Notes under the pieces: generated by a model
Seen by the model: only the letters and a program-made list of their open reading frames with translations
Told to the model about the DNA's origin: nothing
The model's database searches: none
Assembly: GCA_945915475.1 (NCBI GenBank)
Contig: CAMEFI010000020.1
Location: forward strand, 1-62,037
DNA length: 62,037 nucleotides
Source: an uncultured Clostridium sp.
GTDB lineage: Bacteria > Bacillota > Clostridia > Lachnospirales > Lachnospiraceae
Reading direction: 5' to 3'
Shown: positions 1-62,037 of the stretch, piece by piece
Layout of the letters: the number at the start of each line of letters is the position of its first letter
Position numbering within the stretch: the stretch's first letter is position 1
Position numbers and translations under genes: made by a program

Positions 1-24
1 TTCAATAGAATGAGGAGATATAAT

Positions 25-1122
25 GTGAAAGAAATAAAAAAAGATCCGTTTGATGAATATATAAAAAATCTTCCGCCAACAAGAAAAGAATTAGGACAGG
101 CATGGCGGACTGCCATTGGATTACAGGATGTAGATGGATTGCAACCATCCGCGTATTTGTATGAAACGGCAAAGAAGAATATTGATGGTGAAATCTCTGT
201 TGATGAAGCAGGATCACTTATTGATAGTTATTATGAGAGTAAAGATGGCAGATTAGAAAGTGAAGCAAGAACAGAAGAGGCGGATAAGGTATCTGCAAGA
301 ATTACAAAGCTTCTTTCTGATAGATCCTTTATTTTTTCGACGACTCAGTATATTTCCATTCATCGTGAATTGTTTACGGGTATATATTCGCATGCAGGAA
401 AAATACGCGATTATAATATATCCAAGAAAGAATGGGTACTTGACGGAGATTCTGTGTCCTATGGCGGAGCGATAGATTTGCGTGAGACACTGGAATATGA
501 TATTTCCCAGGAACGAAATTTTAGATTTAATGGATTGACAATGGATGAAGCCATTCATCACCTTGCAATATTTATTTCCAGACTCTGGCAGATTCATGTT
601 TTTGGGGAAGGAAATACAAGAACTACCGCAGTGTTCTTTATTAAGTATCTGAGAATGTTGGGATTTAAGGTCGAGAATGATTTGTTTGCGGAAAATTCAT
701 GGTATTTTAGGAATGCCTTAGTTCGTGCGAATTATAATAATATTAAGGCTGGTATTTATGAAACAACAGATTTCTTGGAAAGATTTTTGAGAAATCTATT
801 ACTTGATGAGAAGAACGAGTTGCATAATAGAGATATGCATATTAGTGGTCAATTTTTATTGGGTCATGCTGACTCGATAAATGACCCAATAAATGACCCG
901 ATAAAATTGAATGAACGGGAGAAAAAAATAGTAGAAATATTGCGTAGAGAGCCAACTCTGACTCGTAGCGGGATGGCAGAATGTCTGGGATGTTCAGATT
1001 CGACTGTAAAGAGAGCGTTGCAGTCTATGGTTGAAAAAGGTGTCATAAAACGTATCGGGTCAAACAAGAAAGGCGAATGGATTATACTGAATGTAAATGA
1101 TAATTATAGCAACAAAAATTGA
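25..1122 (+). CDS. Fic family protein (AMPylase-type) with C-terminal winged helix
   Basis: The Fic core motif HVFGEGNTR (HxFxxGNxR) lies near residues 191-199 and should bind the nucleotide phosphates. Fic enzymes usually transfer AMP from ATP to Ser/Thr/Tyr of a target protein. From about residue 295 a helix-turn-helix of MarR/winged-helix style follows (recognition region around SDSTVKRAL), so the protein may bind DNA or regulate itself. I chose GTG at 25 because AGGAG at 13-17 sits 7 bases before it; an in-frame ATG at 10 has no ribosome site. No clear (S/T)xxxE(G/N) inhibitory helix was recognised. It is followed by two unknown genes in the same orientation, in AT-rich sequence that looks accessory. 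Target unknown. Confidence 0.85.
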   Translation: MKEIKKDPFDEYIKNLPPTRKELGQAWRTAIGLQDVDGLQPSAYLYETAKKNIDGEISVDEAGSLIDSYYESKDGRLESEARTEEADKVSARITKLLSDRSFIFSTTQYISIHRELFTGIYSHAGKIRDYNISKKEWVLDGDSVSYGGAIDLRETLEYDISQERNFRFNGLTMDEAIHHLAIFISRLWQIHVFGEGNTRTTAVFFIKYLRMLGFKVENDLFAENSWYFRNALVRANYNNIKAGIYETTDFLERFLRNLLLDEKNELHNRDMHISGQFLLGHADSINDPINDPIKLNEREKKIVEILRREPTLTRSGMAECLGCSDSTVKRALQSMVEKGVIKRIGSNKKGEWIILNVNDNYSNKN

Positions 1123-1160
1123 TTCATAATAACAAGAATATGGATTAAAAGGAGTGACAA

Positions 1161-2180
1161 ATGAGAAAAGAGGCGTCTTTAGAACAGTGGAAAATATTAT
1201 ATGAGGCGGCAACACGCATTAAAGAGTTAAAGCCATGGGAAAAGTTTTGGGATATGGATCTGATTGGTATCAGATATGGAGCTGATGAGGAAACTGTTTT
1301 CTTTAGTATACTTGGTCATGGCGGTGATTGTTATGGGATAGCTGTCTATGAAGGATACGAGGGATTAAACAGTTTTCTTATGCTTGCCATGCAACAGAGT
1401 ATGAATCTGACTCCTGAGTATGCAATGTTTAATCAAAGGAATCTTACATGCTATTGGGGAAATCGAGATGAATTAACAGTTAATCAGAGGAAGATTATTA
1501 AAGATTTAGGATATACATATCGTGGGAAAAATCAGTGGCTGTATTTCCTGTCTTATGAGCCGGGATATTATCCGTATAATATGGATGAGGACGAAGTATT
1601 GCGAATGAGTACGTATTTGCAGGATTTGGAACTGGCTCTTCGTTATTATGATGAAACAGACATGCATGTTGATTTTGAAAATGGAAACATGTTTTTGTTT
1701 GCTTTCGGGAGAGATAAAAAAACTTGGAACTTTGGCGAGGAAGCATTGCCCTTTACAGTCTTTCAATTTGGTAATCTACTTATCACAGATGAAGCATTGC
1801 TTTCAGATTTACCCAAAGTTCCGAAATGTAATGCTGTTTTAGAGGCGGAGGTATCCGTGTTAGGTGCTTCTGTAACGGATAAAAAATATGACCGCCCTGC
1901 AAATCCGGCATTATCATTATTAGGCGATGCGAATACGGGAACTGTCATTAAGTTTGAAATGGTGGGACCGGAGGACGATGCGATTGTTATGCTGGCGGAA
2001 ATTCTGATAGGTTTTATTTTCCGATATGGTGCACCAAAGGAGATTAGAGTGTCAAATGTGATTGTAGAGGCTGGACTTGAACAAATCTGTAATGTTTGTG
2101 GAATCAAGCTTCGCAGAGTAAAAAGATTGCAGGGATTAGATGAATTTATACAAGGTATGTATCATAGATACAGTTTATAG
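1161..2180 (+). CDS. DUF7309/DUF6930-like protein of unknown function
   Basis: A 339-residue soluble protein with no signal peptide or membrane segment. The N-terminal half (WKILYEAATRIKEL, then LIGIRY) resembles what I recall as DUF7309. The C-terminal part (about 230-335) resembles DUF6930, an alpha/beta domain with a final helix-rich stretch. This assignment is from memory and was not searched. The start is supported by AAAAGGAG 8 bases upstream. It lies between the Fic gene and another unknown gene with short gaps, so the three are probably co-transcribed. No catalytic motif is evident. Confidence 0.6.
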   Translation: MRKEASLEQWKILYEAATRIKELKPWEKFWDMDLIGIRYGADEETVFFSILGHGGDCYGIAVYEGYEGLNSFLMLAMQQSMNLTPEYAMFNQRNLTCYWGNRDELTVNQRKIIKDLGYTYRGKNQWLYFLSYEPGYYPYNMDEDEVLRMSTYLQDLELALRYYDETDMHVDFENGNMFLFAFGRDKKTWNFGEEALPFTVFQFGNLLITDEALLSDLPKVPKCNAVLEAEVSVLGASVTDKKYDRPANPALSLLGDANTGTVIKFEMVGPEDDAIVMLAEILIGFIFRYGAPKEIRVSNVIVEAGLEQICNVCGIKLRRVKRLQGLDEFIQGMYHRYSL

Positions 2181-2195
2181 GAAGGAGATATCATA

Positions 2196-2651
2196 ATGGA
2201 ACATCATAGACTGGATCCATATCCAATACCAAAGGAGAAAACACCGCTATGTATAAATGAACCATGGCTGATAGATAAGTCACTTTTAGAGTATCCTCCA
2301 CGTAGAGAACCGGATGAGAAAGAGGATAATGTTCGTATTTACATTCCGATGGATTTGAACAGGGATGCAATCCTGCGTAGACTTGATAGAGTAATTGCTC
2401 ATTACGGAGAGGCAACGGAAGAGAATGAGATGGAATTTAGCGTAGATGTTGGAATGATTATTTCTCAGGTAGAAATATATGATCAGGTATGGTTCGTACG
2501 CCATATGCCGGATAAAGGAGAGCATAGCAATGAGGCAAAGGAGCTTGTCAGAGAGATAATAGACAGGTTGAAAGAAATACCGGATGGGTGTGCAGAATGT
2601 TTTCCGTTTGATACAATCGATGAGCTTGGGCGGGAGTATTTGTCAGATTAA
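2196..2651 (+). CDS. Hypothetical protein
   Basis: A 151-residue acidic soluble protein that I do not recognise. Residues 1-45 are proline-rich; after that come alternating helices and strands, including DLNRDAILRRLDRVIAHY. A strong ribosome site (GGAAGGAGATATCATA) precedes the ATG. It starts 15 bases after the DUF7309-like gene, so it probably belongs to the same transcript. It is the last gene before the GTATCA repeat cluster and the damaged kinase, so it may be the last cargo gene of an integrated element whose other end lies outside the window. Confidence 0.6.
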   Translation: MEHHRLDPYPIPKEKTPLCINEPWLIDKSLLEYPPRREPDEKEDNVRIYIPMDLNRDAILRRLDRVIAHYGEATEENEMEFSVDVGMIISQVEIYDQVWFVRHMPDKGEHSNEAKELVREIIDRLKEIPDGCAECFPFDTIDELGREYLSD

Positions 2652-2663
2652 TTTCTGGTCAGT

Positions 2664-2801
2664 AGTATCAAATCGGTATCACAACCCCGAAATTCGTATC
2701 ACAGAATGAAATATTGACATAATTTCCAATTTACATCTTTTTTCGCCCATGTTATATTAGTACATAGGTGGACGGAAAATGATGATTTTCGTGATACGAA
2801 T
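2664..2801. repeat. GTATCA repeat cluster with an 11-bp perfect inverted repeat
   Basis: Copies of GTATCA(C) occur in direct orientation near 2664, 2676 and 2696. ATTCGTATCAC at 2692-2702 has an exact inverted partner, GTGATACGAAT, at 2791-2801. Such short iterated sites are typical of recombinase-bound element ends, but no recombinase gene lies inside the window. The cluster sits exactly between the accessory genes and the damaged kinase. A regulatory function cannot be excluded. Confidence 0.55.
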
Positions 2802-2853
2802 CTGCAACATTTTCTCCGGAAAAAGTAAAAATAATAGGTAAAATACCCATAAA

Positions 2854-4995
2854 ATGAGTCACAAAACGGCAAAAACCGTAACATATAAGTTTCTAAACAC
2901 GGCTAAATCAGACCGTGAAGATTTGCCACCTGCAGCAAGAGGTTATATTATGCAGATCCGGTCTTCGGGCAGGATATTGTTGAATATTATCAACGACATT
3001 CTGGATTTTTCCAAGATTGAGTCCGGGAAAATGGATATTGTGCCGGCAGAATATGAACTGGTGTCGCTATGCAATGATGTAGCGAATATTGTAGAGACCC
3101 GTCTCAAAGATAAGCCGGTGGAATTATTGATGTCCATAAAGCCGGGAATTCCTAAGGTTCTATATGGGGACAGTGTAAGACTGCGGCAGATTCTCATTAA
3201 TCTTGCCAATAATGCGGCAAAATTTACGCAAAAGGGCAAGATACATATCGTCATCGATTACGAGGTGCGGGATGAAGAACAGATCCGGTTGAACATGCGG
3301 GTAGAGGATACCGGATGCGGAATCAAAGAGAAAGATCTTGAGCGGATATTTGATTCCTTTCAACAGGTGGATAGCAAGAGAAACCGAAATGCGGAGGGCA
3401 CCGGTCTTGGACTTGCAATCTGTAAGAAATTGCTGGATCTTATGGATGGAGAGATTCATGTCAGCAGTGTATATGAGAAGGGCAGTGTTTTCTCCGTCAC
3501 ACTACCGCAGCAGGTAAGGGATTGGAGCCCTTCCATTGCGGTTCCGGACGCAGAGCATCAGGTTGCCATTGGATATTTTAGCAATCGGTTTCTCGCAAAA
3601 CGGTTCTTCGACGCTGTAAAACAGTTGGGCATTTTTTCCATTGCGTTAATTGCACCGGATCGCATGGCGTGGGCGTTAGAAGCCTATGCGAAAGAGTGTG
3701 CAGGAAAGAATATTTTTCTGTTTTTAGAAGAAAAAAATGAGGATGATGAGTTGAGAAGCATTTTGGAGAATTTCCCAAACATTACCATTGTGGAGCTGGT
3801 TTCCTTCTTCTCAGATAAGAAAACGGAATCAGAGAGTTGGAGAAGGATTCACAAACCACTTTCAGAAAATAATATTGCAATGGCACTTGCCGGAGAAGAG
3901 ATACAGATAAACAGAGATAGCAGGGAAGCAGAAGAGATAGATTTTATTGCACCGGAGGCAAAGATATTGATTGTGGATGATAATGAGATCAACCTGATTG
4001 TAACCCAGGGGTTATTAGAACCGCTTCAAATGAAGGTGTATGCGATTTCCAGTGGAATAGAAGCGGTTGAACTCATCGAACAGCATCATTTTGACTTGAT
4101 TTTCATGGATCACATGATGCCGGAGCTTGACGGAATAGAGACCACACGGATTATTCGAAGATTTCATCCGCAGTATCAGGATATCCCGATTATTGCCTTG
4201 ACGGCAAATGTAATGGATGGAATGAGAGAGGAGTTCCTTTCAGAGGGAATGAACGATCTGGTTGCAAAACCGATTGAGGTAAGGATGCTGGTTCAGAAAG
4301 TGAAGCAATGGCTGCCACCGGAAAAGATTGTACCTTGTCAGAATGTAAAGAATTCGGATTCACAAAGAGAAGGATCTGAAAAAATCGTGGTAGGAGATCT
4401 GGATACCGATTCTGCACGGAAGCTTTTAGGAGATGACAAGCTTTTCTGGAATGTGTTGAAAGAATACTACAGGAATATACCGAAGAAAGTCAAGCTGATC
4501 GGACAACTCAAACAACAGGGCAATCTGCCGGCGTATACCATTGAAGTGCATGCGCTTAAGAGTGCTTCCAGACAGATTGGAGCAACGAATCTTGCAAATC
4601 TTGCAGCCATGTTAGAAAAGGCGGGAAATGATGGAAATATGGATATCATTCGGGAGAATACCGATGAATTGCTTGCCATGTATGCAGGATATGAAGAGGT
4701 GCTGGCACCATTTTGCCGGGAGGAGCAGGAAGCTGTTCCGAAGAAGGAAATGGATTTGGAACATATCCGTACTGTATTTGATGAGATGATGGATGCCATT
4801 GAGAATCTGGATATTGACCGGATGGAAGAAGGAAGAGAACAATTATCCCAGTATGAATATGGGGGTCAGGCCGGGGAATTGTACGAGGAATTATCAGAAG
4901 CCATTGATAATATTGATGTAGACCGTTGTACGGAATTATTACAGATGTGGAAGCAGCTTTTATCTCAGTCGGAGTACAATCTCCGACTGAGATAA
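2854..4995 (+). CDS. Hybrid histidine kinase remnant: HATPase, receiver and Hpt domains, H-box lost
   Basis: Residues 30-58 match the second dimerisation helix of a HisKA domain (RSSG, DILDFSKIESGK). The ATPase domain follows: N-box LRQILINLANNAAKFT near 108, DTGCGI near 151, GTGLGLAI near 182. A receiver domain spans about 368-490 with phospho-Asp419 (FMDHMMPE). An Hpt domain near 520-600 has His566 (EVHALKSAS). The usual sequence after MSH, EIRTPxNAI, is replaced by KTAKTVTY, and no sensor or membrane region precedes it. The 5' part therefore appears lost at the repeat cluster just upstream, and no ribosome site precedes the ATG. The receiver and Hpt could still work if expressed; otherwise this is a pseudogene. 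Confidence 0.7.
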   Translation: MSHKTAKTVTYKFLNTAKSDREDLPPAARGYIMQIRSSGRILLNIINDILDFSKIESGKMDIVPAEYELVSLCNDVANIVETRLKDKPVELLMSIKPGIPKVLYGDSVRLRQILINLANNAAKFTQKGKIHIVIDYEVRDEEQIRLNMRVEDTGCGIKEKDLERIFDSFQQVDSKRNRNAEGTGLGLAICKKLLDLMDGEIHVSSVYEKGSVFSVTLPQQVRDWSPSIAVPDAEHQVAIGYFSNRFLAKRFFDAVKQLGIFSIALIAPDRMAWALEAYAKECAGKNIFLFLEEKNEDDELRSILENFPNITIVELVSFFSDKKTESESWRRIHKPLSENNIAMALAGEEIQINRDSREAEEIDFIAPEAKILIVDDNEINLIVTQGLLEPLQMKVYAISSGIEAVELIEQHHFDLIFMDHMMPELDGIETTRIIRRFHPQYQDIPIIALTANVMDGMREEFLSEGMNDLVAKPIEVRMLVQKVKQWLPPEKIVPCQNVKNSDSQREGSEKIVVGDLDTDSARKLLGDDKLFWNVLKEYYRNIPKKVKLIGQLKQQGNLPAYTIEVHALKSASRQIGATNLANLAAMLEKAGNDGNMDIIRENTDELLAMYAGYEEVLAPFCREEQEAVPKKEMDLEHIRTVFDEMMDAIENLDIDRMEEGREQLSQYEYGGQAGELYEELSEAIDNIDVDRCTELLQMWKQLLSQSEYNLRLR

Positions 4996-5095
4996 AAGCC
5001 TCCGGCGGATGGCAGAGATGCACAGATGAAGATGTCGCACATAAGTGCGACGCGCATCTCGCCGTCAATAACGCCTTGGCGTTATTGAAAGAATT
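4957..5095. repeat. Cluster of three hairpins around the kinase stop codon
   Basis: An 18-bp perfect inverted repeat (4957-4974 and 4981-4998, loop TACAAT) covers the last codons and stop of the kinase gene. A nested hairpin follows: GTCGCAC/GTGCGAC with loop ATAA near 5034-5051, enclosed by GAGATGC/GCATCTC. A third stem, CAATAACGC/GCGTTATTG, lies near 5073-5094. No long T-run follows, so it is not a standard terminator. It looks like a structured interspersed repeat. Confidence 0.6.
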
Positions 5096-5124
5096 GTTCA
5101 GGTAAGAAAAGAAAGGTGATGGAT

Positions 5125-5976
5125 ATGGGACAGACATTTACGATTGGAGTACTATTTGCCGATAAGGCGGAGAGTGGATTGACACATGACTTCTTTGCAG
5201 CGATATTAGATAGTTTTATGAAACAGATAGAAACAAAAGGATATCAGATGTGTTTTCTGAATACGAATAAGGAGTATCCCGGCAGAAAGACGTATCTTCA
5301 ACAAGTCAGAGATAGGAATTATGACGGAGTGCTGATAGCCTGTATTGAATTTGATGATCCGGAAGTGGTGGAACTGATGCACAGTGGAATACCGGTTGTT
5401 ACGATTGATGAGGAGGTTGATGGGGTGATCTCTGTGAAATCAGACAACAGCGGTGGGATGAAATGTCTTATGAATTATCTGATAGAGATGAAACACAAAC
5501 GGATTGCATATATTACAGGAGAGGATTGTCATGTTACCAGAACAAGGGTAAATACCTTTTTAGAGTGTTCGGCAAAGGCCGGGCTTTCGGTTCCGTCCGA
5601 TTATATTATGCAGGGAAAGTTCCGGGATATTAATCGAGCGGCCTACTTAACAGAAGGATTGATGCGGCTCGCAGATCCTCCGACCTGTATCATTTATTCC
5701 GATGATTATGCTGCAATTGGAGGAATGAATATTCTTCGGGCGAGAGGGATGGAGATTCCGGGAGATATATCGATTGCGGGCTATGACGGCATTGATATTA
5801 TGTCGAGATATGAGCCCCGGATTACAACCGTCGTGCAGGATAAAAAGAAGTTGGGTATCGTTGCGGCAAAGAAACTGATGGAATGGATTGAGAATCCGGA
5901 TTATGATCTGGAAAATACTATTCTGGTTGAGACAACCTTGCAGAAAGGGCGCAGTGTTGCAAGGGCATATTATTAA
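5125..5976 (+). CDS. LacI/GalR-type ligand-binding domain protein lacking the DNA-binding domain
   Basis: The sequence starts directly with the periplasmic-binding-protein-like fold (FTIGVLF) and runs to its normal C-terminus (DISIAGYDGIDI, then ITTVVQDKKKLG), as in LacI/GalR effector domains. There is no N-terminal HTH and no signal peptide, so it should be a cytoplasmic ligand sensor. ATG at 5125 has AAAGG about 8 bases upstream; GTG 5116 and ATG 5119 are alternatives. It lies just after the hybrid kinase remnant and may have supplied its ligand-sensing partner. Alternatively it is a LacI regulator that lost its HTH. The ligand cannot be read from the sequence, though sugars are typical. 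Confidence 0.7.
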   Translation: MGQTFTIGVLFADKAESGLTHDFFAAILDSFMKQIETKGYQMCFLNTNKEYPGRKTYLQQVRDRNYDGVLIACIEFDDPEVVELMHSGIPVVTIDEEVDGVISVKSDNSGGMKCLMNYLIEMKHKRIAYITGEDCHVTRTRVNTFLECSAKAGLSVPSDYIMQGKFRDINRAAYLTEGLMRLADPPTCIIYSDDYAAIGGMNILRARGMEIPGDISIAGYDGIDIMSRYEPRITTVVQDKKKLGIVAAKKLMEWIENPDYDLENTILVETTLQKGRSVARAYY

Positions 5977-5985
5977 GATTATCAG

Positions 5986-6014
5986 TTGCGAAATTGCACA
6001 AATATGGCTATAAT
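5986..6014 (+). promoter_or_regulatory. Sigma-A promoter of the flavin reductase gene
   Basis: TTGCGA (5986-5991), a 17-bp spacer and a perfect TATAAT (6009-6014). The start would be near 6021, about 50 bases before the flavin reductase ATG. The -35 region overlaps a copy of the dispersed TTGCGAAA motif. Confidence 0.7.
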
Positions 6015-6071
6015 ACAGAGATGTATGAGCAATTGACCTTATTTGAAAAGGACAGAACAAGGAGACAGATT

Positions 6072-6638
6072 ATGGGAAAACAATCATGGAAACCAGGAAA
6101 TATGTTATATCCGGTACCGGCAGTATTGGTAACTTGTAGAGATAAAGAGGGAAAGGATAATGTACTGACCATTGCGTGGGCAGGTACCATTTGCTCTGAC
6201 CCGCCAATGTTATCGATCTCCATTCGAAAGGAACGCCATTCTTATTCAATGATCAAGGAGTCCGGAGTTTTTGTAGTGAATGTGACAACAAAGGATTTGG
6301 TGGAGGCAACGGATTACTGTGGAGTGAGAAGTGGTAAGGACGAGGATAAATTTGCAGCCACACATCTGACAAAGGGAGAGGCGGAGAAGATCAATGCACC
6401 TATCATTATGGAAAGTCCGGTTAATATTGAGTGTAAGGTGAAACAGGTGATAGAGTTGGGAAGTCATGATATGTTCCTTGCAGAGGTAGTCAATGTGCAG
6501 GTGTCGGATGAGTATATGGATGAAAAGGGAGCATTTCACATCAACGATGCCGAATTGCTGGCATACTCTCATGGACAGTATTATGCATTAGGAGAACATC
6601 TTGGATCATTTGGTTATTCTGTTCGCAAGTCAAAATGA
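6072..6638 (+). CDS. Flavin reductase family protein (FMN-binding split barrel)
   Basis: 188 residues matching the flavin-reductase-like (DIM6/NTAB) family. The N-terminus PVPAVLVTCRDKEGKDNVLTIAWAG and the following PPMLSISIRKERHSYSMIKE are the FMN-binding strands. HINDAELLAYSHGQYYALGE is the typical C-terminal end. It is probably a cytoplasmic FMN-binding oxidoreductase; partner unknown. The ATG at 6072 was chosen because AGGAG lies at 6060-6064; a longer reading frame to 5994 runs through the promoter and is unlikely. The gene stands alone, with an M23 peptidase gene 23 bases downstream that may share its transcript. Confidence 0.85.
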   Translation: MGKQSWKPGNMLYPVPAVLVTCRDKEGKDNVLTIAWAGTICSDPPMLSISIRKERHSYSMIKESGVFVVNVTTKDLVEATDYCGVRSGKDEDKFAATHLTKGEAEKINAPIIMESPVNIECKVKQVIELGSHDMFLAEVVNVQVSDEYMDEKGAFHINDAELLAYSHGQYYALGEHLGSFGYSVRKSK

Positions 6639-6661
6639 TTGGCGAAGAAAAGAGGGTATAA

Positions 6662-8371
6662 GTGAAGAGGTATAATTTTAAGACCCGGGCACAGATTGGC
6701 TGGTTTAAGGCAGCGATGGTGGGAACGGTGATCGGCTTGCTGATTGCACCAACCGCCGGTAGAATCATGAGTAGTCAGGAGAAAGCATTTTTAACGGATA
6801 ATCCGGTAATAGATGCCATTGGCAGTATAACTTTTGGCCCGAAAACAAAAATTATGATCAACAAAGATGTAGTAGCGCTTGCCAAGAGTGAGGAGGCAGC
6901 AAAGGAGGCCTTTCAAAATGCCCGGCTTGCTTACAATGCCAATGGCGTGAAAGTGTTAGATATCGATGTGTCCTATGCTCAGGTAGATGAAGAAAAGGAT
7001 AAAAAAGCGATTAAAGGAAAACGTGTACTTCGGAATGAGAAGTTAGAGGCCGCCATTTTGAACAGCTTTGACCGGTATGCGGATGCAGATAAGAAGCTTG
7101 CCTACACGATGCGGGTGGATGATCATACGGTTACGGTAGAGCATATGGCAGATGTGATTTCCATATTAGAGCAGGCACAGAATACCTATGACAGTAAGGA
7201 TGCATTTAAGGTGGGACTGAAACCACCGGCAAGCCGTAATGTCACCATGTATGAGGTGGCAGTAGAGGAAAAGGCAAGTGGCCAGGAGGCGACAGAAGAA
7301 GCGCCGGAGATTACAGAGACTGCAACAGAAGAAGTGACAGAGGAGACAACAGAAGGTTCTGATACTGTAACCAGTGAGGAGACGACCACCGAAGAGGCGA
7401 CTACTGAAGAGGCGACTACTGAAGAGGTAACGACTGAGGATCCCACACTGGCAGCCCAGAGCGTGGATGACGGTGTGAAATATGTTGGTTTTGCGGATAC
7501 CATTCAGGTCATGGAAACCTATGTGAATTCCTCACAGATTACAGATAAGGATACGGCATATACGACAATGACAACAAAGAATGCGGAAGCCAGTATCTAT
7601 GTTGTGGAACCGGGGGATGCCCTGTCTCTTATTGCAGAAAAGAACAATTTAACTGTAGATGAAATTAAAGCGTTGAATCCACAGATTGAATCGGATGATG
7701 ATATTTATTATGATGATCGCCTGAATATTACTGTTCCGAAAGCGGCTCTTCAGATTCTGGTAGAGAAACAGGAGACCTATAGGGAAAATTATAATGAAGA
7801 TGTGGTATATCAGGATGATGACAGCATGTTCATTGGTGAGAGTGAAGTCGTTCAGGAAGGTACACCGGGAAGCCATGTTGTAACGGATTTAGTAACCTAT
7901 ACGGATGATATGGAGTCCGACCGGAAAGAACTGAAAGAAACTGTGGAAGTGGCAGCGGTAGCCCAGGTGGTGAAGCGTGGTACAAAGTCAAAACCCACTT
8001 ATATGTATCCCGTTACGAATTGGAATATTACATCTAACTTTGGCTATCGCTGGGGTCGTCTGCATGCAGGGACGGATGTGGGTATTCCCACCGGAACAAC
8101 GGTGCGGGCATCCCGTGCGGGCCAGGTTATCACAGCAGGCTGGGTAGGCGGTTATGGTAACTGTGTCATCATTGACCATGGAGATGGTGTCAGCACAAGA
8201 TATGGACATTTAAGTGAAGTGACAGTTAGTGTTGGTCAGTATGTGGATCAGGGGCAGCAGATTGCTCTTTCCGGGAATACCGGACGGAGTACCGGACCAC
8301 ATCTTCATTTCGAAATCCGGATCAATGGAGAGGCTGTAGACCCCCTTCCGTATCTTGCCGGACAGCAGTAA
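6662..8371 (+). CDS. Cell-envelope M23 peptidase with LysM domain and Thr/Glu-rich linker
   Basis: An N-terminal hydrophobic segment (about 15-33) should anchor or export the protein. Residues 205-270 form an acidic stalk built on TTEEA repeats. A LysM peptidoglycan-binding domain lies near 313-357 (VEPGDALSLIAEKNNLTVDEI). A weak G5-like stretch comes next, then a C-terminal M23 metallopeptidase with zinc ligands HAGTD (His468, Asp472) and HLHFE (His547, His549). The catalytic motifs are intact, so it should cleave peptidoglycan peptide bridges or activate another hydrolase. The start is GTG with GAGGG upstream. 23 bases separate it from the flavin reductase. Confidence 0.88.
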   Translation: MKRYNFKTRAQIGWFKAAMVGTVIGLLIAPTAGRIMSSQEKAFLTDNPVIDAIGSITFGPKTKIMINKDVVALAKSEEAAKEAFQNARLAYNANGVKVLDIDVSYAQVDEEKDKKAIKGKRVLRNEKLEAAILNSFDRYADADKKLAYTMRVDDHTVTVEHMADVISILEQAQNTYDSKDAFKVGLKPPASRNVTMYEVAVEEKASGQEATEEAPEITETATEEVTEETTEGSDTVTSEETTTEEATTEEATTEEVTTEDPTLAAQSVDDGVKYVGFADTIQVMETYVNSSQITDKDTAYTTMTTKNAEASIYVVEPGDALSLIAEKNNLTVDEIKALNPQIESDDDIYYDDRLNITVPKAALQILVEKQETYRENYNEDVVYQDDDSMFIGESEVVQEGTPGSHVVTDLVTYTDDMESDRKELKETVEVAAVAQVVKRGTKSKPTYMYPVTNWNITSNFGYRWGRLHAGTDVGIPTGTTVRASRAGQVITAGWVGGYGNCVIIDHGDGVSTRYGHLSEVTVSVGQYVDQGQQIALSGNTGRSTGPHLHFEIRINGEAVDPLPYLAGQQ

Positions 8372-8379
8372 TAGTATTG

Positions 8380-8400
8380 GGTGTTTGCGAAAGCATGCCT
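8380..8400 (+). repeat. Copy of the dispersed TTGCGAAA motif
   Basis: GGTGTTTGCGAAAGCATGCCT lies in the gap after the M23 gene. It belongs to the family of short intergenic motifs seen at 5986, 10160, 36457, 41056, 41259, 45553 and 61951. This copy has the core in inverted relation to its flanks. Confidence 0.45.
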
Positions 8401-8442
8401 GTGATAGTGGAGTGGATAATTTGTGGAAGGAGATGGAACACC

Positions 8443-8829
8443 ATGAGTACTATTATTTATGATGCAAGACGTGTGAAAGGCTATGAATGCCTAAAGGAAT
8501 TATGTGTATATGCCGGTAAAGAAGAAACATTTATGGAAAGCTTGTGGAAGGAAATGGTTGCGGATGGAGAACTGATGCAGGAATTTGCTTACTATGTGGA
8601 TAACCAGACGTTGTTAGATCAGATAAAGTGTGAGGGGTATGGTCTTACCGATCTGTATGTATGGCAGGTGGAACGCTACAATCTGATGCAGGATTATGGC
8701 AAAAATGGTGCGGAATGCAACAAGGTGGCCATGGTGCTGGATTCTCTTTATATGATGGCGCAGATGAAGAAGAACCCGGAAGAATATGTGAAGAGACTGA
8801 ATAGTGGTCTTGGTATGGATCAGTTCTGA
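8443..8829 (+). CDS. Hypothetical protein, helical
   Basis: A 128-residue soluble, probably all-helical protein that I do not recognise. It has no cysteine motif, signal peptide or membrane segment. The ATG at 8443 follows GGAAGGAGATGGAACACC; the reading frame can be extended to 8377, but without a ribosome site. It lies between the M23 peptidase gene (same strand) and the convergent LacI regulator. Length and composition resemble many small conserved Lachnospiraceae proteins, but no function can be given. Confidence 0.65.
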   Translation: MSTIIYDARRVKGYECLKELCVYAGKEETFMESLWKEMVADGELMQEFAYYVDNQTLLDQIKCEGYGLTDLYVWQVERYNLMQDYGKNGAECNKVAMVLDSLYMMAQMKKNPEEYVKRLNSGLGMDQF

Positions 8830-8856
8830 AGGGCAGACTGCTACAGGGAAAGAGTA

Positions 8857-9936
8857 CTATTCGTATAAATAGCTGCAGCTTTCCCGTTCAATCAGGCGGC
8901 AGGGAAGCTCAAGGCGGACATGTTCGGTGTGACTACCGGCTTTGCGGTCTAATAAGAGCATGAGAGCGAGATGACTCATCTCTTTTTTGGGAATATCAAT
9001 AGTGGTTAACATTGGAGACGTTTTTTGGGATTCTGCTATGTTATCAATTGCGATAACAGATGGCAGATATCCCTTTTTTTTGTGTTTTTTTAAGGCATTT
9101 AATACACCTAATGCCGTGCTGTCGTTTGCACAGAAAATGGCAGTGGGACGTTCATTGGAGTCAAGAATGGACACCATGGCGGCAAACCCTTCCTGCACGG
9201 TCTGGTTCGTTGGGTGTACATTGATATGATTAAGAGGCAGGTTATGCAGCAGAAGTGTCTGATAATAACCGATGTAACGTGCCTCGTATGTGCAGTCCCC
9301 GATGTAGGCAATATTTTTGTGCCCTAATGAAATAAGATATTCCATTGCTTTTGATGCGGCAGTCTGCCCGTTACAGATCACTTCATCATATTCATAGTCT
9401 GTGGGATTCCGGTCAATACCGGCAATATAGGAATACCGGCTTCGAAGACTCGGTATGAACATGGAAGGGCATTTGCCAAGGATAATAAGACCGGTGTTGT
9501 TTTTGACAGATATATTCAGGGAGGACGCCTGCTCGGATGTAGACAGCGTCTGCCTAAAAGGAATGTGTAAAGAATCATTTTTAACCGCAGTCAATCTGGT
9601 AATGTCAACGTTGTGCAGAATATCACCTAACACACATCCGTTCTGAATCAGTTCCTCCTTTATACACTGAAACAGTTCTTCGAAGAAAGCATCCTCTTCA
9701 ATGGAATCGAAACGGGTTAACAGGATATCCACGGTAAATGGAGAATCTACAGAGGAGTTATCCCCTTTTCTCAACATTCTTGCAGTTTCATTGGGAACAT
9801 ATTGTAATTGTCTTGCTGCATCCCAGATGCGTTTTTCTAATCCGGGATCATTGCAGCGGTGATCTTTATTATTGAGGACACGGGATACTGTTGCAACGGA
9901 AGTACCTGCCATGGCAGCGATTTCTTTTAAAGACAT
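8857..9936 (-). CDS. LacI family transcriptional regulator
   Basis: A full-length (359 residues) LacI/GalR regulator. The N-terminal HTH MSLKEIAAMAGTSVATVSRVLN is canonical, and the hinge helix follows near 45-58 (YVPNETARMLR). The effector domain extends to the end (FCANDSTALGVLNAL, VIAIDNI). It is divergent from an SsuABC-like transporter, and two similar LacI-type operators lie between them at 9999 and 10075. It probably represses the transporter and itself. A LacI regulator is unusual for a sulfonate/nitrate-type transporter, so the ligand may be something else. RBS GGAAAT precedes the ATG. Confidence 0.88.
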   Translation of the reverse strand: MSLKEIAAMAGTSVATVSRVLNNKDHRCNDPGLEKRIWDAARQLQYVPNETARMLRKGDNSSVDSPFTVDILLTRFDSIEEDAFFEELFQCIKEELIQNGCVLGDILHNVDITRLTAVKNDSLHIPFRQTLSTSEQASSLNISVKNNTGLIILGKCPSMFIPSLRSRYSYIAGIDRNPTDYEYDEVICNGQTAASKAMEYLISLGHKNIAYIGDCTYEARYIGYYQTLLLHNLPLNHINVHPTNQTVQEGFAAMVSILDSNERPTAIFCANDSTALGVLNALKKHKKKGYLPSVIAIDNIAESQKTSPMLTTIDIPKKEMSHLALMLLLDRKAGSHTEHVRLELPCRLIERESCSYLYE

Positions 9937-9998
9937 GTTAATTTCCTTTCTTATATGAAGCAGGGGGGCAAAAGCCTATTTGCCATCCTAATCTGACG

Positions 9999-10088
9999 TG
10001 AAAACGATTGCAAAAAATTATATAATAAAAATTATTATAATAATAAAGTACCACAAAACAGACCTCTATTCAAGTGATAACGTTTGCA
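9999..10088. promoter_or_regulatory. Two LacI-type operators between the regulator and transporter genes
   Basis: TGAAAACGATTGCA (9999-10012) and TGATAACGTTTGCA (10075-10088) share the pattern TGAWAACGWTTGCA with the central CG typical of LacI-family operators. They differ from the general catabolite (cre) consensus at one or two positions. A 76-bp spacing and a very AT-rich stretch between them would permit DNA looping. Confidence 0.6.
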
Positions 10089-10159
10089 GATTTAGATGTT
10101 TGAAGAGGAGAAAAGTTTGTGTAATCTATTAGATAGAAGCTGCAGTGCAGTAATAAGTG

Positions 10160-10177
10160 GGCAATTGCAAAACACCT
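10160..10177 (+). repeat. Copy of the dispersed TTGC(G/A)AAAC motif
   Basis: GGCAATTGCAAAACACCT lies 30 bases before the transporter's ribosome site. It differs by one base from the consensus GGCAATTGCGAAACACCT seen elsewhere in the window. Confidence 0.45.
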
Positions 10178-10207
10178 AAGTAATGAGATCAAAAAGGAGA
10201 AATGGAT

Positions 10208-11185
10208 ATGAAGAAGAAATGGTTGGCAGCAGCATTGATGACATTGTTAGCAGTTGGTGTTGCCGGATGCGGAAATAAACAAAACAGTGAGAAAGCAGAA
10301 TTACATGTTGGGTACTTTAATAATGTGACTCATGCGCAGGCGTTGTTGATGAAAGCAGATGGCTCCTTAGAAGATAGTTTAGGTGAGGACGTGGATGTAA
10401 GCTGGACAGCATTTAATGCAGGTCCGGCGGAAGTGGAGGCATTATTTGCCGGGGATATTGATATAGGATATATCGGTCCGGTTCCGGCGGTAAGTGCCAA
10501 TGTGAAGTCAAAGGGGGATGTGCAGGTGCTGTCCGGTGCAACACAGGCAGGTGCAGCATTGGTTGCCCGGGAAGATTCCGGAATTCAAAGTGTGAAGGAT
10601 TTGTCAGGAAAAACGGTTGCGATTCCGCAGATTGGTAATACCCAGCATTTATGCCTGTTGAATCTCCTCACGGAAAATAGTTTGAAACCCGTGACAGATG
10701 GTGGCGACGTAACAGTTTCTGCTGTTGCCAATGCGGATGTTGCGAACATGATGGACCGTGGGGATGTGGATGCGGCTCTTGTGCCGGAACCATGGGCTTC
10801 TACTTTGTTAAAACAGGGGGCAGAGCTGGTATTGGATTACGACCAGGTGTTCATGGATGGAAAGTATGATGTTGCGGTTGTGGTTGTGCGTAAAGAGTAC
10901 ATGGAAGAACATCCGGACATTGTGGAAGCATTTTTGAAGGAGCACGGAGCTGCAACTACCCGGATTGTGGAGGATACGGACGTCTCTCTTACGACGCTGA
11001 ACGAGGAATTATTAAGTGCAACCGGTAAGTCATTAGGGGAAGATATTATCAAAGAGGCCTTTTCCCGTATTCAGGTGTCCACAGTCATCAATGAGGAGGC
11101 ACTTATGAAGTTTGCGGATATCAGTAAAGGGCAGGGCTTCATCAATGAAGTGCCGGAGAAAGAGAGCTTGTTTGTGAAGAAATAA
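10208..11185 (+). CDS. ABC transporter substrate-binding lipoprotein (SsuA/NMT1-like)
   Basis: A lipoprotein signal ends at VAGC with lipidated Cys21. The mature part matches the nitrate/sulfonate/bicarbonate (SsuA/TauA/NMT1) binding fold: LHVGYFNNVTHAQALL, then GDIDIGYIGPVPAVSA and DAALVPEPWAS. It would sit on the outer face of the membrane and deliver substrate to the permease encoded two genes on. ATG 10208 has AGGAGA at proper spacing (7 bases); ATG 10202 is too close. It is first of three genes (binding protein, ATPase, permease). Substrate uncertain: sulfonate, thiamine precursor or similar small anionic compound. Confidence 0.85.
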   Translation: MKKKWLAAALMTLLAVGVAGCGNKQNSEKAELHVGYFNNVTHAQALLMKADGSLEDSLGEDVDVSWTAFNAGPAEVEALFAGDIDIGYIGPVPAVSANVKSKGDVQVLSGATQAGAALVAREDSGIQSVKDLSGKTVAIPQIGNTQHLCLLNLLTENSLKPVTDGGDVTVSAVANADVANMMDRGDVDAALVPEPWASTLLKQGAELVLDYDQVFMDGKYDVAVVVVRKEYMEEHPDIVEAFLKEHGAATTRIVEDTDVSLTTLNEELLSATGKSLGEDIIKEAFSRIQVSTVINEEALMKFADISKGQGFINEVPEKESLFVKK

Positions 11186-11209
11186 TAGGGAATAACAGGA
11201 GATAGTGAT

Positions 11210-11953
11210 ATGGCACTGGAGATTAGGAATTTGTGTAAACATTTTGACAATAATGAACAGGCAACCTTAAAGGAAATCAGTCTGGATATTGCAGATGGGG
11301 AATTTGTGTGTATTGTCGGTCAGTCAGGTTGTGGAAAAAGTACATTGCTCAATCTGGTGGCGGGACTGTTGACACCAACCAGTGGAGAGATTCTTTTAGA
11401 TGGCAAAGTCATTACCGGACCCGGGGCAGACCGGACTGTGATGTTTCAGGAACATGGACTGTTTCCGTGGCTGAATGTTATTGATAACGTGAAATTTGGA
11501 ATGAAATTAGCGGGTATACCAAAAGCAGAGCAGGAAGAGCGTGCAATGCATTATCTGGATATGGTACATTTAAGTCAGTACAGGGATTATCCCATTCATC
11601 AGATTTCCGGTGGAATGCGTCAGCGTACAGCACTTGCAAGAGCCCTTACCATGGATTCGAAAGTGTTACTGATGGATGAACCATTTTCTGCATTGGATAA
11701 ACAGACATCAAACCAGTTGCGGGTTGAATTGCAGCGGATCTGGATGGAGACAAAGAGGACCATTTTGTTCATCACGCATAGTGTGGAAGAAGCCGTCTAC
11801 TTAGGCGAAAGAGTGGTGGTGTTGTCGGCAGATCCGGAGAAAGAAATGCAGATCGTTCCAATTGCATTAGAACGTCCCCGTCATGTACATTCGCCGGAAT
11901 TTGTGGAGTACCGGCATCAGATTCTGGAGCAGATTCGGGGAGGTGAGTATTAA
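11210..11953 (+). CDS. ABC transporter ATP-binding protein (SsuB/TauB-like)
   Basis: 247 residues with Walker A GQSGCGKST, Q-loop region MFQEHGLFPWLNV, signature SGGMRQRTALARAL, Walker B VLLMDEPFSALD and switch His in FITHSVEEAV. These place it in the nitrate/sulfonate/taurine importer ATPase family. It powers uptake with the permease encoded one base downstream. RBS GGAGATAGTGAT precedes the ATG. All motifs are intact. Confidence 0.9.
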   Translation: MALEIRNLCKHFDNNEQATLKEISLDIADGEFVCIVGQSGCGKSTLLNLVAGLLTPTSGEILLDGKVITGPGADRTVMFQEHGLFPWLNVIDNVKFGMKLAGIPKAEQEERAMHYLDMVHLSQYRDYPIHQISGGMRQRTALARALTMDSKVLLMDEPFSALDKQTSNQLRVELQRIWMETKRTILFITHSVEEAVYLGERVVVLSADPEKEMQIVPIALERPRHVHSPEFVEYRHQILEQIRGGEY

Positions 11954-11954
11954 A

Positions 11955-12719
11955 ATGAGTATGGTTATCTTTTTGGGAATATTACTTGTCATATGGCAAG
12001 GGTTTTATTGGATCAGTGTGGATGTATTAGAAGTGTGCAAAGCGTATTCTGTTCCGTCTCCTCTTGGTGTTGCAGAGCGTTTTGTGGAACTTTGCAGTGA
12101 TGGAACGCTTTTGCAGGCAACCGGCAATTCTCTGCTTCGGGGAATAGCGGGTTATTTCATTGCAGTCCTGGTGGGAATTCTGTTAGGACTGTTAATCCAC
12201 CAGTTTGCATATCTGCAAAAAAATTTAAAACCTGTGGTATTAGGTGTGCAGACACTGCCGAGTGTGTGCTGGGTTCCATTCTCTATTCTGTGGTTTGGAT
12301 TGTCCACACAGGCTATCTTATTTGTGGTGGTGATGGGAGCAACATTTTCCATTGCGATATCCGTGGATAATGCCATTAAGAATGTGCAGCCAATCTATAT
12401 AAAGGCGGCGAAAACCATGGGAGCAAGCAAAAAACAGCTGTATCTTCATGTGATACTGCCTGCGTGTCTGCCGGAACTTGTAACCGGTTTGAAACAGGGA
12501 TGGTCCTTTGCGTGGCGTGCACTGATGGCAGGAGAAGTTATGACTACATCCATCGGATTAGGGCAGACACTTATCATGGGAAGGGATCTTGCAGATATCA
12601 ATCAGGTCATGCTGGTCATGCTGGTAATCGTCATTGTAGGTATTGTGATTGATAAATGCATTTTCTCTGTCATTGAAAAGCGCCTGCTCATAAAGCGTGG
12701 ATTATGGGAGACAGAGTAG
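11955..12719 (+). CDS. ABC transporter permease (SsuC/TauC-like)
   Basis: 254 residues with about six membrane helices, and the cytoplasmic EAA loop that contacts the ATPase (YIKAAKTMGASKKQLYLHVILPACLPELVTGLKQG). ATG 11955 was chosen because GGAGGTG lies at 11938-11944; a longer frame from 11883 would overlap the ATPase gene by 70 bases. It completes the SsuABC-like importer. The gene ends 16 bases before the convergent flavodiiron protein gene, with no obvious terminator between them. Confidence 0.88.
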   Translation: MSMVIFLGILLVIWQGFYWISVDVLEVCKAYSVPSPLGVAERFVELCSDGTLLQATGNSLLRGIAGYFIAVLVGILLGLLIHQFAYLQKNLKPVVLGVQTLPSVCWVPFSILWFGLSTQAILFVVVMGATFSIAISVDNAIKNVQPIYIKAAKTMGASKKQLYLHVILPACLPELVTGLKQGWSFAWRALMAGEVMTTSIGLGQTLIMGRDLADINQVMLVMLVIVIVGIVIDKCIFSVIEKRLLIKRGLWETE

Positions 12720-12734
12720 AAATACTCTGGAGGG

Positions 12735-13901
12735 TTATTGTAACAATTCGTCTGCAAGGGTCTCCATTGCAGTCACATTTTCCGGTTTCATGGTTGACTG
12801 GATGGTGACGATGTTCTCGCAAATGCTGACATTCTTCATACTTTCTAACATGGATTTTATGGTTCTTGCGGCTGATGGTGCCCAGGAACCATTTTCTATT
12901 ATGGCAACCTTGCGGTTCTGGTATGCTTTATGGGATAAGCGGTTCAGGAAATCTTCCATAGGAGGAAATACTCCGGCGTCATAGGAGGATGCAGCAAGTA
13001 CCAGCTTGCTGTAACGGAATGCGTCTTCCACAGCTTCTGCTATGTCATCTCTGGTAAGATCCGTAAATGCCACTTTGGCAGCACCCTTTTCTTCAAGAAT
13101 CTCCACCATCTTTTCGGCTGCGGTTTTGGTGTTGCCATGGATAGAAGCACAGGCAACAAATACACCCTCGTCTTCCGGTTCGTAACTGCTCCAGGTGTTG
13201 TATTTGCCAATATAATAGTCAAGATTCTCTGTAAGGATTGGCCCATGTAAAGGGCAGATGGTCTGAATATCCAGTGTGGCAGCCTTCTTTAACAGGGTCT
13301 GAACAGGCCCGCCGTATTTACCAACAATATTAAAGTAGTATCTTCTTGCTTCGCATGCCCAGTCTTCCTCTGTACTGAGTGCACCAAATTTACCGAAGGC
13401 ATCGGCACTGAAAAGGACTTTCTCAGTGGATTCATACTCCAGCATAACTTCCGGCCAGTGAACCATCGGTGCCATAATAAAGGTAAGCTTGTGTTCTCCA
13501 AGATCTAATGTGTCCCCTTCCTTTACCACAATGGAACGTTCCTCTAATCCGTTCATATCAAAGAATTGTGGAAGCATTGCTTTGGCTTTTGCAGTTAATA
13601 CAAGCTTTGCAGAGGGATAGGTATCTGCTAATTTCTGAATGTTTGAAGAATGGTCCGGTTCGAGGTGAGAGATCACTAGATAATCTACGGTTCTGCCCTC
13701 AAGTGCTGACTCAAGGTTGGCAAACCATTCCTTCGTCTTTCTGGCATCAACGGTATCTAAAACAGCAGTCTTTTCATCTAATATGACATAAGAATTGTAA
13801 GACATGCCATTTGGAACGATATACTGGCTCTCAAATAGATCTAAAGTGGTGTCGTCTACACCGATATACTGGATTGCGTTAGAAATCATTGTGTTACTCA
13901 T
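12735..13901 (-). CDS. fprA: FprA family A-type flavodiiron protein
   Basis: 388 residues: an N-terminal metallo-beta-lactamase-like domain carrying the diiron site (HLEPDHS near residue 80, further ligands in MVHWPE and PLHGP), then a C-terminal flavodoxin domain from about 250 (VFVACASIHGNTKTAAEKM). The protein reduces O2 to water, or NO to N2O, and protects anaerobes from oxidative or nitrosative stress. The length is normal for the family. It is monocistronic, starting from a promoter at 13938-13966, and RBS AGGAGG precedes the ATG. Confidence 0.92.
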   Translation of the reverse strand: MSNTMISNAIQYIGVDDTTLDLFESQYIVPNGMSYNSYVILDEKTAVLDTVDARKTKEWFANLESALEGRTVDYLVISHLEPDHSSNIQKLADTYPSAKLVLTAKAKAMLPQFFDMNGLEERSIVVKEGDTLDLGEHKLTFIMAPMVHWPEVMLEYESTEKVLFSADAFGKFGALSTEEDWACEARRYYFNIVGKYGGPVQTLLKKAATLDIQTICPLHGPILTENLDYYIGKYNTWSSYEPEDEGVFVACASIHGNTKTAAEKMVEILEEKGAAKVAFTDLTRDDIAEAVEDAFRYSKLVLAASSYDAGVFPPMEDFLNRLSHKAYQNRKVAIIENGSWAPSAARTIKSMLESMKNVSICENIVTIQSTMKPENVTAMETLADELLQ

Positions 13902-13937
13902 TTGTATTCCTCCTGTGTGATATATTTCATATGGTAT

Positions 13938-13966
13938 ATTATAGCAAGACTTTCCTGTAATGTCAC
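13938..13966 (-). promoter_or_regulatory. Promoter of fprA
   Basis: On the minus strand GTGACA (13966-13961), a 17-bp spacer and TATAAT (13943-13938). The start would lie about 30 bases before the fprA ATG. AT-rich partial palindromes overlap the start region. Confidence 0.6.
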
Positions 13967-13994
13967 TTATGTTCTTACATTATCTGAGCATTGG

Positions 13995-14023
13995 TTGTAT
14001 TCATTTGAAAAGTTTGATATACT
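13995..14023 (+). promoter_or_regulatory. Promoter of ddl
   Basis: TTGTAT (13995-14000), a 17-bp spacer and TATACT (14018-14023), about 55 bases before the ddl start codon. Confidence 0.65.
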
Positions 14024-14078
14024 TATAACAAGAATGCAATCATTAAGCGGTAAGCGCAATGATCAGGAAGGAGCTTCT

Positions 14079-15167
14079 ATGAGCAAATTAAACATCGCAG
14101 TCATTTTTGGAGGTCAGTCGTCAGAGCATGATATTTCGTGTATCTCTGTACAGACGGTAGCAAAGGCCATCAATCCGGAGAAATATGATATTACGTATAT
14201 TGGAATTACAAAGGAAGGACACTGGTTACTGGCAGAGTCCCTGGATAGTATCGTAGATGGAAGCTGGGAAATGAGTACAACGGATGCGGTTATCTCACCG
14301 GACGCAACGAAACAGGAGATGATTCTGTCGGGAGGGGATGGTGTGACAAGGAAGCATATAGATGTTATTTTTCCGGTACTGCATGGTATGTATGGGGAGG
14401 ATGGAACCATTCAGGGATTGTTTGAGATGAGTAAGATTCCATATGTGGGATGTGGTGTTCTTGCATCTGCGGTAGGAATGGATAAAGTTTACACAAAGAT
14501 TATTGTAGATGAGTTGGGAATCAAACAGGCAGATTATGTATTGGTAAGAGCCGTTGAAGTGGAACGTGCCAACCGGAATGAAGGCAATGTGACCATGGAT
14601 GAATTGGTTTGCCGGGTGGAAGGCAAATTGAATTACCCGGTGTTTATTAAGCCAAGTAAGGCAGGCTCTTCCCAGGGTGTCAGTAAAGCACATAACCGTG
14701 AGGAATTAGTTGCCGGTCTGCAATTGGCAGCGAAGCATGATACGAAGATATTAGTGGAGCGTAACATTGTTGGAAGAGAGATTGAGTGTGCAGTATTAGG
14801 AACAGCAGCAGATGCGGAGGCTTCCGGTGTGGGAGAGATATTAGCTGCGGCTGAATTCTATGATTTTGATGCGAAGTATACCAATGCAGAGTCCAAAACA
14901 GTAATCTCACCGGAGCTTCCGGAGGGAAAAGCGGAGGAGATTCGGGAAGCCGCAAAGGCAATTTTTGCTGCGGTAGACGGGTATGGACTTTCCCGTGTGG
15001 ATTTCTTCTTAGAGACAGAAACGAACACGGTCATTTTCAACGAGATCAATACACTGCCGGGATTTACTTCCATCAGTATGTACCCGATGTTATGGAAAGC
15101 ACAGGGCGTTGACTTGGAAACATTGGTAGAACGCCAGATCGAACTTGCATTTCAACGTCGCTATTAA
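14079..15167 (+). CDS. ddl: D-alanine--D-alanine ligase
   Basis: 362 residues, an ATP-grasp enzyme joining two D-alanines for peptidoglycan precursors in the cytoplasm. Family motifs are present: FGGQSSEHDISCIS at the N-terminus, VIFPVLHGMYGEDGTIQG, FIKPSKAGSSQGVSKA, and EINTLPGFTSISMYP near the end (metal and substrate site). The start ATG 14079 has AGGAAGGAG upstream; a longer frame to 13902 crosses the promoter. It is followed 21 bases later by murI, so two cell-wall D-amino-acid enzymes share a transcript. Confidence 0.93.
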   Translation: MSKLNIAVIFGGQSSEHDISCISVQTVAKAINPEKYDITYIGITKEGHWLLAESLDSIVDGSWEMSTTDAVISPDATKQEMILSGGDGVTRKHIDVIFPVLHGMYGEDGTIQGLFEMSKIPYVGCGVLASAVGMDKVYTKIIVDELGIKQADYVLVRAVEVERANRNEGNVTMDELVCRVEGKLNYPVFIKPSKAGSSQGVSKAHNREELVAGLQLAAKHDTKILVERNIVGREIECAVLGTAADAEASGVGEILAAAEFYDFDAKYTNAESKTVISPELPEGKAEEIREAAKAIFAAVDGYGLSRVDFFLETETNTVIFNEINTLPGFTSISMYPMLWKAQGVDLETLVERQIELAFQRRY

Positions 15168-15188
15168 GAAGCTCAAAGGAGAATAGAT

Positions 15189-15992
15189 ATGAATAATCCG
15201 ATAGGTGTTTTTGATTCCGGTGTGGGTGGCCTTACGGTTGCACGAGAGATTATGCGGCAGCTTCCGGGGGAGGATCTGGTATATTTTGGAGATACTGCCC
15301 GGGTTCCCTATGGTTCAAAATCCAAAAAGACGGTATTAAAATACAGCAGACAGATCGTACGTTTTCTGCGCACAAAGGATGTTAAGGCAATTGTGGTAGC
15401 CTGTAATACGGCGAGTGCTCTCGCTCTGGATGAGATTGCAGCAGAGATTGATATTCCTATTATCGGTGTGGTGAAGCCGGGGGCAAAGATGGCAGTAGAG
15501 ACGACAAAGACCGGAAATGTTGGTGTGATCGGAACAGAAAGCACCATTAAGTCCGGTATTTACAACGACTATATAAGGGAATTGGATTCGGAGGTTACTG
15601 TGGTGAGTAAGGCCTGCCCGCTGTTTGTTCCCCTTGTGGAGGAGGGACTCATTGAGGATCGGGTAACGGATGATATTGTGGCACGGTATCTGCAGGAGAT
15701 GAAGGAGTATCATGTGGATTCTCTTGTTCTTGGCTGTACGCATTATCCATTGATTCGCAATGCAATTAAGCGGTTTATGGGGGATGAAGTTCGTCTGGTC
15801 AATCCGGCATTTGAGACGGCAAAGAGCCTCAAGGAATTGTTGACGGAGCAGGGAATTCTCAATACAAGCAGAAAAAAACCGGAATATGAGTATTATGTCA
15901 GTGATGGTGTAGATAAATTCATTTCCTTTGCGGATAGTGTGTTGCCATGTCATGTAACCGATACACAGGTGATAGATATTGAGAGTTATTGA
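15189..15992 (+). CDS. murI: Glutamate racemase
   Basis: 267 residues. DSGVGGLTV (Asp9, Ser10), ACNTAS (Cys72) and LGCTHYPL (Cys183, His185) are the catalytic elements of the cofactor-independent racemase, which interconverts L- and D-glutamate for peptidoglycan. RBS AAAGGAG precedes the ATG. It follows ddl in the same operon. Its D-glutamate product links it conceptually to the D-amino-acid operon at 34511-39683, which may dispose of excess. Confidence 0.94.
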   Translation: MNNPIGVFDSGVGGLTVAREIMRQLPGEDLVYFGDTARVPYGSKSKKTVLKYSRQIVRFLRTKDVKAIVVACNTASALALDEIAAEIDIPIIGVVKPGAKMAVETTKTGNVGVIGTESTIKSGIYNDYIRELDSEVTVVSKACPLFVPLVEEGLIEDRVTDDIVARYLQEMKEYHVDSLVLGCTHYPLIRNAIKRFMGDEVRLVNPAFETAKSLKELLTEQGILNTSRKKPEYEYYVSDGVDKFISFADSVLPCHVTDTQVIDIESY

Positions 15993-16067
15993 GACTCATA
16001 TCATAATCTGCAATCGGGTAAAGGGGTAGCTGTCTTATATAGAAATGCAAAATGTAGGAGTATAGAT

Positions 16068-16493
16068 ATGACAAAGGATGTCTTAGTAACAATTTCGGGA
16101 AATCAGTTTGCTGTGGATGATGAAGCGGTGGAAGTGATCACTACAGGTACTTACTATATTAAAAATGGCAAACATTATGTTCTTTATGAGGTGCAGTCAC
16201 AGGCCGGTGGTCCGGTTACAAAGAATCGGGTGAAGTTCCATGACGGTCATTTTGAGATGACAAAGAAAGGGGAGCAGAATGGATTTCTGTCCTTTGACCG
16301 CAATCAGAAGACTTCTAACATTTATCAGACGCCTGCAGGTCCGCTTCATGTGGATGTGACAACCGGCGTTTTGGAATTGGAAGAAAAAGACGAAGAGATC
16401 CGGGTGCGGGTATGTTATGCCCTTGAGATTAATTATCAGTTTATATCAGAGTGTGAAGTGAATTTTAAGATACAGGCAAGGGGAATGGAATGA
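16068..16493 (+). CDS. DUF1934 domain protein (YwiB-like beta-barrel)
   Basis: 141 residues forming a predicted all-beta, lipocalin-like small barrel (KDVLVTISGNQ, YYIKNGKHYVLYEVQ, NRVKFHDGHFEMTKKGE). The pattern matches DUF1934/YwiB, a conserved Firmicutes family of unknown role. RBS GTAGGAG is at a good distance. Its stop overlaps the next ATG by four bases (ATGA), showing translational coupling with the methyltransferase. Confidence 0.75.
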   Translation: MTKDVLVTISGNQFAVDDEAVEVITTGTYYIKNGKHYVLYEVQSQAGGPVTKNRVKFHDGHFEMTKKGEQNGFLSFDRNQKTSNIYQTPAGPLHVDVTTGVLELEEKDEEIRVRVCYALEINYQFISECEVNFKIQARGME

Positions 16494-17146
16494 AAAAGAA
16501 AAAAGGAAAAACGCCAAAGTATTTTGAAAATCACAAATATGAGAATTTTCTTGGAATCGAGAGCACAGAGATTGTTTATAACAATCGATACAATGATGAT
16601 TATTTTCGATATGAGCCTACCAGTTATAGTGGGCTCATTTGTGCATTTGATGCCTTAGAAGATGTGATGACGAAGTATGACCGTTTAGTGGACTTTGGTT
16701 GTGGCAAGGGCAGAGTGTTGTTTTACGTGAACCAGCGGTTTCAGTGTGAGGTATGCGGCATTGAGGTGGATGAGGAATTATATGAATTAGCATTGGATAA
16801 CCGGGCGTATTATAATACGAGATTCCGGGACACCAGTGACCATATTGAGATTATCCATGGCAAAGCAGAAGAGTATATGGTATGTCCGGAGGATACCGTG
16901 TTCTATTTTTTCAATCCTTTTGAGATTAACATTTTTGAGCAGGTGATTGCACATATTATGGAGAGTGTAAAGGAACATCCAAGAAGGGTGTTTGTAATGA
17001 TGTATTATCCCAAACAGGAATATTTAGAGCATATGAAGCACAAACATTTCCGGTTATACCGGATCGCCAAGCTTCCAACCTATGAGATGGATTGGGATGA
17101 AAAGGTGGTTATCTTTGAATACGGGGAACCACCCGCTAAATATTGA
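16490..17146 (+). CDS. Class I SAM-dependent methyltransferase
   Basis: 218 residues. SAM-binding motif I is LVDFGCGKGRVLFYV near residue 63, followed by the acidic end of strand 2 (CGIEVDEE) and DTVFYFFNPF at the motif IV position. Class I methyltransferases use S-adenosylmethionine to methylate small molecules, RNA or protein; the acceptor is unknown. NPF in motif IV resembles the N-PP-F type but is not diagnostic. It is translationally coupled to the DUF1934 gene. Confidence 0.8.
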   Translation: MKKKKGKTPKYFENHKYENFLGIESTEIVYNNRYNDDYFRYEPTSYSGLICAFDALEDVMTKYDRLVDFGCGKGRVLFYVNQRFQCEVCGIEVDEELYELALDNRAYYNTRFRDTSDHIEIIHGKAEEYMVCPEDTVFYFFNPFEINIFEQVIAHIMESVKEHPRRVFVMMYYPKQEYLEHMKHKHFRLYRIAKLPTYEMDWDEKVVIFEYGEPPAKY

Positions 17147-17178
17147 TATGCATAAGGCAATTGACACAAGATGTTTTG

Positions 17179-17207
17179 TTGTAACTAGAACGCAAAAATG
17201 GTATACT
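17179..17207 (+). promoter_or_regulatory. Promoter of the gdpP-rplI-dnaB operon
   Basis: TTGTAA (17179-17184), a 17-bp spacer and TATACT (17202-17207), about 75 bases upstream of gdpP. A second TTGACA at 17161 has no -10 at proper spacing. Confidence 0.65.
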
Positions 17208-17280
17208 AAGGTAGTTGTGTGAAAGTATAGCCATTATGTAAGAAATACCCATGGGTATGGGATGTATCAGATAGAAAGTG

Positions 17281-19350
17281 ATGGGGAAAATGAACGACAG
17301 GAATCCATTAAAGAAAGAGATAGAGAAATATTTACAGGTTCCATTTTACATGGCAGTATTGTTGGTCATTATGAATGGGGTTGTCTATGGCATTGATACG
17401 ACGAGTGGTGTTATAGTAACGGTGTTTATTGTGGCTTATTTTGGCGTAGCTGCATATTTGTATTTTCGGAAACGGCCTAATATCATGTCGGATCTCATGG
17501 CATTTAGTTTTGCACATGGTTCTGTACAGAGCAAGCTCATCAAGGAGTTGTCGGTTCCGTATACCTTAGTGGACTCTAATGGACGTGTGCTTTGGAGCAA
17601 CAAGGCATTTTATGAAGCAGTGAAGAGTGATAAGCAGCATATGCGTAAGCATATCCAGCACATTTTTACCGATATTACATTAGAGCTTTTGCAGATGGAG
17701 CCGGAGGATGAGGATCAGAGAGTGGTTCACATTTACCAGAACGAGAAGAATTACCAGGTAGAGATCCGGCGGGTGGATGTGCAGGCGTTACTGTCAGCAA
17801 ATTTGACAGAAGATGTCAGTGAAGATGATGTTTTATTTGCCATTTATCTTTATGATGAGACAAAGCTTGTAGAGGCGTTAGAGGAAAAAGAGAAGATCAA
17901 GCTGGTGGCAGGGCATATCTACATTGACAACTATGAAGAAGCAATGGAGTCTACGGAAGAAGTGCGGCGGGCATTGTTAGTAGCGTTGATTGACCGGAAG
18001 ATTACCAAGTACATGCAGGCGGCAAAGGCGATCATTATGAAGTTAGAGAAGGACAAATACCTTTTTGTCTGCCAGCAGCAGCATCTTGAACAATTACAGC
18101 AGGGGAAGTTCTCCCTGTTAGATGAGGTCAGAAGTATCAATATTGGTAATGAGACCCCGGTTACCTTAAGTATTGCAGTGGGAATTGATCCCGATGATGA
18201 TAATTATACAACCGCTTATGAATATTCTCACATGGCCATGGATATGGCACTTGGCCGTGGTGGTGACCAGGCGGTAATCAAGAAGGGTGACAAGATCATT
18301 TACTATGGCGGCAAGACCCAGTCTGCAGAGAAGAATACCCGTGTGAAGGCAAGAGTGAAGGCCCATGCCCTGAAAGAGATGTTAGTCACCAAGGACCGGG
18401 TTATCATTATGGGACATAAGAAACCGGATATTGACTGTCTTGGTGCGGCGTTAGGAATATACCGGTTAGCATCCATGATGGATAAAAAAGCGCATATTGT
18501 TATTAATGAAGTGACCAGTTCCATCCGGCCTGCCATGAATAATTTTATTGGAAGCAGTGTGTATCCGGAAGATATGTTCTTTAACAGTGAACAGGCATTA
18601 GAGGCGGTGGATATGAATACGGTTGTAGTCGTTGTTGATGTGAACCGTTCCCATTTAACGGAGTGTGAGGAGCTGCTTGCCCATACGAAGAATATTGTGG
18701 TGATCGATCATCACAGACAAAGTGGAGAAGTGATTGAACATGCTACACTTTCGTATATAGAACCGTATGCGTCCTCAACATGTGAAATGGTGGCAGAGAT
18801 ATTGCAGTACAGTATAGATAAGCCGAAGCTTCGACCGGCAGAGGCGGATGCCATGTATGCCGGAATATTGGTAGATACCGACAATTTTGTGACAAAGACA
18901 GGTGTCCGGACTTTTGAAGCAGCCTCTTTCTTACGAAAGTCTGGTGCAGATATGATCCGTGTCCGTAAAGCGTACCGGACGGATATTGACAGCTATAAGC
19001 AACTGGCAAGAGGGGTGGAGTGCGCTGAGATCTTTTTGGATAATTTTGCAATCTCGGATGTGCCGACAGAAGGTGTGGATAGTCCTACGGTGCTTGCGGC
19101 AAAGGTTGCAAATGATCTGTTGGATATTGATAATGTCAGAGCATCTTTCGTATTGTCCAGAATTGATAATGTGGTATATATAAGTGCACGAAGTATTGAT
19201 GATGTGAATGTGCAGGTAATTATGGAGCAGTTTGGAGGCGGCGGTCACGGAACGGTGGCGGGTGCCCAGATTGCAGATGCAACGATAGAAGAAGTGAAAC
19301 AGCAAATCCGGGAGCTTATCCGCAAGATGCGTGATGACGGGGATTTCTAG
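17281..19350 (+). CDS. gdpP: Cyclic-di-AMP phosphodiesterase GdpP (DHH family)
   Basis: About 689 residues. Two N-terminal membrane helices (about 17-60) come first, then a PAS-like domain near 80-150 and a degenerate GGDEF domain near 170-340. A DHH/DHHA1 phosphodiesterase follows: GHKKPDIDC near 377, VIDHHRQ near 474, VDTDNF and GGGGHGTVAGAQ near 653. GdpP hydrolyses c-di-AMP to pApA and so controls potassium and cell-wall balance. The order gdpP-rplI-dnaB is conserved in Firmicutes. The start is uncertain among GTG 17278, ATG 17281 and ATG 17290, since the ribosome site is weak. Confidence 0.93.
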   Translation: MGKMNDRNPLKKEIEKYLQVPFYMAVLLVIMNGVVYGIDTTSGVIVTVFIVAYFGVAAYLYFRKRPNIMSDLMAFSFAHGSVQSKLIKELSVPYTLVDSNGRVLWSNKAFYEAVKSDKQHMRKHIQHIFTDITLELLQMEPEDEDQRVVHIYQNEKNYQVEIRRVDVQALLSANLTEDVSEDDVLFAIYLYDETKLVEALEEKEKIKLVAGHIYIDNYEEAMESTEEVRRALLVALIDRKITKYMQAAKAIIMKLEKDKYLFVCQQQHLEQLQQGKFSLLDEVRSINIGNETPVTLSIAVGIDPDDDNYTTAYEYSHMAMDMALGRGGDQAVIKKGDKIIYYGGKTQSAEKNTRVKARVKAHALKEMLVTKDRVIIMGHKKPDIDCLGAALGIYRLASMMDKKAHIVINEVTSSIRPAMNNFIGSSVYPEDMFFNSEQALEAVDMNTVVVVVDVNRSHLTECEELLAHTKNIVVIDHHRQSGEVIEHATLSYIEPYASSTCEMVAEILQYSIDKPKLRPAEADAMYAGILVDTDNFVTKTGVRTFEAASFLRKSGADMIRVRKAYRTDIDSYKQLARGVECAEIFLDNFAISDVPTEGVDSPTVLAAKVANDLLDIDNVRASFVLSRIDNVVYISARSIDDVNVQVIMEQFGGGGHGTVAGAQIADATIEEVKQQIRELIRKMRDDGDF

Positions 19351-19368
19351 AGAAAGGTGGATTAGAGT

Positions 19369-19815
19369 ATGGAAGTAATTTTGTTAGAAGATGTGAAAAA
19401 TGTTGGTAAAAAAGGTGATGTTGTTAAGGTAAATGATGGCTATGCAAGAAATGTTTTGATCAAGAAAAAACAGGCATTAGAAGCAAACGGCAAAAACCTG
19501 AATGATCTGAAATTAAAAAAGGCGAATGATGATAGAATCGCAGCAGAGAACCTTGCTGCAGCTAAGGAACTTGGTAAGCAGATTGAATCGGAGGAAATCA
19601 CGGTTGCCATTAAGGTTGGTGAAGGCGGCAAGAGCTTTGGTTCCGTATCCTCTAAAGAGATTGCAGAGGAAGTGAAGGTACAGCTTGGACATGATGTGGA
19701 TAAGAAAAAGGTACAGTTAAAGGATGCAATTAAGTCGGTTGGAACCCATGAAGTGAAGATCAAGCTTCACCCTCAGGTAACCACAACTCTTAAGGTAAAT
19801 GTGGTTGAGAAGTAA
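19369..19815 (+). CDS. rplI: Ribosomal protein bL9
   Basis: 148 residues with the canonical N-terminal rRNA-binding domain (MEVILLEDVKNVGKKGDVVKV, then GYARN), a long connecting helix and a C-terminal domain (KSFGSVSSKEIAEEV, KLHPQVT). AAAGGTGG precedes the ATG. It lies between gdpP and dnaB, the usual Firmicutes arrangement. Confidence 0.97.
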   Translation: MEVILLEDVKNVGKKGDVVKVNDGYARNVLIKKKQALEANGKNLNDLKLKKANDDRIAAENLAAAKELGKQIESEEITVAIKVGEGGKSFGSVSSKEIAEEVKVQLGHDVDKKKVQLKDAIKSVGTHEVKIKLHPQVTTTLKVNVVEK

Positions 19816-19854
19816 GCTGTTGTGACATAGATTTTGGAAACAGGGAAAGATAAG

Positions 19855-21204
19855 ATGGATGAAGCAGTAATTAAGAAAGTACAACCGAATAGTATGGATG
19901 CGGAACAGTCGGTGATTGGTTCTATGCTTATGAGCCGGGATGCCATTGTGGATGCTGCTGACATTTTAACTAAGGATGATTTCTATTATAGCCAGTATGG
20001 TTTTCTGTTTGAGGCAATGGTTACGTTGTACAATGAAGGAAAACCGGTGGATTTGCTTACGGTCAGTAATAAACTAAAAGAGATGGGTGTTCCGGAAGCG
20101 GTAAGCAGTATGGATTATGTGGGGGATATTATTAATGCAGTACCCACATCCAGTCATGCAAAACAGTATGCAAGAATTGTGCAGGATAATGCGATCCGGC
20201 GCAAATTGATCCGCTTTGGAGAACATATGTCAGAAGCGTGTTATCTCGGTAAAAGCGCAGTGGAAGATGTGTTAGAAGAGTCTGAGAAGGAATTGTTTGA
20301 CATTACACAGAACCGGGGAGGCGGAGACGAGTTCGTTCCGATGCAGGAGATTGTGTTAAATGTTTTGGATACTATTGAAGAGAATGCAAAAAGGGGCAGT
20401 AAAATAACAGGCGTGCCTACCGGATTTATTGACCTGGATGAGAAATTAACCGGTCTGCATGGGTCAGAGCTTATTCTCATTGCGGCCCGTCCGGCCATGG
20501 GTAAGACAGCATTTGCCCTAAATATTGCACAGAATGCTTCCATGAAGTCTAATGTACCGTGTGCAATTTTCAGTCTGGAGATGAGTAAGGAACAATTAGC
20601 AACCCGTCTTATTGCAATGGATTCTATGGTAGATTCCCAGGCAATCCGTACCGGTCAGCTGGTAGATGATGACTGGAATGAATTGATGGCATCTACTTAT
20701 AAGGTTGGGTCTGCACCGTTATTTATTGATGATACCCCGGGTATTACCATTGCAGAGCTTCGCTCCAAATGCAGAAAGTTAAAACAGACCCAGGATATTG
20801 GTCTGATTATTATCGATTATTTACAACTTATGAGTGCGGGAAGTGGAAGATCGGAATCCCGTCAGCAGGAGATATCGGAGATTAGTCGCTCTCTTAAAAA
20901 GTTAGCCCGTGAGCTGGATGTTCCCATCATTGCATTGTCCCAGTTGAACCGTGCAGTGGACAGCCGTGAAGACCACAAACCTGTCATGTCGGATTTGCGT
21001 GAGTCCGGGGCAATTGAGCAGGATGCGGATGTTATCATGTTCATTTACAGGGATGATTATTATAACAAAGAGTCCACAAAGCAGGGAATTGCGGATATCA
21101 TTATTGCGAAACAAAGAAATGGTTCTACGGGACCGGTGGAATTAGTCTGGATGGGAAAATATACCAAATTTGCAAATAAAGAAAGAAAAGGGCGGCAATC
21201 ATAG
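19855..21204 (+). CDS. dnaB: Replicative DNA helicase DnaB
   Basis: 449 residues. N-terminal primase-interacting domain (SMDAEQSVIGSML) and a RecA-like core with Walker A ARPAMGKTAFALN, Walker B LIIIDYLQLM and the arginine-finger region SGAIEQDADVIMF. It is the hexameric helicase (called DnaC in Bacillus) that unwinds the fork; a DnaI-like loader and a DnaD-like protein are encoded at 57960-60121. ATG 19855 follows AGGGAAAG; an upstream TTG (19834) is less likely. A terminator hairpin overlaps the stop codon. Confidence 0.95.
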   Translation: MDEAVIKKVQPNSMDAEQSVIGSMLMSRDAIVDAADILTKDDFYYSQYGFLFEAMVTLYNEGKPVDLLTVSNKLKEMGVPEAVSSMDYVGDIINAVPTSSHAKQYARIVQDNAIRRKLIRFGEHMSEACYLGKSAVEDVLEESEKELFDITQNRGGGDEFVPMQEIVLNVLDTIEENAKRGSKITGVPTGFIDLDEKLTGLHGSELILIAARPAMGKTAFALNIAQNASMKSNVPCAIFSLEMSKEQLATRLIAMDSMVDSQAIRTGQLVDDDWNELMASTYKVGSAPLFIDDTPGITIAELRSKCRKLKQTQDIGLIIIDYLQLMSAGSGRSESRQQEISEISRSLKKLARELDVPIIALSQLNRAVDSREDHKPVMSDLRESGAIEQDADVIMFIYRDDYYNKESTKQGIADIIIAKQRNGSTGPVELVWMGKYTKFANKERKGRQS

Positions 21205-21213
21205 CCGCCCTCT
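21190..21213 (+). terminator. Terminator hairpin at the dnaB stop codon
   Basis: GGGCGGC (21190-21196), loop AATCATA containing the TAG stop, GCCGCCC (21204-21210), then TCTT. A GC-rich 7-bp stem with a weak U-tract, so termination may be partial and the helicase gene downstream may receive read-through. Confidence 0.6.
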
Positions 21214-21240
21214 TATCGTATTGCTGGGATGGAGATTGGA

Positions 21241-24200
21241 ATGAGTTTAATAGATGAAAAAGCAATCAAAAAAGAATGTACGATTCCGGTGACCTATGGA
21301 AGGGGAAAATCCTTGTACGAGGAAGATAATGTGCTTACGCTTTTGATGAAAAAGATATCTTCTGACACGTTACAGATGATCGCAGAGGTTGAGGGAAGCC
21401 ATGGAGATACGATGTATCATACTACGGTGAAATTAGAGAGGGGAGAACAGATGCGGCAGTTAAGGATTCGGGAGGGTTCCTGTGACTGTAAGGCGTTTGT
21501 GCAGTATAGCGGTTTTTGCAAACATCTGGTGGCAACGCTTCTTGAGACAAATTTCTGTGTCGATATGGAGGAAGTGGATGAACTGCTTTCCCATGGAAGT
21601 GTGGGAGAAACGGTTAATATTACCCAGGAAAATTATGGTGAGGGTGACCGGTATCTGAATCCTTTGTTAGAATCCGGACTGCTGCAAAAGGGTATGCCGC
21701 AGGTGACACCATTGCCGGCATCTTCCTCCGGTAAAACATTTTCTTATACCCCACCGGTATGGTCGCAACAGGAAAGTTCAAGGGAATTGATGGATGCCAT
21801 ATCCGGAATGGTGTTAAAGGAGAGAAACCGTTTCTGTCAGGAAATGGCGGGAGGAGATGTGAAGCTGGAAGTGACTTTGCATCTGGATGTGGATGAGGAA
21901 TATATAGAACTGCGTATCGGAAAAAGCCAGATGTATGTGGTAAAGGATATCTATGAGATGATAGAACATATCCGTAATCAGGATAATGTAAGGTATGGTC
22001 AGAAGTTAGAATTTGTGCATACACAGGCGGCATTTACAAAAGAAGCATTAAATGTGGTATCTCTGCTATTGACAGCACCTCCGGCAAGAGGAGAAAACTA
22101 TCTTAGATGGTATCAGTCCTCGGATAGCCGATACCTGAATCTGGATAATCGTATGCTGGAAGAACTGCTTCAGCTCTATGCAGATGGGAGTCTTTATGTA
22201 TCAACCTGTCTTCAATATGATAAGAGATTAACTGCAGTTAAGAAAGGAAATCCCTGTCTTCCGGTTATTATAAGTGGTATGCCGGGAGGACAGGAAGCAG
22301 AGGTTGTGTTTCCGGAGATTCTGGTATTGGAGGGAGTTCATACATTTGCTGTCTGGTGGGATGACTGCATTTATCTCTGTGGTGAGGATTACTGTGAGGA
22401 TATGCGGGAAATTGTGAAGCTGATGGCGGTGAATTATCTGCAAAAAGAACGAAGTAGCAGTAACCGGTACAGTCATCGTTTCCTGAAAGAAAATGTTCCG
22501 CTTACATTGTGCGAGAAGGATTATACTGCATTTTGCAGCACTTTGCTGCCGGTATTGGAAAAATGGACAGATGTCCGGATGGAAGATATTGAGCTTTCGA
22601 AGTATCAGATCGAGGAAGGTCAGTATGAGCTGTATCTGGATCTGACGAAGGATAAAGATGTTGTCTGTGAGGCAAAGGCAATCTATGGAGACAAGGAACA
22701 TAATCTTATACAAATGGCAAGGCTTACAGAAACCTACCGGGATGTGCGAACCGAGTATGAGCTGCGGTCCATATTAGAGATGTACTTTCTAGAGCAGACA
22801 TCGGATCAGAAGTATTATCTATTGAGACAGGATGATGACAGGTTGGCTGAACTGGTGGAGAATGGAGTGGAACAGCTTAAGAATTATGCACAGGTATATG
22901 TGTCAGAGTCCTTCAAACAGGTTCGGATTTCAACTAAGGTTAATATCTCTGCAGGGCTTTCCATTAAGGGGAATCTGTTACAGGTAACATGGGATATTCA
23001 TGGAATGTCGCGGGATGAGTTGTCTGCCATTCTTACGGCATATCGTAGAAGAAAGAAATATTACCGGCTTCGTAATGGCGAACTGTTAGATCTTGCAGCA
23101 AGCGGAATCGGCACCTTGTCAGACATGGAGGAAGATCTGCATTTGTCCAAGGCACAGTTAAAGGATGGAATGGCGGAAGTTCCTCTTTACCGGGCACTGT
23201 ACTTAAATGCCCTGATGAAAGAAAATGCAGATCAGATTCGGATAACAAGAGATGAGATGTTTGCCAGATGGATTGGCAAGGCGGAGACACTGCATAATCA
23301 GGAGTATCCGATTCCGGAAGAGGTTGAGGGGACGCTCCGGGAATATCAGAAGGAGGGCTATCAGTGGGCGTGTGCATTATCGGAACTTGGATTTGGTGGT
23401 ATTCTCGCGGATGATATGGGTCTTGGTAAAACGTTGCAGATGATAACTTATCTTTGCAGTAAAAAAGGAATGGTTCATCTTGTGATCTGTCCGGCTTCCC
23501 TGGTCTATAACTGGGAGGCAGAGTTCGAGCATTTTGCACCGTCTATGAGAGTGGCTACGGTTGTGGGGACGGCGGCAGAACGGAGAAAATTGTTAGAACA
23601 GTGGCAGTATTATGATGTACTCATCACATCCTATGATCTGTTAAAACGGGATATTGATCTCTTTGTGGGAAAAAACTTTGGATGCCAGATCATTGATGAG
23701 GCACAGTATATCAAGAATCCTTCCACGCAGGCGGCAAAAGCGGTAAAAGCAATTCAAAGCCGGAACCGGTTTGCACTGACCGGAACCCCGATTGAAAACC
23801 GGCTAAGCGAGTTGTGGAGTATTTTTGATTACCTGATGCCGGGCTATCTGTTCCGTTATAAATATTTCAAGGAGACCTTTGAACAGGATATTTTAGAAAA
23901 GACCGATAAGGCAGGAGCAGCAACGGAGAGACTGCATAAGATGATAGCACCATTTCTGCTTCGACGGCTCAAAAAGGACGTATTAAAGGATCTGCCGGAC
24001 AAGGTGGAAAAAGTGATCTATACAAGGTTTGGCAGAGAGCAGGAGCAGTTATACAAGGCTGCAGAAAAGAATATTGTCATGAATTTGAAGAAAAATGGCG
24101 GAGGACAGAATCCGGAGAACAAGATTCAGATTCTTGCAGAGCTTACAAGGCTTCGGGAAATCTGTTGCGACCCTGCACTCGTTTATGAGAATTACAAATC

Positions 24201-24717
24201 GGATTCGGCAAAACTTACCACCTGCATGGAAGTGATAGAAAATGCCATAGAAGGCGGACACAGGATATTACTGTTTTCGCAGTTCACGACGATGTTAGAC
24301 CGCATTGCCAGGGAATTAAAGAAAAGAGATATCGGGTATTTCATGCTGACCGGAGCCACCAGCAAACAAAAACGACGGGAGCTTGTGGAACGGTTTCAAC
24401 AGGGGCAGGCCGGTATCTTCCTGATTTCCTTAAAGGCCGGGGGAACAGGACTGAATCTCACTGCGGCAGATATGGTGATCCACTATGATCCATGGTGGAA
24501 TATTGCCGCACAGAACCAGGCCACGGACCGGACGCACCGCATTGGACAGGAAAACCGGGTCACTGTTTTTAAACTTATTGCAAAGGATACAATAGAGGAA
24601 CGAATTCTTAAACTGCAGGAGAGTAAGAAAGATCTTGCAGATAAAATTCTGTCGGCAGAGGGGGTTAGCCTATCTGGTTTGACCATTGAGGAGATGGAGG
24701 AACTGCTTGGGATGTAA
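21241..24717 (+). CDS. SWIM-domain SNF2 family DEAD-like helicase
   Basis: 1158 residues. A SWIM zinc finger (CDCKAF, then CKH) lies near 80-95, a long helicase-associated middle region follows, and the C-terminal third is an SNF2 ATPase. ADDMGLGKT is near 722, DEAQ box near 818, LTGTPIENRLSELWSIFDYLMPG follows, and helicase C motifs are FSQFTTMLDRI and GGTGLNLTAAD, then RTHRIGQ. Such bacterial Swi2/Snf2 proteins translocate on DNA and are linked to transcription recycling or repair. ATG 21241 has GGAGATTGGA upstream; ATG 21229 is the alternative. Its 3' end overlaps the convergent ABC ATPase gene by 53 bases. Confidence 0.92.
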   Translation: MSLIDEKAIKKECTIPVTYGRGKSLYEEDNVLTLLMKKISSDTLQMIAEVEGSHGDTMYHTTVKLERGEQMRQLRIREGSCDCKAFVQYSGFCKHLVATLLETNFCVDMEEVDELLSHGSVGETVNITQENYGEGDRYLNPLLESGLLQKGMPQVTPLPASSSGKTFSYTPPVWSQQESSRELMDAISGMVLKERNRFCQEMAGGDVKLEVTLHLDVDEEYIELRIGKSQMYVVKDIYEMIEHIRNQDNVRYGQKLEFVHTQAAFTKEALNVVSLLLTAPPARGENYLRWYQSSDSRYLNLDNRMLEELLQLYADGSLYVSTCLQYDKRLTAVKKGNPCLPVIISGMPGGQEAEVVFPEILVLEGVHTFAVWWDDCIYLCGEDYCEDMREIVKLMAVNYLQKERSSSNRYSHRFLKENVPLTLCEKDYTAFCSTLLPVLEKWTDVRMEDIELSKYQIEEGQYELYLDLTKDKDVVCEAKAIYGDKEHNLIQMARLTETYRDVRTEYELRSILEMYFLEQTSDQKYYLLRQDDDRLAELVENGVEQLKNYAQVYVSESFKQVRISTKVNISAGLSIKGNLLQVTWDIHGMSRDELSAILTAYRRRKKYYRLRNGELLDLAASGIGTLSDMEEDLHLSKAQLKDGMAEVPLYRALYLNALMKENADQIRITRDEMFARWIGKAETLHNQEYPIPEEVEGTLREYQKEGYQWACALSELGFGGILADDMGLGKTLQMITYLCSKKGMVHLVICPASLVYNWEAEFEHFAPSMRVATVVGTAAERRKLLEQWQYYDVLITSYDLLKRDIDLFVGKNFGCQIIDEAQYIKNPSTQAAKAVKAIQSRNRFALTGTPIENRLSELWSIFDYLMPGYLFRYKYFKETFEQDILEKTDKAGAATERLHKMIAPFLLRRLKKDVLKDLPDKVEKVIYTRFGREQEQLYKAAEKNIVMNLKKNGGGQNPENKIQILAELTRLREICCDPALVYENYKSDSAKLTTCMEVIENAIEGGHRILLFSQFTTMLDRIARELKKRDIGYFMLTGATSKQKRRELVERFQQGQAGIFLISLKAGGTGLNLTAADMVIHYDPWWNIAAQNQATDRTHRIGQENRVTVFKLIAKDTIEERILKLQESKKDLADKILSAEGVSLSGLTIEEMEELLGM

Positions 24718-25339
24718 GAGTCCCGGCATCCATTTCCAGAATTTTATCACAAATTTCTAAATCTTCAGCATAATGGCTTGTCATGAGTATGGTTTTTCCT
24801 TGTTCTTTCAATTCACATAAGAGTTGTTTTACTTGAACAATTCCTTTTTTATCTAAGCCATTCATTGGTTCGTCCAATAAAATAATATCCGGTTTTTCCA
24901 TAATTGCCTGTGCAATTCCGAGTCTCTGACGCATTCCAAGGGAATATTTCCCTACTTTTTTTCTGCTGGTTGGATCTAATCCTACCATTCTTATTGCGTC
25001 AATGATTTCGTTCCGATTAATTCTATTTCTTATCTTTGCAAGGTATTCTAGATTTTGATAAGCCGTATATTGTAATAAAAACCCAGGAGTTTCTATAATG
25101 AGCCCCATACTGTCTGGAAAATCTATATCAACTCCAATTTTTTTGTCCATTACATAAACCTCTCCATGGGAAGGTTTTAGATACCCTGCTATTATTTTTA
25201 ATAGAACTGTTTTCCCAGAGCCATTTTTCCCAATAATACCATAGATATGATTCTCTTCAAATTCAATATTAATATCTTTTAATATTTTTTCTGATTGAAA
25301 CTGTTTACTTACATTCTTAAGCCTAATTGTCTTTTCCAT
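24665..25339 (-). CDS. ABC transporter ATP-binding protein of the agr-linked cluster
   Basis: 224 residues with Walker A GKNGSGKT, signature SLGMRQRLGIAQAI (G in the second position replaced, as in many drug/peptide exporters), Walker B IILLDEPMNGLD and switch His in MTSHYAEDL. It resembles CcmA/BcrA-type ATPases that pair with ABC-2 membrane subunits, which are encoded by the preceding genes. It is the last gene of the minus-strand agr cluster and overlaps the previous gene by 17 bases. The last ~17 residues are read antisense to the end of the helicase gene, so the native C-terminus may have been replaced at the island edge. Confidence 0.85.
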   Translation of the reverse strand: MEKTIRLKNVSKQFQSEKILKDINIEFEENHIYGIIGKNGSGKTVLLKIIAGYLKPSHGEVYVMDKKIGVDIDFPDSMGLIIETPGFLLQYTAYQNLEYLAKIRNRINRNEIIDAIRMVGLDPTSRKKVGKYSLGMRQRLGIAQAIMEKPDIILLDEPMNGLDKKGIVQVKQLLCELKEQGKTILMTSHYAEDLEICDKILEMDAGTLTSQAVPPSPQWSNQIG

Positions 25340-26054
25340 TTATCCAATTCCTTTCTTCTAAATGCCCTTTTTTCCACAATATGGGAATAATAATAAAACA
25401 AAGTATAATTACCAGAAACTCTAGTATGTATGTTATGATTCCATTATATCCATTTTCTGTATGCCAATTGCTTCGTACATACATTCCCGGGACCAACCAC
25501 GGATATTGATAGCAAACTGAAAAAATATACATAACTCCTTCTGCTATAATAAAAAAAGCAATTGTAGAATTTGATTGTAATATCAAATCCAAAACAATAA
25601 TGATTGAGATGATAGATAATAAGTGTAACAGATAATGACAACTCACTTGTGCTTGTTTCCAACATGGGACGTTACTGTTGCCACCATATACCTTCCATAC
25701 AAAAATAGTACAGAAAAAGCAAATGCAGACACTGTTAATAACGCTGAGAAAATAATGAATCCACCATTTTTTAAATTCACCATATCGAAAGATTGAAAGA
25801 ATACTTATCTTTTTATATGTATTGATATTAATAGTTGTTATTATTAGGAAAAACCCAAGTAAAAATAACCATTTTCCCATAGCTAACAAATGTAATTCTT
25901 CCTTTCCTTCAAATTCAATTCCGCTAAGGATAGAATAGATATCATAGTCTCCTGTTTTACTTGACCATTTTTGTATAAAAAAAGCAAATAATAGAGTAAT
26001 TCCAAACATTACATTTCTGTTTCTGTATTGTATTGTATGGTACTTGTATTTCAT
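25323..26054 (-). CDS. Multi-pass membrane protein, probable ABC-2-type transporter subunit
   Basis: 243 residues with about six hydrophobic segments (starting GITLLFAFFIQ; later FLFLGFFLIITTINI-type helices) and few charged residues between them. I recognise no named family; position between a second membrane protein and the ABC ATPase suggests a permease subunit. RBS GAGGAGA precedes the ATG. It starts immediately after the previous gene's stop (adjacent TGA and ATG), indicating coupled translation. Confidence 0.65.
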   Translation of the reverse strand: MKYKYHTIQYRNRNVMFGITLLFAFFIQKWSSKTGDYDIYSILSGIEFEGKEELHLLAMGKWLFLLGFFLIITTININTYKKISILSIFRYGEFKKWWIHYFLSVINSVCICFFCTIFVWKVYGGNSNVPCWKQAQVSCHYLLHLLSIISIIIVLDLILQSNSTIAFFIIAEGVMYIFSVCYQYPWLVPGMYVRSNWHTENGYNGIITYILEFLVIILCFIIIPILWKKGHLEERNWINGKDN

Positions 26055-26900
26055 TCAGCTAGTCTCCTCTCTGCAAGCGTTTGGAACATCAATATAAAAT
26101 ATTATTTTTTGCGATAATTCTGCAAGTATAACAATAGCAATGATAAAAATCAGAAGTGTATTTGAAAAACTTACTAATGCTTTTTTCCCAATCTGTAATA
26201 CTGCGATGGAACGGGCGAGAAGTGAATAATCAATTGTAAATCCCAGACCTTCTTTCATAATCTCGTACCCGACAAAGTGAAAGGCAACTCCGGCTAACGG
26301 ACCTATATGATAGCGTGATACAAGACTGATAACATAGACCACTAGTCCAAGTGTAATTGCATATAGGATTGCAAGTACTAATGAATACAAAAAAACAAAA
26401 AAAATATTTTTTGTATTTACGATTTCTATGTAAGGAAAATCGATATTATAGGAATAATGGCATCCTGAGGCAGTTTTTATAAGTGGATAACTCCATATAT
26501 TTGCTAAATATCCATTCCGAAAGCTTATTAAAACAGTAGAAAACCATAATATACAATAATAAAGAATAGCTTGAACTATAATATAAAGCAGAATTGCAAT
26601 ATTCCAATTCTTACGGGTTGTACGGTGTATTATGCAAAATGACATTGTATCGATGAATGGTGTTGATGATATTACAAGCATCCAGCCTAGTACAAGAAAT
26701 ATAATTGTATTAGGATTATTTACTGCTACAAGAAATGGTTCAAGTACATTTATTGCTTCATGCATTTCTTGTGCATACCGGATATATTCCATAGACTGAT
26801 TTATAATCAGCATGATACCAACCAGATATCCCAACAAAACTCTTTTTGAATGCATTTGTATTCGTAGTTCGTAACAGAAAATATTTATTATTTCATTCAT
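26055..26900 (-). CDS. Multi-pass membrane protein, probable ABC-2-type transporter subunit
   Basis: 281 residues with about six membrane helices (VLLGYLVGIMLIINQS; TIIFLVLGWMLVIS; ILLYIIVQAILYY; FVFLYSLVLAILYAI; LLIFIIAIVIL). The N-terminal cytoplasmic start MNEIINIFCYELRIQMHSKR is typical of ABC-2 permeases. RBS AAGGTGA precedes the ATG, and the gene overlaps the preceding membrane-protein gene by 8 bases. Most likely a subunit of the exporter whose ATPase is encoded two genes on; substrate unknown, perhaps the small secreted protein encoded upstream. Confidence 0.65.
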   Translation of the reverse strand: MNEIINIFCYELRIQMHSKRVLLGYLVGIMLIINQSMEYIRYAQEMHEAINVLEPFLVAVNNPNTIIFLVLGWMLVISSTPFIDTMSFCIIHRTTRKNWNIAILLYIIVQAILYYCILWFSTVLISFRNGYLANIWSYPLIKTASGCHYSYNIDFPYIEIVNTKNIFFVFLYSLVLAILYAITLGLVVYVISLVSRYHIGPLAGVAFHFVGYEIMKEGLGFTIDYSLLARSIAVLQIGKKALVSFSNTLLIFIIAIVILAELSQKIIFYIDVPNACREETS

Positions 26901-27657
26901 GATTCACCTTCTTTTTTAGTCCTAACCAACTTATAAAAATGGATATTCCTATATATATTAGTTCCATAAATGCTGATAAGGGGTAAGAACCCAGATCGTC
27001 CCCACGGAAAAGATAAATGGGATTAATTTCTGGATAGTCATAAAACAGAAACCACATCATTTCATATAGAATAAAAGGTCCAATTACTGTTATATAACGG
27101 TTACAACTCCATACTGCAAAAGCAAAACTCACTAATGCAAATAACATTCCAAATAAAAAACCTAAAAGAACCTTAAAGCCAAGGACAAAGAAATCTCCAT
27201 ATCGTTCGATATAATATACCATTTGTGTTCCTTCCATAAAACCATTTTGTGGAATGCCGTGATATCCTAAAACATAACCTATGATACAAACGCAGAAAAA
27301 TGGAATACCTATCGTGATACCACCTGAAAGCCCCACTGATATCATCCGAATAATTCCATATTTCTTCCAAGTTGTCCTTGATATAATCATTTCAAAATAT
27401 CCACTATTATACTCTTCGCAGAAGCGTATGGAATATCCTAGTGCTGGAAAAATAGCTGCAAATGGTGTAAATCCAGATAATGCCATTGCATTGACAATGT
27501 ACACATATGTACTAGAGACTCTTGGTTCTATATTGGTATAGGTTATGATTCCATGTACTAATATCCCTGTCAACAATATAATAGAAATCCACATCAATTT
27601 TCCTGTAAAAGCTCTCTTTATATCTTGTTTAAAAAAATATGTACTTTTCATTGACAT
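26893..27657 (-). CDS. Multi-pass membrane protein, probable ABC-2-type transporter subunit
   Basis: 254 residues with about six membrane helices and an N-terminal MKSTYFFKQDIKRAFTGK segment of the kind found in ABC-2 permeases. A long outer loop (YEMMWFLFYDYPEINPIYL) ends near the last helix. The start may be ATG 27657 or 27651 (both near AGG). It lies between the lipoprotein and two further membrane-protein genes. Three different membrane subunits with a single ATPase is more than the usual pair for this exporter type. Confidence 0.65.
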   Translation of the reverse strand: MSMKSTYFFKQDIKRAFTGKLMWISIILLTGILVHGIITYTNIEPRVSSTYVYIVNAMALSGFTPFAAIFPALGYSIRFCEEYNSGYFEMIISRTTWKKYGIIRMISVGLSGGITIGIPFFCVCIIGYVLGYHGIPQNGFMEGTQMVYYIERYGDFFVLGFKVLLGFLFGMLFALVSFAFAVWSCNRYITVIGPFILYEMMWFLFYDYPEINPIYLFRGDDLGSYPLSAFMELIYIGISIFISWLGLKKKVNHE

Positions 27658-27676
27658 TCAACCTATCTTAAATCCT

Positions 27677-28828
27677 TTAATTTACGCTAATCAAATCGCC
27701 GCTTTCTCCATCAATAATAATATCTGTTGTAACATTTCCTATAATATCCGAATTTAACAAATATTGTTGCGTGGGAACATATATCCGCCATACCGGTTTT
27801 AATGTATATGTGTCCCAGTTATCTGTTGTAAGCATATACATTAGTTCTGCACGATTAAAAGTCATAGATGAACTGCAGATGATATCTCCATTGTTGACAT
27901 GCTGTTCTAATACATGTATTAATTGTTCCGGGGTAATTACTTTTGTTTTTTTGCTTTCTGCAATATCCCATAGCATATTATCAACCTGTATCATTCCTAC
28001 TCCGCTATTGCCTACTTCTGCATAACCATACGCATTAATTTCGTTGATATCTCCATGAGCCAATCCATTTGCTAAAGGCAGATTCCCAATTTGAATCATG
28101 AAATATATACTGTAAAATATATTGCCGTCGTTGCTAAAACCTTGATAATACTCTGGTTTCAAGTTATCGATGCCCAAAACAGCAAACTTATCTTCCAATT
28201 CTTTCCAAGCCATATTAAATGTGTATTTCTCGGATATGTTTTCTTCTGAAGAAAATTCATAATTATTCCTGGATATCGCCATATATTTGTCATCAAGAGT
28301 TTCGTTACGGAAAAAAAAACTAGAGTCAGAAAAACGGGAAAAGGTAACAGTATTATCTGCATTGGTTACGTGAAAAGCATGATTTATAGAAGTTTTTTTA
28401 AGCATTCCTTCTTCGTTATTGCCGTCATAGGAGTTCTCTTTATTATACGGTTCAATATCATTGACGTCCTGCAGTTGTTCGTCTCCGGCAAAAAAATGTT
28501 TAATAATGGATTGTCTGTCAAATTCTACAGTAGAAGGAATGATACTTAAGATATCTATATCATTATAATTTATATCCGGAAAGTCTGTCTTCAATATTAA
28601 CTTATCATCATTAGAACCTAGATTTACATTACAGGTATATCCATTTTCTGTTTTTATCAAATGTGTAGTTTCTTCCGTGAGGGTGTTATCTTGCTTTGTC
28701 TCTTTTGTTCCGACTGCCTGTTTTATACCGGCATCTGTGGTATTACTTTGTGGAATAGAAGTACATCCTATTAAACTGAGAGTTAAAAATGTGCTTGTTA
28801 ATAGAAATTTTATTCTGTGTTTAAACAT
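27677..28828 (-). CDS. Lipoprotein of unknown function in the agr-linked cluster
   Basis: 383 residues. The signal peptide ends in the lipobox LIGC with lipidated Cys22, so the protein is anchored on the outside of the membrane. The mature part begins with a Ser/Thr/Gln-rich linker, then a beta-rich domain; the end ITTDIIIDGESGDLISVN-like pattern recalls PepSY/regulatory beta-hairpins, but no firm family match was recognised. A perfect AGGAGG ribosome site is 7 bases before the ATG. It stands between the small secreted protein and the three membrane proteins, where immunity, lipid-anchored chaperone or substrate-binding roles are possible. Confidence 0.7.
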   Translation of the reverse strand: MFKHRIKFLLTSTFLTLSLIGCTSIPQSNTTDAGIKQAVGTKETKQDNTLTEETTHLIKTENGYTCNVNLGSNDDKLILKTDFPDINYNDIDILSIIPSTVEFDRQSIIKHFFAGDEQLQDVNDIEPYNKENSYDGNNEEGMLKKTSINHAFHVTNADNTVTFSRFSDSSFFFRNETLDDKYMAISRNNYEFSSEENISEKYTFNMAWKELEDKFAVLGIDNLKPEYYQGFSNDGNIFYSIYFMIQIGNLPLANGLAHGDINEINAYGYAEVGNSGVGMIQVDNMLWDIAESKKTKVITPEQLIHVLEQHVNNGDIICSSSMTFNRAELMYMLTTDNWDTYTLKPVWRIYVPTQQYLLNSDIIGNVTTDIIIDGESGDLISVN

Positions 28829-28883
28829 TTTAAAAGCCTCCTAGTAGCAGACATATAAAATATATGCCTGCCTTTTATGTTTG

Positions 28884-29321
28884 TTAATAAGAAACTTTGT
28901 CTGCATTAAACCATCCTGTAGCTTTAAATGTAGACTGGTAAGAATCGTCCATACGAGCAGCTAATCTGTAATCCGATAAATATGCATCACCTGAAGCATA
29001 TGATACGGTAGTACCTCCTGTCGAATGACGCCAAACAGCACTGTTTGTGCATTTCTTGATAATGGCATTTGTAGAGGAATTATATCTTACAGGACAAAAA
29101 CTAATTCCGTAAGTTCCAGAACAAGTTATACTACTAACGTATATTGTCCAAGGATCGCTTTTTATTGTCTTTTTATTATAAGTATCTGACATTTTGTTAT
29201 ATGCCTGACCTGAATTCGTTAATGAAAAATTGAATCCAGGTTTGCTTGCGGCATAAACAGTTCCTGATAATAATATTGCACTTAATAATACAAATATAGT
29301 AGTTTTTTTAATTTTCTTCAT
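28884..29321 (-). CDS. Small secreted protein, DUF2712-like
   Basis: 145 residues with a clear signal peptide (KK start, hydrophobic 9-20, cleavage expected after VYA, residue 24). The mature ~120 residues are beta-rich, with three cysteines, and end in a pattern (AARMDDSYQSTFKATGWFN) that I recall from DUF2712-type secreted proteins found beside ABC transporters. RBS AGAGGT precedes the ATG. It is the first structural gene after agrDB on the same strand, so it is a good candidate product of the quorum-controlled cluster: bacteriocin-like, matrix or signalling protein. The family assignment is from memory. Confidence 0.65.
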   Translation of the reverse strand: MKKIKKTTIFVLLSAILLSGTVYAASKPGFNFSLTNSGQAYNKMSDTYNKKTIKSDPWTIYVSSITCSGTYGISFCPVRYNSSTNAIIKKCTNSAVWRHSTGGTTVSYASGDAYLSDYRLAARMDDSYQSTFKATGWFNADKVSY

Positions 29322-29456
29322 TTGAAATACCTCTTATCTCATATTTATATTTGTTTTCTGTGTTGAAAATTTTGACTTCTTTTTTATAATACTAATGTTA
29401 TTTGGGGCTTTCTATCATTTCTTGTATTGCGTGATCTAGTTTGACAGAAAGCCTTA

Positions 29457-29480
29457 TTAAATTGGTGGACTATCTTCCAT
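29457..29480 (-). other. Seven-codon micro-ORF with a perfect Shine-Dalgarno
   Basis: AAAGGAGG (29496-29489) lies exactly 8 bases before an ATG that opens MEDSPPI and stops. An imperfect inverted repeat (GGCTTTCT...AGAAAGCC) follows, then the DUF2712-like gene. It may be a leader peptide that controls the secreted-protein gene, or a leftover ribosome site of a decayed gene. Confidence 0.35.
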
Positions 29481-29524
29481 GTGAATGGCCTCCTTTCTTT
29501 TGAGATTGGAATTATTAGCACCAC

Positions 29525-29566
29525 TTGTCTGTTATGAATACGTTTAGTAGAGAAAATAACAGACAA
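29525..29566. promoter_or_regulatory. 11-bp perfect inverted repeat between agrB and the secreted-protein gene
   Basis: TTGTCTGTTAT (29525-29535) and ATAACAGACAA (29556-29566) are exact inverted copies with a 20-bp spacer. No T-run follows on either strand, so a protein-binding site fits better than a terminator. ATTGTC followed by GTT also occurs in the agrD promoter region. Confidence 0.45.
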
Positions 29567-29615
29567 TACAGTGTAATGAACGTGTATTGATATAATGAAG
29601 ATGATGATTCTAATC

Positions 29616-30191
29616 TTAAAATTTATTAATACATTGACTAATAATGCAGGGCAATTGTAAGATTGCTGATAAAATAATGCCAATAGAAAGGCATTTGGAA
29701 ATATTTACATAATGTAACAAGTACATAAATAGAATTATCATTGAAAGAACAAAAAGAATTCGATGAACATATCTTTGATATAATACTTTTTCTTTTTGTG
29801 TTAATGGGTGATTTACATGTTCAATCGGGCTAAATATTGATAATGTTAATATGCTAACAAAGGTTACAATTAGTAAGGATCTTTCGTTTGTAATGTGTTG
29901 TGAGCAGTAGATGCAGCTTATTAACAAGATGCTTGAAAAAGTAAAGCATGTCCATGCATGTTCTGTATGATATCCTCCGCTGAATTTTCGAATAATCATG
30001 AAGGGTAGAATAATCCATACACTTTCTATGATACAACCGAAGAATGTTCCATAAGCAATGGCTAAAAAAATTGGGGATATCGTTAATAATACAATATAGA
30101 TTGCATATTGATATAAGTCTCTATCTTGTTCTTCGATTCCATTATTTTTAATCAGCAAATCTGTAAGAAAATCTGCACATTTGGAAATCAT
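29616..30191 (-). CDS. agrB: Accessory gene regulator B (AgrB), peptide-processing membrane endopeptidase
   Basis: 191 residues, the usual AgrB length. RKFSGGYHTEHAWTC carries the catalytic pair His75 and Cys82 with the seven-residue spacing of the family. Several membrane helices follow. AgrB cuts the C-terminal tail of the AgrD precursor and forms the thiolactone ring at the membrane. The start codon overlaps the agrD stop by four bases (ATGA), so the two are translationally coupled. It is the second gene of the minus-strand cluster. Confidence 0.92.
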   Translation of the reverse strand: MISKCADFLTDLLIKNNGIEEQDRDLYQYAIYIVLLTISPIFLAIAYGTFFGCIIESVWIILPFMIIRKFSGGYHTEHAWTCFTFSSILLISCIYCSQHITNERSLLIVTFVSILTLSIFSPIEHVNHPLTQKEKVLYQRYVHRILFVLSMIILFMYLLHYVNISKCLSIGIILSAILQLPCIISQCINKF

Positions 30192-30337
30192 TTATTTTTC
30201 TTATAACGATCTAAACCTGTAGGAGCCTTTGGCTGGTAGGCGATCATACAGGATGTGGAATTAGCATCTGCTTTTATAGCGGATTCTAATAATTTAGCCA
30301 TACTTTTAGCTATATAATTTGTTTTTTTCTTTTCCAT
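30188..30337 (-). CDS. agrD: AgrD-type cyclic lactone autoinducer precursor peptide
   Basis: 49 residues. The first ~24 form an amphipathic lysine-rich helix (IAKSMAKLLESAIKA), as in AgrD leaders. The core STSCMIAY follows, and the tail QPKAPTGL is the conserved C-terminal recognition region. AgrB should cut after Tyr34 and link it to Cys30, giving a five-residue thiolactone C-M-I-A-Y with an exocyclic N-terminal tail. This start has AAAGGAG 7 bases upstream; a longer frame to 30370 is unlikely. The processed peptide should be sensed by the divergently encoded kinase at 31240. Confidence 0.88.
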   Translation of the reverse strand: MEKKKTNYIAKSMAKLLESAIKADANSTSCMIAYQPKAPTGLDRYKKNK

Positions 30338-30430
30338 AGAGAACTCCTTTCTGATATGAGAAACCATCATCTTCCCTATAACGTCACTTTACCAAATTAA
30401 ATGTAAAATACAAGTACTTGGGAATGAAAC

Positions 30431-30450
30431 GACAATTTTTGACACTTTTT
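30431..30450. promoter_or_regulatory. Tandem 10-bp repeats between agrD and the LytTR regulator
   Basis: GACAATTTTT and GACACTTTTT follow each other directly, one helical turn apart. They lie between the divergent agrD and regulator promoters, where an AgrA-like LytTR protein is expected to bind. A weak minus-strand promoter for agrD may use TTGTCG (near 30434-30429) with a long spacer, fitting activator dependence. Confidence 0.4.
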
Positions 30451-30466
30451 GGTATCTTTTATAATC

Positions 30467-30495
30467 TTGTCAGGCAATTTCATAAAGACTATAAT
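30467..30495 (+). promoter_or_regulatory. Promoter of the agr-type regulator and kinase genes
   Basis: TTGTCA (30467-30472), a 17-bp spacer and TATAAT (30490-30495). The start lies about 20 bases before the AGGAG ribosome site of the response regulator gene. This strong promoter faces away from agrD. Confidence 0.7.
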
Positions 30496-30523
30496 AAGTA
30501 AAAATGATGAAGGAGAATAACAA

Positions 30524-31231
30524 GTGAAATTTGCGGTTTGCGATGATGACAAGTTTGCTTACGAACAATTAGAAGAATATATTTTTGAATTTTTTGGTAC
30601 GCGTCATTTGAAAAAACCTGAAATGGAATATTTTCAAGACGGAGAGTCTCTATTATGCAGTGGAATAGATATGGATGTTTTATTTCTTGATATTGAAATG
30701 CCCGGAGTGGATGGTATCTTTATTGGGAATGAATTAAAAAGAAGAAATCCGGAGTTAATCATTCTTGTAATATCGGCTTATCCGGAATATTTGGATGATG
30801 CCATGAGGTTTCATGTTTTTCGCTATCTGACTAAACCGCTGGAAGAGCAGCGTCTGTATCGAAATTTAGAAGATGTGTTAACGGCATTGTCTTCTGCTTG
30901 CATGAAGGTCGCAATTGAAACAAAACAGAGGACATATACTGTCAGCACTTCTGAAATTATATATATAGAAGCACAAGGAAAAAAAGTATATATACAAACG
31001 GCAACAACAAAATATGAATCTACACGTACCATTCAAACATGGTTAGAAATACTTCCGCACACACTCTTTTTTCAGACGCATCGGAGTTATATTGTGAATT
31101 TACAACATGTGTGTAATTTTGACCATACATTGGTATATCTTGCAAACAATACATTTCAAGCTTATCTGACTAGAAGACATTATAAAGAATTTAAAGAAGC
31201 ATATCTTATTTTTTTGGAAAGCGCGAGGTGA
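30524..31231 (+). CDS. AgrA-like response regulator with LytTR DNA-binding domain
   Basis: 235 residues. An N-terminal receiver has the acidic pocket CDDD (residues 7-9), phospho-Asp56 (LFLDIEMPG) and the conserved Lys in YLTKPL. A C-terminal LytTR domain (about 130-230) carries the family pattern EIIYIEAQGKKVYI, then FFQTHRSYIVNL. The start is GTG with AGGAG 8 bases upstream. It overlaps the kinase region by a few bases and is divergent from agrD, the classical split layout of an autoinducing-peptide circuit. Expected to activate agrDB and probably the transporter cluster. Confidence 0.92.
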   Translation: MKFAVCDDDKFAYEQLEEYIFEFFGTRHLKKPEMEYFQDGESLLCSGIDMDVLFLDIEMPGVDGIFIGNELKRRNPELIILVISAYPEYLDDAMRFHVFRYLTKPLEEQRLYRNLEDVLTALSSACMKVAIETKQRTYTVSTSEIIYIEAQGKKVYIQTATTKYESTRTIQTWLEILPHTLFFQTHRSYIVNLQHVCNFDHTLVYLANNTFQAYLTRRHYKEFKEAYLIFLESAR

Positions 31232-31239
31232 TTGAACTT

Positions 31240-32550
31240 ATGGGCACAATCTGTTGTTATTTTCTTATTTTTGTTGCAGAGGCATGGATCCTTCGACAAT
31301 ATACGGCTACGATATTTAAAAGACGACAAACGATATCGATTGACATCTGTGTTTTGCTTTTTTTATATAGTATTTTGTTTGCTTGTTCTTTTCTGGAAAT
31401 ATTCTGGCTTAATACAATGATGTTTTTCGTATGTAACAGTATTTATATTCACTATATATATGACATTTCATATAGCCAGACGATTTTTCATGCAGTCCTT
31501 ATTACGGTAATTATGTGTATGTGTGAATTATTGGTTTCGGGTTTTATTTCCCGTATAACACCAAATTTCTATGCAAATGCAACTACAACACGTAATCTTT
31601 TTCTTTTGGCGATTTTCAGTAAATTGTTATATTCCCTGTTTTTATATCTGTTGGCACGAATTATAGCAGATACCGAAACAAAGAACACAGTATATCAAAA
31701 ATCAAGTATTTTTCTCTTATGTGTGCCCGTGTCCTCGATTATTGTGACATTGACAATTATTAAAATGTGTGAAGAGGAATCTATTTCAAAGACCATGAAT
31801 TATATGATAATTTTGTGTGCATTTTTACAATTGTGTACGAATCTGCTGGTTTTTGGAATTCATCAGTATAATCAGGGAAAAGCAATGGAGTATACAAATT
31901 TACAGTTGATGCTACAAAAAGAGACATCGTCTTCTGAATATTATAGACAGATGTTGAAGGTAAATGAGAATCATAATATTTTGATTCATGATATAACCAA
32001 ACATCTGAATGCTATTGCAATACTAAATGAAAAAAATGAAAGAGAAAAAATAAAAGCATACATAAATCAATTGTTTGCATCTTCTGATCTGAAAAAAAGA
32101 AACCGGTTAAGTGATAATCCGTTATTAAATATAATTCTCAATCAATATCAAGCAATTTGTGAGGAGAAACATATTACCTTTTTGGCGGATATTCGAAGCG
32201 AAGTTTTAAAATTTGTAACAGATAACGACTTGATAACGATATTTTGCAATTTGCTTGACAATGCTGTAGAGGCAAGCTGGACTATACCGAATGCAATAAT
32301 AGAATGTAGTGTGTTTCGCAGAGAAAATACAGCATTTACCGTAATCATGATTGTTAATTCCTGTCGATGTAATCCCATTAAGGGAAACCATGAATTGGTA
32401 ACAAAGAAAGAGAATAAATATGTACATGGTTTTGGAATGAAAAGTATCGAACGAGCAATTAAGGAGTATGATGGAGAAATGACATACTATTATGATGACA
32501 ACAAGTATGATTTTCATACAGTCATTACGCTTAAATGTCCGTTAGATTGA
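31240..32550 (+). CDS. AgrC-like sensor histidine kinase (GHKL ATPase)
   Basis: 436 residues. About six membrane helices occupy residues 1-200, as in peptide-sensing HPK10 kinases. The phosphoacceptor His is in LIHDITKHLNAI (His250). The ATPase domain has N-box CNLLDNAVEAS and G-box HGFGMKSIERAI. ATG 31240 was chosen because GAGGTGA lies 8 bases before it; GTG 31228 is the in-frame alternative. Expected to bind the AgrD-derived thiolactone outside and phosphorylate the LytTR regulator encoded just upstream. Confidence 0.9.
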   Translation: MGTICCYFLIFVAEAWILRQYTATIFKRRQTISIDICVLLFLYSILFACSFLEIFWLNTMMFFVCNSIYIHYIYDISYSQTIFHAVLITVIMCMCELLVSGFISRITPNFYANATTTRNLFLLAIFSKLLYSLFLYLLARIIADTETKNTVYQKSSIFLLCVPVSSIIVTLTIIKMCEEESISKTMNYMIILCAFLQLCTNLLVFGIHQYNQGKAMEYTNLQLMLQKETSSSEYYRQMLKVNENHNILIHDITKHLNAIAILNEKNEREKIKAYINQLFASSDLKKRNRLSDNPLLNIILNQYQAICEEKHITFLADIRSEVLKFVTDNDLITIFCNLLDNAVEASWTIPNAIIECSVFRRENTAFTVIMIVNSCRCNPIKGNHELVTKKENKYVHGFGMKSIERAIKEYDGEMTYYYDDNKYDFHTVITLKCPLD

Positions 32551-32564
32551 TAATGGACTGAAAC

Positions 32565-32608
32565 TTGCATTTGGGGTATCAGATATGCTATGATTTTGCA
32601 TATGATAC
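32565..32608 (+). promoter_or_regulatory. Promoter and imperfect palindrome upstream of the CysK-like gene
   Basis: TTGCAT (32565-32570), an 18-bp spacer and TATGAT (32589-32594). GTATCAGATATGC and GCATATGATAC form an imperfect inverted repeat around the -10, a possible operator. The ribosome site AGAGG precedes the ATG at 32635. Confidence 0.5.
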
Positions 32609-32634
32609 AATAAATAGATAAAAGAGGTAGCAAC

Positions 32635-33564
32635 ATGATTTATGATAATGTATTGGATTGTATGGGACAGACTCCTGTCATCCGGTTGAACAGAATGGCA
32701 GACCCGGAAGGGGCGGAGGTGCTGGTCAAATTTGAAGGATTGAATGTGGGTGGTTCCATCAAGACAAGAACGGCCTATTATATGATCAAAAAGGCAGAAA
32801 AGGAAGGAATTATCCATGAGAATACCATTATTGTAGAGCCTACCAGCGGCAACCAGGGAATCGGGCTTGCACTTGTAGGGGCGGTAAAGGGATATCATAC
32901 CATTATTATCATGCCGGATTCCGTCAGTGAGGAACGGCGCAAACTGGTACAGCATTACGGTGCTGAAGTGAAGCTGGTGCATGACGCAGGCAATATCGGG
33001 GCCTGTATCGATGAGTGTATGCAGATTGCCATGAATATGGCAAAGGAGAATCCCAATGTCTATGTGCCACAGCAGTTTGAGAATCCTGCCAATCCTATGG
33101 TGCATAGGCACCACACTGGTCTGGAAATTCTTGAGCAGGTGGCAGGACCCATTGATGGTTTTTGTTCCGGTATTGGTACTGGCGGCACCATTAGTGGTAT
33201 CGGTGAGGTGTTGAAGGCACAGAACCCGGATATTGAAATCTGGGCGGTGGAGCCGGAAAATGCAGCGATTCTGGCAGGAGGAACCGTTGGAACCCATTTA
33301 CAGATGGGAATCGGGGATGGTCTGATTCCGAAGAATCTGAATCAGAATATATATGATGATATTTATGTGGTGACGGACGGGGAGGCAATCCAGACCGCAA
33401 AGGATCTGGCAGCTAAGGAGGGTCTTATGTGTGGAATCAGCAGTGGCACCAATGTTGCAGCCGCCCTAAAGCTTGCTAAGAAATTAGGGAAAGGCAAGAC
33501 TGTTGTCACAGTTCTGCCTGACACTGCGGAAAGATATTTCTCTACGCCGCTGTTTGAGGAGTGA
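32635..33564 (+). CDS. CysK-like PLP-dependent cysteine synthase family protein
   Basis: 309 residues, the normal size. The PLP lysine lies in GGSIKTR (Lys43). The substrate loop is TSGNQG (70-75), the PLP phosphate loop is SGIGTGGTISG, and PDTAERYFST is near the end. The family makes cysteine from O-acetylserine and sulfide. Typical CysK has GGSVKDR, TSGNTG and PDTGERY; the changes at T/Q and D/T suggest a subfamily with perhaps another substrate. It is followed by an Lrp-type regulator, which may control it. Confidence 0.82.
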   Translation: MIYDNVLDCMGQTPVIRLNRMADPEGAEVLVKFEGLNVGGSIKTRTAYYMIKKAEKEGIIHENTIIVEPTSGNQGIGLALVGAVKGYHTIIIMPDSVSEERRKLVQHYGAEVKLVHDAGNIGACIDECMQIAMNMAKENPNVYVPQQFENPANPMVHRHHTGLEILEQVAGPIDGFCSGIGTGGTISGIGEVLKAQNPDIEIWAVEPENAAILAGGTVGTHLQMGIGDGLIPKNLNQNIYDDIYVVTDGEAIQTAKDLAAKEGLMCGISSGTNVAAALKLAKKLGKGKTVVTVLPDTAERYFSTPLFEE

Positions 33565-33597
33565 AACTTATTGCAATCATCAATTGAGGAAAAGGAT

Positions 33598-34029
33598 ATG
33601 GATCGGTTAGATTATGATATTTTAGAATGTTTGAGGGAAAATGGAAGAGAGAAAGCTTCGATTATCAGCGAAAAGGTAAATCTTTCCGTATCGGCTGTGT
33701 CGGAACGGATTCGCAAGTTAGAACAGCAGGGGGTTATTCAGGGCTATACGGTGCTGACGGACCGGAAACAGTTAGGGATGGGAATGATTGCCATTATGGA
33801 GGTTCGCCTGGAGCATCCCAAATATTATGATGGATTTACCAAAATGGTGGCAGAGACGGAGGAGATAGCATCCTGCTATTATCTGACAGGAGATTTTGAT
33901 TTCGTGTTGAAAATCTATGCGGCAGATTCGGATCATCTTGAGACGATTCATCGAAAGATTAAGAGTATGAAAGGTGTGGGGAATACAAGAACGCATATCA
34001 CACTGAAGACAGTGAAGGAGGAACGTTAG
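33598..34029 (+). CDS. Lrp/AsnC family transcriptional regulator
   Basis: 143 residues. The N-terminal HTH begins MDRLDYDILECLRENGR and continues with SVSAVSERIRKLEQQGVI. The C-terminal ligand-binding RAM domain follows (MIAIMEVRLEHPKYY, then YYLTGDFDFVLKIYA). ATG 33598 fits the family's usual start and has GAGGAAAAGG upstream; a TTG at 33571 also has a ribosome site. Such regulators respond to amino acids. Its place just after the CysK-like gene suggests it regulates amino-acid or cysteine metabolism. Confidence 0.9.
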   Translation: MDRLDYDILECLRENGREKASIISEKVNLSVSAVSERIRKLEQQGVIQGYTVLTDRKQLGMGMIAIMEVRLEHPKYYDGFTKMVAETEEIASCYYLTGDFDFVLKIYAADSDHLETIHRKIKSMKGVGNTRTHITLKTVKEER

Positions 34030-34135
34030 GGAAAAGAGATATTTTGCGTGAATACAGTTATGAAAAGCTTAAAAGGAAAATAATTTTGATATTTACAAGA
34101 TATATCAAAAAAATTACGGAAAATTGAATAATCTA

Positions 34136-34164
34136 TTTACATTATTTTTGCGTAGGTCTATAAT
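34136..34164 (+). promoter_or_regulatory. Promoter immediately upstream of a strong terminator
   Basis: TTTACA (34136-34141), a 17-bp spacer and a perfect TATAAT (34159-34164). The transcript would start near 34171 and meet a strong terminator only about 11 bases later (34182-34236). Most RNA would be about 65 nt. Confidence 0.7.
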
Positions 34165-34181
34165 TCAAGAAAATTAATAAA

Positions 34182-34236
34182 GAACCATTCGACAAAGGGG
34201 TCATTCAGCTCCTTTTGTCGGGTGGTTCTTTTTTTA
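34182..34236 (+). terminator. Strong intrinsic terminator or leader attenuator
   Basis: GAACCATTCGACAAAGG pairs with CCTTTTGTCGGGTGGTTC (minor mismatches) across a short loop, followed by TTTTTTT. It belongs to the short leader upstream of the D-amino-acid operon, separated from it by the MITE-like element. Confidence 0.8.
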
Positions 34237-34245
34237 CTCTATAGG

Positions 34246-34477
34246 ATTAGGGCATCAAAAGCCCATGTTGAATTTGTGACCTGACACAATGCACGAGAAA
34301 AGATTGTTTGCATTCCATTGCGCTAACCGTTCCGATGAGCCTCTAATCGCAAAATTGTGTTCAGCATAGGCTTCCACGATTTTCAGAGTCTCATCTACAC
34401 AGCGCAAAAGTCATTTAAACAATCTTTTTGTGCAATACGCCGTTAAATTTTTGAACATGGGCTTTTGACACCCTAAT
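34246..34477. mobile_element. MITE-like element with 24-bp terminal inverted repeats
   Basis: A 232-bp non-coding element. Its ends are ATTAGGGCATCAAAAG at left and, read inverted, ATTAGGGTGTCAAAAG at right, both continuing into CCCATGTT: 24 bp with two differences. Weaker inverted homology runs about 75 bp inward (AAAAGATTGTTT, ATTGCGCT), so the whole can fold into a long hairpin. The direct repeat CTCTATAGG(AT) flanks it at 34237-34247 and 34478-34488, consistent with a 9-bp target duplication. It sits between a leader/terminator and the start of the D-amino-acid operon. Confidence 0.7.
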
Positions 34478-34510
34478 CTCTATAGGATGAAAAGAATGGA
34501 GGACGAGAGT

Positions 34511-35350
34511 ATGGAGAATTTAGGATATTACAATGGTGAGTATGATTTGATTGAGAACATGAAGATTCCAATGAATGACCGGGTAAGTTATTTTGGTGAC
34601 GGTGTGTATGATGCTACCTATAGTCACAATCATATCATTTATGCCCTGGACGAGCATCTTGACCGGTTCTTTAACAGTGCAGGACTTCTGCAGCTGGAGA
34701 TTCCGTATACAAAGGCGGAATTAGGAGAAATTCTTCAGGAAATGGTAAAGAAAGTGGATAGTGGTGACCAGTTTGTATACTGGCAGCTTACCAGAGGAAC
34801 AGCACCGAGAAAGCATGCATTTCCGAAGGAGGGAAAGGCAAATCTCTGGATTACATTAACACCTTGTCCGGTGACGGACACCTATAAAAAGATTAAGCTG
34901 ATCACCTGTGAGGATACCCGTTTTCTGCACTGTAACATTAAGACATTGAATCTGCTTCCAAGTGTTATGGCGGCGCAGAAGACAGAAGAGGCCGGTTGTG
35001 ATGAAGCCGTATTCCACAGGGGAGATACCGTAACGGAATGTGCCCACAGTAATGTACATATCATTAAGGATGGTATCTTTAAAACCCATCCCACAGACCA
35101 CTATATTCTTCCGGGTATTGCAAGAGCACATCTTGTAAAGACCTGTAAGGCATTGGGAATCCCGGTAGATGAAACACCATTTACCGTGGCAGAGTTGATG
35201 GATGCAGATGAGGTGATTGTATCTTCTTCCGGTTCTTTCTGTTTAGCAGCAACAGAGGTGGATGGAGTGCCGGTTGGTGGCAAGGCACCGGAGCTGCTTC
35301 GGAAGATTCAGGATGCACTGGTTGCGGATTTCGAAGAAAAGACACGTTAG
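34511..35350 (+). CDS. D-amino-acid transaminase (class IV aminotransferase)
   Basis: 279 residues, the length of D-amino-acid transaminases. It begins with YYNGEYDLIENMKIPMNDR and the FGDGVYDATY pattern, and the PLP lysine is Lys144 in NIKTLNLLPS. The Asn/Ser-Xaa-His phosphate region AHSNVHII follows. It should move amino groups between D-amino acids and 2-oxoglutarate, giving D-glutamate. ATG 34511 has GGAGG 8 bases before it; ATG 34487 lies in the flank of the MITE-like element and is unlikely. It is first of six genes, and D-glutamate is the likely link to the next enzymes. A branched-chain or aminodeoxychorismate activity is less likely. Confidence 0.85.
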   Translation: MENLGYYNGEYDLIENMKIPMNDRVSYFGDGVYDATYSHNHIIYALDEHLDRFFNSAGLLQLEIPYTKAELGEILQEMVKKVDSGDQFVYWQLTRGTAPRKHAFPKEGKANLWITLTPCPVTDTYKKIKLITCEDTRFLHCNIKTLNLLPSVMAAQKTEEAGCDEAVFHRGDTVTECAHSNVHIIKDGIFKTHPTDHYILPGIARAHLVKTCKALGIPVDETPFTVAELMDADEVIVSSSGSFCLAATEVDGVPVGGKAPELLRKIQDALVADFEEKTR

Positions 35351-35362
35351 GAGATGATAAGG

Positions 35363-36439
35363 ATGACACAGGAAGAACTGACCATTGAGAATATTGGACA
35401 GGATTTAGATGATCTGATGAATCTGGATCCGAGAGGATACGGGGTGTGCAGGATTCTATACAAGGCATCCCGTGCATATATGAAAGAACCTCTTACCACA
35501 AAATGTGCAAAGGTGTTGATGGATACGGTTGAAGAAGGGGATGTGGTGTATATTCTTACGGGTTTTGTGTTGCTGCCATTTAAGAAGGCGGAGATGGACG
35601 GAATTGTGAGTGCCATGTTTTTGGCACGGTGTCTGGTGAAAGCATTTGGTGCCAAACCTGTTGTCATCTGTCCGGAAGACAATATGGAGGCGGTGAAAAA
35701 GCTTTCGGAGGTAATGGGACTTCATTTATATGATTCCATCGAGGATATACTCAATATGCCAATCTCTATGGCTGCCATTTCCTTTACAAAAGATGTGGAA
35801 ATGGCGCAGAAGCAGGCAGACGAACTGATTGCAATTGCGAAACCGGCAGCGGTGGTCAGTATTGAGGCACCGGGACCAAATGCGAAAGGGATTTACCATA
35901 ATGCAACGGGACTGGATGTAACGGAAATTGAAGCAAAAACGGATGTGCTGTTTCAGAAATTGCGGGAAATGGGAGTGCTTAATATAGCCATTGGAGATCT
36001 TGGAAATGAGATTGGAATGGGAACCATACGGGAGCATATTCAAAAATATGTACCTTACGCAGAACCGGGAGGATGCCAGTGTGGATGTGAAGGTGGAATC
36101 GCAACTGCATCTGAGGCAGATTATATCTTGACGGCAACGACATCGGATTGGGGATGTTATGGGTTAATGGCAGCAATTGCATTCCTAAAGGAGGATGTGG
36201 ATGTTTTTCAGGATCCGGATTTGCAGGAATATGCCATGAAGGAAGCTGCAAAAGCAGGCATGATTGATATGTACGGCTGGATGATACCCGCAATCGATGG
36301 TTTTGGAATCGAGATCAACCGGTCCATCGTCAGTATGATGCGGGAATGCATTTCCTATGCATTGAAATTAAAAGAAACCTGCAAACATCATTTTGTGCGG
36401 GTTCTTAATAAGCATTTTTATGATGACATGACAGCATAG
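35363..36439 (+). CDS. DUF4392 protein, C-terminal half homologue of D-glutamate cyclase
   Basis: 358 residues matching DUF4392, the family of the C-terminal domain of vertebrate D-glutamate cyclase (DGLUCY), which turns D-glutamate into 5-oxo-D-proline. Visible patterns are YILTGFVLLPF near 65, SIEAPGPNAKGIYHNATG near 170, and GIGDLGNEIGMG-like and GGCQCGCEGG loops near 220-250. ATG 35363 has AGGAG at a 9-base distance; ATG 35354 is too close. It sits between the transaminase and the 5-oxoprolinase genes. I infer a cytoplasmic cyclase step; pairing with the DUF1445 protein is inferred, not shown. Confidence 0.8.
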   Translation: MTQEELTIENIGQDLDDLMNLDPRGYGVCRILYKASRAYMKEPLTTKCAKVLMDTVEEGDVVYILTGFVLLPFKKAEMDGIVSAMFLARCLVKAFGAKPVVICPEDNMEAVKKLSEVMGLHLYDSIEDILNMPISMAAISFTKDVEMAQKQADELIAIAKPAAVVSIEAPGPNAKGIYHNATGLDVTEIEAKTDVLFQKLREMGVLNIAIGDLGNEIGMGTIREHIQKYVPYAEPGGCQCGCEGGIATASEADYILTATTSDWGCYGLMAAIAFLKEDVDVFQDPDLQEYAMKEAAKAGMIDMYGWMIPAIDGFGIEINRSIVSMMRECISYALKLKETCKHHFVRVLNKHFYDDMTA

Positions 36440-36456
36440 TATACAGGTGAGCTTCA

Positions 36457-36476
36457 CAGGTGTTTCGCAAATGCCT
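36457..36476 (-). repeat. Copy of the dispersed TTGCGAAAC motif
   Basis: CAGGTGTTTCGCAAATGCCT, which read on the minus strand gives AGGCATTTGCGAAACACCTG, matches the window consensus. It lies in the 68-base gap between the DUF4392 gene and pxpB. Confidence 0.5.
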
Positions 36477-36507
36477 GAGTAGAGATTCAGGAAAGAAGGT
36501 GAGTCGG

Positions 36508-37233
36508 ATGAGGGGATATCGTTTTTTAAGAAATGGAGATAAAGCAATTACCATGGAGTTGGGAAATACCGTAAATGAGGGAGTGAACCGTCAGGTGACT
36601 GCGATTTGCAGTGAAATGATGCAGCAGCAGGTAGCGGGAATTGTGGATCTGATACCCACATTCAGGTCTCTTACAGTGTGCTTTGAGCCGGGGATGATCC
36701 GGGAGTGGAAAGTGAAGTCAATGCTTAAGAAGGCATATCGGAAGAGTAGCAGTGAAGGTACGGGAACGCATCGGGTTGTGTGTATTCCGGTTTGTTACGG
36801 GAAAGAGTATGGACCGGATCTTGCAGAGGTTGCAGCCTATCATAACATGACAGAGGAAGAGATTGTCCGGCTGCATTGTGGCAGGGATTATCTTATTTAT
36901 ATGTTGGGATTTTTGCCGGGATTTCCGTATCTTGGAGGTATGGATGAGAAGCTGACCACACCGAGACTGGATAGCCCGAGAGTACTTATCGAGCCGGGCA
37001 GTGTGGGAATTGGCGGCGGGCAGACAGGCATTTATCCCATGGCCTCGCCGGGGGGGTGGCGGTTAATTGGCCGGACGCCGGTACGACTATATGATTCTAA
37101 TAAAGAGGATAGTGTTCCCTATGAGGCAGGGGATTATATCCGGTTTGTGCCTGTTACGCAGGCGCAGTATCGGGAGATTGAACAAGAGATAGAGGCGGGT
37201 ACGTATAAGCTTCTAATCGAGGAAGGCAGGTGA
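36508..37233 (+). CDS. pxpB: 5-oxoprolinase subunit PxpB (KipI family)
   Basis: 241 residues of the KipI/carboxyltransferase subunit C-D family. The patterns VDLIPTFRSLTVCFEP and YMLGFLPGFPYLGGMDEKL, then GSVGIGGGQTGIYPMASPGGW are characteristic. With PxpC and PxpA it hydrolyses 5-oxoproline to glutamate using ATP. The frame is open from 36460, but ATG 36508 has AAGAAGGTGA upstream and fits the family's N-terminus. Confidence 0.92.
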   Translation: MRGYRFLRNGDKAITMELGNTVNEGVNRQVTAICSEMMQQQVAGIVDLIPTFRSLTVCFEPGMIREWKVKSMLKKAYRKSSSEGTGTHRVVCIPVCYGKEYGPDLAEVAAYHNMTEEEIVRLHCGRDYLIYMLGFLPGFPYLGGMDEKLTTPRLDSPRVLIEPGSVGIGGGQTGIYPMASPGGWRLIGRTPVRLYDSNKEDSVPYEAGDYIRFVPVTQAQYREIEQEIEAGTYKLLIEEGR

Positions 37234-37237
37234 TTCC

Positions 37238-38137
37238 ATGAAAATGAAGATACTGTCAGCAGGACCTCTTACCACGATTCAGGATAAGGGACGATTTGGA
37301 TATATGCGGTATGGAATTACAACATCCGGTGTGTTGGATGATAAAGCATATGCCTATGGAAATGCGTTGCTTGGTAATCAGTCAGATGAGGCATGTCTGG
37401 AAATGACCGTAAAGGGTGCTGCGATTTCCTTTGAAGGAAGTGGTGCCGTTGCCATTGTGGGTGCAGACATGCTCCCGAAGATGAATGGAAATCCCATATC
37501 AGCGAATATTCGCATAGAAGTAAAGGATGGTGATTTGCTGGAGTTTGGATTTGCCACAAAAGGATTGCGCACGTATCTGTGCGTAGAAGGCGGGATTGAT
37601 GTACCTCTTGTGTATGGCAGCCGATCTACGAATCTGAAATGTGGATTTGGTGGATTTCGGGGGCGGAAATTAGCAGATGGTGATGTGTTGGTAACGTATC
37701 CGGTGACAGAATACAGACGTAGGGCAGAATTCTTACCGGAGGAATATCATGTGCCGGAGGGTGAGGACATGACGGTGCATGTTGTGTTAGGTCCCCAGGA
37801 TAATATGTTTACGGCAAAGGGAATCCAGACATTTCTGTGTGCCACCTATAAGGTGACGCCGGAATCAGACCGAATGGGAATCCGGCTTTTGGGAGAGCCG
37901 TTAGAAGGAGTAAATGGTATGGATATCATTTCGGATGCCATTCCATTAGGAAGTATACAGGTGTCGGCAAGTGGTCAGCCGATTATTCTGTTAGCAGACC
38001 GGCAGACCACGGGTGGATATGCCAAGATTGCAACGGTAATCAGCACAGACATCTGGAAACTGGCACAGGCAAGGCCGGGGACAAGGCTTCATTTTGAGGC
38101 GGTAACGGTAAGAAATTGGAAGGAAAGAAGGCGGTAA
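37238..38137 (+). CDS. pxpC: 5-oxoprolinase subunit PxpC (KipA, biotin-dependent carboxyltransferase family)
   Basis: 299 residues of the KipA/biotin-dependent carboxyltransferase-like family. Family marks are LSAGPLTTIQDKGRFGYMRYGI, NALLGN, VGADM and SDAIPLGSIQVSASGQPIILL. It forms the 5-oxoprolinase complex with PxpB. The gene starts 4 bases after pxpB and ends one base before the DUF1445 gene. All expected motifs are present and the length is normal. Confidence 0.92.
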   Translation: MKMKILSAGPLTTIQDKGRFGYMRYGITTSGVLDDKAYAYGNALLGNQSDEACLEMTVKGAAISFEGSGAVAIVGADMLPKMNGNPISANIRIEVKDGDLLEFGFATKGLRTYLCVEGGIDVPLVYGSRSTNLKCGFGGFRGRKLADGDVLVTYPVTEYRRRAEFLPEEYHVPEGEDMTVHVVLGPQDNMFTAKGIQTFLCATYKVTPESDRMGIRLLGEPLEGVNGMDIISDAIPLGSIQVSASGQPIILLADRQTTGGYAKIATVISTDIWKLAQARPGTRLHFEAVTVRNWKERRR

Positions 38138-38138
38138 T

Positions 38139-38909
38139 ATGACTCCAAAAGAGATTAGAAGGAAGATCAGAAAGGGTGAAATAACCACGAATACGGCAGG
38201 TATGTGCAACGGATATGCGCAGGCGAATCTTGTCATTCTGCCAAAGAAATATGCATATGATTTTTTATTGTTTGCAAGCAGAAATCCCACATCCTGTCCG
38301 CTTCTTGAAGTTTTAGATGAGGGTAGCAGGTATACAAAATATATGGCAGACCATGCAGATATTGCAACGGATATCCCGAAGTACCGCATTTATAAAAAAG
38401 GGATATTGGTGGAAGAAGTAACGGATATTTCCGGGTATTGGCAGGAGAACTTTGTGGCATTCCTGATTGGGTGCAGTTTTTCTTTTGAAGGAGAATTGCT
38501 GGATGCGCAAGTACCGGTGCGACATATTGAGCAGGGGAGAAATGTGCCAATGTTTCTTACCAATATTGCCTGTGAGCCGGCGGGCGTTTTCCATGGAAAT
38601 ATGGTAGTATCCATGCGGCCGATTCCTTGCCATCAGGTTGTTCGGGCGGTTACCGCAACAGCGGCTATGCCGAAAGTGCATGGGGCTCCGATCCACATCG
38701 GTTCCCCGGAGCTTATTGGAATTCAGGATATTACAAAACCGGATTTTGGAGACAGCGTAGAATTCGTGGCTGGAGATGTGCCTGTATTCTGGCCGTGTGG
38801 TGTAACACCCCAGGCGGCAATCATGGCTGCAAAACCGGAACTTGCAATTACCCACGCACCAGGACATATGTTTATAACCGACGTGCGTAACAGTGTTTTG
38901 AAAAATTAG
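38139..38909 (+). CDS. DUF1445 putative hydro-lyase, N-terminal half homologue of D-glutamate cyclase
   Basis: 256 residues matching the DUF1445 putative hydro-lyase family: GMCNGYAQANLVILPKKYA, LIGCSFSFEGELLDA, then HIGSPELIGIQDI and VPVFWPCGVTPQAA. DUF1445-type sequence forms the N-terminal half of vertebrate DGLUCY. It lies one base after pxpC and before pxpA, a usual location in bacterial 5-oxoproline operons. Here the other DGLUCY half, DUF4392, is also present. The biochemical role of the bacterial protein alone is uncertain; hydro-lyase or cyclase activity is inferred. Confidence 0.85.
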   Translation: MTPKEIRRKIRKGEITTNTAGMCNGYAQANLVILPKKYAYDFLLFASRNPTSCPLLEVLDEGSRYTKYMADHADIATDIPKYRIYKKGILVEEVTDISGYWQENFVAFLIGCSFSFEGELLDAQVPVRHIEQGRNVPMFLTNIACEPAGVFHGNMVVSMRPIPCHQVVRAVTATAAMPKVHGAPIHIGSPELIGIQDITKPDFGDSVEFVAGDVPVFWPCGVTPQAAIMAAKPELAITHAPGHMFITDVRNSVLKN

Positions 38910-38927
38910 GCGGAAGGAGAGAGGGTT

Positions 38928-39683
38928 ATGAGCAGTATCGATCTAAATTGTGATTTGGGAGAGAGTTTTGGCAATTATAAGTTAGGGATGGATGAGGAAG
39001 TGATTGCCTATGTTACATCTGTAAATATTGCCTGTGGATATCATGCAGGAGATCCCCTTGTAATGGAGAAGACAGTGAAGATGGCGGCAGAGCAGGGAGT
39101 GAGCATTGGTGCCCATCCGGGATTACCGGATTTGATGGGTTTCGGACGGCGGATGATGAAGATCACTCCGGAAGAGGCGAAGGTATATATGTTGTATCAG
39201 CTAGGAGCCTTAGATGCATTTTGCAAGAGTGCAGGGGTGAAGATGCATCATGTGAAGCCCCATGGCGCTTTATATAATATGGCGGCAAAGGATGCTGCTC
39301 TTGCAAAGGCTATCTGTGAAGCCATCAAAGAGTATGACGAATCTCTGGTCTTACTTGCACTTGCCAATAGTGAAATGATTGGGGCGGCAGAGAAAATGGG
39401 ACTTGCCTATGCCAATGAAGTATTTGCAGACCGGGCATATGAGCCGGATGGAACATTGGTGGCAAGAACAAAAGAGGGAGCTATGATTGAGGATGAAGAC
39501 CGGGCTATTGACAGGGTGATTCGTATGGTGAAAGAAGGCAAGGTAATGGCCGTTGACGGAACAGATGTGGATATTCAGGCAGATTCCGTCTGCGTTCACG
39601 GAGATGGACCGAAGGCACTTATGTTTGTAAAAAAAATCCGGGAGAAATTATTAAAAGAAGGAATAGAAGTGCGAAGAATGTAG
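38928..39683 (+). CDS. pxpA: 5-oxoprolinase subunit PxpA (LamB/YcsF family)
   Basis: 251 residues of the LamB/YcsF family. Hallmarks are [14 protein letters not shown] at the start, [37 protein letters not shown] and the C-terminal CVHGDGP. It is the third subunit of 5-oxoprolinase. It ends the operon; a new promoter for the zinc-ribbon gene begins just beyond its stop. Confidence 0.94.
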
Positions 39684-39712
39684 TTGATTTCCCTTATTTG
39701 GCAGTGTATAAT
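39684..39712 (+). promoter_or_regulatory. Promoter of the zinc-ribbon protein gene
   Basis: TTGATT (39684-39689), a 17-bp spacer and TATAAT (39707-39712), directly after the pxpA stop codon. The zinc-ribbon gene is therefore expressed independently of the pxp operon. Confidence 0.7.
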
Positions 39713-39757
39713 TACTCTTATATATGGTTACAAAAGATGATTAAGGAGAAGTGAACA

Positions 39758-40162
39758 ATGGCAGATTTAAAAAGCTCTATTACAAAAGGAATTGCTACGA
39801 TTAACATGAAGACGAATAACATGTTAGAGGAAAGCAAATGCAGAACATATATTTCCACTCTGGAAAAAGAGATTGAAGGATTGAAACAGATGGCCGGTGA
39901 TAAGCTTTATCAGAGCTTTGAAAGTGGCAATTTTTCGGTAGATGGTTTAGAGAATATTATGGTTGAGATACAGGAAAAATATAAGGTTATCAGCCAGCAG
40001 AAAGAGGCTATTAAGCAGATGCAGGAACAGGCACAGCGTATTCTTGGCTCAGAACAGAATAATACAGTTCCACAGGCTGGTGTTATATATTGTAGTTCCT
40101 GTGGTGCACAGAATCAGGTAGGATATAAGTTCTGTACAAAATGCGGAAGCCCAATGGAATAG
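39758..40162 (+). CDS. Coiled-coil protein with C-terminal zinc ribbon
   Basis: 134 residues. A helical, coiled-coil-like part covers residues 10-95 (LEKEIEGLKQMAGDKLYQ, QEKYKVISQQKEAIKQM). A double-CxxC zinc ribbon ends the protein (CSSCGAQNQVGYKFCTKC). No signal peptide or membrane segment is present. The zinc ribbon resembles those of many regulator or scaffold proteins. Function unknown. It has its own promoter and shares a terminator with the convergent DeoR gene. Confidence 0.8.
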   Translation: MADLKSSITKGIATINMKTNNMLEESKCRTYISTLEKEIEGLKQMAGDKLYQSFESGNFSVDGLENIMVEIQEKYKVISQQKEAIKQMQEQAQRILGSEQNNTVPQAGVIYCSSCGAQNQVGYKFCTKCGSPME

Positions 40163-40213
40163 AATATAAATGGTTGACGGTAATTTAAGTTAGCGTAATT
40201 ATGAGTTCTATAT

Positions 40214-40246
40214 AAGTCGAAGGGAAACCAGAAACCTTCGGCTTTT
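40214..40246. terminator. Bidirectional terminator between the zinc-ribbon and DeoR genes
   Basis: AAGTCGAAGG (40214-40223) pairs with CCTTCGGCTT (40235-40244) with one G-U, followed by TT. The stem is identical to the one at 41414-41446. A promoter-like TTGACG with TAATTA 16 bases on lies just before it. Confidence 0.65.
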
Positions 40247-41024
40247 ACATTGTGACGACATCTAATCCGATTCCCTTTTCCTCGAAATATTCGGTGTATT
40301 CTGCAGGTGGGGTGTCATCTGTAATGATATGGTTCATGCAGGAAATGTCGGCATATGTCATAATGCCGGCATTTCCAAATTTGTCATGGTCAGCAAGAAG
40401 AAAGTGCTGCTCGCTCCGTTTCAGTGCAGCCTGTTTGATCTCGTATTCTTCAAAGGTTGCATTGGTCACCTGACGGGACAGGGAAATGCCGGTGCATGCC
40501 ATAAAGGCCTTGGTCATATTAAAGGTAGAAAGATAATTCACACCACAGGAACCTACCAGTGATTCCGTGCCACGAAGCAGTAATCCCGGAAGGGAGATCA
40601 CTTTGATGTTTTCATATTGTAATAACTTCACGAGGGCGGGTATGCTATAGGTAATTACGGTGAGATTGGGAATCTCTCCCAGATAGGGAATCATGTTAAG
40701 TGTAGTGGTACCGGAATCTAAGAAAATGATATCGCCGGCATCTACATAGGAGGCGGCTTTCCGGGAAATAAGCAGTTTTTCATTGTTATTGCTGGAGTTG
40801 CGTTCTTCAAACGGGCGCAGTGTTTTGGCATGCACTGTGGAAGAGGATGTGTTGGCAACTACACCACCGTACACCTTAATGACACTTCCCTGGGTGCATA
40901 AGGTATCGATGTCCCGGCGGATGGTGTTCATGGAAACACCAAATTCAGTACATAATTGTTCCATAGTGACGGACTTATTCTTTACAATATATTCCAAAAT
41001 CGATTCAATTCTTTTAATACGCAT
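40245..41024 (-). CDS. DeoR/GlpR family transcriptional regulator
   Basis: 259 residues. N-terminal DeoR HTH: MRIKRIESILEYIVKNKSVTMEQL, then FGVSMNTIRRDIDTL. The C-terminal sugar-phosphate sensor domain follows (IFLDSGTTTLNMIPYLGE, then FMACTGIS and KFGNAGI). AAAGGAGGGATT precedes the ATG. It is divergent from the alcohol dehydrogenase/aminotransferase operon and may regulate it. Its 5' leader is interrupted by a MITE-like element that lies between the promoter and the ribosome site. Confidence 0.9.
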   Translation of the reverse strand: MRIKRIESILEYIVKNKSVTMEQLCTEFGVSMNTIRRDIDTLCTQGSVIKVYGGVVANTSSSTVHAKTLRPFEERNSSNNNEKLLISRKAASYVDAGDIIFLDSGTTTLNMIPYLGEIPNLTVITYSIPALVKLLQYENIKVISLPGLLLRGTESLVGSCGVNYLSTFNMTKAFMACTGISLSRQVTNATFEEYEIKQAALKRSEQHFLLADHDKFGNAGIMTYADISCMNHIITDDTPPAEYTEYFEEKGIGLDVVTM

Positions 41025-41055
41025 AATAATCCCTCCTTTTATATATGGTTAATTT

Positions 41056-41259
41056 GGCGTTTGCGAAACTCCTGCTTCTTTTATAAACGTTGTGCAATTT
41101 GACAATATCCTCGCTGGCACGCTTGCGCTGCTCTCGCCTCGCAGCGGTACTAAACTCGTGTTTCACACTCGTTAAGTACCGGCGGTCTCAAAGCACCTGC
41201 TTAGGATACTTGTCAAATCTGCACAACTCAATATACATTTTAAGAGTTTCGCAATTGCC
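41056..41259. mobile_element. MITE-like element in the deoR leader, flanked by a 16-bp direct repeat
   Basis: A 204-bp non-coding element. Its ends are GGCGTTTGCGAAACTC (left) and, inverted, GGCAATTGCGAAACTC (right). Further in, GTTGTGCAATTTGACAATATCC at left matches the inverted right arm GTTGTGCAGATTTGACAAG, so the arms are about 55 bp. A central hairpin CGGTACT/AGTACCG gives an overall long hairpin. The 16-bp direct repeat TATATATGGTTAATTT flanks it at 41040-41055 and 41260-41275. It splits the deoR promoter from its ribosome site. There is no ORF inside, so any transposition would need an enzyme from elsewhere. Confidence 0.75.
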
Positions 41260-41292
41260 TATATATGGTTAATTTGAGTAAGTGTTGGGTAT

Positions 41293-41321
41293 ATTATATA
41301 TAAGTTGGAAGAACTTGTAAA
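41293..41321 (-). promoter_or_regulatory. Promoter of deoR (separated from the gene by the MITE-like element)
   Basis: On the minus strand TTTACA (41321-41316), a 17-bp spacer and TATAAT (41298-41293). Without the insertion it would lie about 50 bases before the deoR ribosome site; now the leader is about 220 bases longer. Confidence 0.6.
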
Positions 41322-41376
41322 GTTTGGAAATTACGAAATGAGAAAATGATGATTTTAGAAAAAATGAAATTAGGGC

Positions 41377-41405
41377 TTGCAAATTTGGAAAAGTGAAGTT
41401 ATAAT
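41377..41405 (+). promoter_or_regulatory. Promoter immediately before a terminator, upstream of the alcohol dehydrogenase gene
   Basis: TTGCAA (41377-41382), a 17-bp spacer and TATAAT (41400-41405). The RNA would start near 41412 and terminate within about 40 bases at 41449, giving a tiny RNA or an attenuated leader. Confidence 0.65.
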
Positions 41406-41413
41406 CTCTCAAT

Positions 41414-41449
41414 AAGTCGAAGGTGATTCACAAAAACCTTCGGCTTTTT
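41414..41449 (+). terminator. Intrinsic terminator in the leader of the alcohol dehydrogenase operon
   Basis: AAGTCGAAGG (41414-41423) pairs with CCTTCGGCTT (41437-41446), loop TGATTCACAAAAA, then TTT. The stem is identical to that at 40214-40244 while the loops differ. Confidence 0.7.
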
Positions 41450-41517
41450 CTTTTGCTTGATAATATAAAGTAAAGGAAAACATATACTTAATTTAATAAA
41501 AAACAAACAAAATGCTC

Positions 41518-41546
41518 TTGACACAGTGATAATATGGCGGTAATAT
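41518..41546 (+). promoter_or_regulatory. Main promoter of the alcohol dehydrogenase/aminotransferase operon
   Basis: A perfect TTGACA (41518-41523), a 17-bp spacer and TAATAT (41541-41546), 70 bases before the dehydrogenase ATG. Confidence 0.75.
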
Positions 41547-41568
41547 CTACCCAACAAATGACATAAAC

Positions 41569-41587
41569 ATTATCAAAATATGATAAT
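41569..41587. promoter_or_regulatory. Operator-like palindrome ATTATCA-N5-TGATAAT
   Basis: A perfect 7-bp inverted repeat with a 5-bp spacer, about 15-35 bases downstream of the likely transcription start. Binding here would block the operon; the divergent DeoR protein is the obvious candidate. Confidence 0.5.
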
Positions 41588-41616
41588 TGTTAGGTGGAGT
41601 GAGGAGTGTGATGTAA

Positions 41617-42768
41617 ATGGCAAGCAAATTTATCATGCCGAAACAGGTGATCAGTGGTGCGGATGCCTTAGAGCAGAGTAAGGCTGTGATCAAGACACTT
41701 GGTACCAAAGCGTTGGTGGTAAGCGGCAAGGTAATGAGCCGGATCGGCAATGTAAAGTTGGTTACCGATTTGTTGGATGAGATTGGAATTGGCTGGGCTG
41801 TCTATGATGATATTACCGGAGAACCGGATGATGTGATGATTGACGGCGGTGTGGAAGCTTACAAGGCAAACGGATGTGATTTTCTGATTGCCATAGGTGG
41901 TGGAAGCCCCATGGATTCCATGAAAGCAATTGGAGCATTGATTACGAATCCGGGTAAGATTGCAGATTACATGGGAAAAGAGATTACGAATCCTCTTCCA
42001 CCAATGGTTGCAATTCCCACTACAGCAGGTACCGGTTCGGAAGCGACACAGTTTACCATTATTACCGATACCAAGACAAGCATTAAGATGTTACTTAAGG
42101 GGGCTGTGCTGATACCGGATGTTGCTGTTGTAGATGCATCATTTACCGTATCTTCTCCAAAGAGTGTGACCAATGCAACCGGATTAGACGCCTTAACCCA
42201 TGCAGTGGAAGGATATACCTCCAGGAAAGCGTCACCCCTTACCGATGTATTTGCAATAGACGCAGTAAAGAGGATATTCAAATATCTTCCAAGAGCTTAC
42301 CAGAATGGTGAGGATATAGAGGCTAGAGAGGAAATGATATTAGCAGCCTTAGAAGCCGGCGTTGTCATCAATAATTCTTCAGTAACATTGGTTCATGGCA
42401 TGAGCCGTCCCATCGGTGCAAACTTCCACGTGCCACATGGGTTATCCAATGCTATGTTATTAAAGGTTTGTCTAACTTTTGCGTTAGATGGAGCCTACGA
42501 AGAATTTGCAGACTTGGGAAGAGCCATTGAAGTTGCCACGAAAGAGGATGATGATGAGACCGCAGCAAAGGCATTTCTGAAAGCAATCATTGAATTGTGT
42601 GAAACGTTAGAGGTTCCAACCTTAGAAGAATATGGTGTAGAGAAAGATGCATTTTTTGAGGTTATGGACAAGATGGCGGAGGATGCCATTGCCAGTGGAA
42701 GTCCTGGTAATACACGAAAGACTACCACGAAAGCCGACGTCTTGGAAATGTACAAAGAATTATGGTAA
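41617..42768 (+). CDS. Iron-containing (group III) alcohol dehydrogenase
   Basis: 383 residues. NAD(P)-binding GGGSPMDS is near residue 94. The metal ligands are Asp191 (LDALTHAVEGY), His195, His260 (LVHGMSRPIGA) and His274 (HVPHGL). Such enzymes reduce aldehydes to alcohols in the cytoplasm: 1,3-propanediol, 4-hydroxybutyrate or sulfoacetaldehyde reductases all belong here. The next gene is a class III aminotransferase that would make an aldehyde from an amino compound, so the two probably act in sequence. Substrate uncertain. Confidence 0.9.
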   Translation: MASKFIMPKQVISGADALEQSKAVIKTLGTKALVVSGKVMSRIGNVKLVTDLLDEIGIGWAVYDDITGEPDDVMIDGGVEAYKANGCDFLIAIGGGSPMDSMKAIGALITNPGKIADYMGKEITNPLPPMVAIPTTAGTGSEATQFTIITDTKTSIKMLLKGAVLIPDVAVVDASFTVSSPKSVTNATGLDALTHAVEGYTSRKASPLTDVFAIDAVKRIFKYLPRAYQNGEDIEAREEMILAALEAGVVINNSSVTLVHGMSRPIGANFHVPHGLSNAMLLKVCLTFALDGAYEEFADLGRAIEVATKEDDDETAAKAFLKAIIELCETLEVPTLEEYGVEKDAFFEVMDKMAEDAIASGSPGNTRKTTTKADVLEMYKELW

Positions 42769-42821
42769 TACAAGGCAGATGCAAATCTGAAGAATATATT
42801 TGAAAAAAGGAGATATGTATT

Positions 42822-44153
42822 ATGAGAGAAATGTCAAAAGAAGAAATCAAAAAATTAGATAAAGAGCATGTGTTGCATTCATGGTCTGTTCAGGGTGCAG
42901 TGGACCCAACGGTTGTTACGAAAGCGGAAGGCATTTATTTCTATGATGCAGATGGAAAGAAATATTATGATATGAGTTCCCAGTTAGTGAACTTGAATAT
43001 CGGTTATGGAAACCAGAAGGTAGCAGATGCAATTGCTGAGCAGGCACACAAGCTTCCATTTATCGGACCTGGTTATGCAGTAGATGTGAAATCAGAGTTG
43101 GCAAGAAGAATCATTGAGTTAGCACCAGACAATATGCAGAAAGTATTCTTTACCTTAGGTGGTGCAGACGCCAACGAGAATGCATTAAAGATTGCAAGAT
43201 TATATACAGGAAGAAATAAGGTAATGTCCAGATATCGTTCTTATCATGGTTCTACTATGGGTGCCGGCAACTTAACCGGTGAGCCAAGAAGATTTAACTG
43301 TGAACCGGGTATTCCCGGATATGTTAAATTCTTTGATCCATATGTATATAGAGAGTTGGTTGAGTTTGAGGATGATGCCGCTGCGACCAAGTTCTATATT
43401 GGCAAGTTGAGAGAGCAGATTATTTATGAAGGACCGGAAAGCATTGCGGCGATTGAATGTGAGACCATTACCGGTAGTAATGGATGTATCATTCCTCCGG
43501 ATGGATATTTACAGGGAATCCGGGAGCTGTGTGATGAATTTGGAATTATGATGATCTGTGATGAAGTTATGATGGGCTGGTACAGAACCGGTGAAGTATT
43601 TGCCTGCCAGAACTGGGGTGTCAAACCGGATATTATCACCTTTGCAAAAGGTGTAACCTGTGGATATTCTCCATTAGGTGGTGTGATTGTAGATAAAAAG
43701 ATTGCAGATTATTTTGATGATCATAAATTACTTTGCGGACTTACATACAGTGGTCATCCACTTTCCTGTGCAGCCGGTGTTGCAACTTTGGATGTATATG
43801 AAGAAGAACATATTCTGGATAATGTAAGAGCAATGGGTAAGATCTTAGGTGAGATTGAGGAAGATCTCAAAGAGAAACATGCCTGTGTTGGTGATGTCCG
43901 TTATAAAGGATTGTTCTCAGCAGTTGAGCTTGTGCAAGATAAGGCAACCAAGGAACCACTTGTTGCATACAATGCAGATAAGGAAAATCTTATGGGTAAG
44001 ATTTGTGGTATGTTAAAAGAAAAAGGTTTCTCAACCTATACCCATGAGAATATCATTATCGTAGCACCTCCGCTTATCATCAAGGAAGATGAGTTGAGAA
44101 CTGCTATGACAATGTTAGATGAAGTTCTTACAGAAGTTGATAAGATGATTTAA
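42822..44153 (+). CDS. Class III (omega-amino acid) aminotransferase
   Basis: 443 residues. PLP lysine in FAKGVTCGYSPLGG; PLP phosphate and substrate patterns are MMICDEVMMGWYRTG and LTYSGHPLSCAAG. The start MREMSKEEIKKLDKEHVLHSWSVQG resembles taurine--pyruvate and related omega-aminotransferases. It should convert an amino compound with a terminal amine (taurine, GABA or beta-alanine) to an aldehyde for the upstream dehydrogenase. AAAAGGAG precedes the ATG. A terminator follows, so it ends the two-gene unit. The exact substrate is inferred from neighbours and not read from the sequence. Confidence 0.85.
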   Translation: MREMSKEEIKKLDKEHVLHSWSVQGAVDPTVVTKAEGIYFYDADGKKYYDMSSQLVNLNIGYGNQKVADAIAEQAHKLPFIGPGYAVDVKSELARRIIELAPDNMQKVFFTLGGADANENALKIARLYTGRNKVMSRYRSYHGSTMGAGNLTGEPRRFNCEPGIPGYVKFFDPYVYRELVEFEDDAAATKFYIGKLREQIIYEGPESIAAIECETITGSNGCIIPPDGYLQGIRELCDEFGIMMICDEVMMGWYRTGEVFACQNWGVKPDIITFAKGVTCGYSPLGGVIVDKKIADYFDDHKLLCGLTYSGHPLSCAAGVATLDVYEEEHILDNVRAMGKILGEIEEDLKEKHACVGDVRYKGLFSAVELVQDKATKEPLVAYNADKENLMGKICGMLKEKGFSTYTHENIIIVAPPLIIKEDELRTAMTMLDEVLTEVDKMI

Positions 44154-44182
44154 TTAAATACCCCAACCAATGTGATAACAAA

Positions 44183-44215
44183 GGCGTTACGCAAACAAGC
44201 GTAGCGTCTTTTTTT
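44183..44215 (+). terminator. Terminator after the aminotransferase gene
   Basis: GGCGTTACGC (44183-44192) pairs with GCGTAGCGTC (44199-44208) including two G-U pairs, loop AAACAA, followed by TTTTTTT. It ends the dehydrogenase/aminotransferase unit. Confidence 0.8.
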
Positions 44216-44266
44216 ATCAATAAAGTAACCTTTAGTAGAAGCATGATCCAAAAGGAGGAATTCATT

Positions 44267-45454
44267 ATGAAGAGATTTATGAAGAAAATAGTGGCAGTAG
44301 TGGCTGTCATGGCAATGTGTTTGTCTATGGTTGCATGTAGTGAGGAGGCTGTAACGTCAGAGCCATCCGGTGAAAGCAGTAGCAGTTCGGATAGTGGAGA
44401 CACCATTAAGTTAGGTTTTGTATATCCATTGACAGGTAATGCACCAAACATCGGTGCTGCTTGTAAAAATGGTAGCCAGTTGGCAATTGACGAGATCAAT
44501 GCAGCAGGAGGTATTAATGGTAAGCAGATTGAAGCGGTATTTGAAGATGATGAGAACAAACCGGCAACGGCACCAAATGCGGTAACCAAGCTGATTGAGC
44601 AGGATAAAGTAGATATGGTGCTTGGATCCTATGCAAGTAGCTGTTCTATTGCAATGGCTCCAATCGTAAATGATGCAAAGAAGATTATGATCGCTGTTGG
44701 TTCTACCAATGCAAAAGTTACAGCAGAAGGTGGAGAATACATTTTCCGTGCCTGCTTCATTGACCCATTACAGGGTAAGGTTGCAGCAAAATTCGTTAAA
44801 GATACTTTAAAGGCTGATAAGGTAGCAATGCTTTATGATGTCGGTAAAGATTACTGTGTAGGTATTTCCGGACAGTTCAAGGAAACCTTTGAAGAGATTG
44901 GTGGTGAAATTGCTTACGAAGGCAAGTACAACACCGGTGATAGTGATTTCAAGTCCTACTTGACAGAGATTAAGAATTCCGGAGCAACCGTATTATACCT
45001 TCCGGATGACTATGATGTAGTTGGTCTGATTTCAAAGCAGGTATCAGAGATTGGTCTGGATATTCAGTTGATGAGTAGTGATTCTTGTTCTGATCCTGCA
45101 TTGGTTGAGATCGGTGGCGATGCAGTAGAGGGAATGTATTTTACAGACCATGTATCCATTCAGTCTGATTCTTTGACAGATTTTGTTGCAGATTACAAAG
45201 AGAAATTTGACACCGACCCGGGTTCTTTCTCTGTATTAGGTTATGATGCAGTATACATTGCAAAAGCAGCAATTGAGAAGGCAGGTAGTACCGATGCCGA
45301 TGCAGTAAAAGATGCACTTCATAGCTTAGATGAAAAATGTGGTACAACCAACTACAAGTTTGATGAAAATGGTGACCCTGTTAAGAGTGTCGTTGTGAAT
45401 CAGGTAAAAGATGGATCCTTCGAATTTGTAGAGGAGATTTCGCCAGAGGAATAA
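44267..45454 (+). CDS. Branched-chain amino acid-type ABC transporter substrate-binding lipoprotein
   Basis: 395 residues. The lipobox is MVAC with lipidated Cys24, followed by a Ser-rich linker. The mature fold is of the LivK type: IKLGFVYPLTGNAPNIGAACK, GGINGKQIEAVFEDDENKP, then YASSCSIAMAP. ATG 44267 has AAAGGAGG at a proper distance. It is first of a five-gene set with two permeases and two ATPases. Such proteins bind branched-chain amino acids but also urea, amides and other amino compounds, so the substrate may be the one used by the preceding aminotransferase. Confidence 0.9.
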   Translation: MKRFMKKIVAVVAVMAMCLSMVACSEEAVTSEPSGESSSSSDSGDTIKLGFVYPLTGNAPNIGAACKNGSQLAIDEINAAGGINGKQIEAVFEDDENKPATAPNAVTKLIEQDKVDMVLGSYASSCSIAMAPIVNDAKKIMIAVGSTNAKVTAEGGEYIFRACFIDPLQGKVAAKFVKDTLKADKVAMLYDVGKDYCVGISGQFKETFEEIGGEIAYEGKYNTGDSDFKSYLTEIKNSGATVLYLPDDYDVVGLISKQVSEIGLDIQLMSSDSCSDPALVEIGGDAVEGMYFTDHVSIQSDSLTDFVADYKEKFDTDPGSFSVLGYDAVYIAKAAIEKAGSTDADAVKDALHSLDEKCGTTNYKFDENGDPVKSVVVNQVKDGSFEFVEEISPEE

Positions 45455-45467
45455 GCATAAGAGTATA

Positions 45468-45494
45468 ATCTCCAGGCAGCCGCGCCTGGGAGAT
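45468..45494. repeat. Hairpin downstream of the binding-protein gene
   Basis: ATCTCCAGGC (45468-45477) and GCCTGGGAGAT (45484-45494) form a GC-rich stem with a single bulge and a six-base loop. No T-run follows. It may protect the abundant binding-protein mRNA 3' end, which commonly has a separate RNA level from its permease genes. Confidence 0.55.
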
Positions 45495-45551
45495 GCAATC
45501 GTTGAAATGTACATCTATAGCGTGGCAGCCAACAAGTGATGACTAAAAAAC

Positions 45552-45586
45552 AGATAATTGCGAAACTTAATGTTTCGCAATTATCT
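45552..45586. repeat. Hairpin made of two inverted TTGCGAAAC motifs
   Basis: AGATAATTGCGAAAC (45552-45566), loop TTAAT, GTTTCGCAATTATCT (45572-45586): a perfect 15-bp stem built from two inverted copies of the motif that also ends the MITE-like element at 41056-41259. It could be a solo end pair left by excision, or a regulatory hairpin just before livH. Confidence 0.6.
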
Positions 45587-45620
45587 AATAGTAAGATAGT
45601 AATAGTTAGGAGAGATGGCT

Positions 45621-46505
45621 ATGGATACATTATTACAACAGATTGTAAATGGTATATGCCAAGGTAGTGTGTACGCCCTCATAGCAATCGGATATACAAT
45701 GGTATATGGAATTATCAAACTGATTAACTTTGCACATTGTGATATCTATATGTTTGGTGCTTATGCCGGTTATTTTGCAGTATGTGTATTCCGGTTTGGC
45801 TTTTCCGGAACTCTTATATTTGCGATGGCAGCATGTGCAGTCCTTGGTATGCTGATTGAGAAAATTGCATATAAGCCTTTGAGAAATTCACCAAAGGTAA
45901 CATTGTTTATTACAACGATGGGTGTGGAGTTGTTATTACAGAATTTGATGAAGACAAATCTGTTAGCAGGGCCGAATTCCTTGTCTTTCCCAGAGTTATT
46001 CCCATTGAAGTCCTATAAGGTGGGAGGCATTATAATCAGTAATTATCAGATTATTGCAGTGCTTACGACAATTGTGCTTTGTATTTTATTACAGCTGATG
46101 GTTAAGAAGACCAAAGTTGGTAGAGCCATGAGAGCAACTTCATATGATTCGGATGCAGCAGCACTTATGGGAATCAACACCAATCGGATTATATCCATTA
46201 CCTTCGGTATTGGTTCCGCATTAGCAGGTACTGCCGGTGTGTTAGTTGGTCTTTTGTATCCGAAACTGACTCCTGCAATGGGTGTCATGCCTGGATTGAA
46301 ATCTTTTGTAGCTGCTGTGTTAGGCGGTATCGGAATTATTCCGGGAGCCATGTTTGGTGGCGTAGTGATGGGACTGATTGAGACGCTTTCCAAGGTATAC
46401 ATTAGTTCCGGTTTATCCGATGCAATTTCATTTTCTGTATTAATTTTGATTCTTTTGATTAAGCCGGCCGGCTTGTTTGGCAAGAATGTCAGAGAGAAAG
46501 TGTAG
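45621..46505 (+). CDS. livH: Branched-chain amino acid-type ABC permease (LivH)
   Basis: 294 residues with about eight membrane helices. LivH marks are QGSVYALIAIGYTMVYGIIKLINFAH and the EAA-like SYDSDAAALMGINTNRII. ATG 45621 has AGGAG 8 bases before it; ATG 45615 is too close. It forms the channel with the LivM-like protein encoded 9 bases downstream. Confidence 0.92.
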   Translation: MDTLLQQIVNGICQGSVYALIAIGYTMVYGIIKLINFAHCDIYMFGAYAGYFAVCVFRFGFSGTLIFAMAACAVLGMLIEKIAYKPLRNSPKVTLFITTMGVELLLQNLMKTNLLAGPNSLSFPELFPLKSYKVGGIIISNYQIIAVLTTIVLCILLQLMVKKTKVGRAMRATSYDSDAAALMGINTNRIISITFGIGSALAGTAGVLVGLLYPKLTPAMGVMPGLKSFVAAVLGGIGIIPGAMFGGVVMGLIETLSKVYISSGLSDAISFSVLILILLIKPAGLFGKNVREKV

Positions 46506-46514
46506 GTGGTAGCT

Positions 46515-47555
46515 ATGAAAAAGCAGATGAAAGATTCAACATTTGACAAGAGCATAATAGCGAAGACCTATATAAAATACGCAATTATCATAGGTGTGCT
46601 GTTTGCGATATATGGAATTGCCCTATTCTTGATTCAGAGAGGGATTCTTGACAGTTATACCTTGCGGGTTATTAAGACGGCGGGTATTTTTATGATCGCA
46701 GCGTTTGGTCTTAATTTGATTTTGGGATACACCGGACAGCTTACAATGGGACATGCGGCATTTATGTCCATCGGAGCATATGGTTCCGCTATTATGACAC
46801 AGAAATTTAATGCACCATATGGTGTGTCTTTATTAGTAGGAATTCTTGCAGCAGCAGTTCTTGCAGCAGCAATCGGATATCCGATTCTTCGACTGAAAGG
46901 TGATTACTTGGCAATCTGTACATTGGGATTTGGAGAAATTGTTAAGGTTGTCATTCAGAACATTGACTATGTCGGTGGTGCAAGAGGTATGACGAGTATT
47001 CCGGTTAAGACAAGTTTGATGACCATATTTTTCTGCGTAGCACTTTGTTTTGCCATTATCAAGAACCTGATTCATTCTTCCAAGGGGCGTGCCATTATGT
47101 CTGTCCGGGAAGATGATATTGCAGCAGAGGCGATGGGAATCAATCCAACGAAATACAAAATGATTTCCTTTGTTTTGGGTAGTGCAATGGCAGGTCTTGC
47201 CGGTGGTTTGTATGCACACTTTAATACATTCATTGACCCGGTAACCTTTAATTATGCAAAATCATTTGACTTTATAACGTACGTTGTTTTAGGTGGTATG
47301 GGTAGTGTATCCGGTACTGTGGTGGGTACTTCCATTTTGGTATTCCTTCCGGAGTCTCTTCGCGGATTAAGTGAGGTATTCAAGGAAAATCGTATGTTGA
47401 TTTACGCTATCATGTTAGTAGCGTTGATGATCTTCCGTCCAAATGGAATCCTTGGCACGAAGGAGATTACGGTCAAAGGCATTGTCAACTTCTTTAAGAA
47501 GTTGTTTACAAAGGGCAATCACAAAGGTGACAAGACGGCAAAGGCGGGTGAGTAA
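46515..47555 (+). CDS. livM: Branched-chain amino acid-type ABC permease (LivM)
   Basis: 346 residues with about ten membrane helices. LivM marks are FGLNLILGYTGQLTMGHAAFMSIGAYGSA and the EAA loop SVREDDIAAEAMGINPTKYKM. ATG 46515 follows AGGTGG at 46504-46509. It is the second permease of the importer and is followed one base later by livG. Confidence 0.92.
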   Translation: MKKQMKDSTFDKSIIAKTYIKYAIIIGVLFAIYGIALFLIQRGILDSYTLRVIKTAGIFMIAAFGLNLILGYTGQLTMGHAAFMSIGAYGSAIMTQKFNAPYGVSLLVGILAAAVLAAAIGYPILRLKGDYLAICTLGFGEIVKVVIQNIDYVGGARGMTSIPVKTSLMTIFFCVALCFAIIKNLIHSSKGRAIMSVREDDIAAEAMGINPTKYKMISFVLGSAMAGLAGGLYAHFNTFIDPVTFNYAKSFDFITYVVLGGMGSVSGTVVGTSILVFLPESLRGLSEVFKENRMLIYAIMLVALMIFRPNGILGTKEITVKGIVNFFKKLFTKGNHKGDKTAKAGE

Positions 47556-47556
47556 T

Positions 47557-48324
47557 ATGGGACAGTTATTAAATGTTAAGAATCTGACTATCAAATTTGG
47601 TGGCCTGACTGCCGTAAATTCCGTAAATATGGAAATCGGTGATAATAATCTGGTTGGTCTGATCGGACCAAATGGTGCCGGTAAGACAACCGTATTTAAT
47701 ATGTTAACCGGAGTATATAAGCCAACCAGTGGTAAAATCGAATTTGACGGAGAGCGTATTGATGGTATTAAGCCATATCATATCACATCCAAACGAATTG
47801 CAAGAACATTTCAAAATATCCGGTTATTTAAGGATTTGACGGTATTGCAAAATGTTATGGTAAGCTTCGATTTCCAGTCAAAGACCACCTTGCTTGGCAG
47901 CATTCTTCATACTCCTCATCAGATGAAGGAAGAGGCAGAAATGAAGGAAGAAGCCATGAAATATCTGAAGATCATGAAGTTAGATGATAAGGCAGATGAA
48001 TTGGCAAAGAATCTTCCTTATGGAGAGCAGAGAAGATTGGAGATTGCCAGAGCCTTAGCAGCAAAGCCGAAGCTGTTACTGTTAGACGAGCCGGCAGCGG
48101 GAATGAATCCTCAGGAAACAGCAGAACTTACAGAGATGATTCGTTGGATCAAGGAGGAGTTCAAGATATCCGTGTTGTTGATTGAGCATGATATGAAGCT
48201 TGTCATGAACGTGTGCGAATATATTTATGTACTGTCATTTGGCGAGATTATTGCAAGTGGAGTGCCGGAAGAGATTCAGAAGAATCCAAAAGTTATTGAG
48301 GCTTACTTAGGAAAGGGGGCATGA
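47557..48324 (+). CDS. livG: Branched-chain amino acid-type ABC ATPase (LivG)
   Basis: 255 residues. Walker A GPNGAGKT near residue 38, Q-loop RTFQNIRLF, signature YGEQRRLEIARAL (degenerate first positions, as usual in LivG), Walker B LLLLDEPAAGMN and switch His LIEHDM. ATG 47557 follows GGCGGGTGAG; a longer frame from 47443 overlaps livM and is rejected. It energises the LivHM permease with LivF. Confidence 0.93.
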   Translation: MGQLLNVKNLTIKFGGLTAVNSVNMEIGDNNLVGLIGPNGAGKTTVFNMLTGVYKPTSGKIEFDGERIDGIKPYHITSKRIARTFQNIRLFKDLTVLQNVMVSFDFQSKTTLLGSILHTPHQMKEEAEMKEEAMKYLKIMKLDDKADELAKNLPYGEQRRLEIARALAAKPKLLLLDEPAAGMNPQETAELTEMIRWIKEEFKISVLLIEHDMKLVMNVCEYIYVLSFGEIIASGVPEEIQKNPKVIEAYLGKGA

Positions 48325-48326
48325 TT

Positions 48327-49031
48327 ATGCTGAAAATCGATAATATTGATTTGTTTTATGGAGCAATACATGCCCTGCATGGAATCAGTTTAGAGGTAAA
48401 TGATGGTGAGATTGTAACGTTGATTGGTGCAAATGGTGCAGGAAAGACATCCACACTGCGCGCCATTAGCGGGCTCAATCACATCAAAAGTGGAACAATC
48501 ACATATAATGATACGGTAATCAGTAAGTTGCCACCCCATAAGATTGTAGGCGCAGGAATCAGTCAGGTCCCGGAAGGTCGTCGGGTGTTTGGTGACCAGA
48601 CCTGCGAGGAGAATCTGCTGCTTGGTGCGTATCTCCGTAAGGATAAGGCCGCTATCAAGACAACAATGGAAAAAGTATTCAAATATTTTCCGCGGATTCA
48701 GGAAAGAAGAAATCAGCTTGCCGGAACATTATCCGGTGGCGAACAGCAGATGTTGGCAATTGGCAGAGCGTTGATGGCGGAGCCGAAATTATTGTTGTTA
48801 GATGAGCCTTCTATGGGACTTGCGCCAATTGTTGTGCAGGAGATTTTCGAGATTATCAAGACGATTCGTGATGAAGGAACAACCATCTTGTTAGTAGAAC
48901 AGAATGCGAATGCTGCGTTGCAGATTGCAGATAGAGGATATGTTGTGGAGACCGGAAGCATTGTACTTTCCGGAAAAGCGGATGATCTGTTGCATGATGA
49001 TGCGGTAAGGAAAGCGTATCTCGGAGACTAG
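48327..49031 (+). CDS. livF: Branched-chain amino acid-type ABC ATPase (LivF)
   Basis: 234 residues. Walker A GANGAGKTS, Q-loop region GISQVPEGRRVF, signature LSGGEQQMLAIGRAL, Walker B LLLLDEPSMGL and LLVEQN at the switch position mark LivF. ATG 48327 has AAAGGGGG 7 bases before it; ATG 48321 overlaps the livG stop and is too close to the ribosome site. Confidence 0.93.
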   Translation: MLKIDNIDLFYGAIHALHGISLEVNDGEIVTLIGANGAGKTSTLRAISGLNHIKSGTITYNDTVISKLPPHKIVGAGISQVPEGRRVFGDQTCEENLLLGAYLRKDKAAIKTTMEKVFKYFPRIQERRNQLAGTLSGGEQQMLAIGRALMAEPKLLLLDEPSMGLAPIVVQEIFEIIKTIRDEGTTILLVEQNANAALQIADRGYVVETGSIVLSGKADDLLHDDAVRKAYLGD

Positions 49032-49043
49032 GAGGAATCAGAT

Positions 49044-49670
49044 ATGGATAATTTTGTTATTACAATTGCAAGAGGTTTTGGTAGTGGCGGTAAATCCATT
49101 GCGTTAGAGTTATCGAAACGTATGGGTATCCCGTGTTACGAGAATGAGATTCTTGACATGGCATCGGATGCCAGTGGGATTAACAAGGCGTTGTTCCATG
49201 AGACAGATGAGCGCCTTCGTGGTAATTTGTTTGCTAAGATGTTAAAGGGAATTCCCACTAAGACCGTTCTTGCACCAAGTGAGAAGGACTTTGTATCGGA
49301 TATCAACCTGTTTAATTTGCAGGCACAGATTATCCGTTCGTTAGCACTGAGCCAGTCCTGTATTATTGTCGGAAAATGTGCAGACCATGTGTTAGAGTAT
49401 TTTGAGAATGTGTACCGAATCTATATCGATGCACCGAGAGATGCCTGTGTGAAATCCATTGTAGATAAAATGTGTGTTTCGGAACAGGAAGCAAACCGCC
49501 TGATTTCCAAGACAGACAAATACCGTGCGGATTATTACAAGTACTACACCGGTAAAGAATGGACAAATCCAACGAACTATGATCTGTTCATTAACAGTGA
49601 TAAGGTTGGAAGGGAAAATTGTGCGGAACTCATTGAATTGTATGTGAAGTTCCGGATGAATCAGTTGTAG
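49044..49670 (+). CDS. Cytidylate kinase-like family protein
   Basis: 208 residues of the cytidylate-kinase-like P-loop family: ITIARGFGSGGKSIALELSKRMG (loop GSGGKS), then CIIVGKCADHVL and YRIYIDAPRDACVKSI. True cytidylate kinases phosphorylate CMP; this shorter relative in Clostridia often sits beside transport or signal operons and its substrate is unproven. It lies 12 bases after livF in the same orientation and probably belongs to that operon. RBS GGAGGAATC precedes the ATG. Confidence 0.85.
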   Translation: MDNFVITIARGFGSGGKSIALELSKRMGIPCYENEILDMASDASGINKALFHETDERLRGNLFAKMLKGIPTKTVLAPSEKDFVSDINLFNLQAQIIRSLALSQSCIIVGKCADHVLEYFENVYRIYIDAPRDACVKSIVDKMCVSEQEANRLISKTDKYRADYYKYYTGKEWTNPTNYDLFINSDKVGRENCAELIELYVKFRMNQL

Positions 49671-49760
49671 ACTGCATTCGTGTCCATAGATCAGTTAAGG
49701 GCACAGTCATTTCATGAGGAATAGTAGGGATGTCTTGTGCGAAATAAAAATGTGTGTGAT

Positions 49761-49798
49761 AAACACCACCTTATGACGATTGTCATAAGGTGGTGTTT
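49761..49798. terminator. Bidirectional terminator with 17-bp perfect stem
   Basis: AAACACCACCTTATGAC (49761-49777), loop GATT, and the exact inverse to 49798. It ends both the Liv operon and the convergent DUF6774-like gene, whose stop codon lies inside the stem. Confidence 0.8.
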
Positions 49799-49968
49799 TC
49801 TTCGTTCGTTTCTTTCGGACAGTTTTCCTGACGGACTACAATGTTTGCCAGCATATCACTTAAGACCACCAGGTCAGCGGCAAGGATAGACAAGTCATCG
49901 GTATCAAGACATTTCGAAAGCTGACAGGCAATGGTGGATAAAAAATAGAGATTAGTACAAGCATTCAT
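49783..49968 (-). CDS. DUF6774-like small protein
   Basis: 61 residues (MNACTNLYFLSTIACQLSKCLDTD-type start, then LSILAADLVVLSDMLANI). The pattern of a short start, hydrophobic helix and cysteines fits DUF6774, a small family widespread in Clostridia that I recall from memory. No role is known. The stop codon (TGA at 49785-49783) is inside the terminator stem. No ribosome site is visible before the ATG, so expression may be weak or start leaderless. Confidence 0.6.
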   Translation of the reverse strand: MNACTNLYFLSTIACQLSKCLDTDDLSILAADLVVLSDMLANIVVRQENCPKETNEENTTL

Positions 49969-50044
49969 AGGGTTTACAATAAAATCTTGTTATAATATTG
50001 TATGTAGGATGTAGGAAAAGTGGGACGGAATATAAGTATTTTTC

Positions 50045-50073
50045 TTGCATTTATCGTATGGGAATGCTACTAT
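50045..50073 (+). promoter_or_regulatory. Promoter of the Rpn-like gene
   Basis: TTGCAT (50045-50050), a 17-bp spacer and TACTAT (50068-50073), about 200 bases before the Rpn-like ATG. The rest of the 306-base gap 49969-50274 shows no other gene. Confidence 0.55.
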
Positions 50074-50274
50074 AGGTTCAGAGCATTATTTTCATATTGG
50101 GTATGGCCTTGATGCTGCATACTTTTCGTTTCATTTATAGTTTATTTCATTTATCTCGAAAATTCATGCTTTATTATCACATTATTTATTATTCATATGG
50201 CAGGGATTTTCGAAATTGGACTAGAGATGTTTCATCATATTTTCGGTTCCTGTCACAGCAAAGGAGGAACAAAT

Positions 50275-51192
50275 ATGATAGGAAACAGAGAGTACAAGAG
50301 TGATGTGTTTAGTATGCTGATGGAGGATCCGGACAATGCATTGTGTCTGTATAATGCGATGAATCATTCGGATTATACGGATCCGGCAATGGTGGAGATG
50401 TGTACATTAGACAGGGGGATTTCCCTTACGGTGCACAATGATGCTTCTTTTGTGTTGGATATGAATCTGAGTATATATGAGCATCAGTCAACCGTATGTC
50501 CCAATATGCCGGTGCGTAGTCTGATTTACTTCACGATTATATTAGAGGGTATGTTGAAGAATAAGAATCTGTATGGCAGGAAGTTAGTTAAGATTCCCAC
50601 ACCAAGATTTGCAGTTTTTTATAATGGAGAGGAAGAGCAGCCGGAACAATACGAGCTGCGGCTGTCGGATTCCTTTGAACATCCCATGGAGCATCCGGAG
50701 ATTGAACTTATATGTACGGTTTATAACATTAATTATGGGAAGAATCAGGAATTGTTGGGAAAATGCCCGTTTTTGAAGGAATATATGATCTTTGTGGATT
50801 ATGTACGGGAGAATCATCGAATGAATGGATATGACAATTTAGAACATTCGATTGAGACAGCAATCGATCGGTGCATCGAAGAGGACGTGTTGCGAGATTT
50901 CTTGATGGAACATCGTTCGGAGGTGGTAAAAGTGGTTAAGTTAGATTATACGTTTGACAGACAACTGATGCTGGAACGGGAGGACAGCCGGGAGGAAGGA
51001 AGAGCTGAAGGAAGAGCTGAAGGAAGAGCTGAAGGGAGAGCCGAAGGGAGAGCCGAAGGACACTCGGAAGGTAGCGAAGAGATGGCGGAGTTGGCAGTCA
51101 GGCTTGTCAAGGCCGGCAGAGCGGATGAGATTGAACGATGTAAAGATGCCGCCTACCGGAATTTGTTGCTGGAGGAGTTTGGTCTAAAATAG
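50275..51192 (+). CDS. Rpn family recombination-promoting nuclease-like protein (PDDEXK)
   Basis: 305 residues. The PDDEXK-like core is near residues 45-100: SFVLDMNLSIYEHQSTVCPNMPVR, with Asp and the EHQ motif of YhgA/Rpn-type transposase-31 proteins. The tail is helical and holds an in-frame run of EGRA repeats (about 240-262), encoded by five 12-bp units at 50995-51054. Rpn proteins cleave DNA and stimulate RecA-independent recombination. ATG 50275 has AAAGGAGG upstream; a longer frame from 50197 is rejected. The repeat number could change by slippage and vary tail length. Confidence 0.8.
   Translation: MIGNREYKSDVFSMLMEDPDNALCLYNAMNHSDYTDPAMVEMCTLDRGISLTVHNDASFVLDMNLSIYEHQSTVCPNMPVRSLIYFTIILEGMLKNKNLYGRKLVKIPTPRFAVFYNGEEEQPEQYELRLSDSFEHPMEHPEIELICTVYNINYGKNQELLGKCPFLKEYMIFVDYVRENHRMNGYDNLEHSIETAIDRCIEEDVLRDFLMEHRSEVVKVVKLDYTFDRQLMLEREDSREEGRAEGRAEGRAEGRAEGRAEGHSEGSEEMAELAVRLVKAGRADEIERCKDAAYRNLLLEEFGLK
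50995..51054 (+). repeat. Five 12-bp tandem repeats in the Rpn-like gene
   Basis: Three identical units GAAGGAAGAGCT are followed by two GAAGGGAGAGCC units. They encode EGRA repeats in frame. The unit length keeps the frame if copies are lost or gained. Confidence 0.85.
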
Positions 51193-51247
51193 AGTATCAT
51201 CTTGTCTTTGACATTCGCATCATAGAATAATCATAGTCACATAAGCA

Positions 51248-51283
51248 ATCCCTCTGAACAGATTCTATTCTGTGCGGAGGGAT
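51248..51283 (+). terminator. Imperfect hairpin after the Rpn-like gene
   Basis: ATCCCTCTGAACAGA (from 51248) pairs with TCTGTGCGGAGGGAT (ending 51283) with one mismatch and one G-U, loop TTCTAT. Only a weak T-rich stretch follows, so it is a weak terminator candidate. Confidence 0.5.
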
Positions 51284-51364
51284 AAATTATTCTAATCCGG
51301 TATAGGATGGAAGGATACAATGAAGTAAAAAAATTTAAAAGTTTTTAAAAATATCGTGAAAAAT

Positions 51365-51393
51365 TTGCCTTTATGGGAAAAATCTAATATAAT
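51365..51393 (+). promoter_or_regulatory. Promoter of the SbcD/SbcC-like pair
   Basis: TTGCCT (51365-51370), a 17-bp spacer and a perfect TATAAT (51388-51393), about 80 bases before the ATG at 51471. Confidence 0.7.
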
Positions 51394-51470
51394 AGATAAG
51401 ATACTAGGGTCAGAATACCCTTTTGGCCGATAACAGGATAGATGCCAGACGGAAAAAGGAAGGTGCGAAG

Positions 51471-52529
51471 ATGAAATTTATACATATGGCAGATGTACAT
51501 TTAGGTGTACAGCCGGACAAGGGAAAACCTTGGAGTGAAGCCAGACAACAGGAGATAAAGGATACCTTTGTTAAGGTAATAGAGAATGCAGAAGCAAAAC
51601 AGGTAGATTTGTTATTGATTGCAGGAAATCTGTTTCATATGCCGCCATCAGAAGGTATGCTTCGGGATGTAGATTATATTCTTTCCAAGCTTACGAAGAC
51701 GAAGACGATTATTATTGCAGGAAGCAGTGATTATATGAAGCCGGATAGTCCTATGGCGAATTATAAATTTTCCTCTAAGACCATTTGCTTATCTGCTGAT
51801 AAGATTAGTAATGTATATATGAAAGATCTGAATACCTGTGTGACTGGTTTTTCATATAACAGCAAAGAGAATGAAGAGGATATTCTCAATCACATTAAGC
51901 CGGCAAAGCAGGGTGCTATCAATATCTTATTAGCACATGGTGGAGATTCCAGACATTTGCCATTTAATAAGAAGAATCTAAGAGAATCTAATTTTGATTA
52001 TGTGGCGCTGGGACACATCCGTAAGCCGGAAGTAATCAAGGAGAATTCGGTTATTATGTGTGGTTCTCTAGAGCCGATTGATTATACAGATACCGGAGCG
52101 AGAGGATATATTTACGGCGAGATTCAGGATGGTGTTGTAAGGACGGAATTTGTTCCGGTGGCAAAGCGCTGTTACATGAATCTATTAATCAATATTAAGC
52201 CGGATCATACACCGCCAATGATTGTTGATCTGGTAGATAAACAGATTCGTAATTTGGGAACACAGAATATTTACCGGATTCTTGTGAAAGGACAGAATCA
52301 TAACCATGATGTGTTTGATTTTTCAAGCCTTATGAACCGATATAATATTTATGAAGTGGTTACAGAGCAGGCGGGAGAATATGATTTGAATGCATTGTAT
52401 CAGGAGAATCAGAACAATTTAGTAGGTAAGTTTATTAACCAGTTATCGGATAACTACTATAGCGATGAGGTTTGTAAGAAAGCGGTCCATTATGGTCTGG
52501 ACGTATTATTAAAGACAGGAGAGCGGTAA
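51471..52529 (+). CDS. SbcD/YhaO-like metallophosphoesterase with degenerate metal-site residues
   Basis: 352 residues. The fold and DVH motif (Asp8, His10) are those of Mre11/SbcD nucleases. Other positions deviate: the GDxxD motif is GNLFH (Asp to Asn53), GNHD is GSSD (84-87), and GHxH is GHIR (181-184), while HGGD (His156) is kept. Nuclease activity is therefore doubtful. ATG 51471 has GGAAGGTG upstream. The partner ATPase gene starts one base after its stop. It may act as a structural or regulatory scaffold for that ATPase. Confidence 0.82.
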   Translation: MKFIHMADVHLGVQPDKGKPWSEARQQEIKDTFVKVIENAEAKQVDLLLIAGNLFHMPPSEGMLRDVDYILSKLTKTKTIIIAGSSDYMKPDSPMANYKFSSKTICLSADKISNVYMKDLNTCVTGFSYNSKENEEDILNHIKPAKQGAINILLAHGGDSRHLPFNKKNLRESNFDYVALGHIRKPEVIKENSVIMCGSLEPIDYTDTGARGYIYGEIQDGVVRTEFVPVAKRCYMNLLINIKPDHTPPMIVDLVDKQIRNLGTQNIYRILVKGQNHNHDVFDFSSLMNRYNIYEVVTEQAGEYDLNALYQENQNNLVGKFINQLSDNYYSDEVCKKAVHYGLDVLLKTGER

Positions 52530-52530
52530 G

Positions 52531-54204
52531 ATGAAGATTAATAAGCTGCATTTACAGGATTTTGGACAATTTCACGATAAAGATATTACACTTGCTCCTG
52601 GTGTGAATGTGTTGTACGGTGCCAATGAAGCGGGAAAGACAACAACAAAGGATTTTATTATAGGTATGTTGTATGGAGTCGATGCTCCCTCTGGTACAAC
52701 AGCCAGATTTGACCAATATGAGAAGAGAAAACCCATCAATGGAGATGCCTATGCAGGTGCCATGAAAGTGACAACGGAATCAGGAGAATATCTCATCGAG
52801 AGGAATTTCTCTCACCAGGAGAAGAGTACGGTTGTAACGGACATGGACAATGGACAGCAGGTTGCTTTGCAACAGCCGGATAGTCTGGTGGGAACTTTGA
52901 TTCATACGGATAAAAGCACATATATGAACACCCTTTGTGTTGGCCAGATGGAACTGGCAACAGATCGGGGGATTGTAGATAAGCTGAATGATTACATTGT
53001 GAATATGGCATCTGGTAAAGCGGGAGACGTTGATGCTGTTCGCGCAGTGGCACAACTGCAAGATAGGAAGAAAGAATTCTCAAATGAGGAATTAGCTGCG
53101 AAAGAGAAAGAACTTACACAGAAATTGCAATTAGACCGGGACTTTGATGAGGAGATTGCTGCAGTGCACGAGGAGTATAAGAAAGCAGAGGCTTCCGGCG
53201 GTGAGAAAAAAGAACCGAAGCTACAATTTACACCGATTAAGAATGCTTCCATGCGAGAAGAAGAGGAAGCAGAAGAAATCCATGAGGAAGAGGTGGAAGA
53301 GGAAGAACCGTTGACTAGAGAAGAAAGAGATAAGCAGATGCTTCAGAATATGGGAAAAAGAAGTATTCTGGACAATGTCTTTGTTCTTTTGTTCCTTGGT
53401 TTGTTATGTATAGCGGTATTTGTTGGAATTGCATGGGTGATTCCGGTGAATGTTCCACAGCTTAAGATGGGAATTATGGGATTTGGTGTATTGTTGGTTG
53501 TGATTACGATGATACAAGTCTTTTCAAGAAGAGCCCGGTTATATCGTCTCTTAGAAGAGTTAGAGATTGAGCAGGGATTTGAAGATGCAAAAGCAGAAGT
53601 TGCGGTGGCGCGTTCTAAGGATCGGACAGAGCTGAATGAGAAACTTTCTGAATTAAAGAATAAGGAAGAAAGTATTGTAAATGAGCGCAAGGAGCAGGAA
53701 GAAATCCTGTTAGAGATTAACCGAATCAAAGAGCAGATGGCATCAAACGAGGTAGAGACTGCAGCGTTGGATCTGGCAATTCGAACGATTCAGGATTTAT
53801 CAGAAGAGATATATGATTCTTTTGGAAGTGTACTAAATGAGCAGGTTTCTGCAATATTTAGCAGGATTACAAATCATAAATATACAGATGTCAGAATTGA
53901 CAACCAGTTAAGAGTAATGGTGAAGAGTGGAAACTCCTATATTGGAATGGACTATTTAAGTACCGGAACAATAGAGCAGATTTATCTGGCACTTCGTTTA
54001 TCAATTGCCAATGTATTAATTGCAGAAGATTTGCCAATTATCATAGATGACATTTTTGTCACATATGATTATCAAAGATTATATGATACATTAAGCTGTC
54101 TGAGCGAGTATATGAATCGACAGATTATTTTATTTACAACCAATCCTGGTATTCAGGATATGTTGACACAGTTGGGAATTGCGAATCATGCAATTTCTCT
54201 GTAG
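52531..54204 (+). CDS. SbcC/YhaN-like AAA ATPase with internal membrane helices
   Basis: 557 residues. Walker A GANEAGKTT is near residue 30. Short coiled-coil arms surround two hydrophobic segments near 275-330 (FVLLFLGLLCIAVFVGIAW and the following VLLVVITMIQVF), suggesting membrane anchoring. The signature LSTGTIEQIYLALRL and Walker B IIIDDIFVTYD are at the C-terminus. Much shorter than SbcC (>1000). It is coupled to the metallophosphoesterase-like gene and probably forms a membrane-bound Rad50-like complex. Role in DNA repair is inferred from the family only. Confidence 0.85.
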   Translation: MKINKLHLQDFGQFHDKDITLAPGVNVLYGANEAGKTTTKDFIIGMLYGVDAPSGTTARFDQYEKRKPINGDAYAGAMKVTTESGEYLIERNFSHQEKSTVVTDMDNGQQVALQQPDSLVGTLIHTDKSTYMNTLCVGQMELATDRGIVDKLNDYIVNMASGKAGDVDAVRAVAQLQDRKKEFSNEELAAKEKELTQKLQLDRDFDEEIAAVHEEYKKAEASGGEKKEPKLQFTPIKNASMREEEEAEEIHEEEVEEEEPLTREERDKQMLQNMGKRSILDNVFVLLFLGLLCIAVFVGIAWVIPVNVPQLKMGIMGFGVLLVVITMIQVFSRRARLYRLLEELEIEQGFEDAKAEVAVARSKDRTELNEKLSELKNKEESIVNERKEQEEILLEINRIKEQMASNEVETAALDLAIRTIQDLSEEIYDSFGSVLNEQVSAIFSRITNHKYTDVRIDNQLRVMVKSGNSYIGMDYLSTGTIEQIYLALRLSIANVLIAEDLPIIIDDIFVTYDYQRLYDTLSCLSEYMNRQIILFTTNPGIQDMLTQLGIANHAISL

Positions 54205-54239
54205 GAACTTGTTCATATAGCTGGAAATGAGGGAATAAC

Positions 54240-56672
54240 ATGGCTGATAACAGAAAGCCTACGTCAGATGAAAGAAGAAAGATGAATTCGACTTCTCAAA
54301 GTACAAACCAGAATAATAGAAATGCTTCCACAAAGACAAAGAAGTCTCCGGAAGAATTAGAGCGAATGCGAAAACGGAAGGCAAAGAGGGAACGGAAACG
54401 GAAGCGTAAGAGAGTAAGAAGAATTATTCTGAGCTATTTGTTTGTTGTGTTTTTGCTAGTCTTTGCCATTGGTGGCTATTTTGTATATGAGAAGTTTGGC
54501 AAGGATATATTAGCTTACCAGAATGAAGCCAGGGAACTGGTTGAAAATTCTTCGGAATCTACATTTCGTCAGGATGAGACGTCCATTGTATATGATGCGA
54601 ATGGTAAGAAACTTCGGGAAGTAACCGGCGAGAAAGAAGTATATTATAAGACCTATGATGAGATTCCTGCCTATTTTGTCGAGGCGATGGTGTCTGTAGA
54701 GGATAGACGTTTCTATGAACATCACGGTGTGGATTATGAGGGTATCATGCGTGCAGCATACATATTGTTCAAGAATAACGGACAGATTACGCAGGGGGCC
54801 AGTACCATTACACAGCAGCTTGCAAGAGGTATATTCCTTACAAATGAAGTAAGTTATGAACGTAAGATTAAAGAGATTTTCATCGCATGGGAGCTGGAGA
54901 AGAAGTATACCAAACAGCAGATATTGGAATTTTATCTGAACAATATTTTCTTTTCCAATGGATATTATGGAATCGGAGCGGCAGCAAAAGGATATTTTGA
55001 TAAAGATCTGGATGAATTGTCAGTAGCAGAAGTTGCTTATTTGTGTGCGATTCCGAATAGTCCGACGTATTATGATCCCCGCGTGAATCCGGAGCATACA
55101 ACGGAACGGCAGCATAAGATTCTAGGAGATATGCATGAACTTGGATATCTCAATGATTTGGAATATGAGATGGCCATGGATGAGAAGGTGACCTTAGCAC
55201 CGGAGAAGAAGATCAGTCATGATTATGTGGAGACATTTACGAATTTCTGTGCTACAGAAGCATTGATGGAAGCATCCGGATTTGAATTCCAGTACAAGTT
55301 TGATACGATTGATGAACAACACGAGTATAATGAGCGTTATCGTGCAGTCTATGATGAGTATTATGCAACATTGTACACGGGAGGATATCAGATTTATACA
55401 TCCATTGAACCAAAGAAGCAGAGATTGTTACAGAAGACGATAGATGAGACTTTATCTGTGGATGAAGAAAAGAATGAGGAGACAGGTATCTATAATCTCC
55501 AGGGAGCTTCTACCTGTATTGATAATGCTACGGGAAGAGTAGTGGCAATCGTTGGTGGACGTACACAGAATGAATTACAGGGTTATAGTCTGAACCGGGC
55601 ATATCAGAGTGCAAGACAACCGGGTAGTACCATCAAACCTTTAGTTGTATATACACCGCAGTTAGAAAGAGGTTACACACCACAGACTCGTGTGGATGAT
55701 AATGCCTTTGAACAGGCAGATATGCCGGAGAATTCCGGGAAATCCTATTCCGGTATGATTTCTCTTGCACAGGCGGTTGCGGCATCTAAGAACGTGGTGG
55801 CATACCGGTTATTTGGAGAACTCACTCCACAGGTAGGTGTGGAATATCTGCTGAATATGAACTTTAATTATCTGACGATTGAAGATCGTCAGAACATGGC
55901 AGCCTGTCTGGGAGGGCTTACTTACGGTGCTACAACCGTAGAGATGGCATCCGGCTATTCCACTATTGAGAATGATGGAGAGTTCCGTAAACCGACTTGT
56001 ATTGTGAAGATTACAGATTCTCAAGGGAATGAGGTTGTAAAGGATAACATTAAGTCTAGGCAGGTATATGAGTTAAATGCTTCTAGAATGATGACTTCTA
56101 TGTTACAGGGAGTATTTACCGGAGGTACCGCAAGTGGACTTGGAATACCGGGAATGTCCTGTGCGGGTAAAACAGGTACGACAGATAATAACACAGATGG
56201 ATGGTTCTGTGCATACACACCGTATTATACCACCAGTGTATGGGTTGGATATGATACACCACAGGCAACAAGAGGTTTGTGGGGGTCTACTTATCCGGGA
56301 AGAATCTGGCACGATTATATGACGGAGATTCATGAAGGTAAAAAAGATATTGGATTTCCGGATTATGAATGGGTTCGTTCGACAAAGGATTGGAAGGATA
56401 CCCGTTCAAGTTCGGAAGATTCTGAGGATGACGACGACAAGAAGAAAAAGAAGAAGAAAAAGAAAGAGAAGACAACAGAGGTGTCAACGGATGCAACCGC
56501 AGTAACGGATCCGTCTGTACCGGCAACACCGGCAACAGAAGCGCCGACAACAGCGGCACCGGTAACGGAAGCGCCGACAACGCAGGCACCGGCAACAGAA
56601 GCACCGGTAACGGAAGCACCGACAACAGCGGCACCGTCGACGGATGCAACAACGGCGCAACCAACATCTTAG
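54240..56672 (+). CDS. Class A penicillin-binding protein (PBP1A)
   Basis: 810 residues. A Lys/Arg-rich cytoplasmic tail and one membrane helix near 62-83 are followed by the glycosyltransferase domain (VEDRRFYEHHGVDYEGIMRA, ASTITQQLARG) and the transpeptidase domain: SxxK in GSTIKP, SxN in AASKNVVAY, and KTGTTDNNTDGW. It polymerises and cross-links peptidoglycan. The last ~90 residues are a polylysine stretch then Thr/Pro/Ala repeats (TEAPTTAAP-like), a typical surface-exposed low-complexity tail. RBS GGGAATAAC precedes the ATG. A strong terminator follows. Confidence 0.93.
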   Translation: MADNRKPTSDERRKMNSTSQSTNQNNRNASTKTKKSPEELERMRKRKAKRERKRKRKRVRRIILSYLFVVFLLVFAIGGYFVYEKFGKDILAYQNEARELVENSSESTFRQDETSIVYDANGKKLREVTGEKEVYYKTYDEIPAYFVEAMVSVEDRRFYEHHGVDYEGIMRAAYILFKNNGQITQGASTITQQLARGIFLTNEVSYERKIKEIFIAWELEKKYTKQQILEFYLNNIFFSNGYYGIGAAAKGYFDKDLDELSVAEVAYLCAIPNSPTYYDPRVNPEHTTERQHKILGDMHELGYLNDLEYEMAMDEKVTLAPEKKISHDYVETFTNFCATEALMEASGFEFQYKFDTIDEQHEYNERYRAVYDEYYATLYTGGYQIYTSIEPKKQRLLQKTIDETLSVDEEKNEETGIYNLQGASTCIDNATGRVVAIVGGRTQNELQGYSLNRAYQSARQPGSTIKPLVVYTPQLERGYTPQTRVDDNAFEQADMPENSGKSYSGMISLAQAVAASKNVVAYRLFGELTPQVGVEYLLNMNFNYLTIEDRQNMAACLGGLTYGATTVEMASGYSTIENDGEFRKPTCIVKITDSQGNEVVKDNIKSRQVYELNASRMMTSMLQGVFTGGTASGLGIPGMSCAGKTGTTDNNTDGWFCAYTPYYTTSVWVGYDTPQATRGLWGSTYPGRIWHDYMTEIHEGKKDIGFPDYEWVRSTKDWKDTRSSSEDSEDDDDKKKKKKKKKEKTTEVSTDATAVTDPSVPATPATEAPTTAAPVTEAPTTQAPATEAPVTEAPTTAAPSTDATTAQPTS

Positions 56673-56689
56673 ATATATGATTGCATTAG

Positions 56690-56722
56690 AAAAGGGATGT
56701 CACTTTGTGGCATCCCTTTTTT
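56690..56722. terminator. Terminator between the PBP gene and prs
   Basis: AAAAGGGATG...CATCCCTTTT with an inner CAC/GTG pair and loop TTT, followed by T-rich sequence. It suits both convergent genes. Confidence 0.8.
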
Positions 56723-56735
56723 CCATCCGATATAC

Positions 56736-57929
56736 TTAGTAATTTTCCCGAATGGTATGTTTGCTACGGTATTCATTCACACGATCCTGAATACGATCAT
56801 TTGGATCTAAGATATCTGAAATAGATGCATCATGATTCAAATGGTCGATCAATAATGCAATATATTTGCTCATATCTGCGGTGATATGCCAGTCTCTGGA
56901 AAGTAATTCCGGTGACTGGTAGGTTAAGTTTGTTGTAATGACTTTCTCGATAATACCATCTTCTTTTGCCTTGTCGAACACACTGAGTCCGCTTGTGAAC
57001 AGACCGAAGGTACATACACAGAAGACTCTCTTTGCTTTGCGAGCCTTTAACTGTTTGGCAACATCAATCATACTTTCGCCGGAGGCAATCATGTCATCAA
57101 TAATGATAACATCTTTGTTTTCCACAGAATCTCCTAAGAATTCGTGGGCGACAATTGGGTTGCGACCATTTACTACAGTGCTGTAGTCTCTCCTTTTATA
57201 GAACATTCCCACGTCAACACCTAAAATATTTGCAAAGTAGATGGCGCGATTCATGGCACCCTCATCCGGACTGATTACCATTAAATGTTCCTTGTCAAGC
57301 TCTAAGTCATGGGTAGATAACAATAAAGCTTTTAAGAACTGGTAGGTTGGACGGATATTCTCAAATCCATGAAGAGGAATCGCATTCTGTACACGCGGAT
57401 CATGGGCATCAAAGGTAATGATATTGTCAACTCCGAGACTTACAAGTTCCTGTAAGCAAAGTGCACAGTCAAGAGATTCGCGGCTGCTTCTCTTGTGCTG
57501 ACGGCTTTCATATAGAAACGGCATAATGACGGTAATTTTACGGGCTTTACCACCACAGGCAGCGATGATACGCTTCAAATCTGCATAGTGGTCATCCGGT
57601 GACATTGGACATTCGTGACCATATAGATTATAGGTAATATTATAATTTGTTACATCTACAAGCAGATATAAGTCCTTGCCTCGTACAGATTCTAACAGTT
57701 CTCCCTTTGCTTCTCCGGAACCAAAACGAGGACAAACCGATTTTACAAGGTAAGAATCCTTCTCGTATCCGTTAAATGCAATGGTTGACTTCTCAGCGTT
57801 GTTTCTGGCTGCTCTCCATCTGGAAAGGTAAGAGTCTACACGCTCGCCTAGAGTAGTACAGCTATCTAGCGCAATGATACCTAACTGTCCTACAGGAATG
57901 GTTGATAATAAATTACTGTCATTTGGCAT
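56736..57929 (-). CDS. prs: Ribose-phosphate pyrophosphokinase, long form
   Basis: 397 residues, about 80 longer than the usual 310-320. The PRPP loop VIIIDDMIASGESMID is a variant of the typical DDMIDTAGTI. The flexible catalytic loop is PFLYESRQHKRSSRESLD, which differs from the usual YARQDRK. HDPRVQ is a metal-binding site variant. It makes PRPP from ribose-5-phosphate and ATP for nucleotide, His and Trp synthesis. It is last of a minus-strand group after dnaD and dnaI. Confidence 0.88.
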   Translation of the reverse strand: MPNDSNLLSTIPVGQLGIIALDSCTTLGERVDSYLSRWRAARNNAEKSTIAFNGYEKDSYLVKSVCPRFGSGEAKGELLESVRGKDLYLLVDVTNYNITYNLYGHECPMSPDDHYADLKRIIAACGGKARKITVIMPFLYESRQHKRSSRESLDCALCLQELVSLGVDNIITFDAHDPRVQNAIPLHGFENIRPTYQFLKALLLSTHDLELDKEHLMVISPDEGAMNRAIYFANILGVDVGMFYKRRDYSTVVNGRNPIVAHEFLGDSVENKDVIIIDDMIASGESMIDVAKQLKARKAKRVFCVCTFGLFTSGLSVFDKAKEDGIIEKVITTNLTYQSPELLSRDWHITADMSKYIALLIDHLNHDASISDILDPNDRIQDRVNEYRSKHTIRENY

Positions 57930-57959
57930 GGTTTTCTTTTCCTCCGTTAAAATGATTCA

Positions 57960-58958
57960 TTATTGTTGCATTGCTTTTCTTCGTTTGGCTAAGCGGATAT
58001 TGCCGCCATAGAAGTGAAAGACCTTGTATTCTGCAAAAATACGTGTGGTAATTCGGTCGGAATACCGCTCGGTTAATTCCTGCAAATTGAGATTGGTGGA
58101 GATAACAGTGGATCTGTCTTCCCGCATTCTCGTATTTAATATATCATAAAGTTCAGAAGATACAAAGGAATTTGTAAATTCTGTACCAAGGTCGTCAATA
58201 ATCAACAAGTCGCAGTGGTACAGATAGTGGTAAGTGTCCCGGCTGTCTGTATTCTGGCTGTTCTTCATAATGACATCTGCACAGACATCTTCAAAAAGAT
58301 GGATTGCAGTTTGATAGAGCACAGTGTGCTGGGTATCTAATAAAGATTTGGCAATACAATTGGATAGATAAGTTTTGCCAAGACCTGTCTCACCATAGAA
58401 TAAAAGATTGCCCCCCTCTTTGTCAAATGTTTCGATAAAAGATTTTGTTTTGTTAAGAATATTATTCATATTCTCGTAAGGGGTGTAAGGATGTTTGCCG
58501 TCCGGTTCTTTGGAATAATAGTCTAGATCAAAGTGTTCAAAGTTCTCCACCTGCAAAATGCGGTCTAATGTGGACTGCCGGTATAACAGAGAAATAGCAG
58601 CCTGTTTGAAACAATTGCAATATTCGTTGCCGATACGACCGGTATCTTTACAAAGGGGACAGGTATAAATGGGCTGTAGATAGTCAGCCGGATATCCGTT
58701 TTCTTTTAATAAATGCTTTTTCTCAGCAATCAGATCCTGGTTGTGCTGCTGTACCTTACCGGTGGCATTGATGCCCTGCTTTAAACGGGAACGGACAGCA
58801 TCAATAGAGGAAGTGGCAATGGTATTGTCAATTTCCCGGATCCTTGGAATTTGGGCATATATAGAAGCTTTACGTTCATTTTCCAAGGCACGATTTTCAA
58901 TTTGGTTTTTGTAGTAGATGCTCATCAGCTCATCATACTGGGAATCACTAAATGCCAT
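57960..58958 (-). CDS. DnaI/DnaC-like helicase loader ATPase
   Basis: 332 residues. The N-terminal half has a zinc-type motif CPLCKDTGRIGNEYC (near 105-120), then the AAA+ domain with Walker A GETGLGKTYLSN near 192 and Walker B LLIIDDLGTE. This matches the DnaI/IstB-like loader, which places the DnaB helicase (encoded at 19855) on DNA. Its start overlaps the dnaD stop by one base (TAATG). No insertion-sequence transposase lies beside it, so the chromosomal loader role is favoured. Confidence 0.88.
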   Translation of the reverse strand: MAFSDSQYDELMSIYYKNQIENRALENERKASIYAQIPRIREIDNTIATSSIDAVRSRLKQGINATGKVQQHNQDLIAEKKHLLKENGYPADYLQPIYTCPLCKDTGRIGNEYCNCFKQAAISLLYRQSTLDRILQVENFEHFDLDYYSKEPDGKHPYTPYENMNNILNKTKSFIETFDKEGGNLLFYGETGLGKTYLSNCIAKSLLDTQHTVLYQTAIHLFEDVCADVIMKNSQNTDSRDTYHYLYHCDLLIIDDLGTEFTNSFVSSELYDILNTRMREDRSTVISTNLNLQELTERYSDRITTRIFAEYKVFHFYGGNIRLAKRRKAMQQ

Positions 58959-60121
58959 TATTGATTGGTCTCCTGTAGGAATAAGTCTTCAAATTCATTC
59001 ACTACCGTTGTATCGGTAGAACTTTGATAATTGTTAAACTGGTTCGTTGAGGTCTTGCCGGTAGTTGTCTTTTTCTTTTTCTCGGCTTCCCATTGTCGGT
59101 CTAATTCTTCAATATCAGAAAGCTTGCGGACGTTTTTCTTATGCCAGCTTTCTAAGATGCCGTTGACATAGTTAAAGTTAGCGGAATGTGGCTTAGCGGT
59201 AATCGCACGCTTGCACGCTTCCATAATAATATTCTTGTTGAAGGAATATGTATTGTACCAGGTATCAATATAAGCCGTTTCGGTTGGAGTTGGAACTCTT
59301 CTTGGAATTCCTAATTGCTTCAAAACGGCCACATATATGGAGTTATAATTCTTGGATGCCACCTTGGCATCTTCCACGGTGGTAATACCATTTTTGTACC
59401 ATTCAATGGCAACCGCCTCGATGTAGCGGCAACTCTTTTTATTGATGGATACACAATATTCCACTAAGTATTCTAATAACTCAGGACTAAAGGATAACTC
59501 TTCATATATGTATAGTAAACAATGGATATCTGATTGTGTCAATGGTTTTCCAAAATATATCTCGGTCTGGTAGAGAAGATTACCAAAATCCTCGTCTTCT
59601 TTCTTAGACGCAACAAAGGACGGTTTGTAGTTTACTTTTTTTGGAACCGGACAGGATTCTTCTATCTCCCGGGTAGACGTCCTGTCTGAAGAAGTTTCGA
59701 TGTTTCCGGCAGGCGTTTTTCCTTCTGCAACGGCCGAGGTCTGTCTGGTGGCTGCGGTCTGGTGATCGGCAGTAAGACTGTCCAGGACAGATAAGGAGGC
59801 ATCATTGTCGTCATTCCCTGCTTTTGCAGTAAGAGGAAGTAACGTAATGCCTGTCAATACATTATCCTCTGTATATTCTAATTGTAAAACACCTTGTTTA
59901 ATCCAATATTTGACTGCCCGGCAAATGTCTTTTTCTGTTAAATTAAAATGATCCGCAATTCCGGCTACTGTTACTTCTTTTCCACTGTTAAGCAGCCTTA
60001 CCAGATAGAGATAAATCTTTACGAACTCACCATTTGCCTCCGTCATATAGTAGTCAATAAAGAAGTTAGAAACAGCAGAATATGTCTCTCGGTTTTTTGT
60101 TGTAATAGTGATGGTGTCCAC
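58958..60121 (-). CDS. DnaD-like primosome protein
   Basis: 387 residues. The N-terminal winged helix is near 30-80 (YLYLVRLLNSGKEVTVAGIADHF), a variable Ser/Thr-rich linker covers about 95-165, and the C-terminal DnaD/DnaB_2 helical domain contains YNSIYVAVLKQLGIPRRVPTPTE and YVNGILESWHKKNV. DnaD-like proteins remodel DNA for helicase loading. The start is GTG with AGGAGG 8 bases upstream. It is translationally coupled to the loader gene. A -10 box TATAAT lies at 60159-60154 and DnaA-box-like sequences lie further upstream. Confidence 0.87.
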   Translation of the reverse strand: MDTITITTKNRETYSAVSNFFIDYYMTEANGEFVKIYLYLVRLLNSGKEVTVAGIADHFNLTEKDICRAVKYWIKQGVLQLEYTEDNVLTGITLLPLTAKAGNDDNDASLSVLDSLTADHQTAATRQTSAVAEGKTPAGNIETSSDRTSTREIEESCPVPKKVNYKPSFVASKKEDEDFGNLLYQTEIYFGKPLTQSDIHCLLYIYEELSFSPELLEYLVEYCVSINKKSCRYIEAVAIEWYKNGITTVEDAKVASKNYNSIYVAVLKQLGIPRRVPTPTETAYIDTWYNTYSFNKNIIMEACKRAITAKPHSANFNYVNGILESWHKKNVRKLSDIEELDRQWEAEKKKKTTTGKTSTNQFNNYQSSTDTTVVNEFEDLFLQETNQ

Positions 60122-60218
60122 TGATTTTCCCTCCTTTTTTCATAAGCAAATGGATTATAGCATAGTGTTTTCAAAAAGGAAATAGAACGCTTGTTTTGGA
60201 TGTTGTTTAGTCGTTAAA

Positions 60219-60245
60219 TGTGGAAAATGTGGAAAATGTGGACAA
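60219..60245 (-). promoter_or_regulatory. Three adjoining DnaA-box-like 9-mers upstream of dnaD
   Basis: Read on the minus strand these are TTTTCCACA, TTTTCCACA and TTGTCCACA, at 60227-60219, 60236-60228 and 60245-60237, exactly head to tail. The first two fit the relaxed DnaA-box consensus TTWTNCACA. A further inverted pair ATATCCACA/TGTGGATAT is at 60343-60351 and 60383-60391. The group sits 60-90 bases upstream of the dnaD -10 box. Confidence 0.55.
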
Positions 60246-60341
60246 ATGGTAGACATAATCTGTTCTCTGTTAGTATCTCGCAAAAAAGAATATGTATTCC
60301 CGTTGTTTGTTCTAATGAAAATAAAATGTTATGTAAATAGA

Positions 60342-60392
60342 AATATCCACAACCTATTCCTTTCATGGGAAAGAGAATGGATTGTGGATATT
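60342..60392. repeat. Hairpin AATATCCACAA/TTGTGGATATT between murC and dnaD
   Basis: A perfect 11-bp inverted repeat (60342-60352 and 60382-60392) with inner pairing between ATTCCTTTC and GAAAGAGAAT. It could end murC transcription, although the T-run is weak, or present two near DnaA boxes. The 279-base gap 60122-60400 holds no gene. Confidence 0.55.
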
Positions 60393-60400
60393 GTGCATAA

Positions 60401-61780
60401 CTATTGGCCAAGTAGCTCTTCGCCTATTAAATACACATCTCCGGCTCCCATAGTTATCAACAAATCATTTTTTTTGCAATTTATTAACAAATAATTTTCA
60501 ACTGCTTCAAAGGAACTCAAATATCTCGCATCTGTTCCTAATTCCTTAATGCGGGAAGCCAGATCTTTTGCGTGGACTAAGCCGGTATCTTTTTCTCTTG
60601 CAGCATAGATATCAACAACGATAACATGGTCGAAGCCTTTAAGTGCCTGTGCAAAATCCTCAAATAGTGCTTTGGTACGAGTATATGTATGTGGCTGAAA
60701 TATCACCCAGAGCTCATTGTGAGGAGTGTGGATTGCTGTAGTCAGGGTTGCTTTAATCTCGGTTGGGTGATGAGCATAATCATCAATGACAGTAACATTA
60801 CCAAGGGTACCCTTTAATTCAAAACGACGATGGGCACCACCGAAGCAGGCAAGACCGGCAAGGATGTATTTGCGGTCAATGCCAAGCAGATCAGCCACTG
60901 CAATGGCAGCTAAAGAGTTGGTGACGTTATGGGTTCCGCCGATATTTAAGTGAATTCTCTCATAGGCTTTGCCATCTATCATTAATGTATAGTTCATGTG
61001 TCCCTTTTCATCTGCTTCGATATCAGCCGGATAGTAGCGGTTCGTATCGTGCATACCAAAGGTAACGATGTTGCATTTCAAATCTCTTGTGATGCGAGGC
61101 AGACATTCCATGTCGCCATTGACTATTAAGGTTCCATTATCCGGAAGGTTTGTTGCGAAAGTATGGAAACTTTCGATAATCTCGTCGATTCCACTGAAGA
61201 AATCCAAATGATCCGCATCTACATTCAGAATGATACTGATATAAGGATAAAATGCGTGGAAACTGTTGGTGTATTCGCATGCTTCTGTTACAAAGTAATC
61301 AGAATGACCAACGCGGACATTACCTCCGATGGAATCTAAGATACCACCTACAGAGATGGTAGGATCTGTATCGGCTTCCATAAAAATCTGGCTTAACATG
61401 GAAGTAGTGGTGGTTTTACCATGGGTTCCGGAAACAGCTACAGAATATTTATAATTATTCATAATCTGACCAAGTAATTGTGCTCTTGTAAGCATTGGAA
61501 TTCCCTTTGCGACGCAGGCTGCATATTCCGGATTGTCAGGGTGAACGGCGGCGGTATATACAACAAGATCAATATCATCGGTGATGTTATCCGCTGACTG
61601 TCCGATGTTAATGATGGCACCCATGGAAATTAAGTTGTCGATGATATCTGAACTTTTTGCATCGGAACCACTGATCTTGAAATTCTCTTTTAACAGAATC
61701 TCGGCTAATCCACTCATGCTGATTCCGCCGATTCCTATAAAATGTACATGGTTGGGTTTACTAAAATCAATATGATACAT
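60401..61780 (-). CDS. murC: UDP-N-acetylmuramate--L-alanine ligase
   Basis: 459 residues. N-terminal UDP-binding Rossmann GIGGISMSGLAEIL, ATP loop SGTHGKTTTTSM, VNDADHLD-like NVDADHLDFF, and the C-terminal YAHHPTEI. It adds L-alanine to UDP-MurNAc, the first peptide step of peptidoglycan synthesis. The ATG is preceded by GGAAGAGGGATTTCAT. Its own promoter is at 61870-61842. Confidence 0.94.
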   Translation of the reverse strand: MYHIDFSKPNHVHFIGIGGISMSGLAEILLKENFKISGSDAKSSDIIDNLISMGAIINIGQSADNITDDIDLVVYTAAVHPDNPEYAACVAKGIPMLTRAQLLGQIMNNYKYSVAVSGTHGKTTTTSMLSQIFMEADTDPTISVGGILDSIGGNVRVGHSDYFVTEACEYTNSFHAFYPYISIILNVDADHLDFFSGIDEIIESFHTFATNLPDNGTLIVNGDMECLPRITRDLKCNIVTFGMHDTNRYYPADIEADEKGHMNYTLMIDGKAYERIHLNIGGTHNVTNSLAAIAVADLLGIDRKYILAGLACFGGAHRRFELKGTLGNVTVIDDYAHHPTEIKATLTTAIHTPHNELWVIFQPHTYTRTKALFEDFAQALKGFDHVIVVDIYAAREKDTGLVHAKDLASRIKELGTDARYLSSFEAVENYLLINCKKNDLLITMGAGDVYLIGEELLGQ

Positions 61781-61841
61781 ATGAAATCCCTCTTCCTTCT
61801 ATCGTTATGTGGGTACTGGATACCCGGGCATATCTCAGTTC

Positions 61842-61870
61842 ATTATAGTATAGAAAGAATGGATTTACAA
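61842..61870 (-). promoter_or_regulatory. Promoter of murC
   Basis: On the minus strand TTGTAA (61870-61865), a 17-bp spacer and TATAAT (61847-61842), about 60 bases before the murC ATG. A plus-strand TATAAT also occurs at about 61930 but has no clear -35. Confidence 0.65.
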
Positions 61871-61950
61871 GCAATATAATTGTAAGAATTTCTTCATTTT
61901 CTCTCAAACATTTCTTAAGAATTTCTTGTTATAATAAATGAAACGATAGT

Positions 61951-61968
61951 CAATTGCGAAACACTTGG
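61951..61968 (+). repeat. Copy of the dispersed TTGCGAAAC motif
   Basis: CAATTGCGAAACACTTGG lies in the last gene-free stretch of the window, about 170 bases upstream of murC. It matches the shared consensus CAATTGCGAAACACCTG with two changes. Confidence 0.5.
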
Positions 61969-62037
61969 TATGTAATTGTATGCTTTTTAAAACACATTGG
62001 ATTTCTTAAAATGCTACAGGACGATGTTTCTATATTT

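Follow-up and report, generated by a model that had tools for sequence, protein, structure and literature searches.

What does the agr-type quorum-sensing module of this uncultured Clostridium sp. switch on? To our knowledge, agr outputs in gut commensals are largely unknown. The module and the genes adjoining it (Table 1) were examined in the window, which is the whole 62,037-nucleotide stretch of contig CAMEFI010000020.1. The original prediction placed a complete four-part agr system here, and profile searches confirmed both the identities and the coordinates of AgrB, AgrD, the LytTR regulator and the GHKL kinase. AgrB matched PF04647 at 8e-38 with 130.1 bits against a cut-off of 23, and the peptidase pair His75 and Cys82 is present, as had been claimed, within RKFSGGYHTEHAWTC. 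AgrD matched TIGR04223 with 34.3 bits (cut-off 19) when a 60-aa frame was scored. The regulator matched PF04397 (LytTR) with 76.4 bits and PF00072 (Response_reg) with 48.4 bits and contains Asp56, and the kinase matched PF14501 (HATPase_c_5, GHKL) with 74.2 bits (cut-off 22). The H, N and G boxes of the kinase were found as HDITKH at 254, NLLDNAVEA at 341 and GFGMKS at 401, and a simple hydropathy count gave six hydrophobic segments in its N-terminal half. Chance is ruled out by the family scores together with the gene order, and the agr identity of 29616-32550 is secure.

Table 1. Features of the agr locus and the adjoining cassette (window positions; a dot marks a feature without strand).
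Feature	Position	Strand	Remark
Low-GC island	24718..32550	.	31.9% GC; flanks 44.3% and 45.1%
ABC transporter ATPase	24665..25339	-	PF00005, 97.5 bits
P3, third cassette membrane protein	25323..26054	-	Unrecognised in some relatives
P2, ABC permease-like membrane protein	26055..26900	-	From cassette position and relatives
P1, ABC permease-like membrane protein	26893..27657	-	From cassette position and relatives
LP, lipoprotein	27677..28828	-	Lipobox LIGC (by eye); YycH/YycI-like predicted fold
SP, 145-aa small protein	28884..29321	-	Signal-peptide-like N-terminus; no Pfam/NCBIfam match, E up to 1
Inverted repeat, arms 12 nt (92%)	29406..29453	.	Before SP
Inverted repeat, arms 11 nt	29525..29566	.	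Between agrB and SP
agrB, membrane endopeptidase	29616..30191	-	PF04647, 130.1 bits; His75, Cys82
agrD, 49-aa autoinducer precursor	30188..30337	-	TIGR04223; start picked via ribosome-binding site
Predicted sigma-A-like promoter	30467..30495	+	TTGTCA-17-TATAAT, 5' of regulator; 11/12 consensus match only
LytTR response regulator, AgrA-like	30524..31231	+	PF04397, PF00072; GTG start
GHKL histidine kinase, AgrC/HPK10-like	31228..32550	+	PF14501; alternative start ATG 31240

agrD and agrB are coupled by a 4-base overlap. The agrD frame ends with the stop at 30188 and is open as far as 30370, and the ATG at 30337, which has a ribosome-binding site, is the preferred start. Judging from the peptide ...DANSTSC-MIAY-QPKAPTGL..., the signal is likely to be the five-residue thiolactone C-M-I-A-Y, with the ring at this predicted position, and the ANSTS-C-MIAY segment resembles the C. 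difficile agrD1B1 signal ANST[CPWII] given in PMC12312760. When we compared the module with staphylococcal agr in the same source, the AgrB His/Cys pair, an AgrD with a predicted five-residue ring, the polytopic GHKL kinase and the LytTR regulator were shared, while the agrDB order, the separate diverging regulator-kinase unit, the adjoining SP-LP-ABC genes and the lack of a detected RNAIII were different. agrD and agrB lie on the minus strand, and the regulator and the kinase lie on the plus strand, facing away. This divergent layout, which had been singled out as noteworthy, is real but not unusual, since separate agrBD and agrCA operons have already been described in clostridia, C. acetobutylicum among them (PMC12312760). 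Compared with these clostridial systems, the kinase and the regulator are present and divergent in the island, and the cassette is absent from the available part of that clostridial description. The noteworthy point is thus the cassette downstream of agrB rather than the layout. In open-licence literature, the titles and abstract starts among the matches listed did not describe the cassette with agr, and the word DUF2712 was not found in them.

The cassette recalls the NisI/NisFEG plan of self-protection by a lipoprotein and an ABC transporter, shared by SpaI/SpaFEG, as described in PMC8538875. The best NCBIfam match of the ATPase is galliderm_ABC (TIGR03740), a lantibiotic protection family. 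Unlike in these systems, the ATPase score of 172.1 bits is below the cut-off of 309.75, so the profile does not identify it as the LanF-type ATPase of a LanI/LanFEG set, and a search at E up to 0.01 found no LanE/LanG family among 12 P1 and 12 P2/P3 sequences. P1 and P2 of the island matched no curated family, the predicted LP fold is YycH/YycI-like, and none of the ten island genes codes for a lanthipeptide. The predicted model of the LP shows a YycH/YycI fold. With regard to a NisI/SpaI-type lipoprotein, the list of PDB matches was headed by 5coz and YycH/YycI, and a further fold may lie beyond the matches listed. In contrast to the YycH/YycI regulators of WalK, with which it shares this predicted fold, the LP has a lipobox, adjoins agr and ABC genes, and matches no YycH/YycI sequence family in Pfam or NCBIfam. 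That this fold is known from kinase regulators counts against a self-protection role.

The SP matches no bacteriocin family in Pfam or NCBIfam, where its relatives were also searched, and this counts against a bacteriocin-like function. We rejected an assignment to the Lactococcin 972 family (nothing in Pfam or NCBIfam matched the SP with E up to 1) and one to DUF2712 (PF10916), to which the SP gave no profile match and only 1.8% in a profile comparison. The DUF2712 profile also found no place in the own genome. In some relatives the position of the SP is taken by small secreted proteins of DUF2712, and the L101 protein exceeds the family cut-off. Ten SP-like relatives gave weak matches only, the best being DUF2712 for L073 (0.0072, below cut-off). 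Several groups of secreted proteins, with no relation detectable between them, occupy the slot in front of one type of transporter, a point in favour of the best explanation given below. Relatives of the island SP are present in L005, L013 and L014. The SP profile reached a best E of 0.22 against PDB sequences, the structure model (pLDDT 40.4) was too poor for a fold search, and no SP or P1 relative was found among PLSDB plasmids.

Of the 397 family genomes, 102 contain relatives of P1, which for the most part are found without agr. When we tested the placement of agrB in 36 of these 102 genomes, using the P1 places among the matches listed and assuming uniform placement, 7 of 40 agrB genes outside the own genome had one of these P1 places no more than 6 kb away, against 0.35 expected (Poisson p 9e-8); this distance limit was chosen after the places were seen, and the seven come from four genomes only and include one fragment (G264:C41). 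The counts were 2 of 40 within 3 kb (0.17 expected, p 0.014) and 7 of 40 within 10 kb (0.58 expected, p 3e-6). At L011, in the own genome, a second cassette of the SP-LP-ABC kind adjoins another agr. In L100 and L127 the order is RR-HK-agrB-SP-ABC, all in one direction, and the AgrD-like genes (by eye) directly before the SP of L084 and L101 also count for linkage. L127 is the seventh of 7 within-genus places examined among the 34 listed, and was picked partly for its known nearby agrB. No agrB was recognised in 36 of 40 cassette regions taken by P1 rank (leaving out the own island, L011, L013, L014 and, at a contig end, G358:C111) or in any of six further within-genus regions (L121-L126). Across these 46 regions, which exclude L127, SP and agrB showed no significant co-occurrence: agrB accompanied the SP in 2 of 6 regions and occurred in 2 of 40 without it (Fisher p 0.077), where the SP was judged by eye (L121 by profile only) and a 59-aa frame in L060 was included. 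Both the many regions lacking a recognised agrB and this result count against our best explanation.

The link from agr to the genes at 24665-29321, proposed as same-strand targets, is supported by genomic comparison: similar cassettes adjoin agr in several relatives, and in L100 the SP starts 5 bases past agrB in a single run of genes, although no regulator binding site was established. Paired LytTR binding sites at a characteristic repeat spacing are expected before agr and its target genes. When we sought direct repeats at 20-23 bp before agrD and before the SP, none was significant, and the best 9-mer repeats were equalled in 116/200 (agrD) and 174/200 (SP) shuffles; because shuffles reach the same repeats, we claim no regulator site. 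As for the promoter pair predicted between the divergent halves, one predicted site points toward the regulator, but the 45 sigma-A-like sites across 24500-32700 are no excess over the shuffle mean of 48.4. A 10-bp tandem lies at 30431-30450. RNAIII was not found, since an Rfam search of 24000-33600 at E up to 1 gave no match. The gap from the SP to agrB is 294 bases in the island, and the two may be transcribed as separate units, a point against agr control of the SP as a bacteriocin.

We compared distances between loci. AgrB and regulator distances agree (r 0.85, p 0.001, 8 loci), and so do those of P1 and the ATPase (r 0.63, p 0.002, 9 loci), whereas AgrB and P1 (r 0.23, p 0.08, 9 loci) and regulator and P1 (r -0.03, p 0.49, 8 loci) show no clear agreement; L006 and L085 (agrB fragments) and L127 were omitted, and L005 is without a full regulator. 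For the L005 ATPase the comparison figure was 60%. On this evidence the agr modules and the cassettes do not share one history, and the pairing was probably made more than once.

Our best explanation, which we hold to be evenly poised between right and wrong, is an acquired island in which agr switches on a bacteriocin-like SP while the LP and the ABC transporter give self-protection. The acquisition of agr module and cassette as one horizontally transferred island carries the same balanced confidence; in its favour are the GC of 31.9% between flanks of 44.3% and 45.1% and the corresponding site in the sister species G397, which has no island. AgrB, judging from the families of both proteins and its catalytic residues, would cleave AgrD, and the product would leave the cell as the five-residue thiolactone. 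At high density this would bind the GHKL kinase and lead to phosphorylation of the LytTR regulator, as expected for these families, and the regulator would activate agrDB and the same-strand SP-LP-ABC genes, with which the repeated linkage in relatives is consistent. By analogy, the SP, exported via its signal peptide, would act on competitors like a bacteriocin in unmodified protein form, and the LP and the transporter would shield the producer as NisI and NisFEG do against nisin. Alternatively, agr might control the cassette as an envelope-sensing unit, in which the LP modulates either the ABC complex or a membrane kinase, with the SP as the secreted ligand of the unit or a surface protein instead of a toxin. 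We consider this unlikely, though it is the strongest competitor: a common fold proves no function, and the divergence of the LP, with an identity of only 25-27% where SP and P1 show 53-57%, fits a fast-changing partner better than a fixed kinase regulator.

It is improbable that module and cassette are mere passengers of one mobile low-GC island without a regulatory link. The low GC, the site without the island in the sister species G397 (L095), the failure to find a regulator site and AgrB and P1 histories that do not clearly match would fit such passengers, but the linkage exceeds the uniform expectation across several unrelated pairings and gene orders, and the pairing is repeated at the second locus of the own genome. 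Very improbable, in our view, is that the transporter exports the AgrD peptide or the SP, making the cassette the secretion arm of the signal and not its target. An AgrD-like gene, recognised by eye, does lie directly before the SP in L084 and L101 and before the LP in L061; the SP, however, bears its own signal-peptide-like N-terminus, and most cassettes are without a recognised agrB. We also know of no AgrB-type signal in the known agr systems that requires a dedicated ABC transporter for release.

Probably coupled to unrelated agr modules on more than one occasion, the cassette offers a direct and testable candidate for an agr output, and its recurrence beside agr in some relatives suggests that crowding turns on a secreted, possibly antibacterial product. 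If the SP is antibacterial, its family is one missed by the bacteriocin profiles searched. More tentatively, and with less than even confidence, such loci may be exchanged, modular "quorum-gated" antagonism islands of a Lachnospiraceae type, in which agr modules of different descent were repeatedly coupled to one cassette class, the SP is a new kind of unmodified bacteriocin, and the YycH/YycI-fold LP and the ABC transporter provide specific self-protection. If so, cassettes without SP or agr would be orphan resistance units answering to other regulators.

The original prediction of a complete agr-type system, with the catalytic pair His75/Cys82 in AgrB, was confirmed, since the parts were matched to their families. 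AgrB matched PF04647 with 130 bits in a profile search and carries both catalytic residues, AgrD scored above the cut-off of TIGR04223, and the LytTR response regulator (RR) and GHKL kinase (HK) were matched as well. Among named relatives, the best match of AgrB was in Lachnospiraceae bacterium IMSAGC_011 (50% identity, best segment), which makes it likely that the host belongs to the Lachnospiraceae. AgrD has 49 amino acids from its best start, and its core reads ...DANSTSC-MIAY-QPKAPTGL..., which suggests a signal with a five-residue ring closed on the cysteine. In the part of PMC12312760 that holds the signal table, most signals have such a ring, and of those listed the C. difficile signal ANST[CPWII] is the closest to the AgrD core of the window.

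On the same strand, agrB is followed by genes for a small secreted-type protein (SP) of 145 amino acids with a signal-peptide-like N-terminal start, a lipoprotein (LP) whose lipobox LIGC was recognised by eye, P1-P3, which are three permease-like membrane proteins, and the ATPase of an ABC transporter. The GC content across this island is lower than in both flanks. Among 26 genomes of the genus, G397 has the closest copy of the left-hand gene of the window (80%), and at its site (L095) about 100 bases lie between this gene and the next one downstream, the regulator placed at 33.6 kb in the window; both the island and the neighbouring cysteine-synthase-like gene are absent there. The MEDSPPI frame between agrB and SP is perhaps a leader or a gene remnant.

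Features of the window and gene orders at related loci (L-numbers)
Locus	Feature or gene order	Coordinates	Strand	Remark
Window	agrD and agrB	30337-29616	-	four-base overlap
Window	LytTR regulator, then GHKL kinase		+	profile search
Window	low-GC island	24718-32550		GC 31.9%
Window	left flank	18000-24650		GC 44.3%
Window	right flank	32635-40000		GC 45.1%
Window	flanking genes: SNF2-type helicase, Lrp-type regulator, cysteine-synthase-like enzyme			by eye
Window	two inverted repeats flanking seven-codon frame MEDSPPI	29406-29566		between agrB and SP; frame has strong ribosome-binding site
Window, L005	agrDB with cassette			regulator on opposite strand
L005	XRE-regulator-like gene in between
L005	regulator frame opposite agrDB	180-443		ends after 87 residues, close to contig end
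L085	kinase and regulator diverging from agrB fragment and cassette
L100	regulator-kinase-agrD-agrB-SP-LP-P1-P2-ATPase			agrB-to-SP gap 5 bases
L127	regulator-kinase-agrB-SP-P1-P2-ATPase			LP not recognised
L062	agrDB diverging from kinase-regulator-SP-cassette
L084	agrB-regulator-kinase diverging from AgrD-SP-cassette
L101	AgrD immediately preceding SP
L061	AgrD-like gene ahead of LP	11759-11920		serine replaces expected ring cysteine
L102	regulator, kinase and XRE-like gene diverging from agrDB			same genus; contig short, without a recognised cassette
L011	palindrome in divergent promoter	9209-9298		own genome, contig C23; arms at least 30 bases
L013	bile-salt (choloylglycine) hydrolase-like gene	6966-7946		G268; between agrB and SP cassette
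L014	cassette without agr, adjoining genes resembling BlaI-type repressor and M56-type membrane peptidase	7108-8851

The order within the cassette is constant (SP, LP, P1, P2, sometimes P3, ATPase), while the surrounding agr gene order varies, so the divergent layout is one among several. The AgrD-like genes at the relatives' loci were identified by eye, and the serine in the L061 peptide would give a lactone. The regulator frame of L005 may be broken or misassembled. The promoter with the L011 palindrome separates agrB-RR-HK from a second SP-LP-ABC cassette, and the palindrome arm had no other match in the own genome when up to three mismatches were allowed.

Linkage was tested from the agr side by locating every agrB in 36 genomes, which gave 44 matches in 18 of them. 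Nine of the 44 lay within 6 kb of a place among the P1 matches listed, compared with 0.38 expected under uniform placement, at a limit chosen with the agrB and P1 places already known. When we left out the own genome (3.09 Mb in 81 contigs, the window being its contig C20), seven of 40 agrB genes lay within this distance (0.35 expected, p = 9e-8), and these came from four genomes (three in G268, two in G025, and one each in G067 and G264); the counts were two at 3 kb (p = 0.014) and seven at 10 kb (p = 3e-6). The own genome has four agrB genes, two of which, in the window and at L011, adjoin an SP-LP-ABC cassette.

P1 relatives were found in 102 of 397 family genomes, and SP in only three, the own genome counted. 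When 40 regions were taken in order of P1 rank and their genes were recognised with purpose-made profiles, P1, P2 and ATPase occurred together in 34, LP in 15, a LytTR-type regulator together with a GHKL-type kinase in 12, and AgrB in four. Since agrB was also absent from all six further regions taken by P1 within the genus, relatives of the transporter are mostly without agr; a seventh region, L127, picked partly for its known nearby agrB, contains the gene. The cassettes without agr at L122, L123 and L124 each have at least three tandem LP-like genes, part of which fall under the profile limit at L122, and upstream genes at L123 and L124 resemble those for an ECF sigma factor together with its partner.

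We then compared protein distances among nine loci with agr and cassette, eight of which have a full regulator. Distances correlated between AgrB and regulator (r = 0.85, p = 0.001, n = 8) and between P1 and ATPase (r = 0.63, p = 0.002, n = 9), and no clear agreement was observed between AgrB and P1 (r = 0.23, p = 0.08, n = 9) or between regulator and P1 (r = -0.03, p = 0.49, n = 8). Between the window and L013, identity is 54% for P1 and 62% for ATPase, against only 17% for AgrB and 25% for the regulator; L061 resembles L101 in AgrB (41%) and regulator (55%), with 20% in P1, and L062 in P1 (41%) and ATPase (61%), with 16% in AgrB. The window and L005 agree in both parts (AgrB 47%, P1 57%). 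Read plainly, these sequence comparisons from a small sample suggest that agr modules and cassettes swapped partners. Such exchange would mean that the pairing arose more than once, which favours a working link over mere shared descent; pairing through a common mobile platform remains as an alternative.

Clostridial agr systems with separate operons are already known from the portion of PMC12312760 consulted, and an excerpt of PMC11352710 names bacteriocins as a possible target of cyclic-lactone autoinducers in a Lachnospiraceae strain. No account of this cassette was found among the best-ranked papers of the open-licence literature. We give the bacteriocin reading of the cassette about an even chance. 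Its main rival is that LP belongs to an envelope-sensing unit with SP as the ligand, and the predicted fold of LP, that of kinase regulators as described in an excerpt of PMC8399564, is consistent with this alternative. For the bacteriocin reading, we propose a mechanism in addition to the observed parts, island and agr-cassette linkage. AgrB and AgrD would produce a thiolactone, the GHKL kinase would sense it, and the LytTR regulator would activate agrDB and the cassette. SP would then leave the cell and act on neighbours, and the producer would be protected by LP and the ABC transporter, a role that we liken to that of NisI and NisFEG, which give producer protection according to a section of PMC8538875.
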